Source of the DNA: an uncultured Acholeplasmatales bacterium
GTDB taxonomy: Bacteria > Bacillota_I > Bacilli_A > Acholeplasmatales > Anaeroplasmataceae
Length of the DNA: 64,000 nt
Reading direction: 5' to 3'
Assembly: GCA_944324795.1 (NCBI GenBank)
Contig: CALUXR010000007.1
Location: 1 to 64,000 of the forward strand
The translations under genes and the position numbers were made by a program. A model generated the notes under the pieces. That model was not told the origin of the DNA. It saw only the letters and a program-made list of their open reading frames with translations, and searched no databases. Positions 1 through 64,000 of this stretch are shown one piece after another. Positions within the stretch are counted from its first letter, which is position 1. Each line of letters opens with the position of its first letter.

Positions 1-34
1 GTGAGACTTATATACGTAGTATATAAAATCTCAC
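1..34. other. Stem-loop at window edge
   Basis: The two outer arms (1-6 and 29-34) are perfectly complementary and enclose a second perfect 7-bp stem (9-15 with 19-25) closed by a 3-base loop. No T-run follows on the + strand. It could be the terminator of a minus-strand gene or of a gene lying outside the window, or a small repeat. The sequence before position 1 is needed to decide. Confidence 0.5.
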
Positions 35-133
35 GAAAGTAGAAAAATTATATAGAATAGTGTCGAAAACCCGAATTTTTTTAAAATTAAATAATTTTGA
101 ATTAAGAAAAAACTTTATTTTTATATATGATAA

Positions 134-142
134 TGATATAAT
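134..142 (+). promoter_or_regulatory. Extended -10 promoter of the thioredoxin lipoprotein gene
   Basis: TGATATAAT matches the extended -10 form TGnTATAAT. The hexamer 17 bp upstream (114-119, TTTATT) is a poor -35. Transcription would start near 149, leaving a short leader with GGAGGG at 163-168 before the ATG at 174. Confidence 0.6.
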
Positions 143-173
143 ACTTACAATTAGTGAAAAATGGAGGGTAAAG

Positions 174-3100
174 ATGAGAAAATCTATAAAAATTTTATCA
201 TTAATATTTACTTTAATGTTAATTTTTGTTGGTGTTAGCTGTAAAAATAAGACTGATTATTCTGAAAAAATAGCTAGTGCCAAAGAAAAAATAGAAGAAT
301 TAAGTGTTCCAGAAACAATAAGTGGTGATTTTGAAGATATAACTTTATATCAATCAGATATTGATGGTGTTAGTGTATCTTATTCACTTAGTGAAAATGT
401 AAATGGAACATACTTAAAAATTGAAAATTATATATTAAGTTTTGTTGCAATGCCTAGTAGTAGTCTTGATGCTACACTTACAGCTTCAATTACAGCTGGT
501 GATTTATCTGATAGTGTAGTATTTAATATTAAGATGGGTACTACAATTGATCCAACAAAACCAGTTTATAATATTACAGTTACTGCTATTAATGAACGTA
601 AGCTTGAAGGAGCTTTAATTAGCTTTAGTAAAGGCGGGACTGTTATAGATAGTGGTGAAACAAATGATCAAGGTGTTTATGGCGCTAATATTGATGCTGA
701 TGTTTATGATGTTACTATATATGCACCTAATGGTTTCGTATTTGAAGATAATACAGATGTATATACAACCAAAACAGATCGTAATGCTACACCTATTAAT
801 GTAGAATGTATTCCTACTTTAATTTATGATGAAACATTACCTTCAGGCCAAACTTATAGTACAGGTGATCAAATGTATGATTTCACAGTCGAAACATATG
901 ATCCTAATGCTAATGAAGGTGTTGGTAGTTGGGGTAACACTTGGACATTATCAGAAAAACTTGTTGATAATGAATTAGTTGTTTTAAACTTCTGGTATAC
1001 AGGTTGTACATGGTGTGGAACAGAATTCCCTCTTTTAATAGAAACATATAATGATTTTGTAGAACAAGGTTTTAAATTAACAGTTTTAGCTATTACATAT
1101 ACTTATGATGATCAACAAGCTGTTCAACAATATATAAGTAGTTTTAATAGTAGTAATGAAGTTAAATTCAATCTTGAAGTAGCTATCTCTGATGAAATGA
1201 CTGCAGCTTTTAATGTTACTGCATTCCCAACAACTGTCTTTATCGATCGTTATGGTACAGCTGATTATATTGAATCAGGTGCTATAACTAATGCTTCTAG
1301 ATGGGCTAATTTATTCCAAACTTATTTAGGTGATGATTATGTACCTAAATATAAAGGAACTGGTAGTGGTGCTCAAGAACAAGTTAAACCAGATGTTGAA
1401 TTCCCAGATTCAGCTGTATTAGAAGCTATCTTAAATAAAGATGGATTTGTTGCTCATTATTATGAAACAGATAATGAAACAGATATTGAATATTCATGGC
1501 CATTTGTTCAATCTCCGACTGATCCTGAAGCTGTAGTGCCTGCAAATAGTGGTGTTGATAATTCATATGCAATTATGCGTGTGATGGTTGAATTAAAAGC
1601 TGGTCAAGCATTCGCTTTTGATTATAAAGCTTCATCAGAAGAAGAAATGGATATTTTATATCTAATTCATGATAGTGCGATTGTTGGTACATATTCAGGT
1701 ATCGATAAAGATTATCAAACAGTTTATCCATTTGTTGCCGATAAAGATGGAACATATCAATTTGACTTCACATTCGTAAAAGACAATATGGCCTTTGAAG
1801 GTGATGATACAGTTTATTTAAAGAACTTCCGTTATGTTGATCCAGCAGATATTGAAGATACATTATTTGTATTAAGAGAAACAACAAATGATTTAGACCC
1901 TGTTGATGGCGTTTATTTAGATATTAAAGATGTAGTATTTAATAGTACTGATGGTTATTATCATATTGGTGATGTTAATGGTCCACTATTACTTGCTGAT
2001 ATAATGTCTGCATCTCATTTTAGTAATGATACATTATTAAGTTATGCTGAAGCTGAACAATTTGAGGGTGAAATTGAAAATGATGAAGGCAATTTAGAAA
2101 GCTTAAATGATATTATTATTCGTTATGCTCAAGCTGCTGTAAATTCATTAACTTCAGGTTATACTCCTATAACAGAAGAATTAAAGAAAGCTTTAGAAGA
2201 AATTGCTTTAGAATTAGGTACATCATCAGCTGGCGATGAAACTTATCCTGAATGGTTAGAAATGACTGTTTATTATAATGTTTATGGTAAAAATGCGGCA
2301 GAAGATGAAAGAGTAAACCCAGAAACATTACAAATTATTGATCCTACAATTGGTTTAACTCACCATAGTGCTATAAATATTGAATTTAATGAAACACCAG
2401 GTGAAGGTGTAAAACCAGAAACTAATGTAGCTCAAGTTGAATGTGAAATGAATAGATTTGTTACAACTCGTGGTTTCTATTTCAAATTTATACCTGAAGT
2501 AAGTGGCGTATATTTAATTTATGGTACAACTGGTCAAAATGTAAATTGTTATGTTCAATCAGCAAATTTTGAAGAATATGCAAATATTAATGAAAATACT
2601 CGTTATCTTTTCGAATATGCGGAAAATAAAGTGGCTGATTATACTTTATATAATTATTTTGAAGCAGGAACAACTTATTATATTATTCCATTCTATCAAA
2701 TGTATGGTGAATTTGGTAAAGTTGATTTTAAAATTGATTATTTAGGTGAAGAATATGTAGTATTAGAAAAAGCATCTGAACCTGCATATACAACATCTGA
2801 AGACTTTACTGAAACACCAGATGATATTGAAAGTATCATTGTATCACGTGGTATTAATGTAAAATTAAGTGAAGAAGATGGTTATTATCATGAAGTATAT
2901 TCAGATGGTTCAATGAGTAAAGATCCTATTATGTTTGACTTCACATTAACTAATATGTTAATTAATCAAACATTTGAAAAAGCTTTAGAAATATCTTTAG
3001 ATCCTGAAACTGAAGTTCAAAATCGTGCATATAATTTACAATATACTGAATATGGTGATTCTGTAATAGATGATGAAGGCTATTTAGTTGAATGGACATA

Positions 3101-3446
3101 TGTATTAGATGTTACAAAACCAGAGGATAATTTAACTAAATATTCAGAACGTGTATTAGAAAATGGTCAACCTGTTAAAGCCGATACATCAATTTATCGT
3201 GATTGGACTGGTGATGTTCAAAATTGGTATGAAACAATGCTTATTCCTGATGGTGGAATTGATGATGAAGGCAAATATTCAAATGCTAATGGTTGTATAC
3301 CTGTAACTGCAGAAATTAAAGAATTCTTAGAATTATTAATGAATAAATATAGCTTTAAAGATGTTGAAAACTCATGGTTAAAATTATGTTATTATTACCA
3401 TTATTATGGTGCTAATGAACATGCAAGTGATGTTTTATATGCTTAA
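174..3446 (+). CDS. Surface lipoprotein with TlpA-like thioredoxin domain
   Basis: The start is ATG 174, preceded by GGAGGG and an extended -10 promoter; the open frame extends to 60 but that part lies upstream of the promoter. The 1090-residue product begins with a lipoprotein signal (hydrophobic run, then GVSC with Cys23; Gly at -3 is not classical). Next come an atrophied bacterial Ig-like domain, a carboxypeptidase-regulatory or Cna-B-like beta domain (about 135-225), and a TlpA/ResA-type thioredoxin domain with FWYTGCTWC (Cys278, Cys281). The C-terminal 500 residues hold two diverged copies of a domain with GYYH near the start and a Trp-Leu...Tyr-Tyr...Tyr-Gly end; a third copy lies in the lipoprotein at 18204. 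A lipid-anchored thiol-disulfide role outside the membrane is well supported. The substrate is unknown. It heads a locus that also encodes a polyferredoxin-thioredoxin fusion. Confidence 0.85.
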   Translation: MRKSIKILSLIFTLMLIFVGVSCKNKTDYSEKIASAKEKIEELSVPETISGDFEDITLYQSDIDGVSVSYSLSENVNGTYLKIENYILSFVAMPSSSLDATLTASITAGDLSDSVVFNIKMGTTIDPTKPVYNITVTAINERKLEGALISFSKGGTVIDSGETNDQGVYGANIDADVYDVTIYAPNGFVFEDNTDVYTTKTDRNATPINVECIPTLIYDETLPSGQTYSTGDQMYDFTVETYDPNANEGVGSWGNTWTLSEKLVDNELVVLNFWYTGCTWCGTEFPLLIETYNDFVEQGFKLTVLAITYTYDDQQAVQQYISSFNSSNEVKFNLEVAISDEMTAAFNVTAFPTTVFIDRYGTADYIESGAITNASRWANLFQTYLGDDYVPKYKGTGSGAQEQVKPDVEFPDSAVLEAILNKDGFVAHYYETDNETDIEYSWPFVQSPTDPEAVVPANSGVDNSYAIMRVMVELKAGQAFAFDYKASSEEEMDILYLIHDSAIVGTYSGIDKDYQTVYPFVADKDGTYQFDFTFVKDNMAFEGDDTVYLKNFRYVDPADIEDTLFVLRETTNDLDPVDGVYLDIKDVVFNSTDGYYHIGDVNGPLLLADIMSASHFSNDTLLSYAEAEQFEGEIENDEGNLESLNDIIIRYAQAAVNSLTSGYTPITEELKKALEEIALELGTSSAGDETYPEWLEMTVYYNVYGKNAAEDERVNPETLQIIDPTIGLTHHSAINIEFNETPGEGVKPETNVAQVECEMNRFVTTRGFYFKFIPEVSGVYLIYGTTGQNVNCYVQSANFEEYANINENTRYLFEYAENKVADYTLYNYFEAGTTYYIIPFYQMYGEFGKVDFKIDYLGEEYVVLEKASEPAYTTSEDFTETPDDIESIIVSRGINVKLSEEDGYYHEVYSDGSMSKDPIMFDFTLTNMLINQTFEKALEISLDPETEVQNRAYNLQYTEYGDSVIDDEGYLVEWTYVLDVTKPEDNLTKYSERVLENGQPVKADTSIYRDWTGDVQNWYETMLIPDGGIDDEGKYSNANGCIPVTAEIKEFLELLMNKYSFKDVENSWLKLCYYYHYYGANEHASDVLYA

Positions 3447-3459
3447 TTAAATTTAAATA

Positions 3460-3490
3460 AATAGTATCCATTTAAAAGATGGATACTATT
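3460..3490 (+). terminator. Hairpin after the thioredoxin lipoprotein
   Basis: A perfect 12-bp stem (3460-3471 with 3479-3490) with a 7-base loop is followed by a broken T-rich stretch (TACTATTTT). It probably terminates or attenuates transcription between the lipoprotein gene and the next gene, whose AGGAG (3500-3504) begins only 10 bases later. Confidence 0.7.
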
Positions 3491-3509
3491 TACTATTTTA
3501 GGAGTATTT

Positions 3510-4286
3510 ATGAAAAAAGAAAGTATATATAAAATTATTAAATATGTAACTGCTTTTTTCTCTATTATTATGATAATTTGTTTCATTATACAATTAGCTA
3601 GAGTATATTTTGGTGATTTATCACCAATGTATTCAAGAGATATAGTAGGTAAATATTTATTACAAATTTTACCAATTATTATATTATGGATAATATCTAT
3701 TATTTGTGGTTTTGTTTATTCTTTAATTGTTAAAGAAAAGAAACATATATATGTTAAAACTACAAATGAAGCTATGTTAAAGATCTTAGAAGCAAATTTT
3801 AAAGATGATATATCACGTAATGAAGAGTATAAAGCGTTAGAAAAATGCCATAAAAAAATGAAAATTGCTTTAATTATTAGCCTTGTTATTTATGCAATAT
3901 GTTTAATAATGATCTCTTTATATTTATTTAATCCTGCTCATTTCTTGTATGATGGAAATATAAATGGTCAAATGTTAGATTTATTAATAAATACTTCACC
4001 ATGGCTTATAATTTCTCTTATTACCATTATTGTATATACCTATTATGTTGATTATGAATCTAAAAATGGAGTTGTTTATGCTAAAGCTATCATTAAAAAT
4101 GAAGGTAGAAGTAAAATAATTAAATTTAAAAAGATTCGTAATGAAAAATTAATTATAAATATTATAAGAACTTGTATTATTGTTATTGCGATTGTATTTA
4201 TTATTGTTGGGGTTGTAGCTGGGGGACCTCAAAGAGTTTATCAAAAAGCAATTAACATTTGTACAGAATGTATAGGTCTTGGATAA
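3510..4286 (+). CDS. Membrane protein with C-terminal CD1871A-like CXXC tail
   Basis: The 258-residue product has about five hydrophobic segments (near 12-29, 48-72, 117-140, 158-176 and 216-239) separated by a charged cytoplasmic-looking stretch. The last 18 residues follow a final membrane segment and read VYQKAINICTECIGLG, with Cys251 and Cys254. That tail closely resembles the end of the small CD1871A-type CXXC proteins (KAINICxECIGxG), which in Clostridia often sit beside a 4Fe-4S membrane protein and a thioredoxin. The next gene is exactly such a protein, with its ATG one base after this stop, so the two are translationally coupled. I infer that the CXXC is an electron or thiol carrier for the polyferredoxin. 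The function of the N-terminal part is not recognised. The start has AGGAG at ideal spacing. Confidence 0.8.
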   Translation: MKKESIYKIIKYVTAFFSIIMIICFIIQLARVYFGDLSPMYSRDIVGKYLLQILPIIILWIISIICGFVYSLIVKEKKHIYVKTTNEAMLKILEANFKDDISRNEEYKALEKCHKKMKIALIISLVIYAICLIMISLYLFNPAHFLYDGNINGQMLDLLINTSPWLIISLITIIVYTYYVDYESKNGVVYAKAIIKNEGRSKIIKFKKIRNEKLIINIIRTCIIVIAIVFIIVGVVAGGPQRVYQKAINICTECIGLG

Positions 4287-4287
4287 G

Positions 4288-6285
4288 ATGACGAAAGTAA
4301 AGAATTTTTTCCTTAGTATTATCCCTAGCAAAAGAAAATTAATTCAATTATATTCTGCCTTATTACATAATGCTCATATTAAGGGTTTTGTAACAGGTAA
4401 AATATTTACTGGTTCACTTAAAAATGTTTGTGCGCCAGGGTTTAATTGTTATTCTTGTCCTGGCGCTATTGCTGCTTGTCCGCTTGGTTCTATTCAAAAT
4501 GCTTTAGCTGAAAGTAAAACGAAAACGCCTACATATGTTCTTGGTATCATTTTACTTTATTGCATTATTTTAGGTAGAACTATTTGTGGCTATTTATGTC
4601 CTGCAGGTTTACTTCAAGAATTATTATATAAGATTAAAACACCAAAGCTTAAAAAGAGTAAAGTTACAAGAGCTTTATCATATTTTAAATATGTCATATT
4701 ATTTATTTTAGTAATAGGTGTACCACTTATGTATGCTTTGCAAAAAAATAATATGCCTGTACCAGCATTTTGTAAATACATTTGTCCGGTTGGTACGTTT
4801 GAGGGTGGCGTTTTCCTATTAATACCTCAAAGCAATTCTGATTATTATGCAATGCTTGGCGCCTTGTTTTCTTGGAAGTTCTTAATAATGTTATTGATTA
4901 TTTTATCTTCAATATTTATTTATAGAGTATTTTGTCGTTTCTTATGTCCACTTGGTGCTATTTATGGTTTATTCAATAAATTATCTATAATAGGTGTTAA
5001 AGTAGATAAAGCAAAATGTACAAATTGTCACGCTTGTGTTAATGTTTGTAAAATGGATGTTAAAGAAGTTGGTGACCATGAATGTATAAATTGTGGTGAA
5101 TGTATCGATGTTTGTAAAGCAGATGCTATTAAGTGGAAGAATGTTTTAAACTTAATTAGAAGAGAAAAAGAATTAGAAGCATCATTCGCTACTGAAGGTG
5201 GAGCTTTAGATGTTATTGAAGATAATAAAGTTGATATAAATAATATATCTACAACAGCTACTACAACTTCTAATGTAGCAGAAAATAAAGATGAAAATGA
5301 TGTTAAAGAAGAAAAGAAAAAGATAAATAAAAGTCTAGTTACTAGAATTGTATTAAGTGTTGGTTTAATTGCTATTTTAATAACAACAATAGTTTTAGTT
5401 AATGTTGATTTTAGTAAGAAAATATATTCACAAAATATGATTTTAGATAGTTTTAATACTAAATTATATAATGGCAATGAATATGATATTAATAATAGCG
5501 ATAAAGATGCCAAATTAATATATTTCTATGATGATTTTGATAATGATTTATTTAATGAAATCAATTCTATCACTGCTGATAATTTAGATGTTGTCTTAAT
5601 TAGTAAATATGATGATAAAGATAATTATAATAATTTAGTAAATGATAATTTTAATGATTCAAATATTTTGTTTGGATATGATTCAGTAAATCAAACTGAA
5701 ATCAATAAATTTGTTGAAACTATATCTTATCCTTATATTGTTATTTTAGATAAAGACAATAAAATAGTGTTAGCTGAGCAAAATAGTTATAATGAATCTT
5801 ATTATAATGATTATATTAATCCAATTATTAATAACATCATTATTGGTAATGAAGTTGGTAATAAATGTTTAATACAAGATCTAACATTTATGACTGATGG
5901 TTCAAAGTTTAATATTTCTAAATATTTAGGAAAAATTGTAATTTTAAATTTCTGGTATTTAGGTTGTACACCATGTCAAAATGAAATGCCATATTTTAGT
6001 GATGTTAATAATGAATATGATGAAGTTGAAGTTATTTCTGTTTCAGAAAATTTAGCATATATTTTAGATCCGGAAGGAACTTTAGCTTATTATAGTGAAC
6101 AAAATTTAAATTTAATTCCTGCTTATGAAAGTACAGGAAATCCATATGCTACAGCTTTGTTTGGAGTTGCTCAACAATTCCCAATGACAATTATAATCGA
6201 CCAAGAAGGATTTATAGCTTATAAGTGTATTGGTGAATTAGAAGAAGCAGAGTTAAGAGCTCAAGTTGAAGCCTTGTTAAGTTAG
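4288..6285 (+). CDS. Membrane polyferredoxin fused to TlpA-like thioredoxin
   Basis: The start is taken as ATG 4288, one base after the previous stop; an in-frame TTG at 4279 is possible. The N-terminal half is a NapH/NosR-like membrane ferredoxin. It has an opening cysteine motif (Cys48, Cys54, Cys57, Cys64 counted from ATG 4288), several membrane segments carrying CGYLCPAG, CKYICPVG and CRFLCPLG motifs, and then two 4Fe-4S binding sites (CTNCHACVNVC and CINCGECIDVC, about 242-275). After a charged linker and another membrane segment (about 345-370) comes a thioredoxin-like fold with no CXXC. The last is a TlpA-type domain with FWYLGCTPC (Cys560, Cys563). The architecture suggests electrons cross the membrane through Fe-S clusters to a dithiol outside. 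The family and motifs are clear; the physiological acceptor is inferred only. Confidence 0.85.
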   Translation: MTKVKNFFLSIIPSKRKLIQLYSALLHNAHIKGFVTGKIFTGSLKNVCAPGFNCYSCPGAIAACPLGSIQNALAESKTKTPTYVLGIILLYCIILGRTICGYLCPAGLLQELLYKIKTPKLKKSKVTRALSYFKYVILFILVIGVPLMYALQKNNMPVPAFCKYICPVGTFEGGVFLLIPQSNSDYYAMLGALFSWKFLIMLLIILSSIFIYRVFCRFLCPLGAIYGLFNKLSIIGVKVDKAKCTNCHACVNVCKMDVKEVGDHECINCGECIDVCKADAIKWKNVLNLIRREKELEASFATEGGALDVIEDNKVDINNISTTATTTSNVAENKDENDVKEEKKKINKSLVTRIVLSVGLIAILITTIVLVNVDFSKKIYSQNMILDSFNTKLYNGNEYDINNSDKDAKLIYFYDDFDNDLFNEINSITADNLDVVLISKYDDKDNYNNLVNDNFNDSNILFGYDSVNQTEINKFVETISYPYIVILDKDNKIVLAEQNSYNESYYNDYINPIINNIIIGNEVGNKCLIQDLTFMTDGSKFNISKYLGKIVILNFWYLGCTPCQNEMPYFSDVNNEYDEVEVISVSENLAYILDPEGTLAYYSEQNLNLIPAYESTGNPYATALFGVAQQFPMTIIIDQEGFIAYKCIGELEEAELRAQVEALLS

Positions 6286-6295
6286 GAGGGATATT

Positions 6296-7732
6296 GTGAA
6301 GAAGATTAAAAAAGTTTTATTTAGTCTTATTGGTGTTATATTTTTAAGCTTAGCTTTAACATCTTGTAGTGATGATGAAGTTGTTACGTCTTTAATAGTT
6401 AGAGGTTATACTAATAGTTTTACTGTTGGAGATACTTTTAATGCTAAAGGGTTACTAGCAACAGCTAATACTAATGAAGGTGAAATCAATGTTTCTGATG
6501 AAGTGGAAATTGATTCAAGTATGGTTGATATGAACAAACCTGGTATTTATACAGTAGTTGTTAAATATATGAATATTGAGACACCTTATCAAATTGAAGT
6601 TGTTGCTAAAGCGAATGAACAAAGATTAAAATCTCTAGCACTAGATACAACAAATGTTAAATTAAATTATTTAATTGGCGAAACATTTGATAGCAGTGGT
6701 CTTGGTATTATTGCCACTTATCAAAATTCTAATAAAGAACCTGATGAAGTTAGATATTTAACTAGTTTAGATGGTTTTAATTTAGTAGTTAGAGACAATC
6801 AAAATAACACTATAACTGGACCTTTTACTGCAAATGGTGAATATACTGTTTATGTAACAAATGATACTATTAGAGCTAATTTTAAGGTTAATGTTAAAGA
6901 AGAAGAAGTTGGAATTGCACAAGCTATTGATCTAGCTGTTGAAAACAAAGATTTAGTTAGTGAAGGTTTTTCTTTTAATACTAATCCAAATAGTTTAAAT
7001 GCTTATAATAATAATGGTGTTTATTATTATTTTGGTGATAATTTAATGTCATTAGAATATTTAGCTGATGGTAATAGTTATTATAATTGTTATTATTTAG
7101 AAAATAATACACTTTATGGCTATAAATATAATACAATTAGTGGTGAAAGAGAAATCTATTCTAATTTAACAAATGAAGCAATAAACGGTATAGCTTATGA
7201 AATGTTTGCTAATAGTAAAACATATTATGGGGCAGAAGGATTACTTAAAGGTTTATATGATTTAGCTTTAGAAAATAATAATCGCGATTTTGGCGAAGGT
7301 ATGATTAAATCAACAATTAGTACTGGTGGTACAACTTATAGTTATAGCTTTAATTTTGGTTTATTAGAAGAAGTTGAAGCTGGCCTAAAATATTATTTAC
7401 ATAAAGTAGAAGTTAGCTTTACTTTAGATGATTCTAATTTTGCTAATAACATAAATGTTACATGTAACACTTATGTTGTAGATAATAAGAAAACTGATTT
7501 TACAATCTTAGCTAAAGATGATGTGACTAATACTAGTTTATTTTATGGTGCTGATAGAAATATTCCAACTGGTTATCCTAGTGATTTCCCAGTATTAAAT
7601 GATTATTCTATTAACAATTGTATCGCTCGTTTAAAAGCTACAGCTAAACCAGATAGTAGTCTATCTTGTTCTTATCAAATATCACAATTAAGTGGCAAAC
7701 GTGATGCAATAAATCAATATCCACTAGTCTAG
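6296..7732 (+). CDS. Ig-like lipoprotein, short paralogue
   Basis: Translation starts at GTG 6296 with AGGAGGG at 6284-6290. The 478-residue protein has a lipoprotein signal (LTSC, Cys24). Two tandem bacterial Ig-like domains of the Big_3 type follow, each with the signature S..VGDTFN..GL / YLIGETFDSSGL and an ending ..PGIYTVVVKY. A unique C-terminal region ends with GYPSDFPVLNDYSINNC. It is a paralogue of the next gene, aligning along its whole length with that protein's first ~500 residues, but it stops just after the RDAINQYP segment where the other continues. It is probably a surface-exposed binding or structural protein. The position between a thioredoxin fusion and MoxR/VWA genes suggests a client or component of that machinery, which is inference. 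Confidence 0.8.
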   Translation: MKKIKKVLFSLIGVIFLSLALTSCSDDEVVTSLIVRGYTNSFTVGDTFNAKGLLATANTNEGEINVSDEVEIDSSMVDMNKPGIYTVVVKYMNIETPYQIEVVAKANEQRLKSLALDTTNVKLNYLIGETFDSSGLGIIATYQNSNKEPDEVRYLTSLDGFNLVVRDNQNNTITGPFTANGEYTVYVTNDTIRANFKVNVKEEEVGIAQAIDLAVENKDLVSEGFSFNTNPNSLNAYNNNGVYYYFGDNLMSLEYLADGNSYYNCYYLENNTLYGYKYNTISGEREIYSNLTNEAINGIAYEMFANSKTYYGAEGLLKGLYDLALENNNRDFGEGMIKSTISTGGTTYSYSFNFGLLEEVEAGLKYYLHKVEVSFTLDDSNFANNINVTCNTYVVDNKKTDFTILAKDDVTNTSLFYGADRNIPTGYPSDFPVLNDYSINNCIARLKATAKPDSSLSCSYQISQLSGKRDAINQYPLV

Positions 7733-7742
7733 GAGGGATAAA

Positions 7743-10286
7743 ATGAAAAAGAAAATAATAAGTATTTTAATAACATTCGTTTTAATTTTTGTCCTAGCAG
7801 CTTGTAAAAATGATGGTGTTGATAGCCTTAGTTTAAATGGTTATAGTGAAGTATTAACTGTTGGTGATACATTTAATAAAGATGGTTTAAGCGTTGAAGC
7901 TAAAAGTGGTGATAAAGTTATAGATGTAACTGATAAAGCAAGTATTAATTGTGATGCAGTTGATACTTCTAAACCTGGTACTTACGCTATTATTGTTAAT
8001 TATAATAATTATCAAGAAGTGTTTTATGTAACTGTAAAAGAAAAAGATAATAATAAAACTTTAATTAATTTAAAGTTAGATACAACAAGCGTTAAAAAAG
8101 ATTATTTAATATCTGAAACTTATAAAAGTGATGGTCTTAAATTGATAGCTACATATCAAAATTCTAATGGTGATCCTGATTCAATTGAATATTTAACTGA
8201 TTTAACAGGATTTAATATTGAAGTTAAAGATAATCAAAATCAAGTTATAAGTGGTCCTTTTACAAATGTTGGTAGTTATGATGTAGTAGTGAGTCAAGAT
8301 AATGTTAGTGCTAGTTATAAAATTAATGTTACTATTGGTGCTCCAAGTCTTGATATAGCTGTAAATGCAGCCTTGGAAAATAAAGGTTTAGTAGCTGGTG
8401 GTGAATCTAACAATTACGACCCTAATACTAATGATTATTATGGTAGGGTTAATACAGCTTATGAATATGGTCCTGATTTATTAAGTATAACTTATAAAAA
8501 TAATGGTGATAATTATGTTGAAAATTATTTCTTAAATGAAAAAGAAGAAATAGTTGGTGTTAGAGTTAATGAAGATTTTGAACAAATAGAAATTAATCCT
8601 GATGAAGACCCACCTACAGGATATGACCCTTTTGCTAAACCACTTGAAATCTTAAAAGGTATAGACAGTAGTTATTTAAACGGTCTAAATTATTCAATGT
8701 TTGCTGGTAAAGCTCATTATTTAGGACCTGAAGCTTTACTTCAAGGTTTATATAATTTAGCTAAAGAAAATAGAAACTATGATTATCAAGAATCAATTAT
8801 TAAATCAACTAATGAATTTGGTGAAGAAGAATATGTTTATAATTTTAGTTTTGGTTATTTAGCTGAAATTCAAACTACAACTGTTTTCTATTTTGATGTT
8901 GTTGATGTCTCATTTACTCTTGGTGAAGGTAATTTCTTAGAATCATTAAGTATAACAGATAATTTATATGTTGTTTCTGAAATGAAAACACAATTTATAA
9001 TAACACCGCGTGGCGAACCTAATAGCGAAGAATTCTATAAACCTGATCGTATCTTACCTAATGGTGAAACAATAGATACAAATAATCCTGATGATTTGGA
9101 TGGTTATCCTAGTGATTTCCCTGTTTTAACTGAAGGTTATACAATTAATGATTGTATGGCTCGTCTAAAGAGCAATGCTGGTTCTCCAAGTAGTCATTAT
9201 TCAGGACATTATGATATTCATCAATATGCTGGTTCTAGAGATGCAGTTAATAAATATCCTGAATCAGAAATATATGTTACAGATTATACAATAACTGATT
9301 TAAATGGTAATGTTATTGATGATTTAGAATTTACGACTAAAATTGATGATGATAACACTTCTGATAGTGCAATTGATTTAAAATTAACTGATTTCAATTC
9401 TGAAACAGCTAGAAATGTAGATATTATATCTTTTATCTATAATGAAAAGAATATTGGTAATTTCTATTATGAACCAACAGATTTAGTTTTATATTATGAT
9501 TTAGATGAAAATACTGTTAAATTAAGATTCTTCAAATATGGAAGATATGAGCTTGATATGGTTTCTTTAAAAACAACTAAACATCTAATAATAGATGTTG
9601 ATTATAGAGAGCCTATTACATTTACTACGCAAGTTTTCCAAGATAATACTAATCCTAATTTAGCTAATTTTGTTCAAAAGAATGTAGTTGATGTTTATGT
9701 TGGTGATGTAGTTTACTTTAATGTAGCTCCTGATAGTAAAGGAGATCCGGAATTCATTCCTACATGTAGTGATGAAAATGCTATTATAGAAATTAATCCA
9801 ATAAATAGTGATTTACCTGAAAAATTATTTGATTATGATGGTTTTTATAGTTCATTTACATCAAGTGTAGAAGGGACATATGAAATTACATTAAAATCTA
9901 ATCGTAATAATGTTTCATCAAAATTAACTATAAATGTTAAACCTGAGCCAGATTTTACGGAAAAATTAAGTTCTAGTTATACATTTAATGTTCAAGCGAC
10001 AGGAGCTATGATAAGTGGTGAAATATCATTTGAAATTGATCCTGAAGTTGTTGGTGTAATTGGTGGTAAAGCAGAAATTAATGTTGGTGAATTTAATGAA
10101 ACAATATCATTTAATTATGCTAATAGAGAATTTAAAAATGTTGGTCATATAAGTGGAGATAAAGGATTTAATATTGAATTAAGTGTAAATGAAAATTTAG
10201 ATATTGTTATATCTGGTTCTTATAGAGATGAAAAGGATAATACAGTTTATTCATTTAATAGTGTTTTAACCCTAAAGGAGGGATAA
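7743..10286 (+). CDS. Ig-like lipoprotein, long paralogue
   Basis: The ATG at 7743 has GGAGGG just upstream. The 847-residue lipoprotein (LAAC, Cys21) starts with the same two Big_3-type Ig domains as its neighbour, then the same middle domain ending GYPSDFPVLTEGYTINDC...ARLK and RDAVNKYP. It then continues for about 340 residues that the short paralogue lacks, including beta-rich segments with further Ig-like character (about 620-740) and a C-terminal beta domain. The two genes are 10 bases apart and clearly arose by tandem duplication followed by loss or gain of the C-terminal part. There is no membrane anchor other than the lipid. Function unknown; likely surface architecture. The next gene starts one base after the stop. 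Confidence 0.8.
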   Translation: MKKKIISILITFVLIFVLAACKNDGVDSLSLNGYSEVLTVGDTFNKDGLSVEAKSGDKVIDVTDKASINCDAVDTSKPGTYAIIVNYNNYQEVFYVTVKEKDNNKTLINLKLDTTSVKKDYLISETYKSDGLKLIATYQNSNGDPDSIEYLTDLTGFNIEVKDNQNQVISGPFTNVGSYDVVVSQDNVSASYKINVTIGAPSLDIAVNAALENKGLVAGGESNNYDPNTNDYYGRVNTAYEYGPDLLSITYKNNGDNYVENYFLNEKEEIVGVRVNEDFEQIEINPDEDPPTGYDPFAKPLEILKGIDSSYLNGLNYSMFAGKAHYLGPEALLQGLYNLAKENRNYDYQESIIKSTNEFGEEEYVYNFSFGYLAEIQTTTVFYFDVVDVSFTLGEGNFLESLSITDNLYVVSEMKTQFIITPRGEPNSEEFYKPDRILPNGETIDTNNPDDLDGYPSDFPVLTEGYTINDCMARLKSNAGSPSSHYSGHYDIHQYAGSRDAVNKYPESEIYVTDYTITDLNGNVIDDLEFTTKIDDDNTSDSAIDLKLTDFNSETARNVDIISFIYNEKNIGNFYYEPTDLVLYYDLDENTVKLRFFKYGRYELDMVSLKTTKHLIIDVDYREPITFTTQVFQDNTNPNLANFVQKNVVDVYVGDVVYFNVAPDSKGDPEFIPTCSDENAIIEINPINSDLPEKLFDYDGFYSSFTSSVEGTYEITLKSNRNNVSSKLTINVKPEPDFTEKLSSSYTFNVQATGAMISGEISFEIDPEVVGVIGGKAEINVGEFNETISFNYANREFKNVGHISGDKGFNIELSVNENLDIVISGSYRDEKDNTVYSFNSVLTLKEG

Positions 10287-10287
10287 G

Positions 10288-11694
10288 ATGACTGATAATT
10301 TTAAAAAGATAAAAGTTAAAATAATTATTGAAAAGTTATTAATATCTTTATTTATTGGTCTTTTTATTGGTGTTTTAACTTCATCTATTCTAGTCCTAGT
10401 TTATAAACAATTAGGACTAGAATATAGTCTTTTAATGTTTATATTAATAGGTGTTGGTGTATTTATTATTTTAAGTTTAATATTATTCTTTATTTTAAAA
10501 CCTAATAATATTAAAGTAGCTAAAAGAATTGATAAGCAATTAGCTTTAAAAGAAAAAGTACATACAATGGTTGAATATAATGAAAAAACAGGATTATTAG
10601 TTGATTTACAACGTGAAGATGCTACAACTAAATTAAATGAAATTCCTGTTAAAAAGTTTAAATTAAAATTTAGTCCTTACTTATTAATATTACCATTAAT
10701 TGTTATACCTTTATGTATAACTTCAATTGTAGTTAAAGGTAAAGATATTGAAGAACCACCATATGTAGAACCACCTGTTTCTGGTGATCCTTTTATAATT
10801 CAACAAATAAGAGATTTAATAAGAGAAGTTAATGAAGATGTTAATTTGATGAATCCAGTTAAGGAAGCTTATGTTGGTCATTTAGAAGATTTAATTACAG
10901 CTATCAATAAACCTGAAATTATGCGTTATGAAGAAGTTGAAGCTGTCAATTTAACTATTACAAATGTTGGTTATTCAAGTATTAATTTAAATTCAATTGA
11001 TGAAATAACTATGGCTTTAAGTAATTCTAATATGGATGAAGTTCATAATTTAGGTAGTGCCATTGCAAGTTATGATTTAAATCGAGTAAATGATGCTTTA
11101 GATACAATGTTTAGTTATGTTAATTTAATTTCAGCTAATCAAAGACAAACTAATTATAATAATTTAGTTACAGAATGTTTTCAAAAAGTTGATGATGAAA
11201 GATTAGCTGAAACTGATGAATTTTATCAGGAATTTGTTAAATTAAAAGCCGATTTAGCTCTAGCTATAGCTGATGTTAATTATAATGACGCTATTAGTGA
11301 ATTAGCTAAAGACACTAAAGATTCTTTTGGTGATGCTATTATAAGGCAAAACGAAACTTTATCTATGGCTAATTATATTGAAGAACGATTAAGAGCTATT
11401 TTTGAATTACCAGATAATGAAGAACCAGTTAATCCAACACCTCCAGATGTTTCAGGGGACGGTAATAATCCAACAATAGATAATCCTGGTGGCGGTGGAG
11501 GTCATGGTGATATTATCTTTGCTGGTGATGATTTAGTATATGATCCTGATGAAGGCTTAATTGAATATTATAAGGTAATAACTAAATATAGTAATTATAT
11601 TCAAGGATTAGTTCAAGATGGAGTTATATCTGAAGAATTAGCTAATTATTATATAGAATATTTCAATAAATTATATGAAGAAAATGAGGATTAA
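10288..11694 (+). CDS. Membrane protein of the MoxR/VWA cluster
   Basis: The 468-residue product has two membrane helices near the N-terminus (about 14-35 and 45-68), a short cytoplasmic charged loop, and a third helix (about 127-149). A large extracytoplasmic region follows, with alpha-helical character, a Pro-rich linker, and a Gly-rich stretch (PGGGGGHG, about 395-402) before a final helical segment. Its layout recalls the multi-helix DUF4175-like membrane proteins that accompany MoxR/DUF58/VWA operons, but I cannot assign a named family with certainty. AAGGAGGG lies just before the ATG, inside the end of the previous gene. The location immediately upstream of moxR suggests it is a membrane partner of that complex. 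Confidence 0.75.
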   Translation: MTDNFKKIKVKIIIEKLLISLFIGLFIGVLTSSILVLVYKQLGLEYSLLMFILIGVGVFIILSLILFFILKPNNIKVAKRIDKQLALKEKVHTMVEYNEKTGLLVDLQREDATTKLNEIPVKKFKLKFSPYLLILPLIVIPLCITSIVVKGKDIEEPPYVEPPVSGDPFIIQQIRDLIREVNEDVNLMNPVKEAYVGHLEDLITAINKPEIMRYEEVEAVNLTITNVGYSSINLNSIDEITMALSNSNMDEVHNLGSAIASYDLNRVNDALDTMFSYVNLISANQRQTNYNNLVTECFQKVDDERLAETDEFYQEFVKLKADLALAIADVNYNDAISELAKDTKDSFGDAIIRQNETLSMANYIEERLRAIFELPDNEEPVNPTPPDVSGDGNNPTIDNPGGGGGHGDIIFAGDDLVYDPDEGLIEYYKVITKYSNYIQGLVQDGVISEELANYYIEYFNKLYEENED

Positions 11695-11698
11695 AGAT

Positions 11699-12802
11699 AT
11701 GGGGAAAAATAAATTTAAAAAAGAAGAAAATGTTGTAGAAGCTACTATAGAAGAAGTTGTAGTAAAAGAAGAAGTAAAAAACATTACTCCATCTAAAGAA
11801 GAACAAACTATTCTTAGTGAAGCAGAAGAAAAAGTAGCTAAATTTAGTGCTGCTGTAAATAAAATTAAGGATGAAATTAAAAAAGACGTTGTAGGTCAAG
11901 AAGATATTGTTAATAATGTTATTATAGCTATTATTGCTGGTGGTAACGTGTTACTTGAAGGTGTACCAGGGGTTGGTAAAACTCGTTTAGTTAGATCTTT
12001 ATCTCAAGTTTTACACCTACCATTCTCAAGAATTCAATTTACACCAGATTTAATGCCAAGTGATGTTACTGGTACAAATGTAATTGATCGTGATGCTAAT
12101 GATAAGATGCAAATAGTATTCCAAAAAGGACCTATTTTTGCTAACTTAGTTTTAGCTGATGAAATTAACCGTGCTACACCAAAAACTCAATCAGCACTAC
12201 TAGAAGTAATGCAAGAACATAAAGTTACAATTTCTAATAAAACATATGTAATGGAAGAACCATTCTTCGTTTTAGCTACAGAAAACCCAATTGAACAAGA
12301 TGGTACATATCCATTACCAGAAGCGCAAATGGACCGTTTTATGTTTAAATTAATAGTAGGTTTCCCTAACATTGATGAATTAAAAGACATTGTAACAATG
12401 ACTCAAATTACAATGGCTGAAACTGCTAATTCAATTGTTGATGGTAAAACAATTCTTGAAATGCGTGAACTTGCTAAAACTGTACCTCTTGTTGATGATG
12501 TCCTAACTTATGCTATGCATTTAGTTACAGCTACTCACCCTGAACTTGATGGTAATGAAATTGCGAAAAAATATATTAGATATGGTGCTTCCCCAAGAGC
12601 GGCTCAAGCTATCATTACTTCAAGTAAAGTTAAAGCTTTAATTGATGGTAATTATAATGTTTCATATGATGATATTGATGAGCTAGCTTATCCTGTTTTA
12701 AGACATAGAATTAAATTATCTTATAATGCTATAAATGATCATTTATCAATCGACGACGTAATTGGACTATTAATTAAAGATTTAAGAAAGTATAAAAAAT
12801 AA
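11699..12802 (+). CDS. MoxR-family AAA+ ATPase
   Basis: The start is chosen at ATG 11699 because GAGGA (11686-11690) is correctly placed for it; upstream in-frame ATGs at 11675 and 11684 lie within the previous gene without a good binding site. The 367-residue protein has an acidic, low-complexity N-terminus of about 45 residues, Walker A GVPGVGKT (88-95), Walker B and MoxR signature LADEINRATPKTQSALLEVMQE, sensor 1 near ATENP, and the AAA lid. MoxR ATPases act as chaperone-like remodelers of VWA-containing complexes, loading metal or assembling enzymes. Here the next three genes encode DUF58 and VWA proteins, which is the classic arrangement. The stop overlaps the next ATG by one base (TAATG). 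The client is not evident from the sequence. Confidence 0.95.
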   Translation: MGKNKFKKEENVVEATIEEVVVKEEVKNITPSKEEQTILSEAEEKVAKFSAAVNKIKDEIKKDVVGQEDIVNNVIIAIIAGGNVLLEGVPGVGKTRLVRSLSQVLHLPFSRIQFTPDLMPSDVTGTNVIDRDANDKMQIVFQKGPIFANLVLADEINRATPKTQSALLEVMQEHKVTISNKTYVMEEPFFVLATENPIEQDGTYPLPEAQMDRFMFKLIVGFPNIDELKDIVTMTQITMAETANSIVDGKTILEMRELAKTVPLVDDVLTYAMHLVTATHPELDGNEIAKKYIRYGASPRAAQAIITSSKVKALIDGNYNVSYDDIDELAYPVLRHRIKLSYNAINDHLSIDDVIGLLIKDLRKYKK

Positions 12803-13680
12803 TGTATTCTATTGATGAAAAGTTTTTACAAAAGATTGAAACCTTAGACCTAATGTTAAAAAATTCTAACTTTGGGTCTTATGGTGGCAATCATAAATCA
12901 AAATTATTTGGTTCATCAAGCGAATTTGCCGATTATCGTGATTATTTAGCTGGTGATGAAATCACGAAAATAGATTGGAATGCCTATCAAAGATTTAATA
13001 AACTATATTTAAAACTTTATTTAGATGAAAGACAATCTCATAATAGAATCTATATTGATGCAAGTAGGAGTATGGCTTATGGTAAAGGTGATAAAGCAGA
13101 TTATGCTTTAAAATTGGCGGCTATTTTTGCCTATATTTCTATTTGTAATATGGATAAAGTATCTATTTATTATATTAAAGATAATAAAATAGAAGAAGTA
13201 TGTACTAATCTAGGTAGTAAAGATGCCTTTTATGCTAATATTTTAAAATTAAATGATATTGAATTTAGTGGTGATTGTTTTATTAGTGAAAGTTTATTAC
13301 CTTTAAATGTGGGTTATGGTGATGGCTTATCAGTTTTACTTTCTGATTTCTTAACAGAAAATAATTATGAAGCTGGAATTGATCATTTAGTTGATAGAAA
13401 AAGAGATGTATTATGTATTCAAATATTATCTAAAGAAGAAATTAAACCAAAAATTAGAGGTAAAGTTCAATTGTATGATTCTGAAGATAGTAATAGAATA
13501 TATAAGAAAAATGTTAATAAAGATGTAATCATAGCTTATGAAAAAGCTTTAGAATATGTCAAAGAAAGGTTAACAAATTATTGTAATTCAAGAAATGCAC
13601 TTTACTTATTTTTGACAACAGGGGAAGATGAGGGTGAAGTGTTTATGAATGTCTTAGTACAAATGGGGGTATTAAAATGA
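12802..13680 (+). CDS. DUF58 protein (VWA-like, MoxR partner)
   Basis: The 292-residue soluble protein has the DUF58 hallmark FADYRDYLAGDEITKIDWNAY (about 42-62), followed by a VWA-like fold with a MIDAS-type DASRSM sequence (about 91-96). It starts at the ATG overlapping the moxR stop and itself ends in a TGA that overlaps the next ATG (ATGA), so the genes are translationally coupled. DUF58 proteins are constant companions of MoxR ATPases; they are thought to bridge the ATPase and membrane-bound VWA proteins. The family assignment is secure. The precise activity is unknown for the family. Confidence 0.92.
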   Translation: MYSIDEKFLQKIETLDLMLKNSNFGSYGGNHKSKLFGSSSEFADYRDYLAGDEITKIDWNAYQRFNKLYLKLYLDERQSHNRIYIDASRSMAYGKGDKADYALKLAAIFAYISICNMDKVSIYYIKDNKIEEVCTNLGSKDAFYANILKLNDIEFSGDCFISESLLPLNVGYGDGLSVLLSDFLTENNYEAGIDHLVDRKRDVLCIQILSKEEIKPKIRGKVQLYDSEDSNRIYKKNVNKDVIIAYEKALEYVKERLTNYCNSRNALYLFLTTGEDEGEVFMNVLVQMGVLK

Positions 13681-15551
13681 GTTTTTCTTATCCTATAGCG
13701 TTTTTAATTTTAATATTTATTCCCGTTTTAATTATTCTTTATATTTTAAAAAATAAATTTACTGAACAAACTGTATCTTCTACTTTTTTATGGACTTTAT
13801 CAGAAAGATTCTTAAAAAGAAGAAGACCAATTTCAAGAATTTATGGTATTTTAAGTTTAATTTTACAATGTTTACTTGTAGCAGTTATAGCTTTAGCTGT
13901 AGCTCATCCGCAAATTAAATTACCAAATCAAGCTCGCGATTATTGTTTTATAATCGATTCTTCTGGTAGTATGCAAATAAAAAATGGAGCAGAAACAAGA
14001 TATAATTTAGCTAAAGCAGAAATTAAAAAAATCATTGATTCTTCAACTCTTGGTTCAACTTATACTTTAATTAGTTGTGCAGAAGAACCTACAGTTATTT
14101 ATGATACAATAACAAGTAAAGATAGTGCTATATCACAACTTGATGCCTTAACTATTACTAGTGTTGATAGTAGATGTGTTGATGCAATGCCACTTGCTCA
14201 AAATTATTATGATGAAAATCGCTCAATGCAAGTTTATGTAGCAAGTGATAAGGCATATGCTACTTCTAATCTTAATTTAATTGATGTTTCTAATAATTCA
14301 GCAAATTTTAGTTTTAGTGATATTGTTTATAATATTTCTTTAAGAAAAATAACATTGACCGGTAATATTAAATCATTTAATGCTAGTGGTGATGTTAATA
14401 TTAAGTTGAATGTTGATGGTAATAATATAGCTGAAACGACAGTTTCTACTTCATTAAATGAAGACACATCATTTAATTTTAATGATGTTGACCTTAACAT
14501 TTTAAATGAAGATTATCAATCAATTGAATTAATCTTAGAAGGTAATGATGATTTAGCTGCTGATAATAATTACATTATTTATAATTTAGTTCAAGAACGT
14601 GTAAATAAAGTATTAATTGTTAGTAATAATCCACTATTCTTAGAAAACTTATTAGAAGCATTCGGCACTCTTGATATAACAGTTATCGATGAAGAAGAAT
14701 ATGCTGATTATAAAGATAATTATTATGGCTATGGTCTTTATATTTTTGATTCATATAATCCAAATGAATTACCAGGAGATGGTAGTGTTTGGTTCATGAA
14801 TATTGATGATGGTATTATGTCTGATTATGGATTTAGTTATCAAGAAACACTAGATTATGGTGATGTTGGTGTCCAAGCTGAATTAAATAACAGAACTAAT
14901 TCATTATTAAATCAGTTAAAAGCTAATTTAACAGGAGATACATTTTATGTAACAAAATATCAAAAATATGGTTTATATAATAATTTCACTACATTACTTA
15001 GTTGTGAAGGTAATCCTGTTTTATTTGTTGGTAATACTCCAAATGGTAATAGAGAAGTTGTTTTCGCATTTGATATACATAATTCAAATTTACCTTTATC
15101 AATGGATTTTATTATTTTAGTTAATAATTTAATTAATTATTCATTCCCTAATGTTTTAGATAAAACAAATTATGTAGCAGGTGATACATTGTCAGTAAAT
15201 GTACTAGCAGGTTGTTCAAGTATACAAATTATAACTCCTAGTGGAATTAGTAATTATCTTGATACTTCAAGTGCGATTAGTGATTATGTTTTAGCTGAAG
15301 CAGGTAGTTATCAAATCAATGTTACTATTGATGGTAGAGTTACTAAATTTATGGTTTATGCAAGTTATCCAGAAAGTGAAAGTCAAGTTGTAGAAACTCC
15401 GGAGATTGCTACTCTTAGTCTTACAGGTGATCCTGAGGCTCATTATGGTGATGGTATTTATCAAAGTTTAGTTTATTTATTTATAGCATTAGGTGTCATA
15501 TTTATATTAGATTGGATGGTGTATTGTTATGAGCAATATAAGCTTCGCTAA
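13677..15551 (+). CDS. BatA-like membrane protein with VWA domain
   Basis: The 624-residue protein opens with the BatA-type N-terminus: a first hydrophobic helix, a basic loop with LKRRRPISR, and a second helix (about 53-75). A VWA domain with complete MIDAS motif DSSGSM (about 93-98) follows outside the membrane. Next comes a GATase1-like fold (starting near KVLIVSNNPLFLENLLEAFG), beta-rich domains, and a C-terminal membrane helix ending in a short basic tail. It overlaps the DUF58 gene by four bases and the next VWA gene by 23 bases. Such proteins form the membrane part of MoxR-VWA complexes. They are called aerotolerance proteins in Bacteroides, but that phenotype should not be assumed here. 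Confidence 0.9.
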   Translation: MSFSYPIAFLILIFIPVLIILYILKNKFTEQTVSSTFLWTLSERFLKRRRPISRIYGILSLILQCLLVAVIALAVAHPQIKLPNQARDYCFIIDSSGSMQIKNGAETRYNLAKAEIKKIIDSSTLGSTYTLISCAEEPTVIYDTITSKDSAISQLDALTITSVDSRCVDAMPLAQNYYDENRSMQVYVASDKAYATSNLNLIDVSNNSANFSFSDIVYNISLRKITLTGNIKSFNASGDVNIKLNVDGNNIAETTVSTSLNEDTSFNFNDVDLNILNEDYQSIELILEGNDDLAADNNYIIYNLVQERVNKVLIVSNNPLFLENLLEAFGTLDITVIDEEEYADYKDNYYGYGLYIFDSYNPNELPGDGSVWFMNIDDGIMSDYGFSYQETLDYGDVGVQAELNNRTNSLLNQLKANLTGDTFYVTKYQKYGLYNNFTTLLSCEGNPVLFVGNTPNGNREVVFAFDIHNSNLPLSMDFIILVNNLINYSFPNVLDKTNYVAGDTLSVNVLAGCSSIQIITPSGISNYLDTSSAISDYVLAEAGSYQINVTIDGRVTKFMVYASYPESESQVVETPEIATLSLTGDPEAHYGDGIYQSLVYLFIALGVIFILDWMVYCYEQYKLR

Positions 15552-18192
15552 TCCTTATTTAATATTAATTTTAATTCCTGTTTTATTATTACTTATTATT
15601 CCCTTTTTTATTACATTTAAGAAAGATAATATTGGTATTAGAAATATATTTTCATTAATATTACATGTTATTATTTCTACTTTGATTGTATTAGTAATTG
15701 CTGGAATGAGTTATAAAACAGCTATTGATGAAACAAATATCTATGTTTTAGCTGACTTATCTTATTCTACTAACAGAAATATAGATACAATTGACAATTA
15801 TGTTTCAACATTAGAGAATAATGTAGACAACCAAACTAAAGTTGGTGTTGTCTGTTTTGGTACTGATACGCCATATGTTTTAATGACACCTGGTGAAAAG
15901 GTTAAAAGTGTAAGAAGTGTTATCGATCAAGAAAGAATCGATCAAAGTGGTACTGATATTGCTGGAGCCTTACGATATACAGCTAGTTTATTTGACGATA
16001 ATGTAGTTAAAAGAATTATTTTAATAACTGATGGTGATGAGACAAATAGTGGTAATGTTTTAAATGTTGTTAATGAATTATATACACAAGATATTTTTGT
16101 TGATGCAATATATTTAGATGACAATTTACCATCTGATGTAGCAGAAGTACAAATTAATAGTGTAAATTATACGATGTCTACATATCAAAATAAAGCAGAG
16201 AATGTTCAAATTACAATTCAATCTAATTTAGAGCATAAAACTTCTTTAGTTGAACTTTTAAAAGATGGTCAAGTTGTTCAAACTAGAGCACCACAATTAT
16301 CAAAAGGTATAAATGTTATAACTATGTCTCTTGATACAGCGACAGCAGGGGAATTTAAATATGATGTAAGAGTTACTGTAAGTGGTGATTCTTCATCTTA
16401 TAATAATAATTATAGTTTTACGCAAGTAGTTACAGAAAATGTTAAGATTTTATATCTAGCAAGCAATGATAATGAAGTCGATAAAGCTAATAATTATTTT
16501 AAGAAAGATAATACAGAAGTAACTTATATAAACATTAATAATGGTAATGTACCTTATACAATTGAAGATTTATGTAATTATGATGAGTTTGTCTTATCTG
16601 ATGTTAATGTTTTAAATATTAGAAATAGTGGTCAATTTATTGCTAATTTAGATGAAATGGTATCACGTTATTCTAAAACTTTAATTACCTTAGGTAATAC
16701 TTATACCCAAAATGGAACTGATGAATATGAATATGATACATTAGCTAGTATGTTACCTATTAAATATGGTGAAAGTGATAGAGATGGTAAATTAATTACC
16801 ATAGTTATTGATATTTCTAAGAGTATGAGAGAATCTTATCATTTAGATGTAGCAAAAGAATCAGCTTGTAAAATTGTCGATTTGGCTCAAGAATCTGATA
16901 ATATTATGGTTATTACAATGTCTGGTGAAACACAAGTATTACAAATGAGTACAACTGTAACTGATGGTACTAAATTAAAAGTTAAAGAAGCTATTAATAA
17001 TATTGAAGAACGTCAAGGGACACTTATTGGTTCAACATTACAAAACACATATGAGTTAATTGGTGAATTACCATTTTTACAAAAACAAATTTATTTAATT
17101 TCTGATGGTAGAAATATGATTGGCGATCCTAATGATGCTGTTAGTGTGGCTAATAATATATATGTAAATACTGGTACTACTATTTCTTCAATTCAAGTAG
17201 GTAGTCCAGATGCTGAAAACTTACTTGAAAAAATCTCACAAGCAGCAGCAGGACGTTATTATACGGCTAATGAAGTTAAAGATTTAGAAGAATTATTTGA
17301 TAACGAAATCTCAAGTGATATTACAGCCACTGTTGTTGATGATGGTGTATCTAGAGAAATTGTTGTAAATAAAGAAAATGATGTTACATTAACTGATATT
17401 GAAGGTGACATTGAAGCTGTTAGAGGTTTTTATGTAGGTACTACTAAAAATTCAGCCACAACAATATTAGAAACAATTTGGTCATCAGAAACTAAAAATA
17501 CTGAAGTTCCAATTTATGCTTATTGGCGTTATGGAAACGGCTTAGTAGCAAGCTTTTCTTGTGATATTAATCATAATGTTTGGTTGCGCAATTGGGGAAG
17601 TGGTACAAATGGTGAAAAATTCTTACAAAACTTAAGTGGTTCTAATTTACCTACTAAGAGAGAAGATGTGCCTTTACTTGTTGAAACTGAAGCGATTGGT
17701 ACTAATACCTATTTATATGTAGATACTCCAACCTTAAATCCTAATGCTAAATTAACGTTAGAAATAACTGATCCAAGTGGTGATGTTAAAGAGCGTGATT
17801 TAGTATATACAACTGAAGATTATGAGACTAACTTTGAAACGAAAGAAGTTGGTACATATCGTTTAAAGATTACTTATACTTTAGAAGCTTCAAATGCTAG
17901 TCCTATTACATATTCTAAAGAATATATTTATAATGTTTCATATACAGAAGAATATAATAGTTTTAATTATTATGAAATATCTAATTTAAATCATATGGTT
18001 AATACAGGTAATCCTGTTTATGAAGATGCAGATTCTATTAATTTAAGTATTGATGAAACTAAAGTTACAACTTATACATATGACTTTACAGTTTTATTTA
18101 TGACTATAGCTATTTGCTTATTTGTTGTTGATATCTTCATTAGAAAAGTTAAATGGGCTGATATTAAGCAAATATTTAGTCATAAACATTAA
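15529..18192 (+). CDS. Membrane protein with two VWA domains
   Basis: The 887-residue protein begins with two membrane helices (about 8-27 and 40-60) like its neighbour. A first VWA domain has DxSxS as DLSYS (about 77-81) and the ITDGDE segment. A beta domain and a GATase1-like segment follow (VKILYLASN), then a second VWA domain with DISKSM and LISDGRNM. A C-terminal extracellular beta region and a final membrane helix precede a short basic tail. Both metal-ion-dependent adhesion sites appear intact. The gene starts inside the end of the BatA-like gene (23-base overlap) and finishes the MoxR-type module. The glutamine-amidotransferase-like part lacks an obvious catalytic Cys and is probably structural. 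Confidence 0.88.
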   Translation: MSNISFANPYLILILIPVLLLLIIPFFITFKKDNIGIRNIFSLILHVIISTLIVLVIAGMSYKTAIDETNIYVLADLSYSTNRNIDTIDNYVSTLENNVDNQTKVGVVCFGTDTPYVLMTPGEKVKSVRSVIDQERIDQSGTDIAGALRYTASLFDDNVVKRIILITDGDETNSGNVLNVVNELYTQDIFVDAIYLDDNLPSDVAEVQINSVNYTMSTYQNKAENVQITIQSNLEHKTSLVELLKDGQVVQTRAPQLSKGINVITMSLDTATAGEFKYDVRVTVSGDSSSYNNNYSFTQVVTENVKILYLASNDNEVDKANNYFKKDNTEVTYININNGNVPYTIEDLCNYDEFVLSDVNVLNIRNSGQFIANLDEMVSRYSKTLITLGNTYTQNGTDEYEYDTLASMLPIKYGESDRDGKLITIVIDISKSMRESYHLDVAKESACKIVDLAQESDNIMVITMSGETQVLQMSTTVTDGTKLKVKEAINNIEERQGTLIGSTLQNTYELIGELPFLQKQIYLISDGRNMIGDPNDAVSVANNIYVNTGTTISSIQVGSPDAENLLEKISQAAAGRYYTANEVKDLEELFDNEISSDITATVVDDGVSREIVVNKENDVTLTDIEGDIEAVRGFYVGTTKNSATTILETIWSSETKNTEVPIYAYWRYGNGLVASFSCDINHNVWLRNWGSGTNGEKFLQNLSGSNLPTKREDVPLLVETEAIGTNTYLYVDTPTLNPNAKLTLEITDPSGDVKERDLVYTTEDYETNFETKEVGTYRLKITYTLEASNASPITYSKEYIYNVSYTEEYNSFNYYEISNLNHMVNTGNPVYEDADSINLSIDETKVTTYTYDFTVLFMTIAICLFVVDIFIRKVKWADIKQIFSHKH

Positions 18193-18203
18193 GGAGGGAA
18201 AAT

Positions 18204-19673
18204 ATGAAAAAAATATTAAGTTTTATTATATTAATGTTAATATCATTGTTTACCCTATCTAGTTGTGTTGGTGTAACTAATCCTCCTAACCCAAATGATC
18301 CAGGTAATGGTGATACACCAGTTGATCCTAATGTACCTGAAGAGGACTTAATTACTTATAAAGTTTCACTATATCGTAATAGCCAAATCTGGATTCCTAA
18401 TATGGAAATATATGCTATATTTGTAAATGATGTATCTGTTACAGAAGTTTTAATTGATGATTTTTATGGTACAGCTGAATTTAAGGGTGATGGTGACTAT
18501 GATGTGCATTTAAGTGATGTTCCTACTGGCTATACATATGACCCTAATATGTATTCGGTTGATCCTCAACATACTGAAATTATAATTGACCTATATCCTA
18601 TTTTAGATTTTGATAGCGGTAATGGTAGTGGCCCTTATAATCCGGATGCTTATGATATAAGTAAAGTTGGTTATTATAAAGTTGAATTAGATTCAATTAA
18701 TGATCGTAAATATTTTCATTTCTTACCTGTTCAATCTGGTGAATATATTATTGAATCAATGTGTGATATTCATGCAGATGATATAGATCCTGTAGGTATT
18801 AAATATAGTGGAACAGAGCAATTTATTTCTGAAGAATATGGTAAAGAAGTTTATGATGATGGTGGTATAAGTAAAGATGCCGGTTTTACAACAAACTTCA
18901 AATTTACAATCACATTTGATGTTACAGAATTAAATGTAGCGCGTGTTTTTGCGATTGAAGCCGAAAGTAAAATTGAACAATATCCATGTACAGTTTATTT
19001 TAAGATTCAATGGAATGATGATTATTCTAAAGGACCTGCCTTTAACCCACGTATCATTGAACCTAAAGAAGCAAATGAAAGTGTGACACCTATAGATTCA
19101 GGTACACTTACATGGATGTCTGATTTAAATAATCATGTTTTAGATATAAGAAAATGTAAATATAATCCTAACAATGGTCTATGGTATTATTATGATGAAC
19201 AATATAAAGACCAACCTAATTTTGAAAAAGATTGGGGAATTAAACTTGTAGCTCCTGCTTCAGATACAATAAATATTCCATCAATAAATATGACTTTCTC
19301 ACAAGCCTTAGGTTATCAACCAGCTTATTTATGTTTATATGATGAAAATGATGAAAGAGTATGTTATGACTATTTCTTATATGGTGATGGACCTTTATAT
19401 GATGAAAATGGTGATAAAGTAGTATATGAAGGTGTATCTTATAGTGATTATGCTAGAGGCGGTTTCGTTTATGTTACTAATGAAATTATGGAATTCTATC
19501 AACTTTTATCTAATAATAAAGAATATTTTAAAGATGGTGAAGGTTGGGCAGAAGGAAATAAATATGATGATGAACCAAATGGTGCTGGCGATGAAGGTGA
19601 ACTAGTATATGGTGGTGTTTCATCTGGTCAAGATGATCAATGGTTATTTGCTTGTGCAATTTATTTAAGTTAA
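18204..19673 (+). CDS. Lipoprotein closing the MoxR/redox locus
   Basis: A 489-residue lipoprotein (LSSC, Cys21) with GGAGGG before ATG 18204. After a Pro/Asn/Gly-rich spacer it has a carboxypeptidase-regulatory-like beta domain (about 50-130, with GYTYDPNMYSV), a beta-sandwich of the pre-peptidase kind seen also in the 23015 gene (YKVELDS...YFHFLPVQSGEYIIES), and a C-terminal domain. That last domain resembles the two C-terminal domains of the thioredoxin lipoprotein at 174 (GLWYYYDE..., then FVYVTNEIMEFYQLL and a final WLFACAIYL). The shared domain at both ends of the locus argues that the genes work together. No enzyme motif is visible. It is followed within 10 bases by a strong terminator. 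Confidence 0.8.
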   Translation: MKKILSFIILMLISLFTLSSCVGVTNPPNPNDPGNGDTPVDPNVPEEDLITYKVSLYRNSQIWIPNMEIYAIFVNDVSVTEVLIDDFYGTAEFKGDGDYDVHLSDVPTGYTYDPNMYSVDPQHTEIIIDLYPILDFDSGNGSGPYNPDAYDISKVGYYKVELDSINDRKYFHFLPVQSGEYIIESMCDIHADDIDPVGIKYSGTEQFISEEYGKEVYDDGGISKDAGFTTNFKFTITFDVTELNVARVFAIEAESKIEQYPCTVYFKIQWNDDYSKGPAFNPRIIEPKEANESVTPIDSGTLTWMSDLNNHVLDIRKCKYNPNNGLWYYYDEQYKDQPNFEKDWGIKLVAPASDTINIPSINMTFSQALGYQPAYLCLYDENDERVCYDYFLYGDGPLYDENGDKVVYEGVSYSDYARGGFVYVTNEIMEFYQLLSNNKEYFKDGEGWAEGNKYDDEPNGAGDEGELVYGGVSSGQDDQWLFACAIYLS

Positions 19674-19680
19674 TATGTTT

Positions 19681-19707
19681 AAGGTAGTCAAAATGACTAC
19701 CTTTTTC
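19681..19707 (+). terminator. Intrinsic terminator of the 3510-19673 unit
   Basis: A perfect 10-bp stem (19681-19690 with 19694-19703) with an AAA loop runs directly into a T-run. It lies eight bases after the lipoprotein stop codon and marks the end of the long redox/MoxR transcription unit. Confidence 0.92.
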
Positions 19708-19877
19708 ATAACTTTAATATTTAAATTTTATAAATTCCTATTAAATTTATAATTTGAAAAGTGGTAGGGCTTTTAGTAAAGTGTAGCATTTTTAAATAAA
19801 AAACGTTAAAAAAGCCTATGAAAATTAAGAAAAAACAAAAAAAACAATGTTTTTTAGTATAAAATTACAAAAAAAAC

Positions 19878-19905
19878 TTGATTTATTGAATTTTAGCGTT
19901 ATAAT
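19878..19905 (+). promoter_or_regulatory. Promoter of the seven-repeat lipoprotein
   Basis: TTGATT (19878-19883), 16 bp spacing and a perfect TATAAT (19900-19905) form one of the best -35/-10 pairs in the window. The rest of the 19674-19944 gap is A/T-rich with homopolymer runs. A weak A7/T6-type hairpin sits at 19839-19855, but I see no gene in it. AGGAGA at 19930-19935 precedes ATG 19945. Confidence 0.75.
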
Positions 19906-19944
19906 TAAGACAATATTTTTTTATTAGATAGGAGATGGGTAGTT

Positions 19945-22935
19945 ATGAAAGGTAAAAAAATAGTAGCTTCACTTGCTTTAGCTTTGGGAGCGTTTTCTGG
20001 GTTAGTTGCTTGTGACAAAACAGAAGAGAAGCCAGAGGTTAAAGATCCGGTGACTTACACTGTCATATTTAAAAATGGCGACGTGGAATTATCAAATGAA
20101 GAAATTGAGCAAGGAGATTTTTATAAAATTCCTGCGAACCCTACTGCTCCTGAAGGCAAATATTTTGTCGGTTGGGATGGAAATAATGATGGCAATGTAG
20201 ATGAATTAAAAGCTGCAACTGCTGATATTACTTATGTAGCCGTATTTGCTGATAAGAATATTGAAGTTGTTGAAGAAGGTTCAGATGCTAAAACAATTTC
20301 ATTCAAAAATGAAGCTGGCGATGTTATAGGGGTAGTATTATATGTGCCAGGTCAAGAAAATGAAATTGTAGAACCACAAGTACCTGTTAAAGTTGGTTAT
20401 GATGGTTCATGGGCTAATTATGAATTAAATGGTGATAATATTGAAGTTTCTCCAGTTTATTCATTACATCAATATCGTGTATCATTCGTTGCTGATGGAA
20501 AACAAATTGGTATAGCACAATATAATATTGAAAATAAAAATATTAATGTACCAGCAGTACCTGCAAAAGAAGGATATACAGGTGCATGGGAAGAATATGT
20601 ATTAGATAGTGGTGATAAAGTAGTTAATGCAGTATACACTAAAAATCCAATATCAGTTAATGATATTTTAGGTACATACTACAATGGTCAAGAGTCATTA
20701 TACATTGGTTATGATTCTATAGTTCTTTATGCATACGATGATATTCATGAAAGATATTCTGAAACAACATATTATACTGAAGAAATATATAATGACCCAA
20801 ATAGTGAGGTTACGGCTGAATATTATTATAAAATTGAAGGAGATATAATTAATCTTTATAATTATATGAATCAAGTTGAAAAGAGTTACCAAATAGTTGG
20901 TAATGATGTAGTAGCTATTACTGATAAGTTAACTGTATCAACTTGGGGAACGTATGAATATAAAGTAGATGGTCAAGTTGTATCTCAATTATTAATTAAT
21001 GAAGAAGGTATTTCATATATTGTTGGTGATAAAGTATATGATGCAGCTATCGAGTTAGAAAATGATGCAATTTCAATTCGTCTTGATGATAAAGATGTTC
21101 AATTTAATTTAAATGGCAATTATAATTATGAATTGGATTTGGCTGATGGTGCTCAAGAATTTGTAAAAGTTGTACCTCAAGAATGGTATGGTACATATTA
21201 TTATGCTAACAATAATCCTAAACAAGTTGTAATAAATGATTCTAGTTTAAATCAACTTAAACTTGTAAAAGGTGGTTTTGAATATCAAGGTACAACATTT
21301 ATAGTTACAGAATCTGGAACTTTAAATTATTTAGATTATTCTGGTAATATTCAATTAGAAGAAGAATATGAAAACGGACAAGTCGTAAATTCTTGGCCTG
21401 CTGAATATGTAAAATTACAAGAAGGTAAAGTACCTGAAGAATTATATGGTATTTATAGATCTACATATGATACTATGATCATATCAGCTGAAGGTATAAC
21501 TGTATTTGGTAAACTTGCAGAATCTGTTGTTTATACATATGGAGAAAATAGTAATGGTGATGTTTTAGAATTCTTGAATATTGATGGAAGCACCTATACT
21601 ATTTCTAGTGATCATAGTCAAATTTCTTCATTTAATTCTTATTTCAAATCATATCCTGTTGAAGATATTTCTAAGTTAAGTAAAGAAATTCCAGCAATCT
21701 TTGATGCATATAAAGACAAACTTTATGTAGATGAAAATGGAAACTTATTCCAAATCTCTAGTGATGGTAATGTTTTATATGCGGCAGATGGTTATGATGG
21801 TTCTCAATATTATTTTGTAGATGGTGATGTTATTTATATTTTCAAATCTGCATCTTATGCATTAAGTGATCAAATTAAAATAGAAATTGTTGAAGATAAA
21901 TTATTATTGAATTCTAAAGAGTTAGCACAATTCAACATTAAATTATCTGATATTTTAGGTGTTTATTTAAATGCTGATAGTCAAATTGTTATAAGTGAAA
22001 GTGGTATTAAATATTTAGATGTTGATTATGCGGTTGAAAACATTGAAATTAATGTTTATAACATTAAATTAAGTGATGAAATAACATTAGTTTATAACCC
22101 TGATAATGCTAGTTTAAATGTTAATGATGTTGCTTATAATTATTCATCAACATTAACTGCTGGTGTTCCTCAAGAATGGTTTGGTGAATATTTAAATTTA
22201 ACTATTAATGAAAATGGTGTATACATTGGTTCTAATTCATATAGTATTGACTCTATAGATGTAAAAGAAAACAAAATGAATGTATCATACATTTCATACG
22301 GATGGCTAATCGAATATGAATTAACATATAATCCTGAAGATGGTACATTTAGTGATGATCAAGGCAATAATTATCCAAAACTTCTTGAAAAAGTTGTTAA
22401 AGAAGAATGGGTTGGTGTATGGTCTGGCTCTGATGGCTATGGCGATTATGAAATTACTATTACAGCAGATGGTATGTCATATACTCAATGGGGTTCTTTA
22501 TATGACGAATGGTATGTAATTGGTGAAAACAAATTCGTTGTTGGTGAATACAGCATTTCTTATGATTCAGCAAAAGATGTTATGATTTTAGATGCATATG
22601 GTAGTATTGTTGAATTAAGCAAATCTAGTAGTGAACCGGGTGGAGAAGACCAAACACCATCTGAAAGTCTAAGTGATGCATTATATGGTACTTGGAATGC
22701 TGTTGATCCATGGGATAGTTCTATGGCTGGTATACTTGTTATTAGTGCTGATTCAATAAGTTTAGAATATTATGGTGAACCATATTCTGAATATATAGTT
22801 AGTAGCTCTACAGAATTTTCATTTGCTGACCTTTCAACATTTGTGTTTGTATACAACGAGACAAATGATACAATAGAAATGAAGGATGCTGTTTTTGGAG
22901 ATTTGGTTTTTGAATTTACCAAAGCTGAAAGATAA
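19945..22935 (+). CDS. Lipoprotein with InlB-type repeats and seven lipocalin-like repeats
   Basis: The 996-residue lipoprotein (LVAC, Cys23) has three InlB B-repeat/Listeria-Bacteroides type modules in its first 220 residues (YTVIFKNGDVELS...FVGWDGN; GYDGSWANYEL; GYTGAWEEYVL). The remainder is a chain of diverged repeats of roughly 80-130 residues. Each opens with a short Leu/Trp-Tyr-Gly-x-Tyr/Trp sequence and then an I.ISEDGI-like strand: DILGTYYNG, PQEWYGTYYY, PEELYGIYRS, DILGVYLNA, PQEWFGEYLN, KEEWVGVWSG and SDALYGTWNA. The repeats resemble small beta-barrel or lipocalin-like units. The protein is probably a surface adhesin or binding protein. It has its own promoter and a good binding site (AGGAGA) before ATG. 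Function unknown. Confidence 0.8.
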   Translation: MKGKKIVASLALALGAFSGLVACDKTEEKPEVKDPVTYTVIFKNGDVELSNEEIEQGDFYKIPANPTAPEGKYFVGWDGNNDGNVDELKAATADITYVAVFADKNIEVVEEGSDAKTISFKNEAGDVIGVVLYVPGQENEIVEPQVPVKVGYDGSWANYELNGDNIEVSPVYSLHQYRVSFVADGKQIGIAQYNIENKNINVPAVPAKEGYTGAWEEYVLDSGDKVVNAVYTKNPISVNDILGTYYNGQESLYIGYDSIVLYAYDDIHERYSETTYYTEEIYNDPNSEVTAEYYYKIEGDIINLYNYMNQVEKSYQIVGNDVVAITDKLTVSTWGTYEYKVDGQVVSQLLINEEGISYIVGDKVYDAAIELENDAISIRLDDKDVQFNLNGNYNYELDLADGAQEFVKVVPQEWYGTYYYANNNPKQVVINDSSLNQLKLVKGGFEYQGTTFIVTESGTLNYLDYSGNIQLEEEYENGQVVNSWPAEYVKLQEGKVPEELYGIYRSTYDTMIISAEGITVFGKLAESVVYTYGENSNGDVLEFLNIDGSTYTISSDHSQISSFNSYFKSYPVEDISKLSKEIPAIFDAYKDKLYVDENGNLFQISSDGNVLYAADGYDGSQYYFVDGDVIYIFKSASYALSDQIKIEIVEDKLLLNSKELAQFNIKLSDILGVYLNADSQIVISESGIKYLDVDYAVENIEINVYNIKLSDEITLVYNPDNASLNVNDVAYNYSSTLTAGVPQEWFGEYLNLTINENGVYIGSNSYSIDSIDVKENKMNVSYISYGWLIEYELTYNPEDGTFSDDQGNNYPKLLEKVVKEEWVGVWSGSDGYGDYEITITADGMSYTQWGSLYDEWYVIGENKFVVGEYSISYDSAKDVMILDAYGSIVELSKSSSEPGGEDQTPSESLSDALYGTWNAVDPWDSSMAGILVISADSISLEYYGEPYSEYIVSSSTEFSFADLSTFVFVYNETNDTIEMKDAVFGDLVFEFTKAER

Positions 22936-22953
22936 AAATATTAAAAAACATTA

Positions 22954-23003
22954 TAAATAAAGAGGTGGCTTTTTAGCCCCTCTCTATTTATGATTAATAG
23001 AGA
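22954..23003 (+). promoter_or_regulatory. Two mutually exclusive hairpins before the 23015 gene
   Basis: Hairpin A pairs 22954-22970 with 22975-22990 around a TTTT loop, with one bulged T and one mismatch. Hairpin B pairs 22981-22988 (TCTCTATT) with 22996-23003 (AATAGAGA) perfectly and ends at the AAGGAG binding site (23003-23008). Both need bases 22981-22988, so only one can form at a time. The layout could control ribosome access, or A may simply be a terminator without a strong T-run. Confidence 0.45.
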
Positions 23004-23014
23004 AGGAGATTTAT

Positions 23015-23962
23015 ATGAAAAAAACAATTAGTTTAGTAATATCGATGTTGATATTAATGATTTCTTTGGTTGCATGTACAAAAGATGAACCAGAAGTTAA
23101 AAATTATACTGTTACTTTTAATAGTAATGGTGGTAGTGAAGTTGAAAAACAAAGTGTGGTTGAAGGTGGTAAAGTTACAAAACCTACAGACCCTACTTAT
23201 GATGGATATATTTTTGATGCATGGTATAGTGATAGTGCTTTAACTGATGCTTGGGATTTTGCAAGCGATACAGTTAGTAGTGATATCACTTTATATGCGA
23301 AATGGAATGAAGAAGCATTTAATGGCTATGAAGTAAAAGTGGTGTATGAAGATGGTGCCCCTGTTACTGGTGCTGTTATTCAATGGTGTACACCTGCGGG
23401 TGTTTGTTCTGTTTTAACTCCTGTTGATGCTGATGGTATAGCTAGAAGTACTACATTAAGTGGAACTCAATATGTACATATTAATGAAAATACGATACCT
23501 GAAGGTTATACATATGATATTAATTTATATGTAGCTACTGAAGAAAATAAATCAGTTACAATTGAATTAATTAAACTTGCAACTCCTACTTCAGGTGATG
23601 GTACTAAAGCTACACCATATGTTGTAGGTCTTGGTGCTTATAATGTTTCAGTTACAGAAGAAGCTAATGTTGTTTATTATTCATTTACACCAACTGAAGC
23701 AGGTACTTATGTTTTTGAATCACATAAACAAAGTGAATTAGCTACTGAACCATTTGATCCTTTATTTGCATATTATTCAGACAAAGATTATAGTGATCGT
23801 ATAGCTTATGCTGATGATGGTGGAGATAAGGAAAACTTCAAATATGAAATTGAAGTTAGTGAAGATGATGTAAATAAACCAATTTATTTTAGAATTCAAG
23901 AATCTAGTGGCTCAAATTCTGAATTTCCTAACGAATTTTATTTTGATATACTTAAAAAATAA
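23015..23962 (+). CDS. InlB-repeat lipoprotein with pre-peptidase-like domain
   Basis: The 315-residue lipoprotein (LVAC, Cys21) carries one textbook InlB B-repeat (YTVTFNSNGGSEVEKQ...GYIFDAWYSD...LYAKW, about 30-95). A carboxypeptidase-regulatory or Cna-B-like beta domain comes next (about 105-185), including the GYTYDINLYV segment shared with the 18204 protein. Last is a C-terminal beta-sandwich (YNVSVTEEANVVYYSFTPTE) of the pre-peptidase kind. AAGGAG precedes ATG 23015. It likely belongs with the neighbouring surface lipoproteins. No catalytic residues are seen and no specific function is claimed. Confidence 0.82.
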   Translation: MKKTISLVISMLILMISLVACTKDEPEVKNYTVTFNSNGGSEVEKQSVVEGGKVTKPTDPTYDGYIFDAWYSDSALTDAWDFASDTVSSDITLYAKWNEEAFNGYEVKVVYEDGAPVTGAVIQWCTPAGVCSVLTPVDADGIARSTTLSGTQYVHINENTIPEGYTYDINLYVATEENKSVTIELIKLATPTSGDGTKATPYVVGLGAYNVSVTEEANVVYYSFTPTEAGTYVFESHKQSELATEPFDPLFAYYSDKDYSDRIAYADDGGDKENFKYEIEVSEDDVNKPIYFRIQESSGSNSEFPNEFYFDILKK

Positions 23963-23971
23963 TTAATAATG

Positions 23972-23980
23972 TGTTATAAT
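23972..23980 (+). promoter_or_regulatory. Extended -10 promoter before the 24013 lipoprotein gene
   Basis: TGTTATAAT is an extended -10, with TTAAAA 17 bp upstream (23952-23957) as a weak -35. It precedes AGGAGGT (24001-24007) and ATG 24013, and probably drives the lipoprotein plus the oligopeptide transporter genes. Confidence 0.65.
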
Positions 23981-24012
23981 ATAAAAGTATTTCAAAATTA
24001 AGGAGGTCAAAA

Positions 24013-25086
24013 ATGAGGAAAATTACATCCTTGTTATTACTTGGTTTATTTAGTATATTCCTTCTAGCAAGTTGTACTAATAATAAAACTAGAAGTGGTT
24101 ATTGTGCTACCTTCCATTTAGAAGGAGCTGTATACCAACAAGAAGAAGTAGTTAGATATTATTATCCTGCTAATCCTGAAGGTACTTTAATATTAGCTCC
24201 TAATGATATTATTACAACAGAAACAGATAAAATTAATAAAGCAGGTTATGTTTTAGAAGGTTGGTATTTATCAAACGAATTTAAACCTGAAGAAAAATGG
24301 GATTTTGAAACCGATCGAATGAATGAAGATGGTGTTAATTTATATGCCCATTGGATAATCGAAAAAGTATATAAATTTGCTATTATATCAGATATTGATG
24401 ATAGTGTTCTTGGTGAATATCAAGTTGAAGCTGGCGACACATTTAGAGATTATAGAAACTATACTGTAGATGTACCTGGCTATACATTCCTTGAATTTAG
24501 AGATGAAGATGGTAATGTTATCGAAGAAAATGAACTTGCTCATCCTGGTGGTGATGAAGATTTAACAATTAATATATATGCTAATTATATTCCTGGCGAA
24601 TATATGATTGTTAAAAATTTTGATGATTTAGAAGATGCTATTAGAGATGAGATGAATATTTATCTATATAATGATATTGACTGTGAAGCAAAAGATTTAG
24701 ATTTTGGTGATTTCAATAATCGTGAATTTATTGGTAATGGTTATACTATTTCTAATTTTAATTATGATGATAATTTAGGTAGTATAACAAAAGATCAAAT
24801 AGCTAATATTAGTTTATTTGATGAAATTAATAGTTCAACTATTAAAGATGTTACATTTATTAGCAATCAAATATATTACTCTGATTTTAGTCAAGTTAGT
24901 ACTATTAATATTTTACCTTTTGCTGTAAGTTTAAATAAAGCAAATCTTTCAAATGTTAATGTAACTTATAGTATGAGAGTTAATAATAAAAATGCTTTAG
25001 ATAAAACTGTAGAACATGATAGTCCTTATTTAGATAATAATGTTGATTCTACTATAGATAATGTTAATATAATAAAAAATAATTAA
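24013..25086 (+). CDS. InlB-repeat lipoprotein upstream of the opp operon
   Basis: The 357-residue lipoprotein (LASC, Cys21) has a first InlB-type module ending GYVLEGWYLSNEF...LYAHW (to about 115) and a second diverged one (YKFAIISDIDDSVLGEY...PGYTFLEFRD...IYANY, about 118-197). The C-terminal 150 residues look like turns of a beta-solenoid (DLEDAIRDEMNIYLYNDIDC, FIGNGYTISNFNY, STIKDVTFISN), similar in style to GLUG-type or pectate-lyase-like repeats. The gene has its own extended -10 promoter and lies only 15 bases before the substrate-binding protein gene. Function not recognised; probably surface binding. Confidence 0.8.
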   Translation: MRKITSLLLLGLFSIFLLASCTNNKTRSGYCATFHLEGAVYQQEEVVRYYYPANPEGTLILAPNDIITTETDKINKAGYVLEGWYLSNEFKPEEKWDFETDRMNEDGVNLYAHWIIEKVYKFAIISDIDDSVLGEYQVEAGDTFRDYRNYTVDVPGYTFLEFRDEDGNVIEENELAHPGGDEDLTINIYANYIPGEYMIVKNFDDLEDAIRDEMNIYLYNDIDCEAKDLDFGDFNNREFIGNGYTISNFNYDDNLGSITKDQIANISLFDEINSSTIKDVTFISNQIYYSDFSQVSTINILPFAVSLNKANLSNVNVTYSMRVNNKNALDKTVEHDSPYLDNNVDSTIDNVNIIKNN

Positions 25087-25101
25087 GAGAGGAAAAAACA
25101 A

Positions 25102-27738
25102 ATGAAGAAATTATTACAATCATTAGTACTAGTTCCTTTAGCTACACTAGCTTTAGTTGGCTGTAATAAAAAGGAAGAAAGTACTATAAATGAAACAACT
25201 CCACTTATCTTTTCAAGTGAAGAAGTAGACGGTGTATTTAACCCATTTTATTCAACAACTGGTGCTGATAGTACTATTGTTGGTATGACTCAATTATCTT
25301 TAATTTCAAATGATAAAAATGGTAATCCAACATATGGTGAAGATGAAGCAGTTGCGGCATTAGATTATCAAACTGTAACAAATGGTAGTGGTAATAATCA
25401 AACTACAACATATTATTTTGTTTTAAAGAATAATGTTAAATATTCTAATGGTTCACCACTAACTATTAAAGATGTATTATTTAATTTATATGTATATTTA
25501 GATCCTGTTTATACTGGTTCTACAACTATTTATTCTACAGATATTGTAGGTCTTCAAGCTTATAGAACTCAAAGTGAAGATGAAAATGAACAAGATTCAT
25601 TTAATGAACAATTTGAAACTGCAGCTCAAACACGTATAAATGATTTATTATTTGCATATGATGAAATCATATCTTCTGAAATTTCTGCTAATTTCACTAT
25701 TGATGAATTTAGAAATGAATTAGCTGATCAAAATGCTCCTTATTATACTGAAGATTTAGTAAAAGATTATGATAAAGCACTTGAATTATTTAAAGAAGAA
25801 TTAAATAATGACTATATTAATAATGTAGGTTCTTATGTTGATTTTACATTAGAAGCTGAAGATGGTACTGTTTATAAACCATTTACAACAGATGTTGAAA
25901 TGTTCTTATATAATGAAGGTTATATTCAATTTGATGCTAAAGCTAACCCAGATCCTGATACTGGTCTTGGTAATGGTGAATTAACATATACATGGGGAGA
26001 TATATCTTTAGCTAAAGAATTAACAAAAGATGAAGCTATTGATAATGTTTATAATGATATTATCCCTAATAAGTTAGGTGAAGTTATTCAATATTGGGCT
26101 ACTGCTACTGAATTATTCACATATATAGCTAATGAAGAAAAGAGTGAATATTTTGCAAATATTTCATCAGATAATGCTATTCCTAATATTTCTGGTATAA
26201 AATTTGCTAATAAAGATGGTATGGTAAGAGTTAATGGTCAAGAATATGATGCCGTTCAATATAATGAAGATGGTTCACCAAAAGAAGGTTATAATGAAGT
26301 TTTATCTATAACTATTAATGGTGTTGACCCTAAAGCTATTTGGAACTTTGCATTCCCTATTGCTCCTATGTATTATTATTCATCAACTAATTATAATGGT
26401 CACAATTTAATTGAAGAATTCGACTTCGTTTCTAATTTTGGGGTTGTTCGTGGTGATCAAAATTTCCAAAATAATGTAATTAAAGACCCTGCTAAAATTG
26501 GTGTTCCTGTTGGTGCTGGTGCTTATATGGCAAGTAAACAAGAAGGTGGTACTGATAATGTACAATCTGGTGATTTCTTAGAAAATAATGTTATTTATTA
26601 TGAAAGAAATCCACATTTCATAATGGGTAGACCAACAATTAAAATGATTCGTTATACTGTAGTTGCTTCTACACAAATGATTAACTCTCTTGAAACTAAT
26701 GCTATTGATTATGTTTCTCCAAATTCTACAAATGAAAATAAAGCTCAATTAGAACAATTAAAACAAAATGGTAAAAGTATTAATTATAAAACTGTTCAAT
26801 CATTAGGTTATGGTTATATTGGTGTTAATGCTAAATTTGTTCCAACATTAGAAGTTAGACAAGCTATTATGCATGCGATTAATACTAATTTAACTGTAAA
26901 TTATTATGGCGGTAGTGCTAAGCCAATTTATCGTGGTATGTCTTTATCAAGTTGGGCTTATCCACAAGGAGCTACAGCTTATTATCCTTATATAGGTGAT
27001 CCAATCCCTAGCGATTTAACTAAAGTTAATCCATATTATCGTGATTATGTTGAAGCTAGTGGAAAACGTGCAGGTGAAAGATTTTCTCAAGAAGAACAAA
27101 TCGATTTTATCACTTCATTAGTAGAAAGTGCAGGATATTATGAAGGATCTGATGGCGTTTATACTGATGGTCAAAATGTTTTAAGATATACATTTACTAT
27201 TGCTGGTAGTGAAACTGAACACCCTGCATATAATGCTTTCCATGCTGCTGCTGAATTATTAAATAAATGTGGTTTTGATGTTGAAGCTAAAAATGATGCC
27301 AATGCATTAAAGAAATTAACTACAGGCGATTTAGCTGTTTGGGCTGCTGCTTGGAGTAGTACAATTGACCCTGATATGTATCAAGTTTATCATAAAGATT
27401 CTACAGCTGGTTCAGTTTTAAACTGGGGTTATCCAACTATTACAACTAATGCTGGTGGAAGATTTGCTGATGAAGTAGCTATCTTAGATGAATTATCAGA
27501 ATTAATCGAAGAAGCACGTGAAACAAACGATCAAGATGCTAGAGCGGCTATTTATTCTGATGCTTTAGATAAAGTTATGGAACTTGCAGTTGAACTTCCT
27601 TGTTATCAACGTGATGACTTATTTGCTTACAACACTGCTAAATTAGATGAAAATTCATTATTAAAAGATAGTGAAGTATCATCATTTGTAAGCTATACAA
27701 ATAAGATGTGGTTATTAAGATTAAATGAAGTACAATAA
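25102..27738 (+). CDS. oppA: Oligopeptide ABC transporter substrate-binding lipoprotein
   Basis: A family 5 extracellular solute-binding protein (OppA/DppA type) with lipobox LVGC (Cys21). Recognisable segments include the N-terminal LIFSSEEVDGVFNPFYSTTGAD, FVLKNNVKYSNGSPLTIKDVLFNL, GVPVGAGAYMASKQ, the ligand-domain MINSLETNAIDYVSPN and VRQAIMHAINTNLTVNYYGGSAKPIYRGM. At 878 residues it is over 300 longer than the usual ~540. The extra length sits mainly between about 145 and 340, a charged helix-rich insertion. Permease and ATPase genes follow directly, separated by a hairpin that may lower downstream expression relative to the binding protein. Peptides are the likely ligand, given the downstream protease gene; the symbol is by family and context. 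Confidence 0.9.
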   Translation: MKKLLQSLVLVPLATLALVGCNKKEESTINETTPLIFSSEEVDGVFNPFYSTTGADSTIVGMTQLSLISNDKNGNPTYGEDEAVAALDYQTVTNGSGNNQTTTYYFVLKNNVKYSNGSPLTIKDVLFNLYVYLDPVYTGSTTIYSTDIVGLQAYRTQSEDENEQDSFNEQFETAAQTRINDLLFAYDEIISSEISANFTIDEFRNELADQNAPYYTEDLVKDYDKALELFKEELNNDYINNVGSYVDFTLEAEDGTVYKPFTTDVEMFLYNEGYIQFDAKANPDPDTGLGNGELTYTWGDISLAKELTKDEAIDNVYNDIIPNKLGEVIQYWATATELFTYIANEEKSEYFANISSDNAIPNISGIKFANKDGMVRVNGQEYDAVQYNEDGSPKEGYNEVLSITINGVDPKAIWNFAFPIAPMYYYSSTNYNGHNLIEEFDFVSNFGVVRGDQNFQNNVIKDPAKIGVPVGAGAYMASKQEGGTDNVQSGDFLENNVIYYERNPHFIMGRPTIKMIRYTVVASTQMINSLETNAIDYVSPNSTNENKAQLEQLKQNGKSINYKTVQSLGYGYIGVNAKFVPTLEVRQAIMHAINTNLTVNYYGGSAKPIYRGMSLSSWAYPQGATAYYPYIGDPIPSDLTKVNPYYRDYVEASGKRAGERFSQEEQIDFITSLVESAGYYEGSDGVYTDGQNVLRYTFTIAGSETEHPAYNAFHAAAELLNKCGFDVEAKNDANALKKLTTGDLAVWAAAWSSTIDPDMYQVYHKDSTAGSVLNWGYPTITTNAGGRFADEVAILDELSELIEEARETNDQDARAAIYSDALDKVMELAVELPCYQRDDLFAYNTAKLDENSLLKDSEVSSFVSYTNKMWLLRLNEVQ

Positions 27739-27763
27739 AAGGGACCTTTTGGTCCCTTTATTG
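27738..27763 (+). terminator. Hairpin between binding protein and permease
   Basis: A perfect 9-bp stem (27738-27746 with 27751-27759) with a TTTT loop and only a short T-tail (TTTATT). It sits between oppA and oppB, where partial terminators or 3'-stabilising hairpins commonly set a higher level of the binding protein. Read-through is needed for the permease genes. Confidence 0.75.
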
Positions 27764-27785
27764 GGAGAATAAAGGAGGATAATAG

Positions 27786-28793
27786 ATGCTTAAATATATT
27801 ATCAAAAGATTGTTAGTTTCTCTTATAGTATTATTAGGTGTATCAATTTTAATCTATACTTTAGTTAGATTGATGCCAAACGACTATATCGACAATAAAT
27901 ATCGTGAACAATTGATGATTGGTACAATTTCTCAAGATCAAGTAGATGCCTTTAAAGCTTTATATGGATTAGATGATAATAGTTTTTTTGGAATTATTAA
28001 AGGATATTGGAATTGGTTAACAAATGCATTGCAGGGTCAACTTGGAGATTCATTTAAATATGAAAAACCTGTTCAAGAGGTTATTGTATCTAATATGTGG
28101 ACATCTTTCGCTATTGCTTTAATCGCTACCATTTTCCAATTTATAATTGCGATACCTCTTGGTATTTCAAGTGCTACTCATCAATATTCTATTCGTGATT
28201 ATACTGTTACAGTTTTAACAATGATTGGTATATCATTACCTACTTATTTCTTAGCGGCAATTGTTATTAAGATTTTCGCTGTTGATTTAGGGTGGTTCCC
28301 AAATAGTGGTCTAGTTGATCCAAGTGCGACTTACCCAGCAACTTTTGCAGGTTGGTTTGCTAAACTTGGTGATATGATTCATCACTTAATTTTACCAATT
28401 TTCGTATCTGTCATTTTATCAATTGGTAGTTTAATGCGTTATACTCGTACTAATATGTTAGAAGTATTAAATGCTGATTATATTAGGACAGCGCGTGCTA
28501 AAGGTTTATCTGAAAAGAAAGTTATTTATAAACATGCATTTAGAAATACTCTAATTCCTTTAGTCACTATTTTAGCAGGTATCTTACCATCTTTATTTGG
28601 TGGTATGATGATTACAGAAGAAGTATTTGGTATCAATGGTATAGGTCGTTTAGCTTATAATGCTTTACAAGATGGTGATATCCCATTTGTTATGGGTTAT
28701 AATATGTTCTTAGCGGTTTTAACAGTTATAGGTACATTATTATCAGATTTAATGTATTCAATTGTTGACCCACGTGTAAATTTAAGTAAGTAG
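27786..28793 (+). CDS. oppB: Oligopeptide ABC transporter permease OppB
   Basis: The 335-residue inner-membrane permease has the OppB/DppB N-terminus (LKYIIKRLLVSLIVLLGVSI), about six membrane helices, and the EAA-type loop RTARAKGLSEKKVIYKHAFRN that contacts the ATPases. AAGGAGG precedes ATG 27786. It is the expected partner of the permease gene that starts nine bases after its stop. Length and motifs are typical of the family, with no sign of damage. It is placed directly between the substrate-binding lipoprotein and OppC, giving the standard A-B-C-D-F order. Confidence 0.95.
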   Translation: MLKYIIKRLLVSLIVLLGVSILIYTLVRLMPNDYIDNKYREQLMIGTISQDQVDAFKALYGLDDNSFFGIIKGYWNWLTNALQGQLGDSFKYEKPVQEVIVSNMWTSFAIALIATIFQFIIAIPLGISSATHQYSIRDYTVTVLTMIGISLPTYFLAAIVIKIFAVDLGWFPNSGLVDPSATYPATFAGWFAKLGDMIHHLILPIFVSVILSIGSLMRYTRTNMLEVLNADYIRTARAKGLSEKKVIYKHAFRNTLIPLVTILAGILPSLFGGMMITEEVFGINGIGRLAYNALQDGDIPFVMGYNMFLAVLTVIGTLLSDLMYSIVDPRVNLSK

Positions 28794-28801
28794 GTGAGTT
28801 T

Positions 28802-29887
28802 ATGGGTTCAGAATTATTAGAAAATGAAATAAAAGCTGAAACAGAAGTAGAAAATGATAAAATCACTTCAGAAGCTGAAGAAAATGTAGAAAATTTTGAA
28901 GAAGAAACTCACTATAAACAAATGAGTCCAATTAAATTAGTCTTACGTCGTTTTTTCCGTTCTAGACTATCTATAGTTGGTCTTGTTATGATTGTATTAT
29001 TATTCTTATTTAGTTTTTTAGGCCCTGTAATTTATCAAAAATGGGGTGAAACAGAAGTTGATTATACACAAATCGTTGAAGTAATTGAAAAATCTTATGA
29101 AGTTACTTTACCTGATGGAACTGAAGTTACAATTTATGAACAAGTTGATTCTATTAGAGATATAAACGCTAAAGCTCCACCAAGTTCTGAACATTTACTT
29201 GGTACTGATAATTATGGTATGGATGTTTTTTCTCGCTTGATGTATGGGGGTAGAATTTCTCTAACTATCGGTTTTATCGTTGTCATATTAGAGACTATTG
29301 TAGGTATAATAATTGGTGGTATAGCTGGTTATTTTGGTAAATGGGTTGACCAAGTATTGATGCGTATTGTTGATATTTTTAACTGCGTACCAACTTTACC
29401 AATATTACTTATTGCGAGTGCTTTACTAGATGGTTGGCAAGTAGATGCATCACTTCGTATTTATTATTTGATGGTTATTATCACAATATTTGGTTGGAGT
29501 GGTACAGCTCGTTTAGTTCGTGGTCAAATATTAAGTTTAAGAGAACAAGAATATATAACAGCCACTGAAGTTATGGGTTTACCAGTATGGCGTAAAATTT
29601 TTAAACATTTAATTCCAAATGTTATGCCACAACTTATTGTATCTATGACTTTAGGTCTTGGTAGTGTTATTCTATATGAATCAACATTAAGTTATTTGGG
29701 ACTTGGTGTTCAATTACCATATGCCGCTTGGGGTACAATGATTTCTGCATCAAAAGACCCAGTTGTTTTAGCTAATTATCCGTATATTTGGTTACCAGCT
29801 GGTTTCATGATTGTTTTAGCGGTTTTAGGCTTTAACTTTGTTGGTGATGGTCTTCGTGACGCGATGGATCCTAAATCTAAGAAGTAG
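28802..29887 (+). CDS. oppC: Oligopeptide ABC transporter permease OppC
   Basis: The 361-residue permease has a Glu-rich cytoplasmic N-terminal tail of about 45 residues and a first helix (about 53-75). An extracytoplasmic segment follows with LPDGTEVTIYEQVD and the family motif LLGTDNYGMDVFSRLMYGGRISL, then five further helices with the EAA loop EYITATEVMGLPVWRKIFKHLIPN. AGGTGA lies before ATG 28802. The extracytoplasmic insertion between the first helix and the LGTD motif is a normal feature of OppC. It forms the transmembrane pore with OppB. Confidence 0.95.
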   Translation: MGSELLENEIKAETEVENDKITSEAEENVENFEEETHYKQMSPIKLVLRRFFRSRLSIVGLVMIVLLFLFSFLGPVIYQKWGETEVDYTQIVEVIEKSYEVTLPDGTEVTIYEQVDSIRDINAKAPPSSEHLLGTDNYGMDVFSRLMYGGRISLTIGFIVVILETIVGIIIGGIAGYFGKWVDQVLMRIVDIFNCVPTLPILLIASALLDGWQVDASLRIYYLMVIITIFGWSGTARLVRGQILSLREQEYITATEVMGLPVWRKIFKHLIPNVMPQLIVSMTLGLGSVILYESTLSYLGLGVQLPYAAWGTMISASKDPVVLANYPYIWLPAGFMIVLAVLGFNFVGDGLRDAMDPKSKK

Positions 29888-29896
29888 GTGATTATT

Positions 29897-31075
29897 ATGT
29901 TTAAGAAGAAAAATAATAAAGCAAAAGGTAATTACCTAACTTTAAAAGAAAGTAGAGCTATTATAAAACATAATATTAAACAAATGAAATATTATGAAAA
30001 ATTGAAGAAAGCTAATGTTGATGTTAGTGATTATACAACTGTTATGCATGATCCTAATAATGTTGTAGAAATTGAAAATTTACATACAGTTTTCTTTACT
30101 GATAATGGTACTGTTAATTCAGTTAATGGGGTTTCATTTAATATTCCTAAAAATAAAGTTGTTGGGGTAGTTGGTGAATCTGGTTGTGGTAAATCAGTTA
30201 CTTCATTATCAATTATGCAATTAGTTCAATCACCTCAAGGACAAGTAATTGAAGGTAGTATCAGATTTAATACTGATGATTTAGGTAATGATGAAACTGG
30301 TAATAAATTAGCATATGATATCGTTAAAATGCCTACTAAAGATATGTATAAAATTAGAGGTAAAGATATAACGATGATTTTCCAAGAACCGATGACTTCT
30401 TTAAATCCAATATTTACAATCGGCTATCAATTAGATGAAGTTATGTTTATTCATGAACCTAATATGAGTAAAGAAGATGTTAAAAAACACAGTATTGAAA
30501 TGCTTATAAAAGTAGGTATTTCAATGCCAGAACGTACTTACAATTCATATCCTCATGAATTATCAGGTGGTATGCGTCAAAGAGTAATGATCGCGATGGC
30601 TTTAGCTGGTAGTCCAAAATTAATTATTGCTGATGAACCAACAACTGCTCTTGATGTTACTATTCAAGCTCAAATCTTAGATTTACTTAAAAGTATTCAA
30701 AAAGAAATTGGTTGTTCAATAATGCTTATAACTCATGATTTAGGTGTTATTGCAGAAATGGCTGATGAAGTTATTGTTATGTATGCTGGTCGTGTTATTG
30801 AACGTGGTACAGTTAGAGAAATATTTAATGATCCACGTCACCCATATACTATTGGTTTACAAAAATCAAAACCATTAATTAATACTGATGTTAATGAACC
30901 ACTATATTCAATTCCTGGTCAAGTACCAAATCCTATCAATATGCCAGATCATTGTTTCTTTAAATCTAGATGTAATAAATGTATGGCTAAATGTAGTGGT
31001 GAATATCCAAAAGAAATTAAAATCAGTGATACACATTATGTGTCTTGTTATTTATATGATAAGGAGGGAAAATAA
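29897..31075 (+). CDS. oppD: Oligopeptide ABC transporter ATPase OppD
   Basis: ATG 29897 is preferred because AGGTG (29886-29890) is well placed; a GTG at 29888 is in frame nine bases earlier. The 392-residue ATPase has a basic N-terminal extension of about 55 residues before the ABC domain, Walker A GESGCGKS, Q-loop FQEPMTSLNP, signature LSGGMRQR and Walker B IADEPTTALD. The C-terminal oligopeptide-transport extension holds a cluster of cysteines (CFFKSRCNKCMAKC) of the kind that can hold an Fe-S cluster in DppD-type proteins. It hydrolyses ATP for peptide uptake. The stop overlaps the OppF start (TAATG). Confidence 0.94.
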   Translation: MFKKKNNKAKGNYLTLKESRAIIKHNIKQMKYYEKLKKANVDVSDYTTVMHDPNNVVEIENLHTVFFTDNGTVNSVNGVSFNIPKNKVVGVVGESGCGKSVTSLSIMQLVQSPQGQVIEGSIRFNTDDLGNDETGNKLAYDIVKMPTKDMYKIRGKDITMIFQEPMTSLNPIFTIGYQLDEVMFIHEPNMSKEDVKKHSIEMLIKVGISMPERTYNSYPHELSGGMRQRVMIAMALAGSPKLIIADEPTTALDVTIQAQILDLLKSIQKEIGCSIMLITHDLGVIAEMADEVIVMYAGRVIERGTVREIFNDPRHPYTIGLQKSKPLINTDVNEPLYSIPGQVPNPINMPDHCFFKSRCNKCMAKCSGEYPKEIKISDTHYVSCYLYDKEGK

Positions 31076-32637
31076 TGGCTAATAGAATTCTTGAAGTTAA
31101 AAATATGAAATTATATTTCCCTCTACATAAAAATCTTTTAGGTAAGCCACAAGCTTATTTAAGAGCTGTTGATGATATCAGTTTTAATCTTAATGTTGGT
31201 GAAACTATCGGTGTAGTTGGTGAATCTGGTTGTGGTAAGACTACTCTCGGAAGAACTATTTTACGTCTTTATAATCCGACTGCTGGTAAAGCTATTTATT
31301 TTGGTCGTGATGTTGAAGAATTTTCACCAAATTATTATATTAAAGCTATTAAAAGATTACCTCTTTATAAATTATTAATTGGTAAAAAATTAGCTGATAG
31401 TGAAAGTGAAACTATTAATAATATAATTAATGAATCTGCGGAAATTACAGGTGCTTTAATATTAGCTGATAATCTAACAGAAATAAAAAGTATTTTATTA
31501 AATAAAATTAAATTACATAAAAAAATCAATAAATTAGAACCAAAAATTATTGATTTAAGTTATAAAAAGAATAAAGAAGAAAAGATTAAAATTCTAAAAG
31601 AAAAATTAGAAAATTATAAAAAAGAATATGAAGATGTTTTAAATAAAATTAAAGACATTAAAGAAAACATAAAACAAAATAGTCCTAAACAATATGAAGA
31701 ATTAGAAGCAAAGATGGATAGAGGCATTAATCTTGGTAAATTAAAACCAAGCGAAATGCGTAAACTTAGAGTAGATATTCAATTAATATTCCAAGATCCA
31801 TATTCTAGTTTACCTCCACGTATGACGGTTGGTAGTATTATTAGTGAAGCTGTAAAAGTTCATCATATTGTTCCTAAAGCTGAAGTATATGATTATGTAT
31901 TACATATAATGGAACAATGTGGTTTACAACCTCAATATTATGATCGCTATCCACATGAATTTAGTGGTGGTCAACGTCAAAGAATTTGTATTGCGAGGGC
32001 TTTAGCAGTTAAACCAAAATTAATAGTATGTGATGAGCCAGTTAGTGCCCTAGATGTGTCTATTCAGGCTCAAATCATTAATTTACTTAAAAATTTACAA
32101 CAAACTTTAGGTCTAACTTATATATTCATTTCTCATGATCTATCTGTTGTAAAATATATCACAAATAAAATATTAGTTATGTATTTAGGAAATATAATGG
32201 AATATGCAGATACAGAAGAATTATTTAAACATCCATTACATCCTTATACTGAAGCTTTATTTAGTGCTGTTCCTAATCCTGATCCAGATGCTAAAATGAA
32301 CAGAATCATTTTAAATGGTGATATTCCATCTCCTGCTAATCCACCTAAAGGCTGTAAATTTAATACACGTTGTCCTAAGGCAATGAAAATATGTGAATTC
32401 TTACAACCTAAAAGTTTAACTCCTAATCCTAATCATTATGTTTGTTGTCATTTATATGATAATGAAGTGTTAGATAATAGAGAACAATTAGAAAAAGATT
32501 GTATAGCAGAAGCTGAATTAGAATTAGAGATAGCAGAACAAAAAGAACAAGCAAAGCTTATTAATCGTTTAAAGAAAAAATTTGCTAAAAAAGATAAAGC
32601 TGAATCAGAAGAAATAAAAGATTCAAATGAAGAATAA
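31075..32637 (+). CDS. oppF: Oligopeptide ABC transporter ATPase OppF with coiled-coil insertion
   Basis: The 520-residue ATPase has Walker A GESGCGKTT, Q-loop FQDPYSSLPPRMTVG, signature FSGGQRQR and Walker B CDEPVSALD, then the C-terminal Cys-containing extension (CKFNTRCPKAMKIC). It is about 190 residues longer than a typical OppF. Some 140 residues, Lys/Glu/Ile-rich and probably coiled-coil (about 95-230), are inserted between the Walker A region and the Q-loop. A charged tail of about 50 residues ends the protein. AAGGAGGG precedes ATG 31075, which overlaps the oppD stop. The core motifs are intact, so it should be an active ATPase; the insertion may be a docking or regulatory arm. Confidence 0.93.
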   Translation: MANRILEVKNMKLYFPLHKNLLGKPQAYLRAVDDISFNLNVGETIGVVGESGCGKTTLGRTILRLYNPTAGKAIYFGRDVEEFSPNYYIKAIKRLPLYKLLIGKKLADSESETINNIINESAEITGALILADNLTEIKSILLNKIKLHKKINKLEPKIIDLSYKKNKEEKIKILKEKLENYKKEYEDVLNKIKDIKENIKQNSPKQYEELEAKMDRGINLGKLKPSEMRKLRVDIQLIFQDPYSSLPPRMTVGSIISEAVKVHHIVPKAEVYDYVLHIMEQCGLQPQYYDRYPHEFSGGQRQRICIARALAVKPKLIVCDEPVSALDVSIQAQIINLLKNLQQTLGLTYIFISHDLSVVKYITNKILVMYLGNIMEYADTEELFKHPLHPYTEALFSAVPNPDPDAKMNRIILNGDIPSPANPPKGCKFNTRCPKAMKICEFLQPKSLTPNPNHYVCCHLYDNEVLDNREQLEKDCIAEAELELEIAEQKEQAKLINRLKKKFAKKDKAESEEIKDSNEE

Positions 32638-32845
32638 AAAAAATAAAGTTAAATATATTGATGATGGTCATACTATTTATAGTATGGAAGGCTTAAGAAA
32701 ACATAAAGAAGGTAATTTAGAGGTAAATAAAAAGGAAAAAAATGCGATTATTAAGGCGGCTTTTCAAGTTTATTTACCGGTTCTAATAATTATTTTAAGT
32801 GGTTTTACTTTAGCTATCTTACTTATATATTTTTGGCTTAACTAA
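32627..32845 (+). CDS. Small single-pass membrane protein after oppF
   Basis: The 72-residue product overlaps the end of oppF by 11 bases. It has a basic N-terminus, the sequence KYIDDGHTIYSMEGL (about 9-23), a charged segment with NKKEKNAIIKAAFQVYLP, and one membrane helix (about 50-70). I recall similar small proteins with a DDGHTIYSM motif and a C-terminal helix in other Firmicutes, which supports a real gene, but no function is known to me. The ribosome binding site is weak, so translation may depend on coupling with oppF. Its position between the transporter and the giant protease may mean an accessory role in either. Confidence 0.75.
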   Translation: MKNKKNKVKYIDDGHTIYSMEGLRKHKEGNLEVNKKEKNAIIKAAFQVYLPVLIIILSGFTLAILLIYFWLN

Positions 32846-32861
32846 TTTATGGAGGATAATA

Positions 32862-35800
32862 ATGAAAGTCTTTATAAAAAGAATTTTAGGTATATTAGGA
32901 CTTGGTATTATTGCTACTTGTGCATCTTGTGCTAAGGATAATAGTAATACTGATTCTAATACATCTGATGTAATTAAAGAAGATGTCCCATTACTTCTAA
33001 CTAATGCAGAAGTTTCGCAAGAATCTAGATTAAATATGATGAAGGCGAACGCGATTAAAGAAAATAATGGTTATTTAGATAGTGATGAAATCTCTGTAGT
33101 CATCGAACTTGAAGAAGATTCTTTAATCGATGAATATACTAATGTTTATTCGACTAAATATAAAACTGTAGCAGAATATGCTGCAAGTCCTGAAGGGGAA
33201 AAGAAGGCAACTGCTATTTTAGAAGATCAAAACAACTTATTAAAAAGCTTGCAAGCTAAAGGTTATTTAGAAGATGTTTTATATCAATATAGTACAGTTT
33301 TAAATGGTATAGCTATTAAAACTACCTATGGTAATTTAGAAAAAATAAACAAATTACATAATGTTGCAAGTACATATATTTCTGAAACTTATAATGCACC
33401 ACAAAGTGTTGATGTAACTGAAGATGCTGTAACAAATGTTGTTGATGTTTATGAAACAGGTATTTTCAATTCATCAAGCGTTGAATATGATGGTGATGGT
33501 ACATCTGTTGCTATTTTAGATAGTGGTTTTGATATTTCTCATGAAGTATTTCAAGATAAAGAAAATTCTTATCCAACTACTTTAGCGATTGATAGAGAAA
33601 AAGTTGATAGCATTTTAAGTCAAACTGTAGCGGCTAAACATAGTTCTAGTTTAATCGTTGATGATCTTTATAAAAATGATAAAGTACCATTTGCCTATGA
33701 TTATGCTGATTTTGACTTTGATGTTGAACCTACATTATCTAATCATGGTACGCACGTAGCTGGTATTATTGGTGGTTATTATAATGGTCAAATTGAAACT
33801 ATTGATAATTCAACATATAGTAATTTTATAGGTGTAGCTCCTAGAGCACAATTAGTATTAATGAAAGTATTCTCTGATTTAACTGATGGTGCTGATACTG
33901 AAGATTTACTTGCTGCCTTAGAAGATGCAACCTTACTTGGTGTTGACGCTATTAATATGTCACTTGGTACATCTTGTGGTTTCTCAAGAGAATATGATGA
34001 TGAAGTATTAAATAAAGTTTATGATGATATTAATAATAGTGGTATTAGCTTAGTTGTAGCAGCATCAAATAGCTTTAGTTCTGGTTTTGGTGGTGAAGAT
34101 GCTAATACTAATAAAGTTACAAACCCTGAATCTTCAACTGTTGGTTCACCTTCAAGTTATTATGGTTCACTAGCAGTTGCTTCAATTAGTGGTACTAAAT
34201 CTGATTATATTGTTGGTCCTGATAATTATGTTTTCTTCTATGAAGAATCTAGTTCAAATGCTTCTGGTAATTATCCTAACAACTTCTATGATGATTTAGG
34301 TATTAATGGAAGAGAAGAAATTGAATATGTAACTGTTCCTGGTTATGGTATTAGATCTAACTATAATGGTCTTAATGTTAAAGGTAAAATAGCCCTTGTT
34401 AAACGTGGCTCTAATTCATTTGAAGAAAAATGTGCAATAGCTCAAGATGAAGGTGCTAGAGGTATTATTATTTATAATAATGTACCTGGTGATATTACAA
34501 TGTCTACAGGTAAAGTTACTGATTTCCCAGCTATTTCTATTACTAAGGATGATGGTGATGTTTTAGCTAAAAATAGAACAGGTGTTTTAACATTTGATTC
34601 ATCATATGAAGCAGGTCCATTTATGTCTGATTTCTCAAGTTGGGGCCCTACATCTGATTTAAAATTAAAACCAGAAATTACAGCTCATGGTGGTAATATC
34701 GTATCAGCTGTTCCTGGTGGTGGTTATGATAAGATGAGTGGTACTTCAATGGCTTGTCCTAATATGACAGGTGTTGTTATCTTAATTAGACAATATTTAA
34801 AAGAAAAATATCCTGAAAAATCAGCAAAAGAAATTTCTGATTTAGCATATCAATTATTAATGTCTACTGCAACCATTGCCTTAAATGAAGAAGGAAATCC
34901 ATATTCACCTCGTAAACAAGGTGCTGGTCTTGCAAGTTTAAGTGAAGCAGTAACGACATATGCATATTTAAAAGTAAAGAATAATCCAGGATATGGTTTA
35001 GCAGACGGCGAACGTCCTAAATTAGAACTTGGTGATGATAAAGATAGAACTGGTGTCTATAAGATGACATTTATGGTTGTAAATACTTCAAATGAAGCTT
35101 TAAGTTATAATATTGAAGTTGATGGTATGACTGAAAGTGTATCAGTTACTGACCCTGATTATGTTTCTGAAATGAGTTATATGTTAGATGGTAGTCTAAA
35201 AGTAGATTCTATTACTGGTGGTAGTGTATCTGGTAATACTATTACAGTTAATCCTGATGCTGAAGCTACTGTAACTATAACTTATACTTTATCTGGTGCT
35301 GATAAAAAATATTTAAATGATTCATTCCCATATGGAATGTATATTGAAGGTTTTGTTAAATTATTACCTACAAGTGATAATAATGAAATTGCTTTAAATG
35401 CGCCATTCTTAGCTTTCTATGGTGATTGGACTGAAGCTCCTATTTTTGATAAAACATTCTATGAAGTTGAATCTGAAGCTTATGATAATTCAATCGATGA
35501 TGATGATAAAATTAAAGCTGACTATTATGCAACAGTACCATTTGGTACATATTTCCATAGTTATGTAATTTCACTTGGTACATATGTTTATAATATGGAT
35601 TTAACCCAATTTAACCAAATCCCTGCTCGTGAAGATCATATTGTCATTTCAAGTAATGAAGGTACAATTAATGGTATTAATGGTATCTATACTGGTCTTT
35701 TAAGAAATGTCGCGATGATGGAATATAAAATTACAGATAAGACGACAGGTGAAGTAATCTATACATTTAAAGATTATAATTGTAATAAAGCTTTCTCAAA

Positions 35801-38800
35801 TAGTGGAGCTGGGACAGTTCCTTATTATGAAAGATTAGATATCGACCCTATTGATTTAAATTTAGTAAATAATAGAGAATATAATTTCACAATGCAAGCT
35901 TATTGTGATTATGGTGATGGTGAATTAGTTTTACCTGTTAATAATGTTAGAAATAATTATTCATTTGATTTTACAATGGATGAAGAAGCTCCTATTATTT
36001 TAGGTGCTGAATATGAAAAAACATATGATAAAACAGAGAAAAAAGATAGATATTATGTAACATTAACTGTATCTGATAATCAATATGTTCAATCTATTAC
36101 ACCAATTGTATTTACTGAAGATGGTTCAAGTTATACAAGTTTATCACAATATCCAAATCCTGTATATGGCGATAAAGGTGAAAAAACAACAGTTAAGATT
36201 GAAATAACTGATTATATGGAAAGTTTATATTTCGATGATATTAGTACAGATACTTTAGGTTTTGTAATTGATGACTATGCTTTAAATTCTAATATTTATT
36301 TATGTTCTTTACCTGGTACTAAAGGTGATTTAAAATTCACAGCTGATGGTAGCGTTGATGGTGCTAATAAATCACAACAATTAATTAGTGCTGGTGAAGT
36401 TGTTGATTTAAAAGAATATTTAACTTCTACAGATTTAGCAATTTCTATTGGTAAAGATTATTTATCTTATTTAGAATGGTCTTCATCTAATCCTGAAGTA
36501 GCTATTGTTGACCAAGGTGAAGTTATTGGTTTAAAACCAGGTACAGCTACAATTTCTGTAGCAAGTCCTACATATAATTATGCTGGGGCTACAATTACAG
36601 TTAGAGTTAGTGGTACAAGTACGGAAGCAGTAGATAATGCAAAACTTGAAAGTCTTGAATTTATTTATTTTGATGTTGTTAAAGGACATCCGGCAGCTGG
36701 TGAAGCTAATGTTCTTGGTAATGAAGAAGATAGAACCTTTATTTCTGCCTTACCACAAACTAATGTTGGCCCAAGTATTTCAATATATCCTGGGGAACAA
36801 ATTAAATTAACTTATAATATTGAACCTTGGTATTTACCAGAAGAAAGATATGAACTAACTTATAGTAGTTCAAATCAAAGAGTAGCTACAGTTAGCGAAG
36901 ATGGTATTGTTTCTACTTTAAGTGAAGGTTCAACAACGATTACTTTAAATATTAAAGTTGATGGCAAACAATCTAATATTGCTGCTCGTTTAGTAGTAAA
37001 TGTTAAAGATCCATTTGTTATAGAAAATAGAATATTAAATTATTATAAAGGTGTAGGTGGCGAAGTTATTATTCCTGATGATGAAGGTTTAATGCAAATA
37101 GCTCCATATGCGTTCTCTTTATATGATATTGATTATGATATTCCTGTAACAGAAGATGACTTAGATGCTAATAAAGTCCCACAAACAAATGATACTATTA
37201 CTAAAGTTGTGATACCTGAAGGTGTTACAACAATTGGTAAGATGGCTTTTGCGAGTCTTACTAATTTAGAAGAAGTAGTATTACCTGAATCTTGTACAAC
37301 AATTGAAGAAATGGCTTTCTTTAATTGCCCTAGATTAAAGAAAATTAATTTAGAAAATGTCACAACTATTGAATATGAAGCATTTAAAGGATGTATTAAT
37401 CTTGAATCTATCGATTTATCAGAAATATATTCAATTTCTTATAATGCTTTTGAAGGTTGTAATTCATTAACAACAGTTGATATTTCTAGTTTAAGATCTG
37501 GCGGTAAAGAAGTATTTAAGAACTGTTTAGCTCTTGAAAGTATTGTTATGGCTGATCAAACTAAACTTACAAATGGTATGTTTAGTGGTTGTGAAGTTTT
37601 AAATAATGTAACAATTGGTCAAACTATCATTCCTGAAAATTGTTTTGCTGGATGTGTTGGTTTAACTAATTTAACATTTAAAAATGATGTTGTTTATATT
37701 GGTACTAATGCATTTAGTAATTCTGGAGTAACAAATATTATATTTAATGGTGGAGTTGAATATATTTACGCTAATGCTTTTAGTAATTGTTCTAATTTAG
37801 AAACATTTAATCTTCCTAATTCTAATGTTTCTTTAGGCGATGAAGTATTTAGTGGATGTTCAAAATTAACTACCTTAGTATTTGCTGAATTAACTAATAT
37901 TACAAATATTGGTTTAGATTGCTTTGCTGGTACTAATTTAACAAACTTTGTAATAGATGGTAATAGCAATTATAGTGTTGATGATGTAAATAAGGGTATT
38001 TTATATGATGCTAATAAGACAAAAATATTATTTGTCGCTCCAAAAGCTAATATTGGTGAATATACAGTGCCTGAAACAATAACTGAAATTGCAAGTGGTG
38101 CATTTAGTAATAATAGTACAATCACTTCATTGACTATTACTAATCCAAATACAATAATTGGTGCTAATGCATTTAATAATTGTTCAAATTTAACAACAGT
38201 TAATTTACCAGAAAATAATAATATTATAATTTCTGAATATGCATTCTATAATGATTCTAAATTAACAACAGTTTCAAATTTAGATCAAGTTAAAGAAATT
38301 GCCTCATATGCATTTGCTAATGCATCATTAACTGATATTGCAATTAATGTAAATGTAGCAGATTATGCTTTTAGCAACAATGATTTAACTAATTTAAATA
38401 TAGGTGATAACGTTGTATTAGGAAATCATGCTTTTAGCAATAATAGTCTTTTAACTACAGTAAATTTAGGTACTAATGTTACAATTGGTGATTATGCATT
38501 TAATGAATGTAGTAATTTAACAACTATCGATTTAACTAATGTTACTAGTAAGATTGGTAATTATGCTTTCTACAAAAATAGTAGATTAGCAAATGTTGAA
38601 TTAAATAATGCAACTGAAATCGGTGACTATGCTTTTGCGGAATGCTCTAAATTAACTACACTTACAATGCAAGCTGTAGAAAAAATTGGTAAATATGCAT
38701 TCTCTAGATTAGATGAAACAGCAATTCCAACAGCTATTGTTAATTTAGTTTTACCAGAAACACTAAAAGAAATTGGTGAAGGTGCTTTTGCTAATTTAAT

Positions 38801-40385
38801 GGATTTAGAAACAGTAGAATTTGCTGAAGGTATAGAATCATTAGGCAATAAAGCTTTCTATGGTACTCGTAAACTTACTAGTGTTAACTTACCTACAACT
38901 TTAAAAACTATTGGTGATGAAGCATTTAGTGGTTGTTCAAGACTTGCAACAATCAATTTAGAAAATGTAGAAACAATTGGAAGAAATGCTTTCTTAAGTA
39001 ATACATATCTTAGAAGTATTGATTTAGCTAGTGCTAAGACTATTAATTATGGTGCTTTTGCATCTTGTAGTGCATTAAGTGAAATTAAAAATACTAATTT
39101 AGTTGAATATATTGGTGATTATGCTTTCCAAAATGCTAAAATAGAAACTATTGATTTACCAAAACTTTCATATCTTGGTTCAGCTGCTTTCTCTAATAGT
39201 ACTAATTTAAAAGAATTTACATTGACATCTAATATTACTTATGTTGGTAATAATGTGTTCTATGGTTCAAATGCTTTAGCTGAAATCAATTATGTAAAAG
39301 ATGGCAAAAAAGTTAAAGATGGCGCAATTAATAGTTATGCATTATTAGATAATGGTGTATTATATACTCATTTAGCTAATGGAGATTTAACATTAAGTCA
39401 AATTCCAGCTGCTTTAAATGTTGAAACATATCAAGTTATTGATGATACAAAAGGTATTAATCCTTATGCTGGCAATATGAATAAAAATATTAAACATTTA
39501 ATATTCCCAGATACATTAACATCAATTTCTAATTTTGCTTTCTATGGTTATACAAGTTTAGAAAGTGTCGAATTTAGATCATTTGAAGCCCCAACTCTTG
39601 AAAGTTTTGTTATTGAAAATAATGATTTAGAATATACTGATCCAGGTTATGAATATTTCCATTATGGAACACCTATATTCACATCTCCATATGCTTATTA
39701 TCAATTTATAGATAGAGTTGGTAGAGTTGAAACTATTAAATTAATTTTACCAGCAAATGATGGTTTAATTGGTTATGATACATTCATTTATGAAGGCTAC
39801 TTTGGTGATGCTAGTGAAGCTGAAAGAAGTGATTATGTTGCTAAAGATAATAATACATTAGCTTTTATTGATAGTGTAGGTAAATTACCTGAATTTGATT
39901 CTATTACTATTGATGATGAAGAAGTCATTCTAGCAGCTGTTCAAGCTTTAAATGCTCTATCACAAGATTTAACTCAATTTGGTTATACAGCAGAACAAGT
40001 TGAAGAAATGAAAAATCAAGTTCAAAATGCTAGATATCGTTTATATGAATTATTAAGAGCTGAAGCTAGTCAAGAAGTTAGAGATATTCAAACAGCTTTA
40101 GATAATTTAGATACAACATTTAAATTAGAAGATTTATCAAAATTAGCTGATTTAGCAGCAAGAATGAATTCACTATCTAGAGATGAGAGAAATATATTAG
40201 ATTTAAGAAATTATGACGAACTAGTTGCATCATATAATGAATATTTAGCAACAGTAAATGAAGATATAGCAGTTGTTGATAAGATAACAGAAAACGGTTA
40301 TGCTTATGGTTTAGTTACAGCTTTAGTAGCCGCAACAGGTATGCTTGGCATCTCTCTTGCAGTAATATTTAAGGCTTTATTATAG
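32862..40385 (+). CDS. Giant subtilisin-like surface protease with leucine-rich repeats
   Basis: The 2507-residue protein has GGAGG before ATG 32862. A signal region (ATCASC, a likely but ambiguous lipobox at Cys20/Cys23) is followed by an I9-type propeptide (about 60-175). The S8 catalytic domain has Asp220 (AILDSGFD), His295 (NHGTHVAG) and Ser629 (SGTSMAC); a PA domain (about 500-570) sits between His and Ser, as in lactocepin/C5a peptidase. Fn3-like modules and two Big_2 Ig-like domains (SSSNPEVAIV; SSSNQRVATV) follow. About 30 BspA-type LRR_5 repeats of the form xxAFxxCxxLxxVxLP span about residues 1440-2240. The end is a helical stretch and a single membrane helix (about 2480-2504). It likely degrades extracellular proteins for the adjacent peptide transporter. 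The triad is complete. Confidence 0.93.
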   Translation: MKVFIKRILGILGLGIIATCASCAKDNSNTDSNTSDVIKEDVPLLLTNAEVSQESRLNMMKANAIKENNGYLDSDEISVVIELEEDSLIDEYTNVYSTKYKTVAEYAASPEGEKKATAILEDQNNLLKSLQAKGYLEDVLYQYSTVLNGIAIKTTYGNLEKINKLHNVASTYISETYNAPQSVDVTEDAVTNVVDVYETGIFNSSSVEYDGDGTSVAILDSGFDISHEVFQDKENSYPTTLAIDREKVDSILSQTVAAKHSSSLIVDDLYKNDKVPFAYDYADFDFDVEPTLSNHGTHVAGIIGGYYNGQIETIDNSTYSNFIGVAPRAQLVLMKVFSDLTDGADTEDLLAALEDATLLGVDAINMSLGTSCGFSREYDDEVLNKVYDDINNSGISLVVAASNSFSSGFGGEDANTNKVTNPESSTVGSPSSYYGSLAVASISGTKSDYIVGPDNYVFFYEESSSNASGNYPNNFYDDLGINGREEIEYVTVPGYGIRSNYNGLNVKGKIALVKRGSNSFEEKCAIAQDEGARGIIIYNNVPGDITMSTGKVTDFPAISITKDDGDVLAKNRTGVLTFDSSYEAGPFMSDFSSWGPTSDLKLKPEITAHGGNIVSAVPGGGYDKMSGTSMACPNMTGVVILIRQYLKEKYPEKSAKEISDLAYQLLMSTATIALNEEGNPYSPRKQGAGLASLSEAVTTYAYLKVKNNPGYGLADGERPKLELGDDKDRTGVYKMTFMVVNTSNEALSYNIEVDGMTESVSVTDPDYVSEMSYMLDGSLKVDSITGGSVSGNTITVNPDAEATVTITYTLSGADKKYLNDSFPYGMYIEGFVKLLPTSDNNEIALNAPFLAFYGDWTEAPIFDKTFYEVESEAYDNSIDDDDKIKADYYATVPFGTYFHSYVISLGTYVYNMDLTQFNQIPAREDHIVISSNEGTINGINGIYTGLLRNVAMMEYKITDKTTGEVIYTFKDYNCNKAFSNSGAGTVPYYERLDIDPIDLNLVNNREYNFTMQAYCDYGDGELVLPVNNVRNNYSFDFTMDEEAPIILGAEYEKTYDKTEKKDRYYVTLTVSDNQYVQSITPIVFTEDGSSYTSLSQYPNPVYGDKGEKTTVKIEITDYMESLYFDDISTDTLGFVIDDYALNSNIYLCSLPGTKGDLKFTADGSVDGANKSQQLISAGEVVDLKEYLTSTDLAISIGKDYLSYLEWSSSNPEVAIVDQGEVIGLKPGTATISVASPTYNYAGATITVRVSGTSTEAVDNAKLESLEFIYFDVVKGHPAAGEANVLGNEEDRTFISALPQTNVGPSISIYPGEQIKLTYNIEPWYLPEERYELTYSSSNQRVATVSEDGIVSTLSEGSTTITLNIKVDGKQSNIAARLVVNVKDPFVIENRILNYYKGVGGEVIIPDDEGLMQIAPYAFSLYDIDYDIPVTEDDLDANKVPQTNDTITKVVIPEGVTTIGKMAFASLTNLEEVVLPESCTTIEEMAFFNCPRLKKINLENVTTIEYEAFKGCINLESIDLSEIYSISYNAFEGCNSLTTVDISSLRSGGKEVFKNCLALESIVMADQTKLTNGMFSGCEVLNNVTIGQTIIPENCFAGCVGLTNLTFKNDVVYIGTNAFSNSGVTNIIFNGGVEYIYANAFSNCSNLETFNLPNSNVSLGDEVFSGCSKLTTLVFAELTNITNIGLDCFAGTNLTNFVIDGNSNYSVDDVNKGILYDANKTKILFVAPKANIGEYTVPETITEIASGAFSNNSTITSLTITNPNTIIGANAFNNCSNLTTVNLPENNNIIISEYAFYNDSKLTTVSNLDQVKEIASYAFANASLTDIAINVNVADYAFSNNDLTNLNIGDNVVLGNHAFSNNSLLTTVNLGTNVTIGDYAFNECSNLTTIDLTNVTSKIGNYAFYKNSRLANVELNNATEIGDYAFAECSKLTTLTMQAVEKIGKYAFSRLDETAIPTAIVNLVLPETLKEIGEGAFANLMDLETVEFAEGIESLGNKAFYGTRKLTSVNLPTTLKTIGDEAFSGCSRLATINLENVETIGRNAFLSNTYLRSIDLASAKTINYGAFASCSALSEIKNTNLVEYIGDYAFQNAKIETIDLPKLSYLGSAAFSNSTNLKEFTLTSNITYVGNNVFYGSNALAEINYVKDGKKVKDGAINSYALLDNGVLYTHLANGDLTLSQIPAALNVETYQVIDDTKGINPYAGNMNKNIKHLIFPDTLTSISNFAFYGYTSLESVEFRSFEAPTLESFVIENNDLEYTDPGYEYFHYGTPIFTSPYAYYQFIDRVGRVETIKLILPANDGLIGYDTFIYEGYFGDASEAERSDYVAKDNNTLAFIDSVGKLPEFDSITIDDEEVILAAVQALNALSQDLTQFGYTAEQVEEMKNQVQNARYRLYELLRAEASQEVRDIQTALDNLDTTFKLEDLSKLADLAARMNSLSRDERNILDLRNYDELVASYNEYLATVNEDIAVVDKITENGYAYGLVTALVAATGMLGISLAVIFKALL

Positions 40386-40396
40386 GAGAAGTAGTT

Positions 40397-41071
40397 ATGG
40401 AAAATAAAAATGAAATAATTGAAAACGAAAATCTAAATACTAATAATACTGCAAATAATGATTCAAAAAAATCAAAGAAAAAATTAATTATTATAATTTC
40501 TTCAATAGTTGCAGGTTTAGCTATAATCGCGGCTATAGTAGTATTAGTAGTTATGCTTAATAAAAATAACTTATCGCCAGAAGAAAAGTTTAATAATATG
40601 ATTAGTGAAATTAATACTAATTTAAAAGATTCTACTAATATTAAATATAGTTCAACATTTAAAGATGGTGATGTTGTTGTAGCTGAGATAGAACGTGAAG
40701 TTATGGTTTCTAAAAATACTGAAAATGACACAGTTAATCTTACAGTTTCAACTACTGAAAATAAACTTGGTTCAAGTTTTATATTAGAAAGTTCTAATTA
40801 TACTACTTATTATGATGGAAAATTACCAGAAAAACTATTTAATTATAATTTTGCTTATGGTTCATTTAGTAAAATTGAAGTAAGTGATACATCTATTAGT
40901 GGTGTTGTTAAAAATAGTGAAGTTAGTAATGTTTTAAATACAACCGTTAATAATTCTAGTGATCTAGAGGTTATTATTAACTATGAAGATGGTAAAATTA
41001 CAAGTTTTACATTCACATATACTTCAACAAATAATAAAAATGTTGTTATAACAGCAAATTATACATATTAA
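40397..41071 (+). CDS. Membrane-anchored extracellular protein
   Basis: The 224-residue product has an Asn/Glu-rich cytoplasmic N-terminus of about 29 residues (NNTANNDSKKSKKK), one membrane helix (about 29-54) and an extracellular domain of about 165 residues, beta-rich with Ser/Thr/Asn. No cysteines or enzyme motif are visible. It follows the protease gene by 11 bases with GGAGAAG upstream of ATG 40397 and precedes a strong terminator. It is probably the last gene of the transporter-protease unit. Function not recognised. Confidence 0.75.
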   Translation: MENKNEIIENENLNTNNTANNDSKKSKKKLIIIISSIVAGLAIIAAIVVLVVMLNKNNLSPEEKFNNMISEINTNLKDSTNIKYSSTFKDGDVVVAEIEREVMVSKNTENDTVNLTVSTTENKLGSSFILESSNYTTYYDGKLPEKLFNYNFAYGSFSKIEVSDTSISGVVKNSEVSNVLNTTVNNSSDLEVIINYEDGKITSFTFTYTSTNNKNVVITANYTY

Positions 41072-41078
41072 TAAAATC

Positions 41079-41104
41079 GAGGTACAGTTGTACCTCTTTT
41101 TTTT
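41079..41104 (+). terminator. Intrinsic terminator of the opp/protease unit
   Basis: An 8-base inverted repeat (41079-41086 with 41089-41096; realistically a 7-bp stem with a 4-base loop) runs into eight T residues (41097-41104). It ends plus-strand transcription just before the convergent minus-strand operon. Confidence 0.93.
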
Positions 41105-41108
41105 GCGT

Positions 41109-41133
41109 AAAAAAAGGAGATTTAATCTCCTTT
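41109..41133 (-). terminator. Intrinsic terminator of the minus-strand esterase/EF-G-like pair
   Basis: On the minus strand GGAGATT...AATCTCC (41116-41130), extended by A/T pairs, is followed by a run of seven T (the A residues at 41109-41115). The stem overlaps the stop of the esterase-like gene. It faces the plus-strand terminator at 41079. Confidence 0.9.
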
Positions 41134-41857
41134 ATTTCGCTTTATTAAGGTCTTTTTTAACCTTTTTTATAAATAAATCTAGATAATTACGCCAAGATAT
41201 CTCATCATGACAACCTAGAGGATCAACATATAACTTAGCTTTAGCTTTATTTTTCTTACATTTATTATAATACCAAGCACTAGAAGCAACATAGTCATTA
41301 GCATTATAAATACCATCAGAAAATTCTTTAGCACCAACAGCAATAAAATTATATGTTTTTTTAGTTAAATTTAGATATTTTTCAAGCTCATCATAACCTA
41401 AAAAATAGGCACTAGAAAAGAATGCTATAGCATCAAAATATTTAGCAAGTTCAAATGCTGTTAAGCAAGCTAAACTTGAAGTTATTAAATAGCGTTTAGT
41501 TATTTTATATTTTTCTTCTAAAACAGTTATTAAATTATTAAAATCATTAATAAATGCTTTATAAAAATTTAAATCATTATAAATATTATGTTTTTCTAAA
41601 CTAATAGGACTATACATAGAATAGCGCCTTTCATCATTAGGACTATAAATAGCTATAGCTATATATGATGATTTTAATTTATTTAAACATTTTTTTGCTT
41701 TTAGACTTTTATGATATGAACTAAGTTTATCTTTAAAAGCATTTTGGCCATCTAAGAAATAGAAAGCAGTAGAAATAGGACCATTATTTTTATTTTTAAT
41801 GATATCTATTTCATAATAATAATCTAAATAACTAGATTTAATTTTAATTGTTTTCAT
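41132..41857 (-). CDS. Degenerate EstD/esterase-family alpha/beta hydrolase
   Basis: A 241-residue soluble protein with the layout of the putative esterase family (Fes/YieL-like): an early strand with YFLDGQNAF (about 33-41), a region matching the nucleophile elbow and a late His in GCHDEISWRNYL (His217), which matches the family's GxH....WR..L. The elbow reads ITSSLACL, so the expected GxSxGG has lost all three glycines while a Ser (Ser128) remains. The protein may be a weak hydrolase, or one that no longer catalyses. The gene starts at the base where the EF-G-like gene ends (shared A), so the two are co-transcribed and under the same cre site. Confidence 0.75.
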   Translation of the reverse strand: MKTIKIKSSYLDYYYEIDIIKNKNNGPISTAFYFLDGQNAFKDKLSSYHKSLKAKKCLNKLKSSYIAIAIYSPNDERRYSMYSPISLEKHNIYNDLNFYKAFINDFNNLITVLEEKYKITKRYLITSSLACLTAFELAKYFDAIAFFSSAYFLGYDELEKYLNLTKKTYNFIAVGAKEFSDGIYNANDYVASSAWYYNKCKKNKAKAKLYVDPLGCHDEISWRNYLDLFIKKVKKDLNKAK

Positions 41858-43911
41858 TAATTCAATTTATTTTGTTCTATGACTTTATCTTTAAGATAAG
41901 CAGGAACTTCCTCATAATCTAAGAATTCACGATTAAAATAGGCACTAGATTGAGTTATAGCTTTTAATTCTTGAGCATAGTTTAAGATTTCAGCTTCAGG
42001 TACACTTGCTACTATTTCTTGATTACCTTCACCTTGATCATTCATTTCTAGCACTTTACCACGTTTTTGATTTAAATCTGACAAAACATCACCAACGTAC
42101 TGATTATTAACATTAACTTTTATCTTATATATTGGTTCTAAAATGATTGGATTTGCTTTCATATAGGCGTCTTTAAATGCTAAAATAGCTGCCATTTTAA
42201 AGGCCATTTCATTTGAATCTACGCTATGATATTTACCATCTAAAAGTGTAGCTTTAACATTAATTACAGGGAAACCAGCAAGCAAACCTTGTTGTAAGGC
42301 TTCAAGGAATCCTTTTTCTACGGCTGGGAAGTAATTTTTAGGAACAGCACCACCAAAAACTTCTTCAGTAAAATGGGTATGATCGCTTGGACTAAATCTC
42401 ATTTGAACAACACCATAATAACCAGCACCACCACTTTGTTTAATATATCTACCATCACCAATGGCTTCTTTAGTTATAGTTTCACGATATACAATTTTTG
42501 GCTCTTCGGTTTTAACATCTACTTTATAGACATTTTTCATTTTTTCTAAGATATAATTTAGATGTGATAAACCAGCACCACCTAGAAGAAGTTGTTTCGT
42601 TTCTTGATTACGTTTAACTTCAACAGTTTGGTCTTCAATCATGATTTTTTGTAATACTTGTGATAATTTATCTTCATCGGCTTTGTTTTTAGGTACTAAA
42701 GCTAAAAAGATTACAGCTGTAGGATATTTTACAGGTTTATAAGTTACAACATTTTTAGGTGAAGACAAAGTATAACCTGATATAACATTACTCAATTTTG
42801 TGGTTGCGGCAATATCGCCAGCATGAACTTCAGTGATTGGGATTTGGGTTTTACCTTGCATTTGGAATAAAGTTGTGATCTTTTCAATTTTACCAGTTTG
42901 GGAACAAATTATATCATCACCAACTTTTAAAACACCTGAATTAACTTTAAAAATATTAATTATACCAGCATATGGATCAACAATAGTTTTAAATACATAA
43001 GCTGAGAATGGCTCATTATCATTAGTTTTACGTTCTTCAGTTTTACCATCAGCAGTTTCAACTAAATAAGGCTTTAAATCGCTTGGAGATGGAAGATAAT
43101 CTACCATCATACTTAAAAGTGTGTGAATGCCGATGTTCTTAGTCGCAGAACCAACAATAACCGGAATCAATTCACCATTTAAAACACCATCTCTTAAACC
43201 TTTATGAATTTCATCTCTAGTTAATTCTTCACCAGCAAAGAATTTTTCAAGAAGTTCTTCATTTGTAGAGGCAACTGCTTCACAAATAGTATTATGTAAT
43301 TCATAGACTTTAGCTCTTTTATCTGGATATATTTCATCATCAACACATTCAACACCATTATATTTACGAGCTTTTAAATCAACAACATTAACAAAGCCAT
43401 CAAAATCACTTTCATGACCTATTGGATAAGTAAAAGGTACTGCATTTTTACCAAGCTTTGTTCTAATATCATTTAAAATGTTTTCAAAATTGATATTTTC
43501 TTTATCCATTTTATTAACATAAATGATTGTTGGAATATTACGTCTCCTTAAAGTACGCCAATGTTTAATTGTTCCAACTTGAACACCGCTTGAAGCATCT
43601 ATAACTAGAATTGCCCCTTTAACAAGTCTTGTAACACTTAAAATTTCACCAACAAAATCATCATTACCTGGTAAATCAATTAAATTAATTTTATGTTCGT
43701 TATAATAAACAGGAACAACACTCGCATTAATAGAAGAACCACGCGCTTTTTCTTCATCAGAATAATCAGAAATAGTATTTTTCTTTTCTATTTCTCCTTT
43801 TTGTTTAATTAAGTTTGTAGCGTAAGCAAAAGCCTCTACTAATGTAGTTTTTCCACTTCCTAAATGGCCTAAAATGGCCACGTCTCTGATATTGTCTGCA
43901 TTATATATCAT
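41857..43911 (-). CDS. EF-G-like translational GTPase (EF-G2 type)
   Basis: The 684-residue protein has all five EF-G domains. G1 is GHLGSGKTT (15-23), G3 is DLPGNDDF (79-86), G4 is NKMD (133-136). Domain IV has the GGAGYYGVVQMRFSP segment and domain V is normal. It differs from canonical EF-G, whose G1 is AHIDAGKTT and whose G3 has DTPGHVDF: the His that activates water is Asn83 here. Switch I reads EEKARGSSIN. These are features of the EF-G-like paralogue family (EF-G2/FusA2), some members of which bind GTP but hydrolyse it poorly. It is unlikely to be the only EF-G of the cell. On the minus strand an extended -10 promoter and a perfect cre site precede it. AAGGT is upstream of ATG. Confidence 0.9.
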   Translation of the reverse strand: MIYNADNIRDVAILGHLGSGKTTLVEAFAYATNLIKQKGEIEKKNTISDYSDEEKARGSSINASVVPVYYNEHKINLIDLPGNDDFVGEILSVTRLVKGAILVIDASSGVQVGTIKHWRTLRRRNIPTIIYVNKMDKENINFENILNDIRTKLGKNAVPFTYPIGHESDFDGFVNVVDLKARKYNGVECVDDEIYPDKRAKVYELHNTICEAVASTNEELLEKFFAGEELTRDEIHKGLRDGVLNGELIPVIVGSATKNIGIHTLLSMMVDYLPSPSDLKPYLVETADGKTEERKTNDNEPFSAYVFKTIVDPYAGIINIFKVNSGVLKVGDDIICSQTGKIEKITTLFQMQGKTQIPITEVHAGDIAATTKLSNVISGYTLSSPKNVVTYKPVKYPTAVIFLALVPKNKADEDKLSQVLQKIMIEDQTVEVKRNQETKQLLLGGAGLSHLNYILEKMKNVYKVDVKTEEPKIVYRETITKEAIGDGRYIKQSGGAGYYGVVQMRFSPSDHTHFTEEVFGGAVPKNYFPAVEKGFLEALQQGLLAGFPVINVKATLLDGKYHSVDSNEMAFKMAAILAFKDAYMKANPIILEPIYKIKVNVNNQYVGDVLSDLNQKRGKVLEMNDQGEGNQEIVASVPEAEILNYAQELKAITQSSAYFNREFLDYEEVPAYLKDKVIEQNKLN

Positions 43912-43930
43912 ATATTATTACCTTCTTTCT

Positions 43931-43944
43931 TGTAAACGCTATCA
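43931..43944. promoter_or_regulatory. Perfect cre (CcpA) site in the leader of the EF-G-like gene
   Basis: TGTAAACGCTATCA matches the cre consensus TGWAANCGNTNWCA at every position. On the minus strand it lies just after the predicted start of transcription (about 43946) and 20 bases before the ATG. That position is typical of catabolite repression by roadblock. The site is judged from the sequence only. Confidence 0.7.
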
Positions 43945-43952
43945 TTAGTGCT

Positions 43953-43961
43953 ATTATATCA
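43953..43961 (-). promoter_or_regulatory. Extended -10 promoter of the EF-G-like gene
   Basis: Read on the minus strand, TGATATAAT is an extended -10. No good -35 is seen. The start of transcription would be near 43946, directly beside the cre site. Confidence 0.6.
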
Positions 43962-44012
43962 TATTGATATTTAAATATAAATAAAATTATTTTAATAATC
44001 ATATTTTTTTTG

Positions 44013-44018
44013 TATAAT
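44013..44018 (+). promoter_or_regulatory. -10 box of the PucR-like regulator gene
   Basis: A perfect TATAAT lies 26 bases before ATG 44044, with GAGAAGGTG as the ribosome binding site in between. The -35 region is only A/T-rich. The promoter diverges from that of the EF-G-like gene. Confidence 0.5.
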
Positions 44019-44043
44019 TTAATTGCTTTGAGAAGGTGATAGA

Positions 44044-44574
44044 ATGGAACATTTTATTTTAATCGATAAAAATAATAATCAAATTATTAAAGAAGTTAAA
44101 AATTTATTTAATATTAATAAAGAAAAAGAATTAGATAGTAGAATAATATTATATTTAAATGAGACACTTGATGATATAAAACATACTATTAAAGCTTTAA
44201 TAGATGATTTGATGACTTTAGATAAAATATATATTAGTGGTAGTAAATTAAATTTAAATAAAGAATTGGATTTAGTCTTAAAATATTTTGATAAATTAGA
44301 TAAAGGAATTAATTTAGCTCCTGATATTTTAAAAGTTAGTAATAATGAAGATGATTGCTTAAATATATTATTAGATAAGTATTATAATGACCATAATTTT
44401 TTAGAAATTTTAAATACTTATTTTAATAATAATTTAAATGTTGTTTCTTCAGCTAATAATTTATATATGCATCGTAATACTTTGCTTTATAAAATTAATA
44501 ATTTTTATGAACAAACAGGCTTTAATTTAAAACAATTTAAGGATTGTGCTCTATTATATATTTATTTACAATGA
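44044..44574 (+). CDS. PucR/CdaR-type helix-turn-helix regulator
   Basis: The 176-residue protein has an N-terminal domain of about 105 residues without recognisable motifs. The C-terminal part is a PucR-type HTH (HTH_30, about 112-176): YYNDHNFLEILNTYFNNN, VVSSANNLYMHRNTLLYKI, then a helix with FNLKQFKDCALLYIYL. The MHRNTLLYKI core is diagnostic. It is short compared with whole PucR or CdaR regulators (300-550 residues), lacking the usual sensory region. It precedes a sugar-type ABC ATPase gene by 73 bases, which carries its own cre-like site and -10. It may control that gene, but this is inference. The stop is TGA. Confidence 0.75.
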   Translation: MEHFILIDKNNNQIIKEVKNLFNINKEKELDSRIILYLNETLDDIKHTIKALIDDLMTLDKIYISGSKLNLNKELDLVLKYFDKLDKGINLAPDILKVSNNEDDCLNILLDKYYNDHNFLEILNTYFNNNLNVVSSANNLYMHRNTLLYKINNFYEQTGFNLKQFKDCALLYIYLQ

Positions 44575-44595
44575 TTTTTGTGCATATTGTCTATA

Positions 44596-44609
44596 TTATA
44601 GCGTTTTCA
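44596..44609. promoter_or_regulatory. cre-like site overlapping the ugpC-type promoter
   Basis: On the minus strand TGAAAACGCTATAA matches the cre consensus at all but one position. It lies eight bases before a perfect TATAAT (44617-44622), that is over the spacer and -35 region of the ABC ATPase promoter. CcpA binding here would repress. Confidence 0.6.
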
Positions 44610-44616
44610 TAAGTTG

Positions 44617-44622
44617 TATAAT
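44617..44622 (+). promoter_or_regulatory. -10 box of the ABC ATPase gene
   Basis: TATAAT is 26 bases before ATG 44648 and directly downstream of the cre-like site. AGGAGG (44637-44642) follows. Confidence 0.55.
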
Positions 44623-44647
44623 AAGCCTAGATTAATAGGAGGAAATT

Positions 44648-45754
44648 ATGTCTACATTAAGTTTAAGAAATATTAATAAGATTTATCCTAATGGGGTTCA
44701 AGCAGTATTTGATTTTAATTTAGAAATTGCTGATAAAGAATTTATCGTATTTGTTGGACCTTCTGGTTGTGGTAAATCTACTACATTAAGAATGATTGCT
44801 GGTCTTGAAGAAATTTCATCTGGTGAACTTTATATTGATGGTGAATTGATGAATGATGTATCACCTAAAGATAGAGGAATTGCCATGGTATTCCAATCAT
44901 ATGCCTTATACCCTCATATGACAGTTTATGATAATATGGCATTTGGTTTAGTTTTAAGAAGAGTTCCACGTGATGAAATTCAAAGAAGAGTTAAAGAAGC
45001 AGCTGAAATTTTAGGTTTAACTCCATATTTAAAACGTAAACCTAAAGCTTTATCAGGTGGTCAACGTCAAAGAGTAGCTCTTGGTAGAGCAATCGTAAGA
45101 GATGCTAAAGTATTCTTAATGGATGAACCATTATCTAACCTAGATGCAAAATTAAGAGTTACAATGCGTACAGAAATTACTAAATTACATAGAAGAATAG
45201 GTTCTACTACAATTTATGTAACACATGACCAAACTGAAGCTATGACAATGGCATCAAGAATTGTTGTTATGTGTGATGGTCGTATTCAACAAGTAGGTTC
45301 ACCAGAAGAAATTTATACAAACCCTGTAAATGTCTTTGTTGGTGGCTTTATCGGTACACCTCCAATGAATTTTATTCATGGTAGTGTTGATGAAAATGGC
45401 GTATTTAAGACCCTTGAAGGTAATTATAAGATTCAAATTCCTGCAGGCAAATTACAAGGTTTAAAAGCTCAAAATTATATTGGTAAAGAAATTATTTTAG
45501 GTATTCGTCCTGAAGATATTCACGATGAAGAAATTGTAATTGAAACATATCCTGATGCTACAGTTGAATTAACAGTTGATGTATCTGAATTGCTTGGTGC
45601 TGATACTAATATTTATGCAACAATGGATGGTAATGTGGTTACAGCTTCTGTTGATGCACGTGATGATTTATCTATTGGTAGTAAAGTTAAACTTGCTTTT
45701 GATATGAATAAATGCCATTTCTTTGATAAAGAAACTGAAAAGGCAATACGTTAA
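44648..45754 (+). CDS. ugpC: MsmK/UgpC-type sugar ABC transporter ATPase
   Basis: The 368-residue ATPase has Walker A GPSGCGKS (37-44), Q-loop [12 protein letters not shown], signature LSGGQRQR (135-142), Walker [12 protein letters not shown] and H-loop VTHDQTEAM, followed by a TOBE/MalK-type regulatory domain (about 235-365). Such ATPases energise carbohydrate transporters. No permease or binding protein lies beside it, which fits the multi-sugar ATPases (MsmK) of Firmicutes that serve several unlinked permeases. AGGAGG precedes the ATG. A near-perfect cre site covers its promoter, consistent with carbon-source control. It ends at an intrinsic terminator. The exact substrate cannot be told, so the symbol is by family only. 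Confidence 0.9.
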
Positions 45755-45756
45755 TT

Positions 45757-45779
45757 AGAAGGCTTTATGCCTTCTTTTT
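45757..45779 (+). terminator. Intrinsic terminator after the ABC ATPase gene
   Basis: A perfect 7-bp stem (45757-45763 with 45769-45775) and a TTTAT loop are followed by a run of T (45775-45779). It isolates the ATPase gene from the pgk unit. Confidence 0.93.
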
Positions 45780-45785
45780 GAATAA

Positions 45786-45799
45786 GCAAAACGCTTACA
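45786..45799. promoter_or_regulatory. cre-like site upstream of pgk
   Basis: GCAAAACGCTTACA matches the cre consensus at all positions except the first two. It is centred about 63 bp upstream of the predicted pgk transcription start, a place where CcpA can act as an activator of glycolytic genes. With two mismatches it is a candidate only. Confidence 0.4.
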
Positions 45800-45840
45800 T
45801 TTATTAATTATTCAAATCTCTTTAAAAATAAAAAAAATAT

Positions 45841-45849
45841 TGCTATAAT
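45841..45849 (+). promoter_or_regulatory. Extended -10 promoter of the pgk unit
   Basis: TGCTATAAT is a perfect extended -10 with no clear -35. The expected start of transcription is near 45856, giving a leader of about 33 bases with GGAGG (45876-45880) before ATG 45889. Confidence 0.65.
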
Positions 45850-45888
45850 ATGCATAGAGATTTATAGCTATAAATGGAGGTTAATTAT

Positions 45889-47079
45889 ATGGCTAAAAAA
45901 GTTGTTTCTGATTTAGATTTAAAAGGTAAAAAAGTATTAATCAGAGTTGATTTTAACGTACCTATGAAAGATGGTATTATTACTGATGATACACGTATTA
46001 GAGCTGCTTTACCTACAATTAAATATGTATTAGCAGAAGGTGGTAAAGCAATTGTTTTCTCTCATCTAGGACGTATTAAAAAAGCTGAAGATTTAGCAAA
46101 AGGAGATATGGCTCCTGTAGCTAAACATTTTGCTGAATTACTTGGCCAACCTGTAACATTTGTTAATGCTACAAGAGGTAAAGAATTAGAAGATGCAATC
46201 GCTAAAATGAATGTAGGCGATGTTGTAATGTTCCAAAATACCCGTTATGAAGATTTAGACGGTAAGAAAGAATCTTCAAATGATCCTGAACTTGGTCAAT
46301 ATTGGGCAAGTCTTGGTGATGTTTTTGTTAATGACGCATTTGGTACTGCTCATAGAGCTCATGCTTCTAATGTTGGTATCGCATCTCATATTAAAGAAAG
46401 CGCAGCTGGTTTCTTATTAGAAAAAGAAATCAAATTTATTGGTGGTGCTGTTGATAATCCTAAACACCCATATGTTGCAATTTTAGGTGGTGCTAAAGTT
46501 TCTGATAAGATTGGTGTAATATCTGAATTAGTTAAAAAAGCTGATAAGATTTTAATTGGTGGGGGCATGATGTTCACTTTCTTAAAAGCTTTAGGACATA
46601 ATATTGGTAAATCTTTATGTGAAGATGATAAATTAGATTTAGCTAAAGATTTATTAAAAGAAGCCGATGGTAAAATCATTTTACCTGTTGATGCTGTATG
46701 TGCAAAAGAATTTGCGGATGTTAAAGGTGAAGTAAAAGATATTAATAATTTAGCTGATGATGATATGGGCTTAGATATTGGTCCTAAATCATTAGAATTA
46801 TTTACAAGCGAACTAAGTGATGCTGCTACTGTAGTATGGAATGGACCTATGGGCGTATTCGAAATGAAAAATTTTGAAGCTGGTACACTTGGTATTTGTA
46901 AAGCTATCGCTCACTTAGATAATGCTATTACTATTGTTGGTGGTGGAGACAGTGTTGCTGCTGTTGAAAAATTAGGCTATGCTGAAAAATTCAGTCATGT
47001 TTCAACTGGCGGTGGTGCTTCATTAGAATATTTAGAAGGTAAAGTATTACCAGGTATCGCTTGTTTATCTGAAAAATAA
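45889..47079 (+). CDS. pgk: Phosphoglycerate kinase
   Basis: The start is ATG 45889, because the in-frame ATG at 45874 contains the GGAGG binding site itself. The 396-residue enzyme converts 1,3-bisphosphoglycerate and ADP to 3-phosphoglycerate and ATP. The family signature [10 protein letters not shown] is near residues 16-25, the substrate-binding HLGR and HRAHAS motifs follow, and the nucleotide domain has [10 protein letters not shown] and [13 protein letters not shown]. Length is standard. Downstream are an HPr-like protein gene (13 bases) and tpiA, making a small glycolytic unit without gap. A cre-like site upstream suggests carbon control. Confidence 0.98.
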
Positions 47080-47092
47080 TAAGGAGAAGAAA

Positions 47093-47341
47093 ATGACAAA
47101 ATCAGTTACTGTTAAAAGCACAGTAGGCTTACATGCAGCTTTAGCAGCAAAGGTTGTTCAAGCAGCATCAAAGTACAATGTAGATATCAATTTAATATAT
47201 AATGATCGTACTATTGATGTTAAATCAATCTTAGGTTTAATGTCTTTAGCAATTCCTTCAGGGGAAAATGTTATAATTGAAGCTACAGGAGATCAAGCCG
47301 AAGATGCAATCAATGATATTGCAAGTATATTATCAAAATAA
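47093..47341 (+). CDS. HPr-like phosphocarrier with altered active site
   Basis: The 82-residue protein has the HPr fold and length. His14 in VGLHA aligns with the phosphorylated His15 of HPr. The usual next residues Arg17-Pro18 are Ala16-Leu17, while the HPr kinase site is intact as KSILGLMSL (Ser45, equivalent to Ser46). Arg17 normally stabilises phosphotransfer from enzyme I, so PTS activity may be weak. The Ser46 side, which makes HPr(Ser-P) the co-effector of CcpA, looks normal. Crh, by contrast, has lost the His but keeps the Arg. The gene lies between pgk and tpiA, with AAGGAGAAG before ATG. A regulatory role tied to glycolysis is plausible but inferred. Confidence 0.88.
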   Translation: MTKSVTVKSTVGLHAALAAKVVQAASKYNVDINLIYNDRTIDVKSILGLMSLAIPSGENVIIEATGDQAEDAINDIASILSK

Positions 47342-47360
47342 ATAGAAAAGGTGTAATTAA

Positions 47361-48113
47361 ATGAGAAAACCAATGATGGTCGCAAATTGGAAGATGAACA
47401 AGACGCGTGATGAAGCTTTAGCTTTTATCTACGCTATTAATGAAAGTTTACCTTCTTGCGATGTAGTGGACACAGTTATTTGTGCTCCAGCAATTTTATT
47501 GCGTGATTTAGTAAAAAGACAAGGCGACAATCTTCGCATTGGTGCCCAAAATATGCACTATGAAGAATTTGGAGCTTATACAGGTGAAATTAGTCCAGTA
47601 ATGTTACATACAACTAGCGTAGAATATGTGATAGTTGGTCATAGTGAACGTCGTAGTTTATTTGGCGAAACTGATGAATTCATCAATAAAAAAGTAATAT
47701 CAGCCTTAAGTCATGGATTAAAACCAATTTTATGTGTTGGTGAAACTTTAGATCAAAGAGAACTTGGAATCACATCTAGTGTTATTAGAAATCAATTAGA
47801 AATAGCTTTAAAAGGTGTATCTAGTGATGATATTAAAAATATTATTATTGCTTATGAACCTGTTTGGGCAATTGGGACTGGTAAAACAGCGTCTCCAAGT
47901 GATGCTGAAAATGAATGTAAAAATATTAGAGATGCTATTAAAGAATTATATAATGCCGTTACAGCCGATGAAATTAGAGTTCTTTATGGAGGTTCTATGA
48001 AACCTGCTAATGCTAAAGAATTACTTTCATGCCCTAATATTGATGGCGGTCTAGTTGGTGGTGCTAGCTTAGACCCAACTTCATTCTTAGAACTTGTTAA
48101 ATGTTGTTTATAA
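47361..48113 (+). CDS. tpiA: Triosephosphate isomerase
   Basis: The 250-residue enzyme interconverts dihydroxyacetone phosphate and glyceraldehyde 3-phosphate. Catalytic residues are in place: Asn9 and Lys11 in ANWKMN, His94 in VGHSERR and Glu166 in AYEPVWAIGTG. The phosphate-binding YGGS and GGLVGGASL segments are present too. AAGGTG precedes ATG 47361. It is the last gene of the pgk unit and is followed by an intrinsic terminator. Length and motifs are standard. Confidence 0.98.
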   Translation: MRKPMMVANWKMNKTRDEALAFIYAINESLPSCDVVDTVICAPAILLRDLVKRQGDNLRIGAQNMHYEEFGAYTGEISPVMLHTTSVEYVIVGHSERRSLFGETDEFINKKVISALSHGLKPILCVGETLDQRELGITSSVIRNQLEIALKGVSSDDIKNIIIAYEPVWAIGTGKTASPSDAENECKNIRDAIKELYNAVTADEIRVLYGGSMKPANAKELLSCPNIDGGLVGGASLDPTSFLELVKCCL

Positions 48114-48116
48114 TTT

Positions 48117-48144
48117 AAAGGCCTAGTTTTCTAGGTCTTTTCTT
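48117..48144 (+). terminator. Intrinsic terminator after tpiA
   Basis: A 10-bp stem with one G-T pair (48117-48126 with 48131-48140), a TTTT loop and a T-rich tail (TTTTCTT). It closes the pgk-HPr-tpiA unit four bases after the stop. Confidence 0.88.
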
Positions 48145-48239
48145 ATGAATGAACTATAAATAGTTATATGTACTTATAACATAAATAATCTAAAAAGAAG
48201 GAGTAAGTATAATTAAAAAGTACATTTTATATTATACTA

Positions 48240-48944
48240 GTGAATATGCCAGCTTTTTTTATATTTTTTATTATAATTTTTATAATTATTTTAGGAATTA
48301 TTATTTATCAAACGATTTTTAAATATTTCTTTTTAATACCTTATAAACAAGATGTAGTTAAAAAAGAATTAGCTAATATTAATGTATCATATAATTATAA
48401 AGAAAAAAATCCTATATTAACTCCACTTATTGAAAATTTAGGATTAATTAATAATGCTAGACATTACATTGAAACTGATATAATTAGAGAAAATAATTAT
48501 ATATCATTTGATTTAGAAGCATATCATATGAGTGGTGGTAAAAATAATCATAAAGTAATAGATTTTTTAGGTCGTGTTTATAAAATTGAAATTGAGGATG
48601 CTTTTAGTTGTTCGTTTATTTTAAAAGAAGAAATATTAAATAGAGCTCCTAATGGTTTTACTTTAGTAGATACAGAACTTTCTTCATTTAATAAAAAATA
48701 TAATTTATATACAGAAGATGAAAATAAAATATTTTCTATCTATACACCAAAAGTTATTAAAGAATTAAGTGAATTAATTTTAAATACAGATTATATTTTC
48801 ATATTTGGTTATAAAAATGTTTTAATTTTTGGGTTAAATGATAGATTGAATTATTTTGAACAATATAAAAATATTAAAGCTATAAAAGAAGAATATTTAA
48901 AACAAAAGAAAAAAATAGATGCAATAACAAATATTTTTAAATAA
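48240..48944 (+). CDS. DUF3137-like single-pass membrane protein
   Basis: The 234-residue product opens with one strongly hydrophobic segment (about 4-30). A soluble domain follows with LGRVYKIEIEDAFSCSFILKEE and NKKYNLYTEDENKIFSIYTPKVIKELSEL, which resembles the DUF3137 family (FNKKFxVYSxDQxEARYILTPxFMERL). Function of that family is unknown. The start could be GTG 48240 or ATG 48246. AAGGAG at 48198-48203 is about 40 bases too far upstream to serve either. A possible -10 (TATACT, 48233-48238) lies so close that a transcript might begin at the ATG itself, giving a leaderless mRNA. The exact start is therefore uncertain. Confidence 0.78.
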   Translation: MNMPAFFIFFIIIFIIILGIIIYQTIFKYFFLIPYKQDVVKKELANINVSYNYKEKNPILTPLIENLGLINNARHYIETDIIRENNYISFDLEAYHMSGGKNNHKVIDFLGRVYKIEIEDAFSCSFILKEEILNRAPNGFTLVDTELSSFNKKYNLYTEDENKIFSIYTPKVIKELSELILNTDYIFIFGYKNVLIFGLNDRLNYFEQYKNIKAIKEEYLKQKKKIDAITNIFK

Positions 48945-48966
48945 ATTAGTTTTTTAAAAAAAGAAG

Positions 48967-48975
48967 TGGTATAAT
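48967..48975 (+). promoter_or_regulatory. Extended -10 promoter of the tsaE unit
   Basis: TGGTATAAT is an extended -10 placed 25 bases before ATG 49000. AGGAGG (48987-48992) lies between them. Confidence 0.65.
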
Positions 48976-48999
48976 TTATAAGCTTTAGGAGGTAAGATT

Positions 49000-49449
49000 A
49001 TGGAAGTTATTACTAATAGTGCTAATGATACGATTAAATTAGGTGAAAAAATAAGTAAGATTTTAAAGCCTGGTGATGTTATTCTTTTAACAGGCGATTT
49101 ATCTGGTGGAAAAACAACTATCACTAAAGGAATTGGTTTAGGACTTGGTGTAACAAGAATTATTAACTCCCCGACCTTTAATATTGTTAAGGAATATAAA
49201 GGTGACAATATTATCTTAAATCATTTTGATCTGTATCGTTTAGATGGTTTAAATAATGATTTTGATTTAGAAGAATATTTTAATGATAATAGTATTTGTG
49301 TTGTCGAATGGCCATATAATGTTAATGAATTATTGCCAAAAGAATATTTATTAATTAATTTATTAGCAATATCAGAAAATGAAAGAAAAATAACTATTAC
49401 GCCAATTGGTAATAGATATGAAGGAAGGGATTATTCATGTATAATATAA
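49000..49449 (+). CDS. tsaE: tRNA t6A biosynthesis ATPase TsaE
   Basis: The 149-residue P-loop protein has Walker A GDLSGGKTT (about 34-42), the switch-like SPTFNIVKEY segment, HFDLYRLDG, and VVEWPYN. These are the standard TsaE (YjeE) features. It is required, with TsaB and TsaD, for the threonylcarbamoyl modification of A37 in ANN-decoding tRNAs. AGGAGG precedes ATG 49000. The gene overlaps tsaB by 13 bases and begins the tsaE-tsaB-rimI-tsaD operon found in Bacilli. Confidence 0.95.
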   Translation: MEVITNSANDTIKLGEKISKILKPGDVILLTGDLSGGKTTITKGIGLGLGVTRIINSPTFNIVKEYKGDNIILNHFDLYRLDGLNNDFDLEEYFNDNSICVVEWPYNVNELLPKEYLLINLLAISENERKITITPIGNRYEGRDYSCII

Positions 49450-50009
49450 TATGTGATTCAGCTACTAGCACGTTATATATGGCTTTATTAAAGGATAATT
49501 TAGTTTTAACTGAAAAATATTATAATGATTTAAAAGGACATAGCGAACATATTGTATCTGGTATATATCAAATGTTAGAAGAAAATAAAGTGCAAGCTTT
49601 AGATATAGATAAATTTATATGCGGTATTGGTCCTGGTTCTTATACAGGAGTTAGAATGGCAGTTACTGTTGCTAAAATGTTTGGAGCTTTTACTAAAGCT
49701 AAAATATATCAAATATCTACATTATGTTTAATGTCTAGTGGTAGTAGTGGTAAAACATTGACTTATATTGATGCTAGAAATGGCAATGTTTTTGGGGCTA
49801 TTTATGAAAATGGTAATGTAATTATTAATGATTCTTTCGTTGAATATGACCAAATAGCTAAAAATAATTATGATAATGTTGTTAAAAATGGGGAATTTAG
49901 AGTTAATCCTAAGATTGTTATAGAAAAGGCTTCTTTAGTAGTAGAACCAGATTTATTAATTCCTAATTATTTAAGAGATACAGAAGCGGAGCGCAATTTA
50001 CATGCTTAA
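49437..50009 (+). CDS. tsaB: tRNA t6A biosynthesis protein TsaB
   Basis: The 190-residue ASKHA-fold protein has the N-terminal strand IICDSATSTLYMAL and the diagnostic GIGPGSYTGVRMAVTVAK (about 63-80). It serves as the dimerisation scaffold for TsaD. At 190 residues it is a little shorter than the usual 220-230, the missing part lying at the C-terminus, as in other small Bacilli. It overlaps tsaE by 13 bases and the next gene by eight. GGAAGGG precedes the ATG. Confidence 0.94.
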   Translation: MYNIICDSATSTLYMALLKDNLVLTEKYYNDLKGHSEHIVSGIYQMLEENKVQALDIDKFICGIGPGSYTGVRMAVTVAKMFGAFTKAKIYQISTLCLMSSGSSGKTLTYIDARNGNVFGAIYENGNVIINDSFVEYDQIAKNNYDNVVKNGEFRVNPKIVIEKASLVVEPDLLIPNYLRDTEAERNLHA

Positions 50010-50382
50010 ATATTTAGAAGAAATAAAAGAAATAGAAAAAAAGTATTTCAATTGTAGTTTTCTTGATTTAGAAAATGCTAACAGAAAAGTTTTGATTAAA
50101 GAAATTGATAATAATTTAGCTAGTTATTTAATATATAATTTTGTGTTAGATGAAGCAGAAATTATAAGCGTTTATACTAAAGAAAAATATCAAAATTTAG
50201 GTTTAGCAACTTCTTTAATTGAATCATTAAAACAAAAATATTGTAATATTTTTTTAGAAGTTAATGAAAACAATATTAAAGCTTATAATCTTTATATAAA
50301 ATTAGGATTTATTGTGTATGGTAATAGACCTAAATATTATAATAATAAAGATAAGGCTATTTTAATGAAATGGAGTAGATAA
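50002..50382 (+). CDS. rimI: RimI-like GNAT N-acetyltransferase
   Basis: The 126-residue acetyltransferase has the GNAT acetyl-CoA motif (YQNLGLATSLIESL, about 69-82) and the late NIKAYNLYIKLGFIVYGNRPKYY segment. In this operon it is the usual RimI member, between tsaB and tsaD, which acetylates the N-terminus of ribosomal protein S18. At 126 residues it is shorter than most RimI proteins (about 150), with a short N-terminal part. The start overlaps the tsaB stop. The assignment rests mainly on operon context. Confidence 0.85.
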   Translation: MLKYLEEIKEIEKKYFNCSFLDLENANRKVLIKEIDNNLASYLIYNFVLDEAEIISVYTKEKYQNLGLATSLIESLKQKYCNIFLEVNENNIKAYNLYIKLGFIVYGNRPKYYNNKDKAILMKWSR

Positions 50383-50383
50383 A

Positions 50384-51376
50384 ATGTTAATTTTAGGTGT
50401 TGAATCTAGTTGTGATGAAACAAGTGTCGCAATAGTAAAAGATGGAAAAGAAGTATTAAGTAATATTGTATTATCACAAATTGATATTCATGCTAAATTT
50501 GGAGGTGTAGTACCAGAAGTAGCTTCAAGAAATCATGTTTATCAAGTTTCAATAGTATTTAAAGAAGCTTTTAAACGTGCGAATATAAGACCAGAAGATA
50601 TTGATGTTGTTGGAGTTACATATGCCCCAGGTCTTATTGGCTCATTATTAGTCGGTTTAACTGCAGCTAAAACCTTCGCATTGATTTATAATAAACCATT
50701 AGTTGCTATTCATCATCTTGCCGGCCATATTTATGCAAATGCGATTGAACATAATATGCAATTTCCTTCTATGGCTTTAGTTGTTAGTGGTGGTAATACA
50801 GAACTTGTCTATATGCCAAACAATTATGAATTTGAAATAATTGGGGAAACTTATGATGATGCAGTTGGAGAATCTTATGATAAGATTGCGCGTGTTTTAG
50901 GACTTAGTTATCCTGGTGGACCTGTTGTTGACAAATTAGCTAGAAGTGGTAAGTCTACTTACAAATTACCTAAACCATATGTAGATAATTTTAATTTTAG
51001 TTTTTCAGGTTTAAAAAGTGCCGTTATCAATTTAGTTCATAATGAAGCACAAAGAGGGAATGAAATTAATAAAGCTGATTTAGCTGCATCTTTTCAAGAT
51101 GTTGTAGTAGAAATTTTGGTAAATAAAACTTTTAAAGCTTGTGAAGCTTATAATTGTAAAAACATAATTGTAGCTGGTGGTGTATCTGCTAATTCTGGCT
51201 TAAAGGAGCGTTTTAATACACTTAATGATGGAACTTATAACATAAATATTCCAAGTATTAAATATTGTACTGATAATGCGGCAATGATTGCGGTTGCTTC
51301 ATATTATAAGCTTAAAAAAAAGAAAGATTATGCTATCCTTTCTTTAAATGCTTATGCTAATTTAGATTTAGAATAG
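50384..51376 (+). CDS. tsaD: tRNA t6A transferase TsaD
   Basis: The 330-residue enzyme transfers threonylcarbamoyl to A37 of tRNA. It has ESSCDETSVA (about 7-16), the metal-binding HHLAGH motif (His111 and His115), VSGGNTELVY, GESYDKIAR and the C-terminal GGVSANSGL and NAAMIA segments. The ATG is one base after the rimI stop with GGAG upstream. The 3' end overlaps that of the convergent histidine kinase gene by 20 bases. Confidence 0.97.
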   Translation: MLILGVESSCDETSVAIVKDGKEVLSNIVLSQIDIHAKFGGVVPEVASRNHVYQVSIVFKEAFKRANIRPEDIDVVGVTYAPGLIGSLLVGLTAAKTFALIYNKPLVAIHHLAGHIYANAIEHNMQFPSMALVVSGGNTELVYMPNNYEFEIIGETYDDAVGESYDKIARVLGLSYPGGPVVDKLARSGKSTYKLPKPYVDNFNFSFSGLKSAVINLVHNEAQRGNEINKADLAASFQDVVVEILVNKTFKACEAYNCKNIIVAGGVSANSGLKERFNTLNDGTYNINIPSIKYCTDNAAMIAVASYYKLKKKKDYAILSLNAYANLDLE

Positions 51377-52418
51377 GAAAAATAATATAAAATTTAACAC
51401 CATTATATACATTAATTATTCCAAAATCTAAATTATGTTTTTCTAATATTTGTTTAACGATATAAAGACCAAGACCATTACCATGGTCTTCTTTTTTTGT
51501 CCTAGCTTTATCAACTCTATAAAAAGGTTCAAAAACATTTTTAATATCTTCTTTAGAAATATTAGTATTATAATTAATAATTTCTAAAACTTTATAATCT
51601 TTATGATCAGTTAGACTGATTGTAATGTCGCTTTCTAAAGGTGAATAAATAATTGCATTTAATATAATATTATTTAAAGCCTTTTTAAACTGAGTAGGAT
51701 TTAGATTATATTTAAGAGTTAAATCATTTAATATTTTAATATTTTTTTTATATTTGATAATTAAACTTTTATAAAAATCTAAAATTTCTATAATTAGATC
51801 TTCTAAATTACATTCTTTTAAATCTAATTTATAATTACTAGAATCTATTTTATAAATATTGACTATATCTTGTAACATTTTAGTGGTTTTATCACACTCA
51901 TCAATAATATTTGTTAGTTCTTTTTCTTTTTCATCATCATTAAAAATGTTATCAATTAAACCAGAAGCAGTAGCTTCAATTACCGCAAGAGGTGTTTTTA
52001 TTTCATGGGAAATACTAGCTACTAGTTGTTTTTTGTTTTCTAAATCTAGTTGATATTGAACATAATAATTTTTATTTTCTTCACTAACTTCATTATACAT
52101 TTGTTGTAAATTTTTAAGTTTTTGGCCTAAACTTTCAACAAGCCCATTTAATTTAGTAAAATCTTTATTTATATTATTATAAATAGAATAAGAAAAATTA
52201 TTTTCATCATAATGATTTAATAATTTTATAGTTTGTTTAATTTCTTTTATATAAAGTATGTAAATTAAAATAAAAGTTATTAAAATAAATAAAATATTAA
52301 ATATGATATTAATAATATATAAATAATTAGAAGTTTTAAGCGTTATATTTAATAGAAGTAAAATAGTAAGAAAAAATATAAAATTAATTATTAAAATATA
52401 TATACTTTTAAGTTTCAT
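51357..52418 (-). CDS. Sensor histidine kinase
   Basis: The 353-residue kinase has two N-terminal membrane helices (about 6-24 and 34-56) with only a few residues between them, so it lacks an extracellular sensor domain. A linker and long helix lead to the HisKA box SISHEIKTPLAVIEA (His138) and a HATPase_c domain with the N-box NNIILNAIIYSP, DHGNGLGLYIV and a C-terminal strand. Short-loop kinases of this kind often sense within the membrane or through partner transporters. It overlaps the response regulator gene by 11 bases, and its end overlaps that of tsaD. No transporter lies next to it. The signal is unknown. Confidence 0.92.
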   Translation of the reverse strand: MKLKSIYILIINFIFFLTILLLLNITLKTSNYLYIINIIFNILFILITFILIYILYIKEIKQTIKLLNHYDENNFSYSIYNNINKDFTKLNGLVESLGQKLKNLQQMYNEVSEENKNYYVQYQLDLENKKQLVASISHEIKTPLAVIEATASGLIDNIFNDDEKEKELTNIIDECDKTTKMLQDIVNIYKIDSSNYKLDLKECNLEDLIIEILDFYKSLIIKYKKNIKILNDLTLKYNLNPTQFKKALNNIILNAIIYSPLESDITISLTDHKDYKVLEIINYNTNISKEDIKNVFEPFYRVDKARTKKEDHGNGLGLYIVKQILEKHNLDFGIINVYNGVKFYIIFPILNLN

Positions 52419-53097
52419 TTTTATCCTCTAAACTAAACATATAACCTAAACCAAAAATAGTTTTAATATAATTATATGGTTTTAGTGCTTTACGTAAATT
52501 TTTTATATAAGTGTCAACAATTCTATTGTCAACATAAACATCCATTCCCCAAATTTCATCTAGCAATAAAGAGCGTGAACAAGCTCTATTTTGATTATTT
52601 ATTAAATATGATAAAAGCTTGAATTCGGTTTTTGATAGACCTAAATCAGTATCATTTAAGTAAGCTTTAAAATTACCAAAATCAAGACTAATGTTACCGA
52701 TAACATAATTTTGTTTCATTGCTTGAGGTTCATTTAAACGTTCAAGTAAATTATTGACTTTCATAACTAATATTTTAGGTTTTAAAGGTTTAACAACATA
52801 ATCATCTATTTTTAAATTATAGCCTTTAATCATATTATTTTCTTCACCTAAAGCTGTCATTATAATAATTGGAATATTTGAAGTTGAACGTATTCTTTTT
52901 GCTACTTCAAAGCCATCTATTTGAGGTATCATTATATCTAAAACGATTAAATCTAAATTTGTATTATAAAAAATGTTTAAAGCTTCTTCACCATCACTAG
53001 CCGTATATACCTCGTAACCGGCTTTTGTAAAATAGGTTTCTAATATTCTTAATAAATTTAATTCATCTTCAACTAATAAAATACATTGTTTTTTCAT
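52408..53097 (-). CDS. OmpR-type response regulator
   Basis: The 229-residue protein has a receiver domain with acidic residues Glu10 and Asp11, phospho-acceptor Asp54 (LIVLDIMIP), Thr81 and Lys103, and an OmpR/PhoB winged-helix DNA-binding domain (about 130-225, LSKTEFKLLSYLINN...YIKNLRKAL...GLGYMF). AGAGGT precedes ATG on the minus strand. It is the first gene of the minus-strand pair and is driven by an extended -10 promoter. It is the cognate partner of the overlapping kinase. Confidence 0.95.
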   Translation of the reverse strand: MKKQCILLVEDELNLLRILETYFTKAGYEVYTASDGEEALNIFYNTNLDLIVLDIMIPQIDGFEVAKRIRSTSNIPIIIMTALGEENNMIKGYNLKIDDYVVKPLKPKILVMKVNNLLERLNEPQAMKQNYVIGNISLDFGNFKAYLNDTDLGLSKTEFKLLSYLINNQNRACSRSLLLDEIWGMDVYVDNRIVDTYIKNLRKALKPYNYIKTIFGLGYMFSLEDKNET

Positions 53098-53116
53098 TAT
53101 TATTACCTCTTAGTTC

Positions 53117-53125
53117 ATTATAGCA
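53117..53125 (-). promoter_or_regulatory. Extended -10 promoter of the two-component operon
   Basis: On the minus strand TGCTATAAT lies about 20 bases before the response regulator ATG at 53097. No strong -35 is visible. It diverges from the promoter at 53164. Confidence 0.6.
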
Positions 53126-53163
53126 TAATTTATTATATTTTTCTTTATTATTATTTTAAAATT

Positions 53164-53172
53164 TGTTATAAT
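53164..53172 (+). promoter_or_regulatory. Extended -10 promoter of the 53200 gene
   Basis: TGTTATAAT is an extended -10 located 27 bases before ATG 53200, preceding AAAGGAA (53184-53190). It probably drives the membrane protein and transketolase genes. Confidence 0.6.
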
Positions 53173-53199
53173 TATAAAAGCGAAAGGAAAGTGAAATGT

Positions 53200-53925
53200 A
53201 TGCGTTTAAATCCAAAAGCTTATAGACTTGCTGATGGTTATACACCTATTGAAACTCAAGAATTTGATGGAAGAATTGTTGAAATTTATAATATGGATGA
53301 TTTTGATATGTTATATAATCAAAATGTTCCTAAAGGAAAGTTTGTTTTATGGACAAGTGAAAATGGTAAAGATTATCGTTTATTTATAGAAAAGGGATTC
53401 CATAACGAAGTAAAGGAATTATACACTGCTCAAATTAATAAAATTTGGTTAGATTTTTGGGATCAATGTGATGATGTATCTAAAAAATTTAATTTTAGAA
53501 TTTTATTACCTCTATGTTTAGTTTGTATTGTTTTATATATAATCATAAGTTTAATAAATGCTATTGCTAGTTTTGCAATCTATTTACAAATTGGAATTTT
53601 AGCAATATTTATTATTGGTATGATCGTTTTAAATAGATTAACTAAAAATAAAATAGCTGATTTAAATAAAAGTAGTGTAGCTCTAATTAAAGAATCGTTG
53701 ACAGAAGAAGGTTTTGAAAATGTTCTTGAACGTCAAAGAACATATATTGATGGTTTCTTTGAAGCTAAACAAAAAGAAATTGATGAAGAATTAGCTAAAG
53801 AAGACAATGCTGAAAAAGATGAAAATGAAGTATATGTTGATGATGATGTTGTCAATGAAAATGTTTTAGATGAGCCAAAAAATAATGATACAGATGAAAC
53901 AAAAGAGGAAAAATCTGAGGAATAA
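53200..53925 (+). CDS. Two-helix membrane protein before transketolase
   Basis: The start is ATG 53200 with AAAGGAA upstream; the open frame runs back to 53086 through the promoter region and is not translated there. The 241-residue product has an N-terminal cytoplasmic domain of about 100 residues (RLNPKAYRLADGYTPIETQEFDGRIVEIYN...), two adjacent membrane helices (about 101-122 and 126-147), and a C-terminal acidic tail of about 40 residues (EELAKEDNAEKDENEVYVDDDV). No enzyme motif is recognised. It lies nine bases before the transketolase gene and is probably co-transcribed with it. Function unknown. Confidence 0.75.
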   Translation: MRLNPKAYRLADGYTPIETQEFDGRIVEIYNMDDFDMLYNQNVPKGKFVLWTSENGKDYRLFIEKGFHNEVKELYTAQINKIWLDFWDQCDDVSKKFNFRILLPLCLVCIVLYIIISLINAIASFAIYLQIGILAIFIIGMIVLNRLTKNKIADLNKSSVALIKESLTEEGFENVLERQRTYIDGFFEAKQKEIDEELAKEDNAEKDENEVYVDDDVVNENVLDEPKNNDTDETKEEKSEE

Positions 53926-53934
53926 GGTGAGCTT

Positions 53935-55878
53935 ATGAATGATTTTGATAATTTAGCAATTGAGACATTGAGAGTCACTAGTGCAACAATGATTACAAAA
54001 GCTAAGAGTGGACACACCGGAATATGTCTTGATATAGCTCCTACTCTACATGTTTTATTTACGAGATTTTTAAATCTTTATAGTGCTTCTAGTAAGTGGA
54101 TTAATAGAGATCGTTTTATATTAAGTGCTGGTCATGGTTCAGCCTTGTTATATACATTATTACATTTAAGTGGTTTTAATATTAGTGTAGATGATTTAAA
54201 AAAATTTAGGCAAAAGAATTCTATAACATGTGGCCATCCTGAATATGGTATAACTGATGGTGTTGAAATTACAACCGGACCACTTGGTCAAGGGTTAGCT
54301 TCCGCTGTTGGCTTTGCTATTGCTGGTAAAAATTTGGCAAGCAGATATAATAAAACAGATGCTACTTTATTTAATTATAAAAATTATGTTTTATGTGGAG
54401 ATGGTGACTTACAAGAAGGAATAGCTATGGAGGCGTGTTCTCTTGCAGGTCATCTTAAATTAAATAATTTAGTTTTAATTTTTGATTCTAATGATATTCA
54501 ACTTGATGGCGCTACAAATATGGCTTGTAGTGATAATATAGAAATGAAATTTAAAGCTATGAATTGGGACTACTTAAAAGTGGAAGATGGCAATGATATT
54601 ACAGCTATTGAAAAAGCTCTTGTAATGGCTAACAATAATTTAAAACCGACAATTATTGAAGTAAAAACAATTATAGGTTACGGAGCTTATAATGAAGGTA
54701 CAAGTTCTATTCATGGTAAACCTTTAAATGATGAACAATTAAATTTATTAAAAGAAAGATTTAATTTTTCTTATAAAGATTATGAAATTCCAAAAGAAGT
54801 TTATGAATTATATGGTAATACTTTAATTAAAAGAGGGAAAGAAACATATGATTACTATCTTCAAACTTTAGCTTATTATAAAGAACATTATCCTAATGAA
54901 TATAATGAGTTAATGAATTTAGATAAATGCAATTTAGATGTTCAATTACCTACATATAATGATAAAATTTCTACTAGAAAAGTGGCTGGTCAAGTATTAA
55001 ATAAATTAGGTGAAGCTAATAAATATCTAATTTGTGGTTCTGCTGATTTAGCTAGTTCTTGTATGATTGTTGGTAATGATGGTGATTTTGAGGCTTCTAA
55101 TTATAGTGGTCGTAACATTCATTATGGTGTTAGAGAACATGCGATGGGAGCAATTGTTAATGGTCTTACGTTATCTAATTTAATCGGAGTTGCTTCAGGT
55201 TTCTTTGTTTTTTCTGATTATATGAAGGATACGATTAGAGCAGCAGCAATCATGAAAATTCCATCGCTATTCATCTTTTCACATGATAGTGTTTGTGTAG
55301 GTGAAGATGGCCCAACTCATCAACCGATTGAACAACTTAGTGGTTTAAGGGCTATGCCAAATTTAAATGTTGTTCGTCCTGCTGATGCTAAAGAAACAAC
55401 TTATGCAATATCTGCTGCTATAAAACATAATGATTATCCTACTGTTATAGTAACAAGTAGACAAGATGTTCCTGTTCTTCAAGAAACATCCTTAGAAGGC
55501 TTTAATCGTGGTGCCTACATTGCTTATGAACCAAATAAAAACCCAAATTATATTTTGATTAGTTGTGGTACTGATTTAAGTCTATGTTTAGAAGCAGCGA
55601 AAGAATTAGAAAATGAAGGATTAATGACAAGAGTTGTAAGTATGCCTAGTCAATTTATTTTTAATAAGCAAGATGAAGCATATAAAGAACAAATTTTACC
55701 GGCTAATATCACTAAACGTTTAGCAGTTGAAATGGGTTCTACATTATCTTGGTATCGTTATGCTAATAATGTTTTAGGTATTGATAGTTTTGGTTCTTCA
55801 ATGCCATTAAAAGAAATTTATGAATATTATGGTTTTACAGTTACTAATATAAAAAAGTTAATTAAAGAAATGGAATGA
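53935..55878 (+). CDS. tkt: Transketolase
   Basis: The 647-residue enzyme exchanges two-carbon units in the non-oxidative pentose phosphate pathway. Thiamine-diphosphate and substrate motifs are in place: SAGHGSALLY, GHPEYGITDGVEITTGPLGQGLASAVG, CGDGDLQEGIAMEA, the second half VREHAMGAIVNG, and HDSVCVGEDGPTHQPIEQL. Length is close to the usual 650-670. GGTGAG precedes ATG. The stop is TGA. A small membrane protein gene follows by five bases. Confidence 0.97.
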   Translation: MNDFDNLAIETLRVTSATMITKAKSGHTGICLDIAPTLHVLFTRFLNLYSASSKWINRDRFILSAGHGSALLYTLLHLSGFNISVDDLKKFRQKNSITCGHPEYGITDGVEITTGPLGQGLASAVGFAIAGKNLASRYNKTDATLFNYKNYVLCGDGDLQEGIAMEACSLAGHLKLNNLVLIFDSNDIQLDGATNMACSDNIEMKFKAMNWDYLKVEDGNDITAIEKALVMANNNLKPTIIEVKTIIGYGAYNEGTSSIHGKPLNDEQLNLLKERFNFSYKDYEIPKEVYELYGNTLIKRGKETYDYYLQTLAYYKEHYPNEYNELMNLDKCNLDVQLPTYNDKISTRKVAGQVLNKLGEANKYLICGSADLASSCMIVGNDGDFEASNYSGRNIHYGVREHAMGAIVNGLTLSNLIGVASGFFVFSDYMKDTIRAAAIMKIPSLFIFSHDSVCVGEDGPTHQPIEQLSGLRAMPNLNVVRPADAKETTYAISAAIKHNDYPTVIVTSRQDVPVLQETSLEGFNRGAYIAYEPNKNPNYILISCGTDLSLCLEAAKELENEGLMTRVVSMPSQFIFNKQDEAYKEQILPANITKRLAVEMGSTLSWYRYANNVLGIDSFGSSMPLKEIYEYYGFTVTNIKKLIKEME

Positions 55879-55883
55879 TATAA

Positions 55884-56126
55884 ATGACATTTAATAAAAT
55901 AGAAAAAACGGATTTTACGACTTATCGTTATCAATTTATATTATCTTTAGCGTATTCTTTAATTTTAGCTATTGTTTATGGATATTGGACAATAGTATCT
56001 TTAAATAAGTTTTATTTAGGAGTAATAGTATTTTTCGCATTTCTTATAGTTGGAGGGGTAGTTTACTATTTTTGGGTTAATAGTTTAAAAAACAAAAAAG
56101 AGGAAGTTGAAAAAAATGTACACTAA
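55884..56126 (+). CDS. Small two-helix membrane protein
   Basis: The 80-residue product has two hydrophobic segments (about 18-37 and 43-66) and a basic tail ending KKEEVEKNVH. It sits five bases after the transketolase stop and its end overlaps the next open frame. No family is recognised. The codon use and tight packing argue that it is a real gene. The start has no clear binding site, so it may be translated by coupling with transketolase. Confidence 0.65.
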   Translation: MTFNKIEKTDFTTYRYQFILSLAYSLILAIVYGYWTIVSLNKFYLGVIVFFAFLIVGGVVYYFWVNSLKNKKEEVEKNVH

Positions 56127-56817
56127 AAATATAAGAAATTGGATCGATATGTTAAAAGAGGGTGAGTTATTTTTTGCAAAACAAACATATGTTGATTATT
56201 TTGCTGATATGCAAGAAAATACCTTTTATCAATTGTTAGCTAGACTTTGTAATGAAGGAATGATTAAAAATTTATCTAAAGGTCTATATTTTAAACCTTA
56301 TATAACAGATAGCACAAAAATACCTACTAAATTAGAAATTATTGATTTTTTAACAAATAGAGGTCATAATGGATGTGTTACAGGTGGTTCTTTTTACAAG
56401 GATAAAGGAATAATTGATTATGTGGTTTCTTATGAATATGTGTTTACTAATCTTTTAGAAATAAAAAGTGTTAGAAAAATTGGTGATTTATCTATATTTA
56501 GTTTAGGTGTTGATTTTAGAAATGAAATGTATCTAAATATCATCGAGTGTTTAGAATTAATTGAACATGTTTCAACATTTGAAAATATTGATTATGCAGC
56601 CTTGCAACGTTATTTACGTTCTTTTGCTTCTAGATTTAGTCAATCTGCTTTATCTAAAGTTATATATTTAAGAAAATATAAGAAAAGAGTAATTGCGACA
56701 ATGGCTTTAATACTTAATAGATATAATGTTTTAAATACTTTGCAAAAATTATTAAATAAAGCTAGTAAATATGAAATACCTTCAGAAATTATTACAGCTT
56801 TAGATTGGGAGAATTAA
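56116..56817 (+). CDS. AbiEi-like winged-helix regulator
   Basis: The start is ATG 56116 (233 residues); an in-frame TTG at 56107 is only three bases from the GAGGA sequence (56100-56104) and is less likely. The N-terminal region (about 1-70) looks like a winged helix with TFYQLLARLCNEGMIKNLSKGLYFKP, typical of the AbiEi-type or DUF6088-like regulators that act as antitoxins of type IV systems. The rest has the family's beta/alpha layout with GCVTGGSFYKDKG and a later ECLELIEHVSTFEN helix. No AbiEii-type nucleotidyltransferase toxin is found next to it. It may be a solitary regulator. Confidence in the broad family is moderate. Confidence 0.7.
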   Translation: MYTKNIRNWIDMLKEGELFFAKQTYVDYFADMQENTFYQLLARLCNEGMIKNLSKGLYFKPYITDSTKIPTKLEIIDFLTNRGHNGCVTGGSFYKDKGIIDYVVSYEYVFTNLLEIKSVRKIGDLSIFSLGVDFRNEMYLNIIECLELIEHVSTFENIDYAALQRYLRSFASRFSQSALSKVIYLRKYKKRVIATMALILNRYNVLNTLQKLLNKASKYEIPSEIITALDWEN

Positions 56818-56818
56818 A

Positions 56819-58105
56819 ATGATTGATATTAAATTTTTAAGAGAAAATCCAGATATTGTTAAACAAAATATAAAAAATAAATTTCAAGATAATAAGTTAC
56901 CTTTAGTTGATGAAGCTATTAAATTAGATAGTGAAACAAGACAAATTAAAGGTGAGGTTGAAAACTTACGTTCTATTAGGAATAAAGCGTCTCAAGAAAT
57001 CGGTAAATTGATGCGCGAAGGCAAAAAAGCCGAGGCTGATGTGTGTAAGAAAGAAGTTAGCGAAATAAATGATAAAATAACTTCTCTTGATGAAGCATTA
57101 GTTAAAGTAGAGGCAGAATTAAAGAAAATTATGATGGTAATTCCTAATATTATCGATAAGTCTGTGCCTATTGGTCCTAATGATACTTATAATGTTGAAC
57201 GTAAAAGATTTTTAGAACCTACGAATTACGATTTTGAAGTTCCTTATCATCTTGACATAATTGAAAAACTTGGTGGTATTGACCTTGATTCAGCTAGAAG
57301 AGTAGCTGGCAATGGCTTCTATTATTTAATGGGTAATATTGCCCGTTTACATAGTGCTGTTTTAGCTTATGCTCGTGATTTTATGATTAATAAAGGATTT
57401 ACATATGTCGTTCCTCCTTTTATGATTCGCTCTAATGTTGTTGATGGAGTAATGTCTTTTAATGAAATGGATCAGATGATGTATAAAATTGAAGGTGAAG
57501 ATTTATATTTGATTGGTACTAGTGAACATTCTATGATCGGTAAATTTATTGGTCAAATTTTAGATAAATCAAAACTACCATATACTTATACTTCATATAG
57601 TCCTTGTTTTAGAAAAGAAAAAGGCGCTCATGGAATTGAAGAAAGAGGAATATATCGTATCCATCAATTTGAAAAACAAGAAATGATTGTTGTTTGTGAA
57701 CCGGAAGATTCAATGGCATGGTTTGAAAAAATGTACAATTATACTGTTGAATTATTCGTTTCTATGGGCATTCCATGCCGTACTTTAGAATGTTGTAGTG
57801 GCGATTTAGCCGATTTAAAGGTTAAATCAATCGATGTTGAAGCTTGGTCTCCACGTCAAAAGAAATATTTTGAAGTTGGTTCATGCTCTAATTTAGGTGA
57901 TGCTCAAGCTAGACGTTTAGGTATAAGAATTAAAGGTGAGAAAGGCAATTATTTTGCACACACTTTGAACAATACAGTTGTTGCCCCACCAAGAATGCTT
58001 ATAGCTCTTCTTGAAAATCATTTACATGCTGATGGCTCGATAGATATTCCTGAAGTGTTATGGCCATATATGGGTGGTACTAAAAAGTTAGAACCAGTAA
58101 AATAA
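56819..58105 (+). CDS. serS: Seryl-tRNA synthetase
   Basis: The 428-residue class II synthetase has the long antiparallel coiled-coil arm that binds tRNA-Ser (about 28-105). Motif 2 includes SPCFRKEKG and IYRIHQFEKQEM. Motif 3 is HTLNNTVVAPPRMLIALLEN. The common bacterial motif 3 has NGSGLAVGRTL, so this is the NNT..PR variant seen in some Firmicutes and Archaea. The enzyme looks complete. GGGAGA precedes ATG 56819, one base after the regulator's stop. The stop codon is part of a terminator hairpin. Confidence 0.97.
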   Translation: MIDIKFLRENPDIVKQNIKNKFQDNKLPLVDEAIKLDSETRQIKGEVENLRSIRNKASQEIGKLMREGKKAEADVCKKEVSEINDKITSLDEALVKVEAELKKIMMVIPNIIDKSVPIGPNDTYNVERKRFLEPTNYDFEVPYHLDIIEKLGGIDLDSARRVAGNGFYYLMGNIARLHSAVLAYARDFMINKGFTYVVPPFMIRSNVVDGVMSFNEMDQMMYKIEGEDLYLIGTSEHSMIGKFIGQILDKSKLPYTYTSYSPCFRKEKGAHGIEERGIYRIHQFEKQEMIVVCEPEDSMAWFEKMYNYTVELFVSMGIPCRTLECCSGDLADLKVKSIDVEAWSPRQKKYFEVGSCSNLGDAQARRLGIRIKGEKGNYFAHTLNNTVVAPPRMLIALLENHLHADGSIDIPEVLWPYMGGTKKLEPVK

Positions 58106-58135
58106 GACAGTTATGGCTGTCTTATTTGTATTTTT
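58101..58135 (+). terminator. Intrinsic terminator after serS
   Basis: A perfect 10-bp stem (58101-58110 with 58117-58126) overlaps the serS stop codon and has a TTATGG loop. The tail is TTTGTATTTTT. Read-through to the next gene, which lies 45 bases downstream, is possible. Confidence 0.85.
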
Positions 58136-58150
58136 AGAAAGGATATTAAG

Positions 58151-58909
58151 ATGCGTTTTGTAAGTTGGAATGTTAATGGTATTAGAGCTTGCCTAGATAA
58201 AGGGTTCTTAGATTTTTTTAATAAAATTGATGCTGATATTTTTGCTATACAAGAAACTAAGATGCAAGAAGGCCAAAAAGATATTAACATTAATGGTTAT
58301 AAATATTATATAAATAGTGCTATCAAAAAAGGTTATAGTGGGACTTTAATTTACACAAGATTAAAACCAATTAATGTATATTATGGCTTAACTGATGGAC
58401 TTTATAATGATGAAGGAAGAATTATTACACTAGAATTTGTTGATTTTTATTTCATTACTATTTATACTCCAAATAGCCAAAATGAATTAAAAAGATTACC
58501 CTATCGTTTAACTTTTGAAGAAAATTTAAGAAAATATTTAGTTAGTTTAAATAAACCAATAATTTTATGTGGCGATTTTAATGTAGCACATAAAGAAATT
58601 GACATTAGAAATCCTAAAACTAATATTCATAATGCTGGATTTACAATAGAAGAAAGAAATGAATTTTCAAAATTATTAGATTTAGGTTTTATCGATACAT
58701 TTAGGTATTTACATCCAGAATTAATTAAATATTCTTGGTGGAGTTATAAAACTAAAGCTAGAGAAAAGGGAATCGGTTGGCGAATAGATTATTTTGTTAT
58801 TTCTAATGCTATAAAAGAAAAATTAATGAAGAGTGATATATGTTGTGATGTATTAGGAAGCGATCATGCTCCTATTTATATTGATATAGATTTAAAGGAA
58901 GGTGAATAA
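58151..58909 (+). CDS. xth: Exodeoxyribonuclease III (AP endonuclease)
   Basis: The 252-residue enzyme cleaves at abasic sites and removes 3' blocking groups in base excision repair. Motifs include SWNVNGIRA (5-13), the metal ligand Glu35 in QETKMQ, CGDFNVAHKEIDI, the WRIDYFVIS segment and GSDHAPI with the catalytic His. The RKNPK-type loop is normal. AAAGGAT is upstream of ATG 58151. The next gene follows by two bases, so the unit continues to the DegV gene. Confidence 0.95.
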   Translation: MRFVSWNVNGIRACLDKGFLDFFNKIDADIFAIQETKMQEGQKDININGYKYYINSAIKKGYSGTLIYTRLKPINVYYGLTDGLYNDEGRIITLEFVDFYFITIYTPNSQNELKRLPYRLTFEENLRKYLVSLNKPIILCGDFNVAHKEIDIRNPKTNIHNAGFTIEERNEFSKLLDLGFIDTFRYLHPELIKYSWWSYKTKAREKGIGWRIDYFVISNAIKEKLMKSDICCDVLGSDHAPIYIDIDLKEGE

Positions 58910-58911
58910 TT

Positions 58912-59736
58912 ATGACTTATCAAATTGTTGTAGATAGTTCTGCTGACATTTTAGAAGATGAGTTTAAAGATGCAATTTGTAAAGTTAGAGTAGTGCCATT
59001 AACTATAAAAATTGGTAGTACTGAATATGTTGATGATGCTAATTTAGATACAAGTGAATTATTAGAAGCTATGGCAAATTCAAAAGAAAAGGAGACTACA
59101 GCTTGTCCTAGTCCTGAAGCTTTTGAAAGAATATTTAGAGAGGCTGATTATACTTTTTGTATAACAATTTCAGCTAAATTATCTGGTACATATAATAGTG
59201 CTTGTTTAGCTAGAGATATTGTAAAAAAAGATGGACATCAAGTTATGGTTATTGATTCTAAAGCAGTTGCTGGTGTAGCAAGATTAATGACACTTGATAT
59301 CATAGATAATTTAGCTAAAGGTAATGATTATAATACAATTTGTTTAAAAGTTGTTCCTGAAAAATATAATTTATTATTTGTTTTAAATACATATGATAAT
59401 TTAATCAAAAATGGCAGAATGAATAAATTTGTTGGTATGGTTGCTTCTTTATTATCTATTAGACCATTATTTTGTGCGAGTGATGGTGAAATTAAATTGA
59501 TTAAAAAGATTAGAACGATGACTAAATCATTAGCTAGTTTAGTCGATGAAATGCCTAATTTAGCAGCTAGTTTTAATCATGTAGTTATATCATATGTTAA
59601 TAATTTAGACGTTGCTGAAGGATTAGCTAAAAATATTAAAAATAAATATGCTAATGTTGAAGTAGAATTAGTACCTACAAGAGGTTTAACTACTTTCTAT
59701 GCTCAACAAGGTGGTATAATAGTTTCATTTAGGTAA
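58912..59736 (+). CDS. DegV-family fatty-acid-binding protein
   Basis: The 274-residue protein has the DegV signature: VVDSSADILEDE near the N-terminus, TACPSPEAFERIF, FCITISAKLSGTYNSACLA and the closing PTRGLTTFYAQQGGIIVSF. DegV proteins (FakB) bind a fatty acid and present it to FakA kinase for phosphorylation. No fakA is near. AAGGTGAA precedes the ATG, two bases after the exonuclease stop. Length is typical (about 280). The lipid bound cannot be told from the sequence. Confidence 0.93.
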   Translation: MTYQIVVDSSADILEDEFKDAICKVRVVPLTIKIGSTEYVDDANLDTSELLEAMANSKEKETTACPSPEAFERIFREADYTFCITISAKLSGTYNSACLARDIVKKDGHQVMVIDSKAVAGVARLMTLDIIDNLAKGNDYNTICLKVVPEKYNLLFVLNTYDNLIKNGRMNKFVGMVASLLSIRPLFCASDGEIKLIKKIRTMTKSLASLVDEMPNLAASFNHVVISYVNNLDVAEGLAKNIKNKYANVEVELVPTRGLTTFYAQQGGIIVSFR

Positions 59737-59739
59737 AAT

Positions 59740-60900
59740 ATGTTAGAAATATATTTAAATAAAGGTGTATTTAAATCATTTAGTCCCACTAATCCTTTCA
59801 TTTATAATAATGAAATAAATCGTTTTAAAGGTGAAATTGTAAGTGGATGTATAGCTAAAGTACATAGTTATGATGGTGATTTTATAGGTTATGGCTTTTT
59901 TAATTCTGCTAGTAAAATAATGATTAGAATTTTAACTAATAAAGAAGAAGATATTGATGAAGAATTCTTTAGAAAAAGGATTGAATTGGCTATTAGTCAT
60001 AGACAAAACTTAGCATACGATAACACTTCAAGATTAATTTTTTCAGAAGCTGATTTACTACCTGGTTTAGTAGTAGATAAGTATGCTGATATTTTAGTAT
60101 GTCAATTTAGTAGTCTTGGCATGTTTAGATTAAAAGATATGATTGTAAATATCTTAATTAAATTATTAAATCCTAAGGGAATATATATGCGCAACGATTC
60201 ATCGATCAATTTAAAAGAAGGCATTCCGTTAGAAAAGGGATTCTTATATAATGAATTTCCTACTAAAGTATTAGTTAAAGAAAATGATTTATTATTTTAT
60301 GTAGATGTGGAAAATGGCCAAAAAACAGGTTATTTTTTAGATCAAAAATTAAATAGAGACAATTTAAAATATTATGTGAAAGATAAAGTTGTTTTAGATT
60401 GTTTTTCTCATACTGGGGCTTTTAGTTTAAATGCCTGCAAGCATCAAGCTAAAAAAGTTGTAGCCGTTGATATCTCTAAATTAGCAGTAGAGACTATTTT
60501 AAATAATGCCAAATTAAATAATTTTAATAATATCGAAGCAATATGCATGGATGTTTTTGACTATTTAAGAAGTGACATAAAAGATATATATGATGTTATT
60601 ATATTAGATCCACCAGCTTTTACTAAAAGTAAAGAAAATGTTAAGAAAGCTTATAAAGGATATAAAGAAATAAATCTTCAAGCATTAAAAGTATTGAAAA
60701 AAGGTGGCTATTTAATTACTTTTTCATGTTCATATAATATGACTTTAGATTTATTTTTAGAAATGTTAAGAGATGCAGTTAAAGATAGTAAAAGACTATG
60801 CCAGATGGTTGATTTTAAAATTCAAGCACCTGACCATCCGACTTTATTAGATGGTATGGAATTATATTTAAAATGTGTGATATTAAGAGTTCTAGATTAA
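59740..60900 (+). CDS. RlmI/RlmK-type rRNA cytosine methyltransferase
   Basis: The 386-residue protein has an N-terminal PUA domain (about 1-72, including GCIAKVHSYDGDFIGYGFFN), a central region, and a Rossmann-fold SAM domain with VLDCFSHTGAFSLNAC, a VAVDISKLAVE acidic-ribose motif and the catalytic LDPPAFTKSKENV. It belongs to the RlmI family (YwbD), which makes 5-methylcytosine in 23S rRNA. It starts three bases after the DegV gene. The exact rRNA position in this organism is not shown by the sequence. Confidence 0.92.
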   Translation: MLEIYLNKGVFKSFSPTNPFIYNNEINRFKGEIVSGCIAKVHSYDGDFIGYGFFNSASKIMIRILTNKEEDIDEEFFRKRIELAISHRQNLAYDNTSRLIFSEADLLPGLVVDKYADILVCQFSSLGMFRLKDMIVNILIKLLNPKGIYMRNDSSINLKEGIPLEKGFLYNEFPTKVLVKENDLLFYVDVENGQKTGYFLDQKLNRDNLKYYVKDKVVLDCFSHTGAFSLNACKHQAKKVVAVDISKLAVETILNNAKLNNFNNIEAICMDVFDYLRSDIKDIYDVIILDPPAFTKSKENVKKAYKGYKEINLQALKVLKKGGYLITFSCSYNMTLDLFLEMLRDAVKDSKRLCQMVDFKIQAPDHPTLLDGMELYLKCVILRVLD

Positions 60901-60913
60901 TTGGTGATAGATT

Positions 60914-61723
60914 ATGATTGAAATTAAAGATTTATGGTATAAATATACTAATAAGGATAAGGCGTTAAATGGTATAAATTTAACTATTAAAGATGGAGAA
61001 TGGGTAGCTATACTTGGGCATAATGGTAGTGGCAAATCGACCTTATCTAAACTTTTGGTTGGTTTATTAGAAGTTCAAAAAGGGGAAATATTATATGATG
61101 GAGTCCCTATTAATGATAAAACTATCAGTGATATAAGAAAAAAAGTAGGGATTGTTTTTCAAAACCCGGATAATCAATTTGTTGGTACGAACGTTAAATA
61201 TGATGTTGCTTTTGGTTTAGAAAATAGAAAAACTGAAAGAAACTTAATGCATGAACTCGTTAGTAAATGGACTAAAGAAGTTGGGATGTATGATTATTTA
61301 AATAGAGAGCCTAATACTCTATCTGGTGGTCAAAAACAAATGGTTGCAATAGCCGGAATTTTGGCGTTAAATCAGGATATTATAATTCTTGATGAGGCCA
61401 CTAGTATGCTTGATCCTGATGGAGTTAAAGATATCACTAATTTAATTGTGTCCTTAAAAGAAAACCACCATAAAACTATAATTACTATCACCCATGATCT
61501 AGATTTAGCTAAACTAGCTAGTCGGGTAGTTGTTTTAAAAGATGGAAAAATAATCGGTGATGATACACCAGAAGAAATATTTAAACAACGAGATATATTA
61601 CAAAGTTCAAATCTAGATATGCCGTTTAAAATGCGTATTTACCATGAAGTTTGTGAAAATGTAAAATTAAACAAAAATAAGAAATTAGAGGAAGTATTAT
61701 GGCAATATCATTTAAAGAAGTAG
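60914..61723 (+). CDS. ecfA1: ECF transporter ATPase EcfA1
   Basis: The 269-residue ATPase of the energy-coupling factor module has Walker A GHNGSGKS (35-42), Q-loop Gln83, signature LSGGQ (136-140) and Walker B ILDEATSMLD (Glu161). With EcfA2, EcfT and interchangeable S components it drives uptake of vitamins such as riboflavin, biotin or folate. GGTGATAG precedes ATG 60914. The 3' end overlaps the ecfA2 start by 25 bases. The order ecfA1-ecfA2-ecfT-truA is the usual Firmicutes arrangement, but here the upstream gene is a methyltransferase and not rplQ. Confidence 0.96.
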   Translation: MIEIKDLWYKYTNKDKALNGINLTIKDGEWVAILGHNGSGKSTLSKLLVGLLEVQKGEILYDGVPINDKTISDIRKKVGIVFQNPDNQFVGTNVKYDVAFGLENRKTERNLMHELVSKWTKEVGMYDYLNREPNTLSGGQKQMVAIAGILALNQDIIILDEATSMLDPDGVKDITNLIVSLKENHHKTIITITHDLDLAKLASRVVVLKDGKIIGDDTPEEIFKQRDILQSSNLDMPFKMRIYHEVCENVKLNKNKKLEEVLWQYHLKK

Positions 61724-62559
61724 GGCATAATTATGCTGGTTTAAGAAAAAAAGAATATGTTGCCGCTTTGTATGACATAAATTTAGATATTGCTAGTCAA
61801 GATGAATTTATTTGTGTAGTTGGACAAACAGGTAGTGGTAAATCGACTTTAGTTAGTCATATGAATGCCTTACTATTACCTACTAGCGGTTCTATTCAAA
61901 TTTTTGATTATTTAATAACACCTAAAAAAAGAAAAAATCCGCCATTACAACCGATCAGAAAAAGAATAGGTTTTGTATTTCAATTTCCTGAATATCAGTT
62001 ATTTGAAGAAACAGTTTTAAAAGATATAATGTTTGGACCTAAAAATTTCGGTTATTCATTAGAAGAAGCTAAAACTAAAGCGTTAGATGTTTGTAAACTT
62101 TTAGGGATTGAAGATGATTTGTTAGATAAATCACCATTTAATTTATCTGGTGGACAAATGCGCAAAGTAGCAATTGCTGGTATTTTATCATATAATCCGG
62201 ATATTTTATTGTTAGATGAGCCTACTAGGGGACTTGATCCTAAGACTGCATTAGAAGTTATGGCGATCTTTAATAAAATTAATAAAGAATATCATAAAAC
62301 TATTATAACTATTACTCATGATATGAATTTGGTTTATGAGTATGCAACAAGAGTTATAGCTATGAAAGATGGTAGAATTGCCTTTGATGGTAAGCCGATA
62401 GATTTATTTAAAAATCCAATTTATAAAGATTGTCATTTACAAAAACCAGATATTTTACAATTAATCGATTACTTAAATGAGTCTATGAATCTAAATTTAG
62501 ATTATGATATTTATAATGAGAAAGAATTGTTAGATAAGTTAGAGGATGTGTTAGAATGA
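61699..62559 (+). CDS. ecfA2: ECF transporter ATPase EcfA2
   Basis: The 286-residue partner ATPase has Walker A GQTGSGKS (42-49), Q-loop FQFPEYQLFEETV (94-106), signature LSGGQMRKVA (149-158) and Walker B LLDEPTRGLD. The FPEYQLFE and GGQMRK sequences are diagnostic of EcfA2. The ATG lies inside the end of ecfA1, with GAGGAAG upstream. It ends with TGA overlapping the ecfT start (ATGA). Confidence 0.96.
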   Translation: MAISFKEVGHNYAGLRKKEYVAALYDINLDIASQDEFICVVGQTGSGKSTLVSHMNALLLPTSGSIQIFDYLITPKKRKNPPLQPIRKRIGFVFQFPEYQLFEETVLKDIMFGPKNFGYSLEEAKTKALDVCKLLGIEDDLLDKSPFNLSGGQMRKVAIAGILSYNPDILLLDEPTRGLDPKTALEVMAIFNKINKEYHKTIITITHDMNLVYEYATRVIAMKDGRIAFDGKPIDLFKNPIYKDCHLQKPDILQLIDYLNESMNLNLDYDIYNEKELLDKLEDVLE

Positions 62560-63521
62560 ATGGTATAACGATTGGCCAATATATACCTGGTAATAGTTGG
62601 CTACACAAACTAGATCCAAGAATTAAAATTATTCTTACTATCATTTTAATGGTTGTTATATTTGTTATCCCTAATATTTATATAATGATTGGATTAGTTG
62701 TTTTGTATTTAATATTATATTTGACTACTAAACTACCTTTTATGCGATTCATTAAAGGATTAAAGCCTATTTTATTCTTGTTAACTTTCACATTTATTTT
62801 ACAGATAATTTATACACGTAGTGGTAATTTATTATATACATTTAATTTTTATTTTGGTTTATATCATCTTTTAATATTGATAGGAATTGTTATAATTTAT
62901 TTATTTACAGCTAAATTGATACCATTTAAATTTCTTTATTTCTTATTAATGATTATTTTAATTTTTGGTATTCAGTTAATTAAAATAGATCATATGCTAT
63001 TTGGCAGTTATAAATTAGATGTATTTAGTGGCGGATTAATTCAAGGTGGATTTATCTTCATTAGGATGGTCTTAATGATTGGTATAACTTCATTATTAAC
63101 ATTTTCAACTATGTCAATTGATATCAATAATGGATTGGAATCTTTATTGTCTCCGCTTGCTAAAATAAAAATACCAGTTGGTACATTAGCAATGATTTTC
63201 TCTTTAACATTAAGATTTATTCCACTTTTATTTGATGAAACTAATAAAATAATGCGAGCTCAGGCTTCAAGAGGGGTAGATTTTAGTGAGGGTAGTTTGA
63301 AAAATAAAGTAACACAAATTATATCATTATTAATACCAATGTTTATTTTAGCTTTCAATAAAGCAGAAGATTTAGCTAATGCGATGGAAACAAGAGGTTA
63401 TATAGTTGGAGAAAAAAGAACAAGGTATGATGAACTAAAACTACATATACCTGACTTTATAGCTCTTAGTGTAACAATTATATTATTTGTAGGAGCGATT
63501 ATTTCTAATGTGTATTTATAG
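62556..63521 (+). CDS. ecfT: ECF transporter membrane component EcfT
   Basis: The 321-residue membrane protein has the EcfT start (YIPGNSWLHKLDPRIKI), several hydrophobic helices and the two Ala-Arg-Gly-type coupling motifs: RAQASRGVDF (about 232-241) and AMETRGY (about 275-281). These motifs sit in the cytoplasmic helices that contact EcfA1 and EcfA2. It is somewhat longer than the usual 265 residues, the extra length being a hydrophobic segment near 105-140. The start overlaps the ecfA2 stop, and the end overlaps truA by 14 bases. Confidence 0.95.
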   Translation: MNGITIGQYIPGNSWLHKLDPRIKIILTIILMVVIFVIPNIYIMIGLVVLYLILYLTTKLPFMRFIKGLKPILFLLTFTFILQIIYTRSGNLLYTFNFYFGLYHLLILIGIVIIYLFTAKLIPFKFLYFLLMIILIFGIQLIKIDHMLFGSYKLDVFSGGLIQGGFIFIRMVLMIGITSLLTFSTMSIDINNGLESLLSPLAKIKIPVGTLAMIFSLTLRFIPLLFDETNKIMRAQASRGVDFSEGSLKNKVTQIISLLIPMFILAFNKAEDLANAMETRGYIVGEKRTRYDELKLHIPDFIALSVTIILFVGAIISNVYL

Positions 63522-64000
63522 ATATAAAGCGACTATTAGTTATGATGGCTATAATTATTATGGTTTTGAACAACAACAAGATTTGCCTACAATAGAAAGA
63601 AGCCTAATTTTAGCTTTTAAAGAATGGTTAAAAGAAGATGTTAAAATTATAGCTTCAGGAAGAACAGATAAAATGGTTCATGCGATAGGACAAGTTATTC
63701 ATTTTGATTTAGAACAAGACTTAAAAGAAGAAATTGTTGTAAAGGCTTTAAATAGTTTTTTGTCACCAGATATTAGAATTTTAAAGGTTGAAAAAGTTGA
63801 TTTAAATTTTCATGCTAGATTTAACGCTAAAGGTAAAAAATATATTTATGTGATTAGAAAAAATGAATATGATGTTTTTAAAAGTAGATATACAGCTTTT
63901 TATTTTAATTTAGATTTGAAGGAAATGTTAGAAGGAACTAAATATTTACTTGGAAAACATAATTTTCGTTCATTTTGTTCAATCCATACTAATCAAAATA
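63508..64000 (+). CDS. truA: tRNA pseudouridine synthase TruA (partial)
   Basis: The frame from ATG 63508 reads through the end of the window, giving 164 codons of an enzyme that is normally about 245 residues. It starts MCIYRYKATISYDGYNYYGF and has SGRTDKMVHAIGQ with the catalytic Asp54 (canonical GRTDAGVHA), then FHARFNAKGKKYIYVI. TruA makes pseudouridine at positions 38-40 of the tRNA anticodon arm. It overlaps ecfT by 14 bases; AGGAG at 63491-63495 is rather far from the ATG, so coupling with ecfT is likely. The 3' end lies outside. Confidence 0.95.
   Translation, partial: MCIYRYKATISYDGYNYYGFEQQQDLPTIERSLILAFKEWLKEDVKIIASGRTDKMVHAIGQVIHFDLEQDLKEEIVVKALNSFLSPDIRILKVEKVDLNFHARFNAKGKKYIYVIRKNEYDVFKSRYTAFYFNLDLKEMLEGTKYLLGKHNFRSFCSIHTNQN

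Follow-up and report, generated by a model that had tools for sequence, protein, structure and literature searches.

A polyferredoxin–thioredoxin redox module clustered with a Bat-like MoxR–DUF58–VWA module in Anaeroplasmataceae

Bat operons, which encode a MoxR ATPase, a DUF58 protein and a BatA-domain VWA membrane protein together, are among the closest described counterparts of one half of the locus analysed here. According to the summary of Tang 1999 in PMC3557215, reducing agents brought about a partial rescue of Bat mutants and an export of reducing power was proposed, a proposal that was never proven; an oxidative-stress role of Bat proteins was not supported in Leptospira (PMC3557215; for further background on Bat see PMC5700661). 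Other MoxR AAA+ proteins act with a VWA partner on electron-transfer proteins, as in RavA-ViaA and NorQ-NorD. A path that moves electrons across the membrane to surface thioredoxin lipoproteins is known from pneumococcus, where the CcdA-Etrx system uses CcdA and a cytoplasmic thioredoxin and has MsrAB2 as its client (PMC3914529). Clostridia, finally, carry on hundreds of contigs a set consisting of a CXXC protein of the CD1871A type, a NapH-like polyferredoxin and TlpA proteins.

The present locus was found in a 64,000-nucleotide stretch of DNA (hereafter the window) from the 1.7 Mb genome of an uncultured Acholeplasmatales gut bacterium, and all features named below lie on its + strand. MoxR, DUF58 and a BatA-domain VWA protein are encoded in one operon as in Bat systems, but redox genes and lipoproteins are added, and a Pfam search of the ten proteins encoded by the central gene run found none of the TPR and SH3 domains of BatC/D/E that mark a strict BatABCDE operon. 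All three parts of the clostridial set are shared, including the fusion of two of them, whereas in Clostridia these genes adjoin Opp and surface protein genes and usually not MoxR genes. The route to surface thioredoxin lipoproteins would parallel that of CcdA-Etrx, but with a polyferredoxin rather than CcdA and a cytoplasmic thioredoxin, and the pneumococcal system comes without a MoxR module (PMC3914529). RavA-ViaA and NorQ-NorD differ in having neither lipoproteins nor thioredoxins, and in their other operon and partner proteins. By these comparisons the locus appears to resemble a Bat-type MoxR/VWA operon joined to a CcdA-Etrx-like surface reducing path, and neither name covers it. In the literature searched, largely without subscription journals, we found no paper joining MoxR, DUF58 and VWA genes with a thioredoxin operon and none on the CD1871A family.

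Ten open reading frames at 3510–19673 follow one another at successive spacings of 1, 10, 10, 1, −20, −1, −4, −23 and 11 bases, in agreement with the initial annotation, which had described a run with gaps of at most 11 bases or overlaps. The hairpin said to close this run, AAGGTAGTCA-AAA-TGACTACCTT-TTTC, also holds as an intrinsic terminator (~19681–19706; fold −16 kcal/mol); a formal terminator scan of the window missed this site, and the 4 terminator-like sites that it did find compare with 3.4 expected, approximately the chance rate. Within the window no promoter or terminator clearly separates the redox genes from the MoxR genes, a split that had been named as evidence against a single unit. 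Pfam and NCBIfam searches recovered the gene identities assigned earlier, namely the CXXC-tail protein, the polyferredoxin–thioredoxin fusion, the Big_3 pair, MoxR, DUF58 and the VWA pair, and the lipoprotein named as the last gene is present. The extent given for the locus stood only in part: the run is real, but a TlpA lipoprotein gene upstream also belongs, since the same redox set in relatives includes it, and the Opp and protease neighbours and the paralogy between lipoproteins had been overlooked. The cluster is wider than first described, with the TlpA lipoprotein upstream and Opp and a giant protease-LRR protein downstream. Recurrence in genomes of the family Anaeroplasmataceae and in a second family (f9) rules out a single-genome accident or a misassembly.

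The redox half opens with this TlpA lipoprotein (174..3446; the frame opens at 60, and the start at 174 was chosen by the signal peptide), which combines a lipobox (VGVSC), a CnaB-like domain, a thioredoxin domain with the motif CTWC, and two copies of an unnamed C-terminal domain (DGYYH ... VTxEL ... WLxxCYY) that match one another at 99.1% in hhalign. Its thioredoxin domain matches AhpC-TSA (Pfam, E 1e-9) and is ResA/DsbE-like in NCBIfam, and 26 of 26 relatives keep the CXXC. The following gene (3510..4286) encodes a five-TM protein with a CD1871A-type CXXC tail, CTECIGLG, that scores above the cut-off of NF040920 (NCBIfam, CD1871A family; E 8e-10, 38.5 bits, cut-off 32). Both cysteines of the tail are kept in 32 of 32 relatives, and the positive-inside rule predicts that the CTEC tail lies outside. 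The third member is the fusion (4288..6285, with a possible alternative start, TTG, at 4279), consisting of a NapH-like membrane polyferredoxin, a thioredoxin-like domain without CXXC and a TlpA/ResA-like domain with CTPC. Its polyferredoxin part matches Fer4_5 (Pfam, E 7e-17) and contains helices with CxxxCP motifs and two C-terminal [4Fe-4S] motifs, the cysteines of which are invariant in relatives; since the TIGR02163 score (E 6e-26, 91.6 bits) lies below the curated cut-off of 213, the fusion is termed NapH-like and not NapH. The second thioredoxin domain matches AhpC-TSA (Pfam, E 6e-13), its CXXC is likewise invariant in relatives, and its nearest solved structures are ResA and TlpA. By the positive-inside rule, the fusion is predicted to hold its ferredoxin clusters inside and its thioredoxin domains outside. 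A thioredoxin fold and a CXXC motif, with an outside location predicted from topology, would place these proteins among the TlpA/ResA thiol-disulfide oxidoreductases. The gap between the TlpA lipoprotein and CXXC genes contains a T-poor hairpin (3458..3492) with a ribosome-binding site immediately 3' of it. Hairpins at this position are stable in all eight genomes compared, from two families, with quite different sequences between genomes, and the one in the window is perhaps an attenuator or a processing site.

Two paralogous Ig-like lipoproteins follow (A, 6296..7732, Big_3 E 2e-10; B, 7743..10286, Big_3 E 4e-6; both Pfam), with relatives of A matching B at 39–43%. A three-TM protein with a long outer region (10288..11694) is encoded by the gene that consistently opens the MoxR module across relatives, and has no firm Pfam family, a DUF4175-like match being seen in one relative only. 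Within its coding start lies a hairpin of 16 pairs (10386..10424), which is conserved across the genus, where one base pair differs in both of its bases, and is absent from family f9. The remainder of the module comprises a MoxR AAA+ ATPase (11675..12802; AAA_3, PF07726, E 9e-62; Walker A GVPGVGKT and LVLADE), a DUF58 protein (12802..13680; PF01882, E 6e-22; MIDAS-like DASRS), a BatA-like membrane protein with an outer VWA domain (13677..15551; PF07584 E 1e-10, VWA_2 E 1e-9; DSSGS), and a membrane protein with two VWA domains (15529..18192; VWA_2 E 1e-21; DLSYS and DISKS), all by Pfam. The ATP-binding and MIDAS motifs are intact, and a MoxR with Walker motifs beside DUF58 and VWA proteins with MIDAS motifs constitutes a MoxR-DUF58-VWA (Bat-like) module. 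A defence system was considered and rejected: PADLOC gives weak ATPase matches for MoxR only and none for the other nine proteins, the bpMoxR profile of the anti-phage ternary system is far weaker on MoxR than AAA_3, and the partners specific to defence are not found. The run ends with a lipoprotein (Lipo_last; 18204..19673) that has a CnaB-like domain, a PPC-like domain and a C-terminal domain with a conserved WLFAC cysteine, and matches no Pfam family. Its structural model (pLDDT 79) consists of successive beta-sandwich domains and shows a local match to the collagen-binding PPC-like domain 1nqd (target TM 0.65). A match to the C-terminal beta-sandwich of an enterotoxin (TM-score ~0.5, by target only) was taken as generic beta-sandwich likeness, the local match to 1nqd being better, and a toxin reading was dropped.

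The lipoproteins of the two halves resemble one another. In profile comparisons the N-terminal CnaB-like parts of the last lipoprotein and the TlpA lipoprotein match at 99.3%, and each C-terminal repeat of the TlpA lipoprotein finds a counterpart in the C-terminal domain of the last lipoprotein (98.3% and 97.4%), against 0.2–0.3% for controls with unrelated parts. By these profiles, the last lipoprotein (MoxR half) is a paralogue of the TlpA lipoprotein (redox half), a relationship that ties the halves together more strongly and directly than any other finding. A lipoprotein encoded downstream at 23015–23962 is a third paralogue, matching the last lipoprotein (99.9%). Besides the lipobox cysteine, the last lipoprotein has C484 (WLFACGYY), which is kept in 25 of 27 relatives, and the downstream paralogue has a cysteine pair kept in 10 of 10. 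Of 27 redox-bearing loci, 26 encode a BatA-like protein with C617 and 19 one with C513, and both cysteines are absent from all 13 other loci. This pattern would fit thiol clients, and it is confounded by descent. C617 follows directly on the last TM helix and is predicted to face inward, a position that an outside thioredoxin could not reach and that counts against coupling between the halves. Relatives of the last lipoprotein in family f9 (L146:14399-15937 and L148:4624-6168) have inserted rubredoxin-like CxxC...CxxC knuckles, and another relative (L132:14979-16529) has a Cys-rich insert.

Gene order, operon-like spacing, joint presence and absence (below), paralogy and conserved cysteines are observed features of these genes. 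We posit, at a confidence that we place midway between belief and disbelief, that the halves form one surface system in which an exported reductant serves surface lipoproteins assembled by MoxR/VWA. For such a coupled system we infer the direction of electron flow, the topology, the contacts between the proteins and the identity of the clients as follows. Cytoplasmic ferredoxin would donate electrons to the NapH-like polyferredoxin, which would relay them to the thioredoxin domains that the fusion and the TlpA lipoprotein expose outside; the CTEC tail of the five-TM protein would be the probable intermediate. ResA and TlpA are reductases, and as these are the nearest folds, electrons most likely move outward to surface thiols, where the thioredoxin domains would keep the cysteines of surface lipoproteins reduced or let them reshuffle. 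MoxR and DUF58 would work inside, with the three-TM protein and the two VWA membrane proteins reaching outside, and this half would draw on ATP in assembling or remodelling a complex that includes these lipoproteins. The most likely shared client is the last lipoprotein, the paralogue of the TlpA lipoprotein.

Downstream of the run, three lipoproteins with Listeria-Bacteroides repeats (19945..25086), among them the third paralogue, precede an OppABCDF peptide transporter (25102..32637), which is syntenic with the redox genes in Clostridia, and a subtilase-LRR lipoprotein of 2507 aa (32862..40385), assigned to its family from sequence. Synteny of OppABCDF and the repeat lipoproteins with the redox trio is kept from Anaeroplasmataceae to Clostridia (window 19945–40385 and seven further loci), and a subtilase-LRR protein of ~2500 aa is often found in that neighbourhood. 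The InlB-OppA-B-C-D-F-CXXC-fusion order at four clostridial loci, the adjacency of Opp to the redox genes in family f9, and the presence of both Opp and the subtilase-LRR gene downstream in the window would suit a role in protein digestion and peptide uptake, with a surface reductase opening disulfides in proteins from food or host, cleavage by the giant subtilase, peptide import through Opp, and assembly of the surface part by MoxR/VWA. However, four family members with neither half nevertheless carry the subtilase-LRR gene, and none was found in the part of the f9 neighbourhood that was read; we regard this role as improbable.

Joint occurrence of the two halves, which bears on the preferred reading of a coupled surface system, was first assessed by profile searches for the fusion and DUF58 in 55 genomes of Anaeroplasmataceae. 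Both were found in the same nine genomes and both were absent from the remaining 46 (Fisher 1.6e-10, genomes treated as independent); across the 160 genomes of the window's order, the fusion occurs only in those nine. The gene order of the window, with the redox genes preceding the Ig lipoproteins, is repeated in three other members of its genus. In two further genomes the redox trio follows the last lipoprotein and precedes the Opp genes, a third has this order split over two contigs, and in a fourth a piece of the fusion lies at a contig end immediately before the three-TM gene. The exception is genome G022, in which the redox trio, Opp and subtilase-LRR share one contig and a MoxR module of a second type (type II) is on another. 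Directly before the three-TM gene of that type-II module, G022 encodes a lipoprotein with a TlpA-like CXXC domain (L033:9606-10910). The halves are thus clustered, despite shuffled order, in all but one of the family genomes where contigs permit the check, and the link is not an accident of one genome. Many of the relatives are fragmented drafts in which a different contig does not always mean far apart, and their reading frames were called mechanically. Where the halves are linked, they move together simply by being neighbours, and the genomes surveyed are related by descent rather than independent as the Fisher values take them to be; both points count against inferring coupling from joint presence and absence.

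Halves usually unlinked in related genomes had been named in the initial annotation as refuting evidence; linkage holds in the family and in family f9 and mostly fails in Clostridia, where the redox genes are usually not beside MoxR genes. The fusion occurs there in at least 574 confirmed stretches. The neighbourhoods of 79 such loci repeatedly contain the CXXC protein, TlpA lipoproteins, Opp and subtilase-LRR. The MoxR module does not recur within flanks of up to 10 kb, many of which end at contig ends, apart from one stray MoxR match. A DUF58 match was found in 16 of 30 fusion-bearing clostridial genomes tested, each time on another contig, and most of these DUF58 loci encode the three-TM, MoxR, DUF58 and two VWA proteins, to which type I adds the last lipoprotein. 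Type I is grouped with full support in a DUF58 tree, and one locus labelled in that tree as being without the last lipoprotein (L157) does carry it. Type-II modules at six loci have subtilase/LRR-like surface proteins on both sides and are without the last lipoprotein. In a sample of 297 genomes from one clostridial order (that of genome G182), not selected for the fusion, type-I DUF58 and the full-length fusion were called at E below 1e-130. Type-I DUF58 was present in 14 genomes, all 14 of which encode the full-length fusion and the last lipoprotein, compared with the fusion in 22 of the 283 genomes without type-I MoxR (36 of 297 overall; Fisher 1e-14, genomes treated as independent). Type-II DUF58 was present in 25 of the 297, nine of them with the fusion. 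Two of the 14 type-I genomes have both halves on one contig, ~15 kb and ~36 kb apart, and in a further genome a TlpA lipoprotein gene lies within a few kb of the MoxR module.

These surveys also bear on whether the locus is a surface-protein island, in which both modules serve the same lipoproteins or large surface proteins separately, sharing locus and lineage with no thiol coupling. Clostridial redox genes that cluster with Opp, lipoproteins and subtilase-LRR without MoxR, type-II MoxR modules flanked by LRR/subtilase proteins without redox genes, and the plentiful surface proteins of the window are all consistent with an island. It accounts less readily for the co-presence in 14 of 14 genomes of the clostridial order though the halves are mostly unlinked, or for the joint presence or absence of the fusion and the last lipoprotein within type-I modules, and we consider it unlikely, if still worth serious attention. 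Among 395 genomes of Bacilli, the type-I module with the last lipoprotein was found in six, all six with the fusion, while six type-I genomes of two other families (f11 and f21) have neither the last lipoprotein nor the full fusion. One of the latter six (G650) has an unfused redox trio elsewhere. Three genomes of family f9 join both halves in one compact run, in the order OppF, TlpA lipoprotein, CXXC, fusion, three-TM, MoxR, DUF58, VWA, VWA, last lipoprotein, Ig lipoprotein, repeat lipoprotein.

Returning to the coupled system, dependence in these samples is one-way: type-I MoxR with the last lipoprotein never occurs without the fusion, whereas the fusion often occurs without a MoxR module. 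This suggests that proteins of the MoxR half need the reductant, rather than the carrier needing MoxR. The frequency of the fusion without MoxR also implies that the redox half has other jobs too, which counts against the coupled system. The same asymmetry weighs on the converse idea that the electron carrier itself is the target, with the MoxR/VWA half maturing or tuning it in the manner of RavA-ViaA on fumarate reductase and NorQ-NorD on nitric oxide reductase. Known MoxR/VWA pairs do act on electron-transfer complexes (PMC10585395, PMC3893208, PMC9976466), but 22 of the 36 fusion genomes of the clostridial order are without type-I MoxR, so that the carrier is not generally dependent on it, and we consider maturation or tuning very improbable. 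That the fusion should strictly require MoxR for its maturation is disfavoured, as most fusion genomes are without the type-I module.

Three further observations count against the coupled system, namely the cytoplasmic location of MoxR and DUF58 as opposed to the proposed clients outside, the separate contigs of the fusion and the type-II MoxR module in G022, and the mostly separate contigs of the halves in Clostridia. A stronger form, which we put forward tentatively and hold to be somewhat more doubtful than credible, is that the type-I modules represent a Bat-like MoxR/VWA class with an obligate link to a dedicated exporter of reductant across the membrane (polyferredoxin-CXXC-TlpA) that would feed the last-lipoprotein family and its TlpA-bearing paralogue, assembled by MoxR/VWA. 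If this obligate coupling is true, the old proposal of exported reducing power would literally hold for this branch of Bat-like systems.

The role of BatA-type operons has been debated since 1999, and we know of no carrier for the reducing power that they were proposed to export. The module described here is tied to carrier-like proteins by its operon, by joint presence and by paralogous lipoproteins. With a candidate client, the last lipoprotein and its C-terminal cysteine, and with the one-way dependence of the MoxR half on the fusion, the old idea that Bat systems export reducing power becomes testable.
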